A DNA stretch of 23,853 nucleotides from a virus. The notes below the pieces were generated by a model, which ran no database searches, was not told where the DNA came from, and worked only from the letters and a program-made list of their open reading frames with translations. The DNA lies in the IMG/VR virus record IMGVR_UViG_3300021091_000422, positions 1 through 23,853 of that record, one strand, 5' to 3'. Both the position numbers and the translations under genes were made by a program. This document shows, one piece after another, positions 1 through 23,853 of this stretch (position 1 is the stretch's first letter; each line of letters starts with the position of its first letter).

Positions 1-7
1 CTCCTTT
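1..7 (-). promoter_or_regulatory. Ribosome binding site of a gene beyond the left edge
   Basis: The minus strand reads AAAGGAG here, a near-perfect Shine-Dalgarno sequence. It lies downstream of the 1442-aa gene and just after a long hairpin. No start codon is inside the window, so the gene it would serve begins just outside. Its presence suggests that the same-strand gene series continues to the left. Confidence 0.5.
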
Positions 8-56
8 GTTAATAGGTTTATGACACTATAGTAATTGTATCATAAACTTTATTAAC
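8..56 (-). promoter_or_regulatory. Long AT-rich imperfect hairpin between genes
   Basis: The arms at 8-14 and 50-56 (GTTAATA/TATTAAC) and at 16-26 and 37-47 (GTTTATGACAC/GTATCATAAAC on the plus strand) pair to make an outer 7-bp and an inner 11-bp stem. The inner stem has one G-U pair, a 1/2-nt internal bulge separates the two stems, and the loop is 10 nt. No U-run follows on the coding strand; the element leads into AAAGGAG. It therefore looks more like a leader hairpin, operator or processing site than an intrinsic terminator. Both strands contain ACTATAG, the core of T7/SP6-type phage promoters. Confidence 0.55.
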
Positions 57-65
57 ATATTGGAA

Positions 66-3000
66 CTATAGACCGCGTGCGTTTCTTTCACGCAGGATTA
101 GTTCTTCCAATGCCCTGATACGACGGTAGATTTCAGATGTTTGTTCACCCTCACCAAGAGTACGAACCGGCAAACCGAAGTAACGGAACAATCGTCGTTC
201 ACGTTTCTCGTCCTCTGCCCGCTGTATTTCTTCCTGAGTGCGATTCTTGGTGAATGGTGGTGTAATCCCAAGCAGCCTTTGGGCCATTTCGGCTTCGGGC
301 GATATCCCCGTAATAGTGGCAATACCACCAATGTTGGTCAGAGGTGGCAACAACTGTGATGCGACGTATTGGTTTATCTGGGCGTCTTCGCTTTGTGGGG
401 AGTACGTACTAGCAATTGGTCTGCCGGTAAAAAGGCTGGTTTTAGTTCCATATTCAATTGGAAGTCGCGCCAGCGGGCTCATTGAACCCAATACGTTTCG
501 TACTGCAGCCTGTGCCTTGTCTTCTTCACCAGCAAGGAAGAACAACGGGATTCGTGACAATTCTTCCAACTGAGATGGGCGACCAGCACCAGGAATACCA
601 AGGTCCGGCTGAACAAGTAGTCCATCAACGGTAAAAGCGCCCCCTTGTTTGAGATAATCAGGCAGATATTCTGGTTGGTCCTCGTCCATCAGGTTCTTCT
701 TCATTGCGAAGTACTGAGCATACGCACGAGGATTGGTCAACATGTTTTCAAGTTGCAACGGTAGGTTGCGGCTAGTCCAAATCCAGAATGGAATAATTTG
801 ACGCAAGGATTTGTCAACCCTTGATAGGTCGGAGTAGTCAAACAGATATTTGTTCGTTCTGGCGATTGCCTCCGTGGGGGTGAGACCACGCATCAAGCCA
901 TCAAAAGTAAGAATAAACCGGTTCGTTCCTTCAACAACCTGACCAGCAGCACGAGAAACACGCACTGGTGTTCCCAGAAGTGCACGGCTTCTCTCTAGGC
1001 GTGTACCTGGCGTAATTGCTCCACCAGTAATACCAACTCGCCCGGAAGGCGCTCCCGCTACTTCAGTAAAGGCGGTTGCGTCTAGGTCAATGGAATCCAA
1101 TGCCTGAATCAGCAACTTTTCCTGTGAAGGCGGGTAACCCAAACCTCGCACAAAATCCTCTGGAGTGATGCCACCGAGACCATCCTTGATTGCCCGTCTA
1201 TTGGCTAGTGCGTATCGTGCCCAAATTTTCAATGCAGGAGCGACATTTTCAATGTTTACGCCAGCAGCAACAAGTTGAAAGGCGTTGCTTAGTGCGTTAC
1301 GAACATGGAAGCCAGGAGTTGCAGTTGCGTATGATTTGAAGAAGCGGTTGAATGACCCGATGGTTCGCTCAAGAAATCTTGCAAACTGTGGGTCGTTGAC
1401 TCTCTTGAGATTATTAAAAAGATTGTCAAGTTCTTCTCTAACCTGTAGGTTCCTCAACGGACCAACCGAAGTTGTTAACTGCGTCCATCCTTCTTCAAGA
1501 ACGACTGGAAAACGATTAACAAACTGAATATATTCTAGTCTGTTTTCAACAACATCATCAATTGCTCCAAGCATAGTTATGTCTTCGGGGAGGTCCTCAA
1601 GGGGCAATGTTTCATCACGAGGCGGACCCAGTAGACGGAACCTCATTTGCTCAATTTGGTCATCAAGTAAATCGCCATAACCACTGGCAATATCACGTAT
1701 TGCCTCTGGATTTATTAACTCATTCCGAATTAGGTTGATTTGCTCAGCAATATCTGCGGACTGGATGGTGGGATACACGAATGTATTTCCGATTAATTTT
1801 GGCTCTTCGGCGCCTTTATATAATTCTGCCAAAACAGTATCAAGTTTATCCTCAATTGCCGTTGCCCAATCATCAAACTCTTGTTCGTTTAATGTACGAA
1901 TGTCTGGTGACCTTAATACCTCGTCAATGTCGTTGCGTATTGCTTCCAAGGATTGCAGCACTTCGTCCTTGCCGGTAACATATGACTTGATGGGGATTTC
2001 TTTAACAACGTCACCAGCAAGAGTTCCAGCAAAATCAACCGGTATGCCAAGTTTGTTAGCCAACCTGTCAATAGCGCCGTAGGTTGCCATGAATCGTGAA
2101 TGGTTATCGGCATAGCGTGCCAATGCACGGCGAATGTCCATATCAAACCAATCAAAGTCAATATTGCCGTACTGGCGGGCAATCTCATTTAGCCGTGCAG
2201 CGCCACCTGCAATGTCTGCATCGGTGAGTGTATAGCCAAACCATTTTTGTCCCGCCTTAAGGCTTCGCTCAACAAAGTTGTCAGCCAGGAATTGTCTATT
2301 TGTTCCAGCACCCAAACCGGATGCAACGCGGTCGGCAAGGTCGGGGTTATTGATAATCCACTTAAGGGCTTTCTCGGATTGAGAGTGAGGGAAATAGTTT
2401 TTAATTCGTGGTAACGGGTTTGCCCCAAGGCTACGAGCCAAGGAGTTTGCTTCGTCATACCACGCATCAAGTGCCAAACGAATGCTTCGCCATGCTTTTA
2501 GTGCATTATCAGAGGGGTTCAACCCCGATGCTCGGAATATTTGTCTAACCTCTCGGGAAGAAAGCGGCAGCCCCTCACGCATTAATTCATTAACATCAGT
2601 TTCCAGCATCTTGCGAACAACTTCTGATTCCTCGTCATTGAGGGACCCTAATGCTTGACGGGTTTGGTTGCCCGCCTTGCGACGAGCAGCATTAGCCATG
2701 TTGATGTAATCTTTGTTCGCAGATAGCAACGCGGTGTAGCGAACAGCATCGTCAGCCTTTACCTTGCCGGTACGCAAAGCGGTACGCCACTGAAGAACTT
2801 CATCTTCGGTAAACAAGCCCTTACGACCAAGAGGAGTAACTGCTCTTAGCACTCGTTCACCACCAGGGAATTTATTAACAAGAGCAAGACGGGTTGCTAC
2901 AGCAGCACCACCAAGGGCTTTATTAAGCGAACCTTGACCTGGCAAAAATACTGCGCGTCTTCCAAGTCTCTGACCAGGCAAAGAAATTGCGAACCTGGAC

Positions 3001-4394
3001 GCATTGGTTACACCAAGAGCACGAGCGGCATCATCCTTGATGGCATTGTACCCACGCACGGCGATATCCTTAATGACATCATCGTTTAGTGAGTCAATAA
3101 GAATTTCTAGTGGTCTTAGTTGCTCCGCCCGAGCCTTAAGGGCCCTGAGTGAGTCTGGACCTAACATCTGGATGGGGTAACGCTGAATATCAAGGATAGC
3201 ATTTTCTGCCTGCTGGCGAATAATGCGTGCTTGTTCTGCTAGTTCCTCACGAGCAGCACCACGGTATGTGCGACGAGCACCCTTTCTACCGAGGGCACGA
3301 ACAACTTCTTGTGTAGCCTTGTCAAGGGCTTCTTCATTAGCAATTCGTGCAGCATCATCTGCTGAATTTGCCCAAGCAGTATAGGCTACCTTTCGTGCAT
3401 CCTCGGCCAGCAGGACACGAGCGTTCTTGCCACCAATCTCTTTTGCAACATTAATTGAAGCAGCAGTAACACCCTGACCTGCTTCTTCAAGCGATTGTCT
3501 GGCTAGTTTGATTAATTCTTCATCACCCTCATCTATGGCTGCCTTCAAGCCGTTTTGGGTAACCCGATAAAAGTCGTCAGCCTTACTAAGAGCATCAACT
3601 GTTGCTTGACTTGCGCCTTGCTTAAGGAGACCTTCGGCGCCTTCCTTTACAAGTTTATCACCAACTTCTTTTGCAGCAGCACGCCCCGCAGCAGTCACAC
3701 CGGTTTTTACAACAGCGCTGCCACCAAGGGTCAGGTAGGTAAGCGGGTCAAGAAGAACGTCTCCGGTAAAGCCGATAGCACGGTCAAGCCATTTATTTCC
3801 AGTTTTTCCGAATACATCTCCAGCGCCAAAGGTCGGGTCGGTCAATTGGTCCCACCAATCACCAATTGACGCATCACCACTAGCAATGTCGCTGACTTCT
3901 TTAATAGTTGAAATTATTGCTCGTCCTGGTGCGCCAATGATATTGGCAGCATCACCCACAGCAGAGAGTGCACCCTTGCCAAGCCGCTCCCAGAAGCCGT
4001 CCTTTTCTTTCTTGGGCTGTGCTGTTTGTGTGCCTGAGCCAAAATAAGCGTCACGGTATTTATCAAGCCAACTAGTGTCGGTTGTCCCAGCCTGAGTCGT
4101 AGGCCTGACGGTCGTGGGCTTGTAATAATCGCCGGTGTTAATGCCCAGTGCTTGTGCCTGTTGTGCGGTATAACGCAATTTCTGCTCTGCCGCCTTAACA
4201 TCGGGGCTGAGTGTTGCCGGAGTTCGTGTAGTGGAAGTGCCAGAACTCGTGGTTGTGGTTGAAGGTACGGTAGTGGTTGTGGTTGTGCCTTTGCCTTCAT
4301 AAGCGTCACGGTATTTATCAAGCCAACTAGTGTCATAACTAGTGTCATCGGGCGGAACAGTCTTTGGCTTGGATGCTTGTTTGCGTGGTGCCAT
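66..4394 (-). CDS. Large internal virion / DNA-ejection protein (1442 aa)
   Basis: This is the longest gene of the window and the last of the structural series. It starts with ATG in a TAATG overlap with the previous gene. The N-terminus carries two identical 12-residue segments, DTSWLDKYRDAY, at about residues 21-32 and 106-117. They are separated by a Thr/Ser/Pro-rich linker (about 37-60). A segment LLDPLTYLTLGG lies near 214-225, and the middle is mostly charged and helical in character. Segments ATPGFHVRNALSNAF (about 1024-1038) and PFWIWTSRNLPLQLENM (about 1202-1218) resemble those I recall from very large internal or ejection proteins of short-tailed phages. Its position after the nozzle and fibre genes fits that role. 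I see no lysozyme or transglycosylase motif. The role is inferred from size, place and these recalled motifs; exact function is unknown. Confidence 0.7.
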   Translation of the reverse strand: MAPRKQASKPKTVPPDDTSYDTSWLDKYRDAYEGKGTTTTTTVPSTTTTSSGTSTTRTPATLSPDVKAAEQKLRYTAQQAQALGINTGDYYKPTTVRPTTQAGTTDTSWLDKYRDAYFGSGTQTAQPKKEKDGFWERLGKGALSAVGDAANIIGAPGRAIISTIKEVSDIASGDASIGDWWDQLTDPTFGAGDVFGKTGNKWLDRAIGFTGDVLLDPLTYLTLGGSAVVKTGVTAAGRAAAKEVGDKLVKEGAEGLLKQGASQATVDALSKADDFYRVTQNGLKAAIDEGDEELIKLARQSLEEAGQGVTAASINVAKEIGGKNARVLLAEDARKVAYTAWANSADDAARIANEEALDKATQEVVRALGRKGARRTYRGAAREELAEQARIIRQQAENAILDIQRYPIQMLGPDSLRALKARAEQLRPLEILIDSLNDDVIKDIAVRGYNAIKDDAARALGVTNASRFAISLPGQRLGRRAVFLPGQGSLNKALGGAAVATRLALVNKFPGGERVLRAVTPLGRKGLFTEDEVLQWRTALRTGKVKADDAVRYTALLSANKDYINMANAARRKAGNQTRQALGSLNDEESEVVRKMLETDVNELMREGLPLSSREVRQIFRASGLNPSDNALKAWRSIRLALDAWYDEANSLARSLGANPLPRIKNYFPHSQSEKALKWIINNPDLADRVASGLGAGTNRQFLADNFVERSLKAGQKWFGYTLTDADIAGGAARLNEIARQYGNIDFDWFDMDIRRALARYADNHSRFMATYGAIDRLANKLGIPVDFAGTLAGDVVKEIPIKSYVTGKDEVLQSLEAIRNDIDEVLRSPDIRTLNEQEFDDWATAIEDKLDTVLAELYKGAEEPKLIGNTFVYPTIQSADIAEQINLIRNELINPEAIRDIASGYGDLLDDQIEQMRFRLLGPPRDETLPLEDLPEDITMLGAIDDVVENRLEYIQFVNRFPVVLEEGWTQLTTSVGPLRNLQVREELDNLFNNLKRVNDPQFARFLERTIGSFNRFFKSYATATPGFHVRNALSNAFQLVAAGVNIENVAPALKIWARYALANRRAIKDGLGGITPEDFVRGLGYPPSQEKLLIQALDSIDLDATAFTEVAGAPSGRVGITGGAITPGTRLERSRALLGTPVRVSRAAGQVVEGTNRFILTFDGLMRGLTPTEAIARTNKYLFDYSDLSRVDKSLRQIIPFWIWTSRNLPLQLENMLTNPRAYAQYFAMKKNLMDEDQPEYLPDYLKQGGAFTVDGLLVQPDLGIPGAGRPSQLEELSRIPLFFLAGEEDKAQAAVRNVLGSMSPLARLPIEYGTKTSLFTGRPIASTYSPQSEDAQINQYVASQLLPPLTNIGGIATITGISPEAEMAQRLLGITPPFTKNRTQEEIQRAEDEKRERRLFRYFGLPVRTLGEGEQTSEIYRRIRALEELILRERNARGL
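4044..4334 (-). repeat. 36-bp perfect direct repeat inside the 1442-aa gene
   Basis: Bases 4044-4079 and 4299-4334 are identical over 36 bp and their starts are 255 bp apart, a multiple of three, so both copies encode the same peptide DTSWLDKYRDAY. A smaller 12-bp tandem copy of aactagtgtc (4325-4334 and 4337-4346) adds a second DTS at the N-terminal side. Identity at DNA level, including third codon positions, suggests a recent duplication or gene conversion. Confidence 0.85.
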
Positions 4395-5116
4395 TACTTA
4401 GCAGCCTCCAGTTTTACGATTGCGTCTTTATACGGCGTGCGTCCTGCAGCACGATATTTCTCAACTGCACGAGAACGAAGAATGGCCTCAACCTTTTCTT
4501 TGAGTACCGGCGTAAACTCTTTGCCCAACACACTGGCTATTCTCTTAATCTTATTATCTTCCCACGTTTTGTATTCCTTGAAGGCCGTGGGATTGTAGTT
4601 CTTAGAGGGGTCAGGAATACCCATTTGTGCAAGAGGGCTTGCTTGATACCGGTTGTTATCGTAATCAGCATAATCTTTCTTTGCTTTCGTGTACTCCTGA
4701 TACAGGTTTTTTGCAAAGTTATACGGAGCAAGAGGGTTTGCTGAAATGTCACCCGTATATATCTCATTATCAATGGCATATTTCACGGCTTGGTCTACAT
4801 CGCTAGGAGTTATTTGCTTGTTAGGGTCTGCTATAGCACCGGCGATAAACGCCTCAAAACTGCCTTGTATGGGCAGTCTGCTATAATAAGAGAACTCGGG
4901 TGCTTTTTCTTCCAAGAATGTATACTCGTCAATATATGGGTTTTTGAAGAGGTACTCGTCTTGCTCTTGTTGGTATTTATTCCACACATAGCCCAATGGG
5001 TCGTTGGAGTTTTTGTTCTTCTTGGTTACGTTGGTGTAGTACGAGCCAATTTCCTGTGCGGATGGTGCAACAATGTCAACGTAAGTATCGGAGTAATCCT
5101 GGATTTCGTTAGCCAT
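4394..5116 (-). CDS. Putative internal virion protein (240 aa)
   Basis: The open frame extends up to 5308, but the start at 5116 (MANEIQDYSD) is preferred. It lies one base after the stop of the upstream gene (TGATATG) and has CAGGAG about 8 nt upstream, whereas the longer form would overlap the 359-aa gene by almost 200 bp. The protein is hydrophilic and rich in Tyr, Lys and Asp. It has no signal peptide, membrane segment or catalytic motif that I recognise. Placed between two other candidate internal proteins, it is likely part of the ejection complex, by analogy with the three-gene core sets of short-tailed phages. It couples to the 1442-aa gene through TAATG. Function is inferred from context only. 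Confidence 0.7.
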   Translation of the reverse strand: MANEIQDYSDTYVDIVAPSAQEIGSYYTNVTKKNKNSNDPLGYVWNKYQQEQDEYLFKNPYIDEYTFLEEKAPEFSYYSRLPIQGSFEAFIAGAIADPNKQITPSDVDQAVKYAIDNEIYTGDISANPLAPYNFAKNLYQEYTKAKKDYADYDNNRYQASPLAQMGIPDPSKNYNPTAFKEYKTWEDNKIKRIASVLGKEFTPVLKEKVEAILRSRAVEKYRAAGRTPYKDAIVKLEAAK

Positions 5117-5117
5117 A

Positions 5118-6197
5118 TCAAACTCCTGGGTAGGGTACGTAACCTGTTCCGTAAATTCCAGCAAGAGCCTGACGCAAACCTTGTTCGTAACCAAGTTGAC
5201 CTTGAGCGATACCGAACTGGCCTTGCTGAATCTCGGCAAGAATCTGGTTAAGTGCTGCTCTCTTCTGTTCCTCAATGCGGTCAAGACCTGCTTGCTGCAA
5301 TGCATCAAGTCGTCCCCTTGCTGAGGTTTGTGCCATATCTACACCGGTAAGACGGGAAGCCTGCTGTGCTGCCTCGTTAGCCTGAAGGTTTGCAAGTAGC
5401 CGGTTGTAGGCGTCTCCGGTTCCGACAGCGCGTGTTGCTTCCTGAGCAACAGCCTCAGCAATAAGTTGTCTAGGTACACCTACTGCTTGAGCGTATTGGC
5501 TTATAACATCGGGAGCCAAGGTCGGAGCAGTTGCTCGTGGTAGGTTGGCATACGCTCGTGGTGCGTTGGCCGCTAGGTCGGCGCGTAGGTCGTCGTACGC
5601 CTTTGCAATGTCGGCCTGAGCCGTGGTATACCTTCCTGCAAGGGCACTACGCTGCCCTCTGGCGGAAGACTTTACTGCCGCCTCTCGGTCGGCTTTCTGG
5701 TCAGCCAACAGGTTACGAAGAACCTGGTATTGACCAGGAGCCTGTGCGAGTAGTGCCCGGAGGTAGGCATCCTGATTGGTTGCTCCAGCACGGGCCAGTC
5801 CGTCAGAACTGCTTCCTCCCGAACCACCATAGTTGACTGACGGAACAGTAAAGTCGTCTCCTCCAGCCAAGTACAGGGCTAAATCATCAAGGTCTCTTTG
5901 AATTTCCGCTGTGCTGCGACCCTCACCAGTCGGTCGTGCCGGTTGACCAACTCTGAGTCTGCCTTCCATTGCATCCGCGCTGGTAGACGGTGTTCTGCGA
6001 CCCTCATCTTGAGCAACTCTGAGTCTGCCTTCCATTGCATCCGCGCTGGTAAACGGTGTGCCTCCAGTTTTTGAAGCACGGTACTTAGGATTACCAGGAA
6101 TGGGTGGATTACTACGGTCACGTGGACGTTGCACACCCTGAGTACCAGTTGCCGTGGTTCCTAGTCGTCTGTTGTATTGAGTAAATCCTTTTGCCAT
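5118..6197 (-). CDS. Putative internal virion protein with duplicated SADAMEGRLRV module (359 aa)
   Basis: The first 95 residues are basic, Pro/Gly-rich and probably disordered, and hold two copies of TSADAMEGRLRV with a 22-residue period. A Gly/Ser linker (about 115-125) follows. The rest is Ala/Gln-rich and predicted by eye to be long helices (ALNQILAEIQQGQFGIAQGQ and similar), ending in a Tyr/Pro/Gly tail. Such Ala/Gln helical proteins are common among phage internal proteins, but I cannot assign a family. The start ATG at 6197 has GAGG upstream that overlaps the previous stop region. The SADAME motif recurs at the N-terminus of the 484-aa protein encoded at 15572-17026, which may point to a shared partner. 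Confidence 0.7.
   Translation of the reverse strand: MAKGFTQYNRRLGTTATGTQGVQRPRDRSNPPIPGNPKYRASKTGGTPFTSADAMEGRLRVAQDEGRRTPSTSADAMEGRLRVGQPARPTGEGRSTAEIQRDLDDLALYLAGGDDFTVPSVNYGGSGGSSSDGLARAGATNQDAYLRALLAQAPGQYQVLRNLLADQKADREAAVKSSARGQRSALAGRYTTAQADIAKAYDDLRADLAANAPRAYANLPRATAPTLAPDVISQYAQAVGVPRQLIAEAVAQEATRAVGTGDAYNRLLANLQANEAAQQASRLTGVDMAQTSARGRLDALQQAGLDRIEEQKRAALNQILAEIQQGQFGIAQGQLGYEQGLRQALAGIYGTGYVPYPGV
5948..6059 (-). repeat. 46-bp near-perfect tandem repeat in the 359-aa gene
   Basis: Bases 5948-5993 and 6014-6059 match over 46 bp with one difference that I can see. The period is 66 bp, so reading frame is kept and a 22-residue unit is duplicated. Part of the spacer (ctgcgaccctca) also recurs just to the left near 5917, hinting that the unit was once longer or that a further copy decayed. 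Confidence 0.85.
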
Positions 6198-6207
6198 TTT
6201 AGTTACC

Positions 6208-6630
6208 TCACTGTAGGTTTAAGAGACTTTCTGCCATGCTTCTAATTGCATTTGCTTCTTCTTCTCGGATATCTGCCATCAATCGGTCGTAGTCGGATAG
6301 ATATTGTTCTCCACGTAAGTCAAATCCACGCTGCTCTTGGGTAATGTCTTCCTGGAGTCGTCCACGCTGTCTGGCTGTTTGAGCACCAAATTCACCAAGG
6401 GCTCTATTGAATAAGCCAGACTTGACACCCCGCCCATATAGACCGCGTTTTCCATACGTACGGCCAAATTGAGGGATGGCTTGGGTTACGCTACGTTCAA
6501 AGTCACCTAGGTTACGAGAACCGCGTGTTTGTGCCAACATCCGGGCGTATTCGTTCATGGCGGATTGCGCCGTAAATGCTGAGCCGGTGGCTCTCCTTCT
6601 GCGTTCAAATGCTGATGGGTCGTATGCCAT
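6208..6630 (-). CDS. Putative small virion protein (140 aa)
   Basis: A basic, Arg-rich helical protein with a central Gly-rich turn segment (FGRTYGKRGLYGRGVKSGLF) followed by a glutamine- and charge-rich helix. This layout resembles small structural proteins that often sit just before the larger internal proteins in short-tailed phages, but I do not recognise a named family. The start ATG at 6630 is preceded by AAGGA, and the gene lies 8 bp after the stop of the 361-aa gene. There is no membrane segment or signal peptide. A role as a core or ejection component is inferred from its neighbours. Confidence 0.65.
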   Translation of the reverse strand: MAYDPSAFERRRRATGSAFTAQSAMNEYARMLAQTRGSRNLGDFERSVTQAIPQFGRTYGKRGLYGRGVKSGLFNRALGEFGAQTARQRGRLQEDITQEQRGFDLRGEQYLSDYDRLMADIREEEANAIRSMAESLLNLQ

Positions 6631-6638
6631 AGTTTTCC

Positions 6639-7724
6639 TTAGTTAAAGACGAGAGTTATTGTTCCTGATGCTGACAAGTCTTGCAGATAGTTACGGCAAA
6701 CTCGGTAACTTGATGAGAGGTTTCGTACCATTCCGAAACCTTTAGCACTCAGGTTTGAGAAGTTGGTGAGATGACCGCTGTCTAGGGTGAATGTCCGGTC
6801 GGCATCGTTGCCGGAGATGTTGGGAGATGCGACCAGGATGTTTCCTAGGAATGACGCGCCAGTCGCACCGTTAGAGAATGTGAGATTGTGCTGCTGGAAC
6901 GCCCACGGACCGGAGGTGCCCGACGACTGGTATCGCTGGATGTACAACGTCCCGGAGTCTGCTTTGTAGCGATTGCCAGACGCATCTCGGTACAAGTGGT
7001 AGGTCTCAACTTCGTTGCCGTAGAACCAACATCCGTAATCCCAGTCTTGGCTTCCCACGAGTGTGCCGTTTCCAGAACGAATACTTGGTTGTCCCAACCC
7101 AACGAATGTGTCGGGATTCTGTGTCAGCGAATACGAGTCACCATAGGTTCTTGCGTTGGCTGCATCGTATGGTGGCACAAGAAGAAACGTCCCATACGGA
7201 CGAGTTAGTTGACCATTTGCCATCGTCTTTGTCGTCACGTTTCCGGCATTGTCGGTTGCAATAACCCTGAAATCTACATAGTAAAGGTTTTGAATTACAT
7301 AAAATCCGGGTGCTCCAGCCCCCTGTGTCGCACGCTTTGCTGTTGAAACAGTAAATCCGTATGAACCAGACGATGCAGTCCATTCACCCCCAGTCCAGTT
7401 CTGCCATGCGTTCCAGCCTTCACCAGAACCTCCAAAGGGCGTGTATTGATATTGAATCTGAACGCTTGCAACACCGGAAGAAGCGTCGGTAACAAACGCA
7501 CCACCACTCCAGTTGATGGTCATCTGATTGCTATCGTTGCCAACAACAGTAAAGTCAGCAATAGACGGGCCAGTATTATCAAACTGGTATGCCTGTTGCC
7601 AGCCAACACCGTTGTGTACATAGATTTCATCGACACCCTGGAAAGACCCACCTGCGTGAACAGAGGGTCTATCAGTGCCAGTCAACTCCTGCCACATGGA
7701 ACCGTCGTGAACGTAAGTAGGCAT
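6639..7724 (-). CDS. Putative tail fibre or receptor-binding protein with Ig/FN3-like domain (361 aa)
   Basis: The N-terminus has two short related units, YVHDGSMWQEL and IYVHNGVGWQQAY (about residues 4-14 and 34-46), of a type seen at the start of phage tail-surface proteins. Residues about 51-170 look like an Ig or FN3-type beta sandwich: alternating hydrophobic strands, and a DNAGNVTTKT turn near the end. The remainder is Gly/Ser/Asn/aromatic-rich beta protein, with no enzyme motif seen. It follows the 176-aa fibre-like gene in a TGATG overlap, so the two are translationally coupled and may form one appendage. The host-binding role is inferred. A minor decoration protein is an alternative. 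Confidence 0.65.
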   Translation of the reverse strand: MPTYVHDGSMWQELTGTDRPSVHAGGSFQGVDEIYVHNGVGWQQAYQFDNTGPSIADFTVVGNDSNQMTINWSGGAFVTDASSGVASVQIQYQYTPFGGSGEGWNAWQNWTGGEWTASSGSYGFTVSTAKRATQGAGAPGFYVIQNLYYVDFRVIATDNAGNVTTKTMANGQLTRPYGTFLLVPPYDAANARTYGDSYSLTQNPDTFVGLGQPSIRSGNGTLVGSQDWDYGCWFYGNEVETYHLYRDASGNRYKADSGTLYIQRYQSSGTSGPWAFQQHNLTFSNGATGASFLGNILVASPNISGNDADRTFTLDSGHLTNFSNLSAKGFGMVRNLSSSYRVCRNYLQDLSASGTITLVFN

Positions 7725-8254
7725 CAGGAGTACTTAAACCAGATATCTCCGGCTGCTCCGCCGGTAGGTGAGGCTGTTGAAATAGTAATAGTATGGTTAG
7801 TAGAACCACCGTCAGTGTAGATACCGGCCAGTTTGCTTTGTGCAATTGCCGCCGTACCGCTAATGTCGGCGTTGACGATTGTGCCATCAGCAATCTTTGC
7901 GCTTGTCACTGCGGAATCAGCAATCTTGGCAGTCGTCACACCACCATCAGCAATCTTGGCGGTAGTAACACCACCATCGGCAATCTTGGCGGTAGTAACA
8001 TTCGCATCCAAAATCTTTGCAGTAGTAACTGCATCAGACTGAATGTTGCTTGCTGCGACCGCGTTAGTTGCCAACTTGGCGTTACTGACCGAAGTAGCAG
8101 CAAGTTTTGACTCGGTGATTGCTCCGTTGTCAATATTGGCACCAGTGGCTAGGGCATCAATGAAAGTCTTTACGGCAGTCCAGTTGTCATTATGTCCTTC
8201 AGCAGTGATGACGTATCCGGTCTGAAATACGTTGGGGATGTTAAAAGTAGACAT
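7724..8254 (-). CDS. Tail fibre-like repeat protein (176 aa)
   Basis: After an N-terminal block (residues 1-45) the protein consists of short repeats of the pattern xxTTAKIADGGV, with variants such as SNAKLATNAV, AASNIQSDAV and TSAKIADGTI, through about residue 135. A C-terminal beta-type segment ends in GDIWFKYS. These repeats are typical of phage tail-fibre and spike shafts, which trimerise into beta or coiled structures. The final segment resembles fibre domains I recall that end with 'GDIWF' and similar. RBS AAAGGAT lies upstream of the ATG. It sits between the nozzle gene and the 361-aa candidate receptor-binding gene, consistent with a connector or shaft subunit of the appendage. Confidence 0.7.
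   Translation of the reverse strand: MSTFNIPNVFQTGYVITAEGHNDNWTAVKTFIDALATGANIDNGAITESKLAATSVSNAKLATNAVAASNIQSDAVTTAKILDANVTTAKIADGGVTTAKIADGGVTTAKIADSAVTSAKIADGTIVNADISGTAAIAQSKLAGIYTDGGSTNHTITISTASPTGGAAGDIWFKYS
7860..8030 (-). repeat. 30-bp-scale tandem repeats coding TTAKIADGG units
   Basis: At least four units containing (a/c)gcaatcttggcggtagt on the plus strand repeat at 30-bp spacing between about 7885 and 8000. Flanking units are more diverged. The period keeps the frame and encodes ten-residue fibre repeats. The central units are nearly identical at DNA level, so copy number may vary between related phages. Confidence 0.75.
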
Positions 8255-8304
8255 TGTTTTTATCCTTTGATTGTGTTCTGGTATTTACGAGCGCACACGA
8301 TGGC

Positions 8305-9996
8305 TCAGGCCTTGATGTTTCGTCGTTTAAACTTGTATGCGATAGAGTTAACACCCCACGCACGTCCAGCCGTACCGAAGGTATTAGTTGGTCCAATAAA
8401 TGCAAGTTGGATTGACCTGCACCTCCCCAACCTGCCAGCCTTGTATATGGTCGGCCCAACAGTGGACAAGCCATAAGTACCAGTCCCATATAGGCCAGTT
8501 CCATAAACTGCTCCTGATACCACTGGCGCTAGAGTAATTGTTTGAGTTCGGCCCACTGCGCTGGAATTAAAGTCATAATAAATACCGACGGTAACAGTGG
8601 TATCTACTTCAACTTCTTTCATGACATAGTTTGGACTAACGAATGTTTTGTCCTGCACGTAACGGTTATCATAAAACCAACTGGTTGTATATGAAGTTAG
8701 GAATAACTGGTCAGTAATGCCGCCATCAACGAATACGTTATCTTCTATGAATGCAGGTAGACCATCTTGATAAACGTCTACAAACATCACAAACTTTTGT
8801 GTTGGGTGTATTAGCAGGTGCCAGTTTTGGTCTGAAGAATCACGGAAGTCGCAACCATTTACCAAACCAAATTCATCAGCGGTTTGTAACATTGTGTATG
8901 CGCCAAACTTTCCAATGCTTTGGTCAAAGACGAAGTTGACACACGAAAATGCCGGTGGACTGGCACCTGGCTCTGGGTCGTAGGGCATTGATAGCCACAA
9001 CCTTTGGTTGACAAATGAACAAGTGATTTTGTCTAGTTGTCCTGAGTTAACTTCGTCATTTATGATAATAGGTTTAATCCTGTTGAAGATGTCCTGCAAA
9101 CCATTTCGGTTGTAAAAGAACAGTCCCTTGGGGTAATCAAAAAAGTAAACACCACCGTCACCTTCGGCAACCTGCTGTGGGTATTCAACGCCGTGAACGG
9201 TAGAAATCTCAACGAGTTGGAAGTTGTCGTTGTCATAACCCATGAGCAGGAATACTGCGTTGGGCTTCATAATCAGTAATTGACCGTCTACGACGGCTAG
9301 TGCACGGATGCCCTCACCACCGGCATTGATGTCAATATAATCTTCTTGTGCCCAGTCTTCTGCAAGACCTTCGTGAGACCAACGCAAACGATTTGGGTAA
9401 CTAACCGCGTCTTCGTAGGTGTTGGCAACAAACATCTTATTTGCGTGCACGCGGATAATATTGGCACGAGGGCAGAAGCCACCGGTTGGCGCACTATAGG
9501 GCTGCCAGGTTGGCCCAGAGGCAGTAAGGGTAGATGCATTGGCTGCTGGGTAAAGCCACTTGTAGGCATTGGCATTGCCGGAGCCACCAACGAAATACAG
9601 AGTATCTTCCCACTGAGTGAATGAGGCGCCGTTCGGGTTTGTTATATCAATGTCAGTAGGACCAGCAAGGTTTAGCCGTGTAAAGTTGCCCCCTGTAGAA
9701 TGCCAAACCTCACCCTCTTGCCCAACACCATTGTAGCCCGTTGACAACATAATTAACCGTCCATTGGGCTGGTCATAGAAGAACAACTCCTTGGGATTCC
9801 ACACTGATTGAGATACACCAATTTGTGTTGTGTTCTTAAACTGAAAGCCAGCACGAGTGAATAGACCACCACGAGGGTCAATCTCCATATTGAGAATACC
9901 GGGCGATTCATTATCGGCTAACTGGAATTGGTCAGCACGAAAGTTGATTCCGCCCGTGAAGTCGTTCTTTAATGCAAAAACAATATTACGAGCCAT
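8305..9996 (-). CDS. Tail nozzle / tail-tube-like protein of a short-tailed phage (563 aa)
   Basis: The N-terminal segment FTGGINFRADQFQLADNESP, followed by NMEIDPRGGLFTRAGF, matches the pattern I recall at the start of podovirus nozzle or stabilisation proteins (T7 gp12-like / P22 gp10-like), where it begins a beta-propeller fold. The body has repeated beta-type blocks with many aromatic and Gly residues (LFFYDQPNGR, LYFVGGSGNANAYKW, LLIMKPNAVFLL) consistent with propeller blades. Length suits the family. It starts just after the adaptor stop (TAATCCATGG), which matches the usual adaptor-then-nozzle order. It would form the distal DNA channel of the short tail. The alternative, a baseplate-type beta-propeller protein, is less likely given the neighbours. 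Confidence 0.78.
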   Translation of the reverse strand: MARNIVFALKNDFTGGINFRADQFQLADNESPGILNMEIDPRGGLFTRAGFQFKNTTQIGVSQSVWNPKELFFYDQPNGRLIMLSTGYNGVGQEGEVWHSTGGNFTRLNLAGPTDIDITNPNGASFTQWEDTLYFVGGSGNANAYKWLYPAANASTLTASGPTWQPYSAPTGGFCPRANIIRVHANKMFVANTYEDAVSYPNRLRWSHEGLAEDWAQEDYIDINAGGEGIRALAVVDGQLLIMKPNAVFLLMGYDNDNFQLVEISTVHGVEYPQQVAEGDGGVYFFDYPKGLFFYNRNGLQDIFNRIKPIIINDEVNSGQLDKITCSFVNQRLWLSMPYDPEPGASPPAFSCVNFVFDQSIGKFGAYTMLQTADEFGLVNGCDFRDSSDQNWHLLIHPTQKFVMFVDVYQDGLPAFIEDNVFVDGGITDQLFLTSYTTSWFYDNRYVQDKTFVSPNYVMKEVEVDTTVTVGIYYDFNSSAVGRTQTITLAPVVSGAVYGTGLYGTGTYGLSTVGPTIYKAGRLGRCRSIQLAFIGPTNTFGTAGRAWGVNSIAYKFKRRNIKA

Positions 9997-9999
9997 GGA

Positions 10000-10764
10000 T
10001 TATCGGTACCAAAGAAGACTGCCACTCTTAAATGCGGGCCAGCCGTAGTTCCACGGATAGATTTGCAATCCACCAGAAAGAACCATTGGTTGGTTGTTGC
10101 TGGGATGCGTGATGTTCTGGCGTGATAAGGTAACACCTTGGTCAAAGTGGTTCATATATACGGCAGCCATCTCTGGGTCTTCCTGGAACTGGTAGCACCG
10201 AGAAGCAGCAAAGTTAATAATCATAATATGAAACTCATCGTTGATGTCAACGTCAAGACCAGAGTCGGTAAGCCAAGCATAACTGGGTTGACGGAAACCA
10301 CGAATATTCAAAGCGTAGACGCCATCTGGCTTAGGATAAATCTGCAATCCGCCAGCCCACATTGAGAAGTAAACGGGATAACCGGGCACATCGGCGGTGC
10401 CATTCCAGTATTGCTGGGCCAGGAAGTCATCAATATAAATAAGTTGATTACCACCGTTGCTTTCGTTCGTGACACTAATAATCTCACGAATGTCGGCAAA
10501 GTCAGAACCTACGTTTATTCCTGTTGCCGTAGTGTGGACTTGGGTAAAACCGGTGGCATAACGGCGCTGAGAAGCAACAGTGTTAAGTTCGTAAGTAGTT
10601 TGGTACCACGGCCATTTGGTGTTTAGGCTAACAATGCGCTGAAAGGCTTCTTCAATAAAGGTATTAACAAGGTCTTCGCTGATGTCGTCAGACACACCGT
10701 TGCCGATTTGAAGGTCGGTAATGTCTTCGACTAGGTCGCGGAGTTCGTCAATATTAAGACCCAT
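10000..10764 (-). CDS. Head-tail adaptor protein (254 aa)
   Basis: It begins with helices (MGLNIDELRDLVEDITDL, then an acidic helix ending in FIEEAFQRIVSLNTKWPWYQ), followed by a beta-rich middle and a C-terminal helix with SRCYQFQEDPEMAAVYMNHF. This plan, including the WPW motif and the GLQIYPKPDG element, resembles the SU10-type adaptor family of short-tailed phages. Such adaptors form a ring below the portal and receive the nozzle. The start ATG at 10764 has GAGGTAACAG upstream and overlaps the preceding gene by 11 bp. Place between capsid and nozzle genes supports the call. Confidence 0.78.
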   Translation of the reverse strand: MGLNIDELRDLVEDITDLQIGNGVSDDISEDLVNTFIEEAFQRIVSLNTKWPWYQTTYELNTVASQRRYATGFTQVHTTATGINVGSDFADIREIISVTNESNGGNQLIYIDDFLAQQYWNGTADVPGYPVYFSMWAGGLQIYPKPDGVYALNIRGFRQPSYAWLTDSGLDVDINDEFHIMIINFAASRCYQFQEDPEMAAVYMNHFDQGVTLSRQNITHPSNNQPMVLSGGLQIYPWNYGWPAFKSGSLLWYR

Positions 10765-11176
10765 CTGTTACCTCATTTTTTGGACCGTGTTCAGCCCAAT
10801 GCGCTTCTTTCTCGGCTTCTTTAGCAGCAAGGCGCTCCTTCTCCATCTCCTGGAACTGTGCCTTGTAGATAAGCAATCTCTGGGCTTCTTCGCCCTTAAC
10901 CAAACCTTCGCCGTGCTTAAGGAAGTGCTGCAAGTGTCCGAAACACAACGGTGTCCCTTTTGACTTGGGCGCTCTACATTTGTAATTATCCCAACAGCAT
11001 CTAGTCGCTGCTGCTTTATAGGGCACGCCACTAGGGGGCGCAATCATTGTTCCGGGATTAACGAACGCTGGTGCTATGGATGTGTCCTTGGACCCCGCTG
11101 CACCATACACTGATTGTGTTCCGGCGAGCACCTGGCTACTATGAACCGGCGCATAAACTGGCTGAATATCTGGCAT
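10754..11176 (-). CDS. Putative zinc-binding protein of the head-tail region (140 aa)
   Basis: The first 55 residues are Pro/Ala/Gly-rich and probably flexible. A Cys/His cluster follows: C60, C61, C67, C78, H81, H84, H88, in the pattern CCxxxxxC-x10-CxxH. The C-terminal half is a charged helix rich in Lys, Glu and Ala. The cluster is compatible with a small structural zinc site, and I recall similar 'C-x-AP-x3-G-x2-C-x-GH' sequences in phage and mobile-element proteins, but I cannot name a family. It is the first gene after the capsid terminator and the 24-nt element, with RBS GAAGGAG five bases before the start. Function unknown; a minor virion or assembly role is likely. Confidence 0.7.
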   Translation of the reverse strand: MPDIQPVYAPVHSSQVLAGTQSVYGAAGSKDTSIAPAFVNPGTMIAPPSGVPYKAAATRCCWDNYKCRAPKSKGTPLCFGHLQHFLKHGEGLVKGEEAQRLLIYKAQFQEMEKERLAAKEAEKEAHWAEHGPKNEVTDGS

Positions 11177-11187
11177 GTTTGCTCCTT

Positions 11188-11211
11188 CTATATATAGACG
11201 TTTTTCTTACA
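11188..11211 (-). promoter_or_regulatory. Conserved 24-nt intergenic element, copy 1 (candidate promoter)
   Basis: On the coding strand it reads TGTAAGAAA, 12 nt, then TAG, with CTATATATAG at its end. It matches the copies at 13118-13141 and 19261-19284 in the first nine and last three bases and in a G at position 13. It lies 3' of a strong terminator and 11 nt before the next start codon, as expected for a promoter that restarts transcription for the tail genes. Confidence 0.6.
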
Positions 11212-11220
11212 CAATCCCAT

Positions 11221-11279
11221 AAAAACAGAATCCTTGGCACCAGTCCCGCCCGAAGGATTAGCGAAACCGATGCCAAGGA
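11221..11279 (-). terminator. Intrinsic terminator after the major capsid gene
   Basis: On the minus strand TCCTTGGCA (11279-11271) pairs perfectly with TGCCAAGGA (11239-11231). The enclosed 31 nt can pair for about 11 more positions, using several G-U pairs, leaving a loop of about 9 nt. TTCTGTTTTT follows at once (11230-11221). A long stem followed by a U-rich tract is the classical form of a Rho-independent terminator and would limit readthrough from the capsid gene into the tail genes. Confidence 0.8.
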
Positions 11280-11312
11280 CAACTGTGCTTGTCGGGTATG
11301 AACCCCTACCCA

Positions 11313-12248
11313 TCAGGTTAGACCGGTGAAGGCTCCCTGACGTGCGCGGTTGCTGCAGGTGAGTGCACCGTAGGCCAAGACGATGGCGTAACGAGCATCC
11401 TTGCCGTTGACTGTACCGTTCTGGAAGTCGGTGGTCTCAAACCAGTGACCGTTCATACCAACCAACTTCAGGTACTTGCTGTTGAGGAAGTACATGTCGC
11501 CTGCTGGAGCAATCTTGTCAAACACGACAGGAGTCTGCTTGAACATCAGGTTCTGGAAGCCTGCATTGGCCTTGGCTACGTCCTGGTACCGAACCTGGGG
11601 AACCAACAGTTCCTCATACTTCTGGTACTGGGTTTGGGTTGTGACGATGATGTCGGGAACGTCGTTGCCCTTGGAGGCATCGTTGTACACAGCAGCCATA
11701 GCCTCGGTTGTGAGGGTTGTGGTTGCGGAGTCCACCTCGGGGTTCCACCAAGTCTCGGTGGAGGCATCAATGCCACCCACGGCGTTGTTGACGGTACCAA
11801 CAATGGTCTGGATGCCGAAGAAGTTGTTGCCAGCGCCAGAACCGGTGAACAACTGGGTGTTCATCAATTCCTTGAGGCTCTCTTCAGCCTGCATGATTTT
11901 GGCGTTGAGCAACTTGATGACGGCTTCCTTGCCACGGTTCTTGGCCTCTTCAATACCGCTGATAGCGATAGAGGCTGCCATCTGCTTCCAGGCGTACTCA
12001 GCAGCGCTGATGCCGTCCTGGGGAGTTAGCGAGATTGTGTCAAATCCCGCATAAACAGCGGCAGTGCCGTTGGAGGCGTACATCAAGGGCTCTACGACTG
12101 AAGTACCGCCCTCTTCTACGACTACACGACCACGGCTGTTCAGGTGGTCAAGAAGCACGTTGGCCTTGAAAATGTTGTCAACAAGCGTAGGACGATAGTT
12201 CTGCAGCGTTGTTGACAGAATTGCGTTAAAATCTGGGTTACCGGGCAT
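11313..12248 (-). CDS. Major capsid protein, HK97-fold type (311 aa)
   Basis: The gene follows the scaffold gene directly and is followed by a terminator, the usual setting of a strongly expressed coat gene. The protein has the features of HK97-fold coats: an N-terminal arm (LQNYRPTLVDNIFKANVLLDHL), a beta block with VEPLMYASN, a long acidic spine-type helix (KNRGKEAVIKLLNAKIMQAEESLKELM), and a late beta segment with PDIIVTTQTQYQKYEEL and PAGDMYFLNSKYLKLVG. The PDIIV(T)T and MYFLN patterns are typical of coat proteins of this fold in short-tailed phages. Length is normal for an unadorned coat. The start ATG at 12248 has AAGGAG about 10 nt upstream. Confidence 0.88.
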   Translation of the reverse strand: MPGNPDFNAILSTTLQNYRPTLVDNIFKANVLLDHLNSRGRVVVEEGGTSVVEPLMYASNGTAAVYAGFDTISLTPQDGISAAEYAWKQMAASIAISGIEEAKNRGKEAVIKLLNAKIMQAEESLKELMNTQLFTGSGAGNNFFGIQTIVGTVNNAVGGIDASTETWWNPEVDSATTTLTTEAMAAVYNDASKGNDVPDIIVTTQTQYQKYEELLVPQVRYQDVAKANAGFQNLMFKQTPVVFDKIAPAGDMYFLNSKYLKLVGMNGHWFETTDFQNGTVNGKDARYAIVLAYGALTCSNRARQGAFTGLT

Positions 12249-12290
12249 AATGAATCATCTCCTTAAGATGTTTTAGTTTTTGTTTTGTTA

Positions 12291-13088
12291 CTAGAGGCCT
12301 AGCGCCTTTTCGGCTTGTGTCCAGGCATCTAGCACGGATGTGGGTTTGGGTGCAGGTGCGGGTGCTCCTCCACGAGCGGAAGTTGAGCCAGAGACAACGC
12401 CTGCTGCTTTCTTTGCCTGGGTACGCTTGGTGGTTTCGGCAACCTTCTTCGTTGCGTCTGCCCGCTCGGCGTATACCTTGTCAAACTGGATTAGTTTGAA
12501 GGTGTCCTCCAGGTTCTGAGAACCAGTAGCGAGTGCTCGTGCGATAACTTCTTCTCGGTCAAAGTCTTCGCCGTACTTGCGTTCAAGGTCGGTGATTTCT
12601 TTCTCCACCTGGCTAAGGGTTTGCTGGTATTCCAGTTCCCGTTTCCACGCTTTGATTTCTTCAAGTTCCTTGACTACGGGGTCAACCCAAACGTCTTCCT
12701 CAACGGCTTGGACATTTGGTTGGCTAACACCGTAGTGTTGCTGTAGCAGGGACAAGGTGCCAAACGGGTCACGCTCCAAGGCTTCTGCCAAGGCTGCTGC
12801 CGTCTGTACTCCTTGCTTCTGCTTACTGAGTTCCTGCGTCTTGCGGGTATAATCCGCTTGGCGCTGGTATCCAGCAAGAGCCTCCTTGAGCGGAACTTCT
12901 ACTTCCTCACCATCAATCTTGATAACTACGTGCTTGTCGCCGTACTCCGTTACATCAAGAAACTCTGGGTAATTGGCTTCGTCATCCGTCCAATCGGACT
13001 CAACTGCTTCCTCATCCGTAAACTCAACTTGTCCATCCAGGGGCTGGTCTACGTCAGTATCGGTTGCATTATCTAATTCGTTATCCAT
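12291..13088 (-). CDS. Capsid scaffolding protein (265 aa)
   Basis: The N-terminus (about 1-50) is very acidic. It is followed by VVIKIDGEEVEVPLKEAL and GYQRQADYTRKTQEL, a signature I know from scaffolding proteins of many phages. A long glutamine/glutamate-rich coiled-coil region comes next, and a basic, Ala/Pro-rich C-terminus with a final helix (VLDAWTQAEKALGL) that would bind the coat protein. Position between portal and coat is the standard place. The scaffold assembles the procapsid inside the head and is then lost or cleaved; no protease domain is visible. The start ATG at 13088 has the RBS GAAGGAG in the loop of a small hairpin. Confidence 0.87.
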   Translation of the reverse strand: MDNELDNATDTDVDQPLDGQVEFTDEEAVESDWTDDEANYPEFLDVTEYGDKHVVIKIDGEEVEVPLKEALAGYQRQADYTRKTQELSKQKQGVQTAAALAEALERDPFGTLSLLQQHYGVSQPNVQAVEEDVWVDPVVKELEEIKAWKRELEYQQTLSQVEKEITDLERKYGEDFDREEVIARALATGSQNLEDTFKLIQFDKVYAERADATKKVAETTKRTQAKKAAGVVSGSTSARGGAPAPAPKPTSVLDAWTQAEKALGL

Positions 13089-13089
13089 T

Positions 13090-13122
13090 GGTAGGGTCCT
13101 CTCCTTCGCAGGTTGTCCTACC
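13090..13122 (-). promoter_or_regulatory. Leader hairpin enclosing the scaffold gene's RBS
   Basis: Coding-strand GGTAGG (13122-13117) and CCTACC (13095-13090) are perfectly complementary and enclose 21 nt that contain the Shine-Dalgarno GAAGGAG. The 3' arm ends one base before the start codon. Folding could reduce or tune initiation of the scaffold gene relative to the capsid gene. The stem is only 6 bp, so the effect may be weak. Confidence 0.4.
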
Positions 13123-13141
13123 TATATGCACTTTTCTTACA
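13118..13141 (-). promoter_or_regulatory. Conserved 24-nt intergenic element, copy 2 (candidate promoter)
   Basis: Coding strand TGTAAGAAA, 12 nt, TAG, with GCATATAGGTAG at its end. It starts one base after the portal stop codon and precedes the scaffold and capsid genes. The other copies are at 11188-11211 and 19261-19284. Transcription from here would give the scaffold-capsid pair a unit of its own, ended by the terminator after the capsid gene. Confidence 0.6.
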
Positions 13142-13142
13142 T

Positions 13143-15176
13143 TTACGCCATAGGCAAGATGCCGGACTCCATCAGAATCTCCATAACCTCTGGCGTAAAG
13201 CCACCACGATTAACTATTTCCTGAAGGATTTCGGGAGGCAATGACATCAAAACTTCGGGTGGCAACTGCTCGCTACCAGGGATTTGTGCCAACTCGGGAG
13301 GCAACTGCATTGGCGCTGGAGGTTGCGCACCAGCAATCTGTGCTGTCATCTCAGGAGGAAGTGGTCCACCGGCAAGTATTTCCTGTAGTAGTTCAGGTGG
13401 CAAACCAGCCAATTCAGGTGGTAGTCCTGGTGCTCCCATTGCCATTTGGTCTGGCATTGGTGCAACCGGCGGTTCTCCGGCAGGCAACTCAGGAGGTGGT
13501 GGCATTCCGCCAGCCGGTGCTGGTGGCTGTGAGGGATTCACGGGAGGCTCTGTTGGCTCTGGCTTATTGAGGAATCTGTCAACATCCTGCACACCAAAGC
13601 CCTGCTCAAGTATCAGTTTTGCCAAGGACTCAAGGTTAACCACCCCGGCCTGAGCAAACGGTGCCATAGCGTCAACAATCTGCAAAGCACGCTGGCGACG
13701 GAAACCCTCGTTCTGAGGAACCGTTGAACCAGCCTCAACGCTAAAGTCAAACTCGCCGTCAATATACTCTGAGTCAAAGTTAACCCACGCCCAAGCGCCA
13801 CGCTTGTCGGTAACACGGACAGTCTGCTCTTCGGTCATAAACTGCTGAGCAAGTTTGATGAGGCGATAGGCAACTTTGGCAATGCTGTGTTCAATGATGG
13901 TTAGTTTTTCTGCGGCACGAGAATCTGCTGCACCCTGAAGAATACTGGCCTCGGTAGCAGTACGACGAATATCAGGCAGAACACCACGCTGGTATTCCGA
14001 GATACCCGACACTCGGTCAATGTCGTTGATTATTAGTGTTGATTGATTATAGAAGTCTGGTGGGTTAATCAAGGCGGGCATAGGTGCAACCACATTACCC
14101 AGGTTTTCGTCACCCTTAACTGGCACCATAGCGTTGTCCTCGTCGGATGACAAGGCGCTGCGACCAAAGTCGTCAAAGGCATTTTCCTTGAACAGGTACT
14201 TACGGCTGTAACGCTTACGGTGGTTCATCATCTGAGTACGGGTTTCATTAAGTTCGTACTGCAGGGGTTCAATCGCCTCTAGTTCACCCATTGGATAAAA
14301 GTATCCAGGAATGTCGTAGTTGCGCAACATCGTAAACGGATGTCCGAAAGCAAAGGGAATCTCGGTTGGCTTAACCAGGAACTTGTCTCCACCTTCGGCA
14401 GCAAAGACACACATGGTCTTCTTGTCTAGGTCGTAATACTCAATAATGTCAGCATATGATTCGGTTGCGTAGCCAGGGTCAAACGGCTTGTACTGACGAC
14501 CATCATTGAACTGAGATACCGTAGAGCCGGTAACATCTTGGCGTGCGCTATAGTCATAACGCTTGTCATTTTTGACGTCCTTGATGGGCCGACGAACACG
14601 CTGGGCAATCCAACGAATGTCCTTCATTGTGTTTCCCTCAGGGTCAACGAACATATTAAACGGGTCAATGCGCTCAATAAAGGGCCGGTCTTCGGTAACG
14701 ATTATGTCGGTTTCGGAGAAGTTTACAGGCTTATCTTTTGATGCCCTCTCATCGTCGGTTTCCTCAACAACGACATCTTCCTCAACATAGCGATAACCGG
14801 ACTTTACCCAGCCGTGACCAATAATCAAAAAGTCTCGGACAGCCAATTGGAATTCCTCTTGGCATTCGTAGTGCTGCCACCAGTAGTTAACAATGGCTTC
14901 AGCAATAATTGACTTGTCGGCGTCTTCTGGGCCACGGGGATTAACGACAATCTTGGGGCGACCAATTGACACCGATGGGTACAATGTATTGATGGTGGCA
15001 AATGCAATGTTGACCAGCATCCGGTCGTAGGGTGCAGTTGAGCGGTATTGCTTGCCACGATATAGGTTAATCATCCGATTCCAGCAAGGGGCATAATCGT
15101 CCCTTACCCAGATTCTTGATGAGTCGTATCTTTGACGATACTCAGCGAGCAAGTCAGCATTTGATTTACGTGCCAT
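13143..15176 (-). CDS. Portal protein (677 aa)
   Basis: Residues about 1-530 have the plan of podovirus-type portals: an N-terminal helix with RDDYAPCWNRMINLYRGKQY, the NIAFATINTLYPSV segment, WWQHYECQEEFQLAVRDFLIIGHGWVKSGY, a PFIERIDPFNMFVDPEG clip-region element, and the long helix following YELNETRTQMMNHRKRYSRK. The dodecameric portal ring occupies one capsid vertex and is the DNA channel. From about residue 535 the C-terminus is very Pro-rich, with repeated LPPEL-type units. The gene directly precedes scaffold and capsid genes, begins right after the previous stop (TAAATGG), and its length is at the high end because of the Pro-rich tail. Confidence 0.88.
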   Translation of the reverse strand: MARKSNADLLAEYRQRYDSSRIWVRDDYAPCWNRMINLYRGKQYRSTAPYDRMLVNIAFATINTLYPSVSIGRPKIVVNPRGPEDADKSIIAEAIVNYWWQHYECQEEFQLAVRDFLIIGHGWVKSGYRYVEEDVVVEETDDERASKDKPVNFSETDIIVTEDRPFIERIDPFNMFVDPEGNTMKDIRWIAQRVRRPIKDVKNDKRYDYSARQDVTGSTVSQFNDGRQYKPFDPGYATESYADIIEYYDLDKKTMCVFAAEGGDKFLVKPTEIPFAFGHPFTMLRNYDIPGYFYPMGELEAIEPLQYELNETRTQMMNHRKRYSRKYLFKENAFDDFGRSALSSDEDNAMVPVKGDENLGNVVAPMPALINPPDFYNQSTLIINDIDRVSGISEYQRGVLPDIRRTATEASILQGAADSRAAEKLTIIEHSIAKVAYRLIKLAQQFMTEEQTVRVTDKRGAWAWVNFDSEYIDGEFDFSVEAGSTVPQNEGFRRQRALQIVDAMAPFAQAGVVNLESLAKLILEQGFGVQDVDRFLNKPEPTEPPVNPSQPPAPAGGMPPPPELPAGEPPVAPMPDQMAMGAPGLPPELAGLPPELLQEILAGGPLPPEMTAQIAGAQPPAPMQLPPELAQIPGSEQLPPEVLMSLPPEILQEIVNRGGFTPEVMEILMESGILPMA
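13220..13435 (-). repeat. LPPEL-type repeats in the portal C-terminus
   Basis: Between about residues 580 and 652 of the portal, units of the form LPPEL, LPPELLQEIL, LPPEM, LPPEV and LPPEILQEIV occur six times or more. Related aactcgggaggcaac-like stretches recur in the DNA. The units alternate a Pro-Pro turn with a short helix and would form an extended appendage on the portal ring, inside the head or near the terminase face. Confidence 0.75.
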
Positions 15177-15569
15177 TTACTTTTTTCCTTCTTCCATTGT
15201 GACCAGTCCCTCCCCGATTGCTGCCAGTCGGCAGTAACCGTTAGGTTCAATCTTCTGTGCAATGATGTGACAGTTCCCCATCTCGGGGCAATAGAACGCA
15301 CAATTGGAACACTTGACACCCTTTTTGGCATCTGTGTTCTTGGCGGCTGAAACATAACCAACGTAAATACCGTTGCCGTCATCATCAGCAAGTTTGCCGT
15401 ACTTAGAGGCAATCCCCATCATGGCATTAACATAATCTCGTTCGGCTGGTGCAAGTTTAACTACGGGGTTATCAACCATTGTTGATTCTTCACCTTCGGC
15501 CTCACCAAGATTGATGCTGATGGTAAATGCCTTGCCCATGGGGCTATCTGAATAAGTCTTGTCGTTCAT
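15177..15569 (-). CDS. Cys-rich small protein upstream of portal (130 aa)
   Basis: An acidic protein whose C-terminal half has five cysteines: C87, C90, C94, C100 and C113, in the context CSNCAFYCPEMGNC and PNGYCRL. This C-x2-C-x3-C-x5-C-x12-C pattern could hold a zinc ion or an iron-sulfur cluster. It recalls the HiPIP-like 'CxxCxFY ... PxGxC' proteins seen in aquatic phages, but typical HiPIPs have four cysteines with different spacing, so I do not assert this. RBS GGAG precedes the ATG at 15569, and the gene abuts the portal gene. No signal peptide or membrane segment. Function unknown. Confidence 0.75.
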   Translation of the reverse strand: MNDKTYSDSPMGKAFTISINLGEAEGEESTMVDNPVVKLAPAERDYVNAMMGIASKYGKLADDDGNGIYVGYVSAAKNTDAKKGVKCSNCAFYCPEMGNCHIIAQKIEPNGYCRLAAIGEGLVTMEEGKK

Positions 15570-15571
15570 TT

Positions 15572-17026
15572 TTATTCTCCTATAATTTCAGGCAGTGTTT
15601 CGCCAGCGCGCCTGCGTGTAATGAAATCATCAAGCACCTGCTCAAGTGCAATTCTAAAAGGGATTCCCGCATCGTTCAATCTTTCTGCCTCACGAACAAG
15701 TGCCCTGTATCTACCTTCGTTCATCCCATAACCACCCTCATTTGTGTCTACTACAAAGCGGTCACGGATTATGTCTGGTGGGTTCATACTCTGCCCAGCG
15801 ATTCTGCTAGCGGCTATCCTATTAGCGATTTTACGCAATTCTGGGTCATTCATCACTTCGTCAATTGTTATATTCGGGTCGTACTTAGCATAAGTACTTG
15901 TTGGACTACCCTGGTCACGAATAATATTATCTCGGATGTAGTTGTAAGCAAAGATGGCATTGTTGTTACCGATGGACTCTGGCACTCCAGCCTTGGCTGA
16001 GTTTGCGAATATCTTTCGCATTGCCGCATCTTCAGTCATTTGCATAACGCGGCGACGAGCAAGCAGGTCCTTGAGCGCCTCTTCGGTTAGTGGTATTCGT
16101 TCAATAACTTTCTGTGGTCCTTGAACGGCGAGTGAACTGCTGGTTGGTATGTTGATGTCCGTACCAGTGCGTGCCCGTGGTGACCGGGTAAAATAGGCAG
16201 CGGGCGGATTGTCGTAAAGCATGTCCAGAAATCCTGTATTGGTCATCTGTCGATTACCCATAATGTCTTGAACAATGGTGGGCGCTGTTGCGTCCCACAT
16301 GTAGGTTGTACCGGGGATTGAGTCACCACCAACCGTTGTTGCTTGTCCAGGCTGACGGGGAATAATTTCGCTGATATCTCCTGCTTCACCAGGAACGTTT
16401 ACGTGGATGCCATATTCGTAAGGATTAAACCGTGCACCAGGATTAGTGATGTTGGTTCGTACTGCTGGTACTGCTGCCTTGGCCGCTGCTCCTGCGGCAA
16501 ACAAGTTAAGAAGGTCTTCGGCACCCATTGTCAAACCCTCACCACGACGGTAAGCGTTGACATAGTTAATGCCAGGTTCACCAGTATCAACCACTGGGAG
16601 TAGGTCAGCAATATTTGAGCCTGTATTGACAACGCTCTTTACTGCACCGAGAGGGATGTCTTGGGGTCTAGTTTGTAGAACCTCTGCCAGTTGGTATGAT
16701 TGTTCTGTTCCCGGAACAAACGATAGAAAGCCGTCTTTGACTGTCCCACCAAGATTCTTCAGGTTGTCCACAAACCCTTTCTTCTTGGGTTCTGGTAGTG
16801 GACCAGTAGCCCGGGTTATGCGAGGAATATCTTCTTCTCTAGTGGGTGCCAAAACGGTATCTGGTTGTATGAACCCCTCGGCAATTAAGGCCTCCCTAAA
16901 AAATGCCTGTTGACGGCGTTGTCTTTCTTCTACGGCACGACGACGCTCAATCTCTTCGTAACGGCGTTTTTCTTCCTCACGACGACGACGCTCAATCTCT
17001 CTTTCCATTGCGTCTGCTGAAGCCAT
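15572..17026 (-). CDS. Unknown virion-region protein with charged N-terminal helix (484 aa)
   Basis: The protein begins MASADAMEREIERRRREEEK and continues to about residue 40 as a run of alternating Arg and Glu, a likely single long helix. An Ala-rich segment (LLNLFAAGAAAKAAVPAV, about 172-190) could be amphipathic or contact a membrane. The rest is soluble and mixed helix and beta, with no motif I recognise. It lies in the block between the tiny basic genes and the portal, where head-associated or packaged proteins are often coded. The SADAME segment also occurs twice in the 359-aa protein encoded at 5118-6197. The start is fixed by a TAATG overlap with the previous gene. Confidence 0.7.
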   Translation of the reverse strand: MASADAMEREIERRRREEEKRRYEEIERRRAVEERQRRQQAFFREALIAEGFIQPDTVLAPTREEDIPRITRATGPLPEPKKKGFVDNLKNLGGTVKDGFLSFVPGTEQSYQLAEVLQTRPQDIPLGAVKSVVNTGSNIADLLPVVDTGEPGINYVNAYRRGEGLTMGAEDLLNLFAAGAAAKAAVPAVRTNITNPGARFNPYEYGIHVNVPGEAGDISEIIPRQPGQATTVGGDSIPGTTYMWDATAPTIVQDIMGNRQMTNTGFLDMLYDNPPAAYFTRSPRARTGTDINIPTSSSLAVQGPQKVIERIPLTEEALKDLLARRRVMQMTEDAAMRKIFANSAKAGVPESIGNNNAIFAYNYIRDNIIRDQGSPTSTYAKYDPNITIDEVMNDPELRKIANRIAASRIAGQSMNPPDIIRDRFVVDTNEGGYGMNEGRYRALVREAERLNDAGIPFRIALEQVLDDFITRRRAGETLPEIIGE

Positions 17027-17340
17027 TACTTTTTATCCTTTTTCTTTTTGTTGCGTTCCGAGATAGCCTTTGCTTTTCTGCGGGCGTCAGCCTTGGAACT
17101 TGCGCCCCATGCGTACAGGGACAGGAGCAGGCGTGTGGGCTTGCCATCCTTGTCACGCTCAGGACCAGGCATATTGCCCATACGGGCTAGGAATGAAGCA
17201 CGGCGTGGGTTATCTCCAGATTTAACTGGAGCCCTAAGGTCAGAACCAGGATTAGCCTTTTCGTAGGACTTGCGTCCCTTCTCGTTTAAGCCACCTTTTT
17301 TATTCTGACCCTCTTTGCGAGTCCACGCTTCAGATGCCAT
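17026..17340 (-). CDS. DUF6321-like small basic protein (104 aa)
   Basis: The sequence AWTRKEGQNKKGGLNEKGRK, then SYEKANPGSDLRAPV, then RRASFLARMGNMPGP, fits a conserved family that I recall as DUF6321, found in aquatic phages, giant viruses and some bacteria. Its function is not known. The C-terminus ends in a Lys-rich tail (RNKKKKDKK). Stop and start signals overlap with both neighbours through TAATG (17340 and 17026), so it is part of the coupled cassette of small basic genes. A DNA-associated or virion-packaged role is possible because of the high Lys/Arg content but is not shown. Confidence 0.8.
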   Translation of the reverse strand: MASEAWTRKEGQNKKGGLNEKGRKSYEKANPGSDLRAPVKSGDNPRRASFLARMGNMPGPERDKDGKPTRLLLSLYAWGASSKADARRKAKAISERNKKKKDKK

Positions 17341-17576
17341 TATCTATGCCTCTTTGTCTTTTCAGCAATCTTTTTAGGTTGGGCTACATATTGTTTGCCC
17401 TTCTTGTTGCCTTCTGCTTTTGCCCGATTAGTGGCAGCCTTTTCTGCTGGTGACAATGAATCCCAAGCCTTGTCTGGTAGGTAGCGCTTCTTGCCTTTGG
17501 ACGGCTTTCCATCCGAAGTGCGCCACTTCTGGTCAGTCCACTTCTCCAAAGACTTTTGAGATTCTTTCTTAGCCAT
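17340..17576 (-). CDS. DUF5872-like small basic protein (78 aa)
   Basis: The protein has SLEKWTDQKWRTSDGKPSKG, RYLPDKAWDSLSPAEKAATN and GKQYVAQPKKIAEKTKRHR, a set that I recall as the first half of a widespread viral and bacterial family (DUF5872). The neighbouring 63-aa gene carries what looks like the other half. Both ends are coupled: TGATG with the preceding gene at 17576 and TAATG with the next at 17340. Basic and without membrane segments or catalytic motifs. Function unknown. Confidence 0.8.
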   Translation of the reverse strand: MAKKESQKSLEKWTDQKWRTSDGKPSKGKKRYLPDKAWDSLSPAEKAATNRAKAEGNKKGKQYVAQPKKIAEKTKRHR

Positions 17577-17767
17577 CAGTCTTTGTAACCCCCACCACGC
17601 TTCTTATACTCAGACGCAAGAAGTTGTGCTTTACGAGCAGACCACTCACCTGGGTCGCCACCCTTTGAGCCAGCCTTAATCTTCTCAAACAGTTGTTTGC
17701 GCATACCGGGCTTGGTGTAATTACCAGCCTCATTGACCCTTGATGGTGCCTTCTTTTTAGATGCCAT
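17576..17767 (-). CDS. Small basic protein with WSARKAQLLASEYKKRGGGYK motif, DUF5872-like (63 aa)
   Basis: Residues 17-63 hold YTKPGMRKQLFEKIKAGSKG, then GDPGEWSARKAQLLA, then EYKKRGGGYKD, a pattern I recall as common in aquatic phages and giant viruses and often linked to the DUF5872 domain. The gene starts two bases after the stop of the 39-aa gene (TAATCATGG) and ends in a TGATG overlap with the 78-aa gene. A basic protein with no catalytic motif visible. Function unknown, though strong conservation across distant viruses suggests a definite role. Confidence 0.8.
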   Translation of the reverse strand: MASKKKAPSRVNEAGNYTKPGMRKQLFEKIKAGSKGGDPGEWSARKAQLLASEYKKRGGGYKD

Positions 17768-17769
17768 GA

Positions 17770-17889
17770 TTACTTTTTCTTCTTTCCCTTGGGTACGCAG
17801 TTAGGTACCTTCTTGCCGCCCTTGTTCTTCATTCCGACCTTCTCGTAGCCGTCCCAACAAGTCTTAGGGGCTTTCTTCTTGGCTGCCAT
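17770..17889 (-). CDS. Tiny Lys-rich protein with CWDGYEKVG...PNC motif (39 aa)
   Basis: A short frame that starts with ATG in a TAATG overlap with the previous gene. It encodes MAAKKKAPKTCWDGYEKVGM, then KNKGGKKVPNCVPKGKKKK. The two cysteines, C11 and C31, bracket a Gly/Lys-rich turn and could bind a metal or form a disulfide. I recall similar 'CWDGY...VPNCVP' peptides in aquatic phage genomes, which makes coding likely despite the length. Purine-rich AAGAAGAAG upstream may serve as the initiation signal. Function unknown. Confidence 0.8.
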   Translation of the reverse strand: MAAKKKAPKTCWDGYEKVGMKNKGGKKVPNCVPKGKKKK

Positions 17890-18008
17890 TACTTCTTCTT
17901 CTTTGGCTTTTTACGAAGCGCCTTAAGGTCGGCTTCTGTAATCTTGTCTCGGGGTTCAGCAACCCTGGCAAGTTTCTTTTGTTTATTTGAATACTTGGAA
18001 TACGGCAT
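17889..18008 (-). CDS. Tiny Lys-rich protein with PRDKITEADLKALR motif (39 aa)
   Basis: The frame from ATG at 18008 encodes MPYSKYSNKQKKLARVAEPR, then DKITEADLKALRKKPKKKK. The core 'R-V-A-x-P-R-D-K-I-T-x-A-D-x-K-A-L-R' is one I recall from many aquatic phages. The start is preceded by AAGGAAGGA, and another ATG seven bases upstream gives only a ten-codon peptide, so 18008 is preferred. The stop overlaps the next start (TAATG). Helical and very basic; function unknown. Confidence 0.8.
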   Translation of the reverse strand: MPYSKYSNKQKKLARVAEPRDKITEADLKALRKKPKKKK

Positions 18009-18011
18009 TGC

Positions 18012-18095
18012 TCATCCTTCCTTGTAGGGCTTTGGCTTTGGCTTTACCGGCTTTGGCGTTGGCTTTGGTCTTGGCGCTGGCTTTGGCTTGTACAT
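18012..18095 (-). CDS. Lys-Pro repeat micropeptide (27 aa)
   Basis: From ATG at 18095, which overlaps the stop of the previous gene (TAATG), the frame encodes MYKPKPAPRPKPTPKPVKPK followed by PKPYKEG and a TGA stop. It alternates basic residue and proline almost throughout, as in the (Lys-Pro) spacer of TonB proteins or other rod-like polyproline segments. There is no signal peptide. The exact coupling and the tidy KP pattern make it a real gene candidate, although the length is below usual cutoffs. Its function is unknown; an extended linker or a nucleic-acid or cell-wall binding peptide would be possible. Confidence 0.6.
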   Translation of the reverse strand: MYKPKPAPRPKPTPKPVKPKPKPYKEG

Positions 18096-18265
18096 TATTT
18101 CACCGCTTTCATTGCTGCATCTAGGCACACTTCAAGACTCTTTCTGTTTTGTTTGGCACGTGTGGCTGCTTTCTTCGCAGTTGACGCATTCAACTTAGAT
18201 GGCGAGCAGGCTTTTGCTACCTTGGCAACTCTGTCTCGGGTTTCCTTAACTTTATCTTTTGCCAC
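18095..18265 (-). CDS. Small Lys/Ala-rich protein with GTG start (56 aa)
   Basis: The frame starts with GTG at 18265, with AAGGAG 8 nt upstream, and encodes MAKDKVKETRDRVAKVAKAC, then a Ser/Lys/Ala-rich helix ending CLDAAMKAVK. It overlaps the end of the 193-aa gene by 14 bp. The start region is a near copy of the start region of the 193-aa gene (25 bp with one difference, at the start codon). The composition (Lys, Ala, few hydrophobics) is that of a small histone-like or DNA-binding helix, but no family is recognised. Confidence 0.7.
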   Translation of the reverse strand: MAKDKVKETRDRVAKVAKACSPSKLNASTAKKAATRAKQNRKSLEVCLDAAMKAVK

Positions 18266-18833
18266 TACTTAGTCTCCTTATTTCCTTGGTAATCACGGGA
18301 CGAGAGGGTCCGGGCCCTATGATAAATTGGTCCTCAACACCAGAGCCAAGTCCGTAGTTGCCAGTTAGACCTGCGGCTTTGTAATGCTTTTTAACACTGG
18401 CATAACCCTCTTTTGCCATTGCGGCTTCTTTTGCGGTGGCAGCACGTGGTGAATTTCTTTTAGTAATTTTATTCTGAGCCAGTAGGTTATTGACCACCTC
18501 TTCACGACGTTTCCGGTAGTGGTCGTCTCTCTTCCTGTCGTCTTCACGAACCATGTCGGGCGGAACGTAGGTGCCATCGGCAGCAATCTTGCCACCGTTG
18601 GGCAAACGACCGGGATTCCACAATGTCTTTTGTCCAGGTTTTAGTTTGCTTAGTTCAGCATCCATGAGTTCTTTGAATGCTTCGCCGTCAAACCCCTTAT
18701 CGGTAAGGTCTTTTCTTAATGCACCACGCGCACGTGTGTCTGCTGAACCGCTGTCTGTTTCATATTTCTTTACAGCGTTAATGTAGGCTTCGCCCATACG
18801 GGTATTACGAATACTTTGTTTGTCTTTTGCCAT
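18252..18833 (-). CDS. Hypothetical basic protein (193 aa)
   Basis: It starts MAKDKQSIRNTRMGEAYINA, where ATG overlaps the stop of the preceding gene (TAATG) with AAGGAG 10 nt upstream. It is hydrophilic and rich in Lys, Arg, Gly and Asp. A helical middle (residues about 100-120, REDDRKRDDHYRKRREEVVN) is highly charged, and the C-terminus holds a Gly/Pro-rich segment with FIIGPGPSRPVITKEIRRLS. No signal peptide, membrane segment or known motif. Its place between the membrane protein and the tiny basic genes suggests a phage-specific structural or packaged protein. Confidence 0.7.
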   Translation of the reverse strand: MAKDKQSIRNTRMGEAYINAVKKYETDSGSADTRARGALRKDLTDKGFDGEAFKELMDAELSKLKPGQKTLWNPGRLPNGGKIAADGTYVPPDMVREDDRKRDDHYRKRREEVVNNLLAQNKITKRNSPRAATAKEAAMAKEGYASVKKHYKAAGLTGNYGLGSGVEDQFIIGPGPSRPVITKEIRRLSSGKR

Positions 18834-18847
18834 TACTTAGTCTCCTT
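18255..18847 (-). repeat. Duplicated 25-bp translation-start module
   Basis: Bases 18255-18279 and 18823-18847 share tcttttgcca-y-tacttagtctcctt on the plus strand with one difference. The segment carries the Shine-Dalgarno AAGGAG, a short spacer, the start codon and the first codons of the 56-aa and 193-aa genes, both beginning MAKDK. The only difference is the first base of the start codon (GTG versus ATG). Confidence 0.8.
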
Positions 18848-19036
18848 GTCAAGGTGCCAGTCAATATGCTTTTCTAATTTGTTGTCTACTTTATCAACGG
18901 TCTTAATTACTTCGTGTAGAAGTTCTCGTGCCTCTGAGTGCTGCTCTGAGTTCTCTTTGCGCAGGTTCTGGATGACCGCTACCAGCGGACCTAAGATAAC
19001 GGCTACCGCCAGCGTCAACCAGATGGGGTCGCTCAT
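18833..19036 (-). CDS. One-helix membrane protein, holin candidate (67 aa)
   Basis: Residues about 4-24 (PIWLTLAVAVILGPLVAVI) form one hydrophobic membrane segment. They are followed by QNLRKENSEQHSEARELLHE and a further amphipathic stretch that looks like a coiled coil, ending KHIDWHLDKETK. Small proteins with an N-terminal membrane helix and charged coiled coil occur as holins or as holin-like and envelope-interacting proteins in phages. There is no endolysin gene in this window to pair with. Both ends are coupled through TAATG. The holin call is a guess from size and shape; a membrane-anchored structural protein is equally possible. Confidence 0.6.
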   Translation of the reverse strand: MSDPIWLTLAVAVILGPLVAVIQNLRKENSEQHSEARELLHEVIKTVDKVDNKLEKHIDWHLDKETK

Positions 19037-19251
19037 TAGATAAGTTCCGCCCGCTCGGGCACCTTGGTAATCTTCCCACTCTTAAATGCGTTAGAATCCT
19101 CGTAGTAGCGCTGTTGTTCACGGATGGTTTGACCAGACTTAAATGTATTAGGCACGCCTAACGTAACCAACTTGATATGGCAAGCAAAGCAAAGACCCCT
19201 TTTTAGGTCGTTTTCGGAGTCAATCGGTTTTGAGCAGGTACAGTAAGCCAT
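19036..19251 (-). CDS. Small putative zinc-ribbon protein (71 aa)
   Basis: The N-terminus has C4, C6, C21 and C24 followed by H25, in CTC-x14-CFACH, a spacing that could bind zinc. The C-terminal half has two related segments, NTFKSGQT and NAFKSGKI, preceded or followed by Tyr/Arg-rich sequence. AGGAG lies upstream of the ATG at 19251, close to the third copy of the conserved 24-nt element. It is the first gene of its transcription block. Function unknown; binding DNA or a small protein partner is plausible. Confidence 0.75.
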   Translation of the reverse strand: MAYCTCSKPIDSENDLKRGLCFACHIKLVTLGVPNTFKSGQTIREQQRYYEDSNAFKSGKITKVPERAELI

Positions 19252-19260
19252 ATAAATCTC

Positions 19261-19284
19261 CTATTACATAGCGCATTTCTTACA
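19261..19284 (-). promoter_or_regulatory. Conserved 24-nt intergenic element, copy 3 (candidate promoter)
   Basis: Coding strand TGTAAGAAA, 12 nt, TAG, ending TATGTAATAG. It begins inside the last codons of the terminase gene (its TAA is the terminase stop codon) and ends just before the RBS of the 71-aa gene. It shares the fixed positions of the copies at 11188-11211 and 13118-13141. It would start transcription of the block that runs to the portal gene. Confidence 0.6.
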
Positions 19285-20872
19285 TAGACACGTTATGAGA
19301 ACCGATAACGAACTTTTCCGGTTCCTTCTTGGACACTTTGCTGGCAAACCAGTCAATACTAAACGGCGTTTTCTCAACCTTTGGCCGGTATTCTGCGTGC
19401 CAAACGAACTTAAGCATCTGGTTAGCAATGGCTAAGGACATCACGCAGTCGTCGTGTGGTGAGCCGTGAGTTGACCCGTTGTCGTCACGGACGAATGTTT
19501 TTAGTTCGGCAATGGTATTTTCGCACCTAATCTCTAGCACCCCATCACGGATATTGGCGTTCAATTCGTCCACTGCCAGGGGCTTTGACAGGCTGGTGGT
19601 TCTCCAACCGAGCGTGTCTGATGCCTCGGCATTACGCTGGTTCAGACGGCGCTGGCGGTAGATGTTGGGGTAATTACCTTTATACAGGCTGGTCAGCGTG
19701 GTAAGACCGTGGTTGTTGGACTCCACACCAATAAGCGCTGCGTTATAGAAATGCCCGAGACCGTATAATATTTCACCAAATTTATCTGGGTCAATGTGCC
19801 CGTGCCAGTGGGCTACAACCAATCCACTCTTGGCATCAACGACGTGGGCCGAGGAGAAGTCACCACGAGCCAGCCCTTCGGCTACGTCAGCCCCAATGGT
19901 GTACGTAGAACCAAATGCGGGCAACTGCCATACCTTGAGCGCTCCACCGTCCTGTTCATAGATGTAGGAGTTAACTCCCGAGTGCAACTGCTTCAGGTAT
20001 CCCCGTTGAGGTTTGTCAATGACCTGGCGATGTAAAGCGTCAATATCAAATACGGGGCGCCCAGAACGAATAAACGCCTCGTCTGGGTTGCTGGGATATT
20101 CCTGGTGCAACTGCCAGTCGGGTAGTTCTTTGGCTTGGGCTTCGTACCAACTTATATCGCGGTCTTCGTTCGCTGACCACGGGAAGAAGATTCCGGTAAA
20201 TCTATTGGTGCCAGACTGGCTGCCCATCCAGAGGTTATAGAATATGTTGCCTTCGCCCTTTGCCGTTGACAGACAGATAACACGACCACCTACGTCAGCA
20301 ATTGGTTCAATGGCTGCCCACGCTTCTTCGGGGTTAGGCAAGAACGCCATCTCGTCAATGATTACCAAGTACACCGACTCACCACGAGCAGGGTCGTTTG
20401 CCGATGGTAATGATTCAATGATGCTGTCGTTGTCAAACACCATCTTGAGTACGTTGTTCTGAATAAGTTCAGGGCCACGCTTCTTGAGCCAGTCTGGTAA
20501 AAACTTATACAGATATTTGGTTTTTGACAGAAGTTTGCTGGCTTCACGCTCGGTCTTTGACAACATAACCACAAATCGGTCGGACCAGAAGAAGGCAGTC
20601 CAAAAGGCAAACGCTGCAGCCAGGGTAGAGAAACCAATCTGACGGGACTTAAGAACGATGGTGTAGCGCTTGTCAATCCACGCCCGTACTGCCTCTATCT
20701 GTGCACCGCGTAGATTTAACGGAATCTTGCCTCGTGACGGGTGTTTGATAAACACATAGTTTGAGCAAAAGAAAGTAAATGCTTCAACCAAGTCGTCGGT
20801 CGTTGGGTTTTCGCCCGGACCACGACACTTGCGGAACTTATGTTCATCAATGAGTTCTTGTAGTGCAACCAT
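19280..20872 (-). CDS. terL: Terminase large subunit (530 aa)
   Basis: The protein has the two domains of the DNA-packaging motor. The ATPase domain shows a Walker A-type KSRQIGFST at 75-83, the Walker B segment YLVIIDEMAF (168-177, with D173 and E174), and a coupling motif LSTA near 201-204. The C-terminal nuclease domain shows IGADVAEG with D329, GVESNNHG with E384, and HDDCVMSL with the acidic pair at 474-475, matching the three acidic residues of RNase H-like terminase nucleases. Length is normal. No small subunit gene is recognisable in the window. It is coupled to the upstream oxygenase gene through TAATG, an unusual partner. Confidence 0.9.
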   Translation of the reverse strand: MVALQELIDEHKFRKCRGPGENPTTDDLVEAFTFFCSNYVFIKHPSRGKIPLNLRGAQIEAVRAWIDKRYTIVLKSRQIGFSTLAAAFAFWTAFFWSDRFVVMLSKTEREASKLLSKTKYLYKFLPDWLKKRGPELIQNNVLKMVFDNDSIIESLPSANDPARGESVYLVIIDEMAFLPNPEEAWAAIEPIADVGGRVICLSTAKGEGNIFYNLWMGSQSGTNRFTGIFFPWSANEDRDISWYEAQAKELPDWQLHQEYPSNPDEAFIRSGRPVFDIDALHRQVIDKPQRGYLKQLHSGVNSYIYEQDGGALKVWQLPAFGSTYTIGADVAEGLARGDFSSAHVVDAKSGLVVAHWHGHIDPDKFGEILYGLGHFYNAALIGVESNNHGLTTLTSLYKGNYPNIYRQRRLNQRNAEASDTLGWRTTSLSKPLAVDELNANIRDGVLEIRCENTIAELKTFVRDDNGSTHGSPHDDCVMSLAIANQMLKFVWHAEYRPKVEKTPFSIDWFASKVSKKEPEKFVIGSHNVSM

Positions 20873-21594
20873 TATACTGCAGCAATTACTTCATCAAAGT
20901 CCAGTGGTTCGGGCATTGGTCCCATAATGAGGGGAGGGGGCTCATGGGCGTGGTCTTCGTGATGGTGGTGTTCTGGCTCAGGTGTACCTTCGGTGTTGCA
21001 GATGAATGTACTAATTATCCACTTATCAGAAGTAATGGCTACGCATGACTCATGGGGATGAGTGAAGGTTGCTGGGAATAAACAGATTCGCCCCGCCTTA
21101 GGCGCAACTTTAACTTCGTGCAATGGGAAGTTTGTTTCGCCACCATATTCAACATCATTGAGGTAGATAATCGCAGCCAATACTCGGTTAGAAATTGGTG
21201 AGTTTGGAATAGGGAATGAATCAACATGAACACGATAAAAACCTTGATTCTTAGTATAACGCTGAACCTGAAAACCAGAGTCCTCAATGCGTACCCAAGT
21301 ATCAAGGTGAGTATAGTTCTGCCGGTAGATTGCGATTGCGGCAGTTAAGGCATCACATATCTTTTGTTCTAGTTCTTCATCTTCTTTTGTCCATACCAAA
21401 CCACTGTTAGTACTATAATATAAATCATTACTCAGTTTAGTTGATGGCATAAATCCGCCAAGGGTTCTTCCTTGAAATGATTCTGACCAATGAACCGTAA
21501 TTCTGTTGAGGAATTCAGCGGGCACACTGCCCATTAATCCGTCAACAACTAAAATCTGCCCCACTTTACCGGCGGGATAACCTGCTGTAATCAT
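20872..21594 (-). CDS. 2OG-Fe(II) oxygenase, prolyl-4-hydroxylase-like (240 aa)
   Basis: The iron-binding set is visible: H123 and D125 in YRVHVDSF, and distal H181 in HESCVAITSDKW, with K191 ten residues later where 2-oxoglutarate would be bound. The signature YLNDVEYGGETNFP (about 144-157) is that of prolyl-4-hydroxylase-like enzymes. The enzyme would use iron, oxygen and 2-oxoglutarate to hydroxylate a protein or other substrate. The C-terminus has a His-rich stretch (EHHHHEDHAHE, about 208-218) and a Pro-rich segment, features beyond the catalytic core. Such oxygenases occur in aquatic phages with unknown targets. It has RBS AAGGAG and is directly coupled to terL, but its target need not be the terminase. 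Confidence 0.85.
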   Translation of the reverse strand: MITAGYPAGKVGQILVVDGLMGSVPAEFLNRITVHWSESFQGRTLGGFMPSTKLSNDLYYSTNSGLVWTKEDEELEQKICDALTAAIAIYRQNYTHLDTWVRIEDSGFQVQRYTKNQGFYRVHVDSFPIPNSPISNRVLAAIIYLNDVEYGGETNFPLHEVKVAPKAGRICLFPATFTHPHESCVAITSDKWIISTFICNTEGTPEPEHHHHEDHAHEPPPLIMGPMPEPLDFDEVIAAV

Positions 21595-21642
21595 TATTGG
21601 CTCCTTCTAATTGTTTTTACTATACCAATAGTACCAGATAAA

Positions 21643-22362
21643 TCACGAATCTGCAGTAACATCTTCATAATCATAGCCTCCAAATGCACGGCATTTCGTT
21701 ATCTGACTCACAAGCCACTCGTTGATTTCCATAGAAAGTTCAGGAATTGGCTCTGTAGTTCGTGCGTTAGCATCGGAATCTCCACGCAAAAATCTACCCA
21801 GTTTTTCATATGGGATTTGGTTGATTACCCATTGACGAAGATTGTCTGGAAAACCCATTACATCAAGCATTCCGTGACTAACAATTGCCACTTCTTCGGT
21901 GGAACCGAGTTCCCGATATGCCCAATCCCACTCAACTAGATAACGCAACATTTCTTGGAGAGTTCTCGTATGGTATGGGCGACGAATCATGTGTTCTTCT
22001 TTTTCATCTTCGTCTAATTCTAAATAAACAATAAATCCGTATGGCAATGCTTCAATGACTGGGTAATACATAGTTAAATCTTCGGCCAATACAACATGGT
22101 CGCCGGTAAATGGGTCTGGTAGTTCATCGCTTCCACAAACGCATTTACCATCAACTTCGTAATGAAAACTCAATGGACCAGTGGCAGCGGAATCACAACG
22201 AACATGCGGGTAGACTTCAGCAAGGTCTGGTGAAATGCCAGCCCTTGTTAAAGCAAAAACACCGATGTTGTCGGTAGCACCGACTATCTTGTGGTAATAG
22301 CCTGGTGCTCCGGGTTGGTCATAGTGGTCAGAGAACAGCACGGTCGTATGTTCCGATACCAT
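21643..22362 (-). CDS. Unknown Cys/His-motif protein, paralog 2 of a tandem pair (239 aa)
   Basis: Shares a plan with the upstream 232-aa protein: PGAPGYYHKIVG, GVFALTRAG, RCD, GPLSFHYEV, CVCGSDE, FTGDHVV, YYPVIEALPYGFIVYLELD, RTLQEMLRYLVEWDWAY, and a C-terminal NEWLVSQITKCRAFGGYDYE. Conserved C56, H67, C74, C76 and H89 could form a zinc site. The frame overlaps the upstream gene by 35 bp, starting at 22362; no strong RBS is visible, and translation may depend on coupling. A later GTG at V8 would shorten the N-terminus. I do not recognise the family. Both are soluble, acidic proteins. Function unknown. Confidence 0.75.
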   Translation of the reverse strand: MVSEHTTVLFSDHYDQPGAPGYYHKIVGATDNIGVFALTRAGISPDLAEVYPHVRCDSAATGPLSFHYEVDGKCVCGSDELPDPFTGDHVVLAEDLTMYYPVIEALPYGFIVYLELDEDEKEEHMIRRPYHTRTLQEMLRYLVEWDWAYRELGSTEEVAIVSHGMLDVMGFPDNLRQWVINQIPYEKLGRFLRGDSDANARTTEPIPELSMEINEWLVSQITKCRAFGGYDYEDVTADS

Positions 22363-23026
22363 TGCAGGAAATAATTTGGTTATATAACCATTCGCTAAAA
22401 AAATCTGGGATGTCGGGAATTAGTAATGGATTGCGAATCCGTGCTTGTGGGTCGCCTTCTAGATAACGATTTACCTTTTCTGGTGGCATATCGTTGGTAA
22501 GCCAATTTTCAACTTGTTCAGGCACATCAAGTGCATTCCACATATTGTAGCACGTTTCTGCTAAAGATTCTGCTACACCGCCTACGAATGCTGATTTCCA
22601 TTCCAGCATTAGGCGAAACAATTCTTGTAATGTTCTAGATGATTCCGAGTGGTGTGCCATAACCGACAAATCTTCATCGGAGGCATTGTCTAACTCATAA
22701 TATAAAATTACACCATAATTAGGAACTTCTATTACGGGGTATAAGGCAGCGATGTTGCCGAAACGAATAATATGGTGACCAGTTAATGAACTGGGTTCTT
22801 CGGACGAACCACAGGAACATAACGCATTTTCAATATCGTATGTGTGATGGAACAAAGGTCCGACTTTTCTCCGACCATCACATCTGCGCATGCCGTTTTC
22901 CCTACCCATTTGAGCAGGCACAGCCATTCGTGCTATTGAAAAAACACCATGTGTGTCATTAAGTCCAATTTTTCGGTAGAAGTATCCTGGTGCGCCGGGT
23001 CGTTGTATTGCATCTTGAATTCTCAT
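22328..23026 (-). CDS. Unknown Cys/His-motif protein, paralog 1 of a tandem pair (232 aa)
   Basis: Begins MRIQDAIQRPGAPGYFYRKI and matches paralog 2 over nearly its full length. Shared blocks are GVFSIARM, RCDG, GPLFHHTY, CSCGSSEEP, LTGHHII, ALYPVIEVPNYGVILYYELD, SRTLQELFRLMLEWKSAFVG and SEWLYNQIISCNGIGTYD. C49, C70, C72 and a His (H84 or H85) keep the pattern of a possible metal site. It starts right after the tail-collar gene stop (TAAATGAG). I recognise no known family. Its position next to a fibre protein could mean a fibre chaperone or a fibre-modifying role, but this is only inference. Confidence 0.75.
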   Translation of the reverse strand: MRIQDAIQRPGAPGYFYRKIGLNDTHGVFSIARMAVPAQMGRENGMRRCDGRRKVGPLFHHTYDIENALCSCGSSEEPSSLTGHHIIRFGNIAALYPVIEVPNYGVILYYELDNASDEDLSVMAHHSESSRTLQELFRLMLEWKSAFVGGVAESLAETCYNMWNALDVPEQVENWLTNDMPPEKVNRYLEGDPQARIRNPLLIPDIPDFFSEWLYNQIISCNGIGTYDRAVL

Positions 23027-23853
23027 TTATGCAATCCTTATGATGAAAATAATTTCTAGTGACGCTAGCGTGTGAGTATGTGCTGGGGTTGAGGCGTTAA
23101 TTGTGCTGGCATTACCAGCGGTAAACGAGGAGTTGACGTTGCCAGCCGTAAAGGACGAGTTCACGCCAATGGCTGTGTTAACCCCACCAGCCGTAAAGGA
23201 CGAGTTCACGTTGCCAGCCGTAAAGGTTGAGTTAGGGCTGTATGCTGCGTTTACACCAGACGAATTAACATTGAATCCGTGGCTATGGTCAGCGTTATTA
23301 CCAGCAGTGTTGTTGTTTGCACCTGAGTTGGGTTTAAAGTAACCGTGAGAGTGGTTGGCGGACTGGCCTGCAGTGTTTCCGGCGACGTTGTGGGTGTGGT
23401 TGTTCACATTACCAGCGCTGAACGTTGAGTTTACGCTACCGGCACTAAAAGTGTCAGCATGAACGTGAGATGCTGCGTTGCCTGCGGTAAATGATGAGTT
23501 AACACCGCCAGCAGTAAAGGATGAGTTGACACTATGTGTGTGAGCATCCATTGCTGAGGGAATCCCTGTCACTGCTGTGCTGGGGATTGTGGGAGTACCA
23601 GTAATACCTTCGGGAACCCGGCCAGTAAAGTCCGGCAACAGGAAAGACCCACCGGAACCACCATAGCGGTAACCAATAATATTAAACAGCGATGCGTATG
23701 TGCTGGTACTTAGCGGTGCGCCATTAGCAACAGCGTAACCAGTCGGTATGTTTGCCGTGGTGCCAACCCACATAATCACCCCACCAATAGGGGCACCAGC
23801 GTTGGCAATGTCCCTTTGCAGGGCGGCAAAAGCAGACTTTAATTCGTTCTGGT
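23027..23853 (-). CDS. Tail-collar fibre protein, 5' end cut by window edge
   Basis: The frame is open to the right edge, so the gene is longer than seen. The GTG at 23779 is internal, since in-frame codons upstream encode QNELKSAFAALQRDIANAGA before it. The visible part starts with a phage tail-collar domain (GTTANIPTGYAVANGAPLS and GYRYGGSGGSFLLPDFTGRV). About 160 residues of VNSSFTAG-type repeats follow, with six HxH motifs (HTH, HVH, HTH, HSH, HSH, HTH). It ends ASLEIIFIIRIA, a known type of fibre terminus. HxH motifs in such fibres bind iron or zinc along the trimer axis. A distal fibre or spike protein is the clear reading. Confidence 0.85.
   Translation of the reverse strand, partial: QNELKSAFAALQRDIANAGAPIGGVIMWVGTTANIPTGYAVANGAPLSTSTYASLFNIIGYRYGGSGGSFLLPDFTGRVPEGITGTPTIPSTAVTGIPSAMDAHTHSVNSSFTAGGVNSSFTAGNAASHVHADTFSAGSVNSTFSAGNVNNHTHNVAGNTAGQSANHSHGYFKPNSGANNNTAGNNADHSHGFNVNSSGVNAAYSPNSTFTAGNVNSSFTAGGVNTAIGVNSSFTAGNVNSSFTAGNASTINASTPAHTHTLASLEIIFIIRIA
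23103..23530 (-). repeat. Short tandem repeats coding VNSSFTAG units in the fibre gene
   Basis: Plus-strand units such as ccagccgtaaaggacgagtt recur many times, in two groups (about 23115-23235 and 23405-23530), with a central region of HSH- and Asn-rich units. The units are in frame and encode eight- to ten-residue fibre-shaft repeats. Near-identity of several copies suggests recent expansion and possible length variation between relatives. Confidence 0.8.

What the first reader, a model, noticed from the sequence alone, without database searches (positions are those of the whole stretch)
11188..19284. Three copies of an unreported-looking 24-nt intergenic element before three gene blocks
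TGTAAGAAA-N12-TAG occurs on the coding strand at 19284-19261, 13141-13118 and 11211-11188, always starting at or after a stop codon and directly before a new block (71-aa gene, scaffold/capsid, head-tail genes). Fixed bases also include a G at position 13, and the last ten bases are AT-rich with TAT steps in each copy. I do not recognise a standard host sigma promoter with two hexamers, and a phage-specific late promoter is the simplest reading. The three copies split the region into consistent units, and one follows a strong terminator directly.
Basis: partly seen in the sequence, partly recalled or inferred. Interest (0 to 1): 0.78.

Follow-up and report, generated by a model that had tools for sequence, protein, structure and literature searches.

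The report
Late promoters of an undescribed phage family
The three repeated DNA tags are one phage's version of a promoter-like switch that sits before the same late (particle-making) genes in many related uncultured phages, and those phages also carry a small sigma-factor-like protein that could be what reads it.

Summary
In detail: TGTAAGAAA-N12-TAG occurs three times, all on the coding strand, at the stated places (0.01 expected). The exact 24-mer is a local variant. At the same genomic positions in dozens of relatives (after terL, before scaffold, after the capsid gene) lies a bipartite element, AtGTAAYRA-N8/9-nTATRTAGR, with GTAA and TAG nearly invariant and spacing nearly fixed. In 26 long contigs 52 of 71 model hits are intergenic and on the late strand, although gaps are 5% of the DNA. 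More distant relatives carry GTAACGA...TAGAGCAAC before scaffold. Best reading: a family-wide late promoter. No T7-type RNA polymerase was found in 44 records (T7 control positive). Long relatives covering the region encode a small protein made of sigma-70 region 4 only. The nearest characterised system is Salmonella phage 7-11, whose sigma factor reads GTAAtg-(16)-aCTA (PMC8948821). Unsettled: RNA hairpins in long leaders begin exactly at the G of TAG, which implies a start site there and fits ordinary sigma geometry poorly. No RNA data exist, so function is inferred.

The parts
19261..19284 (-). Element A, TGTAAGAAATGCGCTATGTAATAG: overlaps the terL stop codon, precedes the 71-aa gene
13118..13141 (-). 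Element B, TGTAAGAAAAGTGCATATAGGTAG: between portal and scaffold
11188..11211 (-). Element C, TGTAAGAAAAACGTCTATATATAG: after the capsid gene and its hairpin, before the head-tail genes
11219..11280 (-). Long stem-loop with T-rich tail between capsid gene and element C, probable terminator
   Evidence: -47 kcal/mol, z -5.2; the simple terminator scan missed it because of its loop
13090..13122 (-). Leader after element B; GGTAGG (13122-13117) can pair with CCTACC (13095-13090) around the ribosome site
   Evidence: paired changes in L014 (GATAGGA/TCCTATC)
19036..19251 (-). 71-aa gene, first gene after element A
12291..13088 (-). Scaffold gene, first gene after element B
   Evidence: phrog_3927
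11313..12248 (-). Major capsid gene
   Evidence: phrog_9953
10754..11176 (-). 140-aa gene, first gene after element C

Best explanation
The three copies are late promoters of an undescribed family of podovirus-like phages. Shown: a bipartite, direction-specific element (GTAAYR, then TAG about 20-21 bases from the G of GTAA, preceded by TATR) recurs before the same late gene blocks across the family. Inferred: it starts transcription of the packaging, scaffold/capsid and head-tail blocks, each with its own start, element C restarting transcription beyond the post-capsid hairpin. Inferred: because these phages encode no recognisable RNA polymerase, the host enzyme does the work, redirected by the phage's small sigma-region-4-like protein, which would recognise the GTAAY box as the region-4-bearing sigma factor of phage 7-11 is thought to recognise GTAAtg.
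For: Homologous sites across the family; 50 hits against 2.2 expected in 13 contigs and 30 against 3.3 in 16 more distant ones; 52 of 71 hits late-strand and intergenic; some hits lie at positions not used to fit the model. No PF00940 polymerase in 44 records with T7 positive. Sigma-region-4 protein next to the large virion-protein gene in the long relatives, matched by Pfam, NCBIfam, PHROGs and PDB profiles and by fold to sigma region 4, including sigmaE region 4 on its -35 DNA. Phage 7-11 late promoters GTAAtg-(16)-aCTA read by phage sigma gp47 (PMC8948821).
Against: No transcript data. The spacing from GTAAYR to TAG (14-15) is shorter than in 7-11 and the second box differs. The phage protein has no recognisable region 2. 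Hairpins that begin at the G of TAG suggest a start there, not 6-9 bases downstream. The sigma-like gene of the window's own species lies outside the window and was not seen.
Confidence: 0.6

Rival explanations
1. It is a late promoter, but for a phage-type RNA polymerase that is not recognisable by sequence, with the start at the G right after TATRTA, as at T7 promoters.
For: Leader hairpins begin exactly at that G (27 non-redundant leaders: 5.55 against 1.52 +/- 0.60 shuffled), as in the T7 phi10 leader (own knowledge). In distant relatives the start codon after terL lies 16-17 bases after GTAACG without a ribosome site.
Against: No PF00940 match in 44 records. The bases between the two boxes vary even within one phage, unlike T7-type promoters. 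The only large protein of unknown fold, gp1442, has no family match; its model is too poor to decide.
Confidence: 0.15
2. It is an RNA element (processing site or translation signal) in a long late transcript, not a promoter.
For: It lies directly at leaders, ribosome sites and hairpins, and no RNA start has been mapped.
Against: Two boxes about two helical turns apart with nearly fixed spacing suit DNA recognition; element C follows a probable terminator; the box resembles proven late promoters of phage 7-11.
Confidence: 0.12
3. It is the binding site of a late activator of RinA/Ltr type that helps ordinary host promoters.
For: 14 of 33 region-4-like proteins weakly match TIGR01636 RinA.
Against: No excess of sigma-70-type promoters here (9 against 8.3). 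Ltr sites are repeat arrays upstream of one sigma A promoter (PMC13123087); here one site stands directly before each block.
Confidence: 0.1

Closest known systems
Late promoters of Salmonella phage 7-11 with phage sigma factor gp47 (PMC8948821)
   Same: Bipartite, first box GTAAtg, several sites before late genes, phage protein with a sigma region 4, no phage polymerase needed.
   Different: Second box aCTA at spacing 16 against TAG at 14-15; gp47 is a 185-aa ECF sigma, the protein here is region 4 only; the proteins are not shown to be orthologous.
Late promoters of phiEco32 (single element tAATGTAtA, sigma gp36; PMC8948821)
   Same: Phage-sigma-dependent late promoters containing ATGTA.
   Different: One box only; gp36 lacks region 4, here region 4 is all that is recognised.
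T7 class III promoters and the phi10 leader hairpin (own knowledge)
   Same: TATA followed by G, then a leader hairpin starting at that G; site before scaffold/capsid and after the capsid terminator.
   Different: No T7-type polymerase gene found; the middle of the element is not conserved.
RinA/Ltr late regulators of Gram-positive phages (PMC13123087)
   Same: Small phage proteins acting on late genes; weak RinA model matches.
   Different: Repeat arrays upstream of a single promoter against one bipartite site per block.

Membership tests
7-11 type phage-sigma late promoters | GTAAtg first box | tested here: met
   GTAA near-invariant with Y/R following; the window's own copies read GTAAGA, so only GTAA is strictly shared
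7-11 type phage-sigma late promoters | aCTA second box at spacing 16 | tested here: not met
   TAGR at spacing 14-15
7-11 type phage-sigma late promoters | Phage-encoded sigma factor with regions 2 and 4 | tested here: not met
   Region 4 found, region 2 not found
7-11 type phage-sigma late promoters | Start site 6-9 bases downstream of the second box | tested here: inconclusive
   No RNA data; hairpin position argues for a start at the G of TAG
T7-type promoters | Single-subunit RNA polymerase gene | tested here: not met
   PF00940 absent in 44 records, T7 control positive
T7-type promoters | Contiguous conserved stretch of about 20 bases | tested here: not met
   8-9 variable bases between the boxes
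Sigma-70 promoters | TTGACA and TATAAT hexamers 16-18 apart at the element | tested here: not met
   No such site at the three copies; scan at chance level
RinA/Ltr-controlled promoters | Repeat array upstream of one sigma A late promoter | tested here: not met
   One bipartite site before each of several blocks; definition from PMC13123087

The most novel reading that the evidence does not exclude
A late promoter class with T7-like start geometry (start at the G right after TATRTA, recognition box about 20 bases upstream) in phages without a T7-type polymerase, read either by the host polymerase with a region-4-only sigma-like factor in a non-standard arrangement or by a polymerase not yet recognised.
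Probability: 0.3. Interest if true: 0.75.

Novelty: new variant of a known kind. Interest (0 to 1): 0.55.

Why it matters
It gives an uncultured phage family a concrete late-gene switch and a candidate protein that reads it, both testable in vitro. The authors of the 7-11 study predicted that further phages would show other, undescribed sigma-promoter pairs (PMC8948821); this is a candidate. A sigma-like protein made of region 4 only, or a T7-like start site without a T7 polymerase, would each be unusual for how phages redirect host transcription.

Tried and rejected
Host unknown: the genome-contig scan with the capsid protein found no relative, and the only annotated phage with a clear portal/terL relation, MW202803, has no hit to the model. 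A short regular expression for the 7-11 promoters did not recover published sites in the part of that genome fetched, so sites were compared only through the paper. An E. coli-type sigma-70 scan for early promoters gave fewer hits than shuffles: uninformative. The gp1442 model (pLDDT 51) cannot tell whether that protein is a polymerase. Some hits in the distant set (GTAACGA-N9-ACATATATG) overlap a ribosome site and start codon and may be coincidental. That GTAA is only a stop codon was rejected: element C and other sites are not at stop codons.

Full report
Observation. The pattern TGTAAGAAA-N12-TAG is present exactly three times in the window, on the coding strand, at the coordinates given, against 0.01 expected. 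Copy 1 overlaps the terL stop codon, copy 2 follows the portal stop by one base, and copy 3 lies shortly beyond a hairpin in the post-capsid gap that folds with z -5.2 and has a T-rich tail. The window is itself a whole IMG/VR record of 23,853 bases, a fragment of a phage with terminase, portal, scaffold and capsid genes recognised by PHROGs.

Relatives. A capsid search in viral contigs gave 80 loci. The exact sequence is kept only in the nearest ones, with changes in L014 and L016 (TGTAAGAAATCCGCTATATAG). The homologous gaps of all loci show a more general element. A two-block model fitted to 80 distinct gaps gives A-T/G-GTAA-Y-R-A, mostly 8 or 9 variable bases, then n-T-A-T-R-TAG-R; GTAA and TAG are nearly invariant. 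Most A and B gaps fit; about 20 of the C gaps, where the gene order after the capsid differs, do not, and at least some of those genomes carry a site directly after the capsid gene instead. The model was seeded by eye, so its fit to these gaps is not independent evidence; the scans below are.

Specificity. Scanning 13 contigs gives 50 hits against 2.2 in Markov sequence, almost all on the late strand just before a gene, including places not used to build the model such as before the terminase-small-like gene. Some of these contigs are near-duplicates, so 50 is not a count of independent sites. A second set of 16 contigs, found through the sigma-like gene rather than the capsid, gives 30 hits against 3.3. 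Over 26 contigs 52 hits are late-strand intergenic, 7 late-strand coding, and 3 and 9 on the other strand, while gaps make up 47 kb of 915 kb. The distant set shows GTAACGA...TAGAGCAAC before scaffold in nearly every genome. In the window only the three reported copies score high.

Who reads it. T7-type polymerase (PF00940) was not found in 44 records, among them contigs that appear to run through the whole early region (for G029, whose circular closure rests on a repeat), while the T7 control was found. The long relatives carry, next to the large virion-protein gene and on the opposite strand, a protein of about 113-139 aa; in three of them it is split by a frameshift. Sigma70_r4 exceeds its Pfam cut-off in several members; all 33 aligned members match TIGR02937 and most match sigma families, the first member only in their last domain. 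The predicted structure (pLDDT 75 overall, about 90 in the helix-turn-helix) finds sigma factors first, though with E-values no better than 0.0065, including sigmaE region 4 on its -35 DNA (2h27). No region 2 was found. In Salmonella phage 7-11 the phage sigma factor gp47 reads GTAAtg-(16)-aCTA upstream of late genes (PMC8948821). That the host polymerase is redirected by this protein is inference.

Start site. In sites with long leaders, a hairpin arm begins exactly at the G of TAG more often than expected: in 27 non-redundant leaders mean score 5.55 against 1.52 +/- 0.60 with the first three bases kept and the rest shuffled; none of 500 shuffles reached it. Different sequences keep the pairing (GGGAAT/ATTCCC, GGAAAC/GTTTCC, GGTAGG/CCTACC). 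In the distant set the start codon after terL lies 16-17 bases after GTAACG without a ribosome site, though translational coupling could also explain that. Both hints place the start at the G after TATRTA, which suits T7-like rather than sigma geometry. This conflict is not resolved here.

Verdict. A late promoter class of an undescribed phage family, a new variant of a known kind. My estimate that the element is a promoter of some type is about 0.85, and that it is read by the host polymerase with the sigma-like protein about 0.6.

Noticed in passing
L192 602-992 (G020), L152 from 4854 (G017), G023 near 26412-26883: The sigma-region-4-like gene is split into two frames at the same codon in three phages (AGR CTG C GGA GT), although the first part is only 48% identical between two of them: candidate programmed +1 frameshift.
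   Followed up: partly
window 13122-13090 and the scaffold leaders of relatives: Scaffold leaders share GGAAYAACC...GAAGGA...GGACTCC before the start codon, apparently able to pair around the ribosome site; possible translation control.
   Followed up: partly
G029 (L157, L158) and other long relatives: In the proteins I read of these 32-40 kb genomes I recognised no DNA polymerase, helicase or RNA polymerase, only a RusA-like resolvase among replication or repair genes (names by eye, not by database).
   Followed up: no
window 66-4394 and homologues: The large virion protein is 1.4-1.6 kb-codon size in near relatives and 2,200-3,100 aa in the distant set, with almost no database matches.
   Followed up: partly
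window 21643-22362 and 22328-23026 (-): Two adjacent genes look like diverged copies of each other (shared PGAPGY stretch), function unknown.
   Followed up: no
window 20872-21594 (-): A 2OG-Fe(II) oxygenase-like gene lies next to terL.
   Followed up: no
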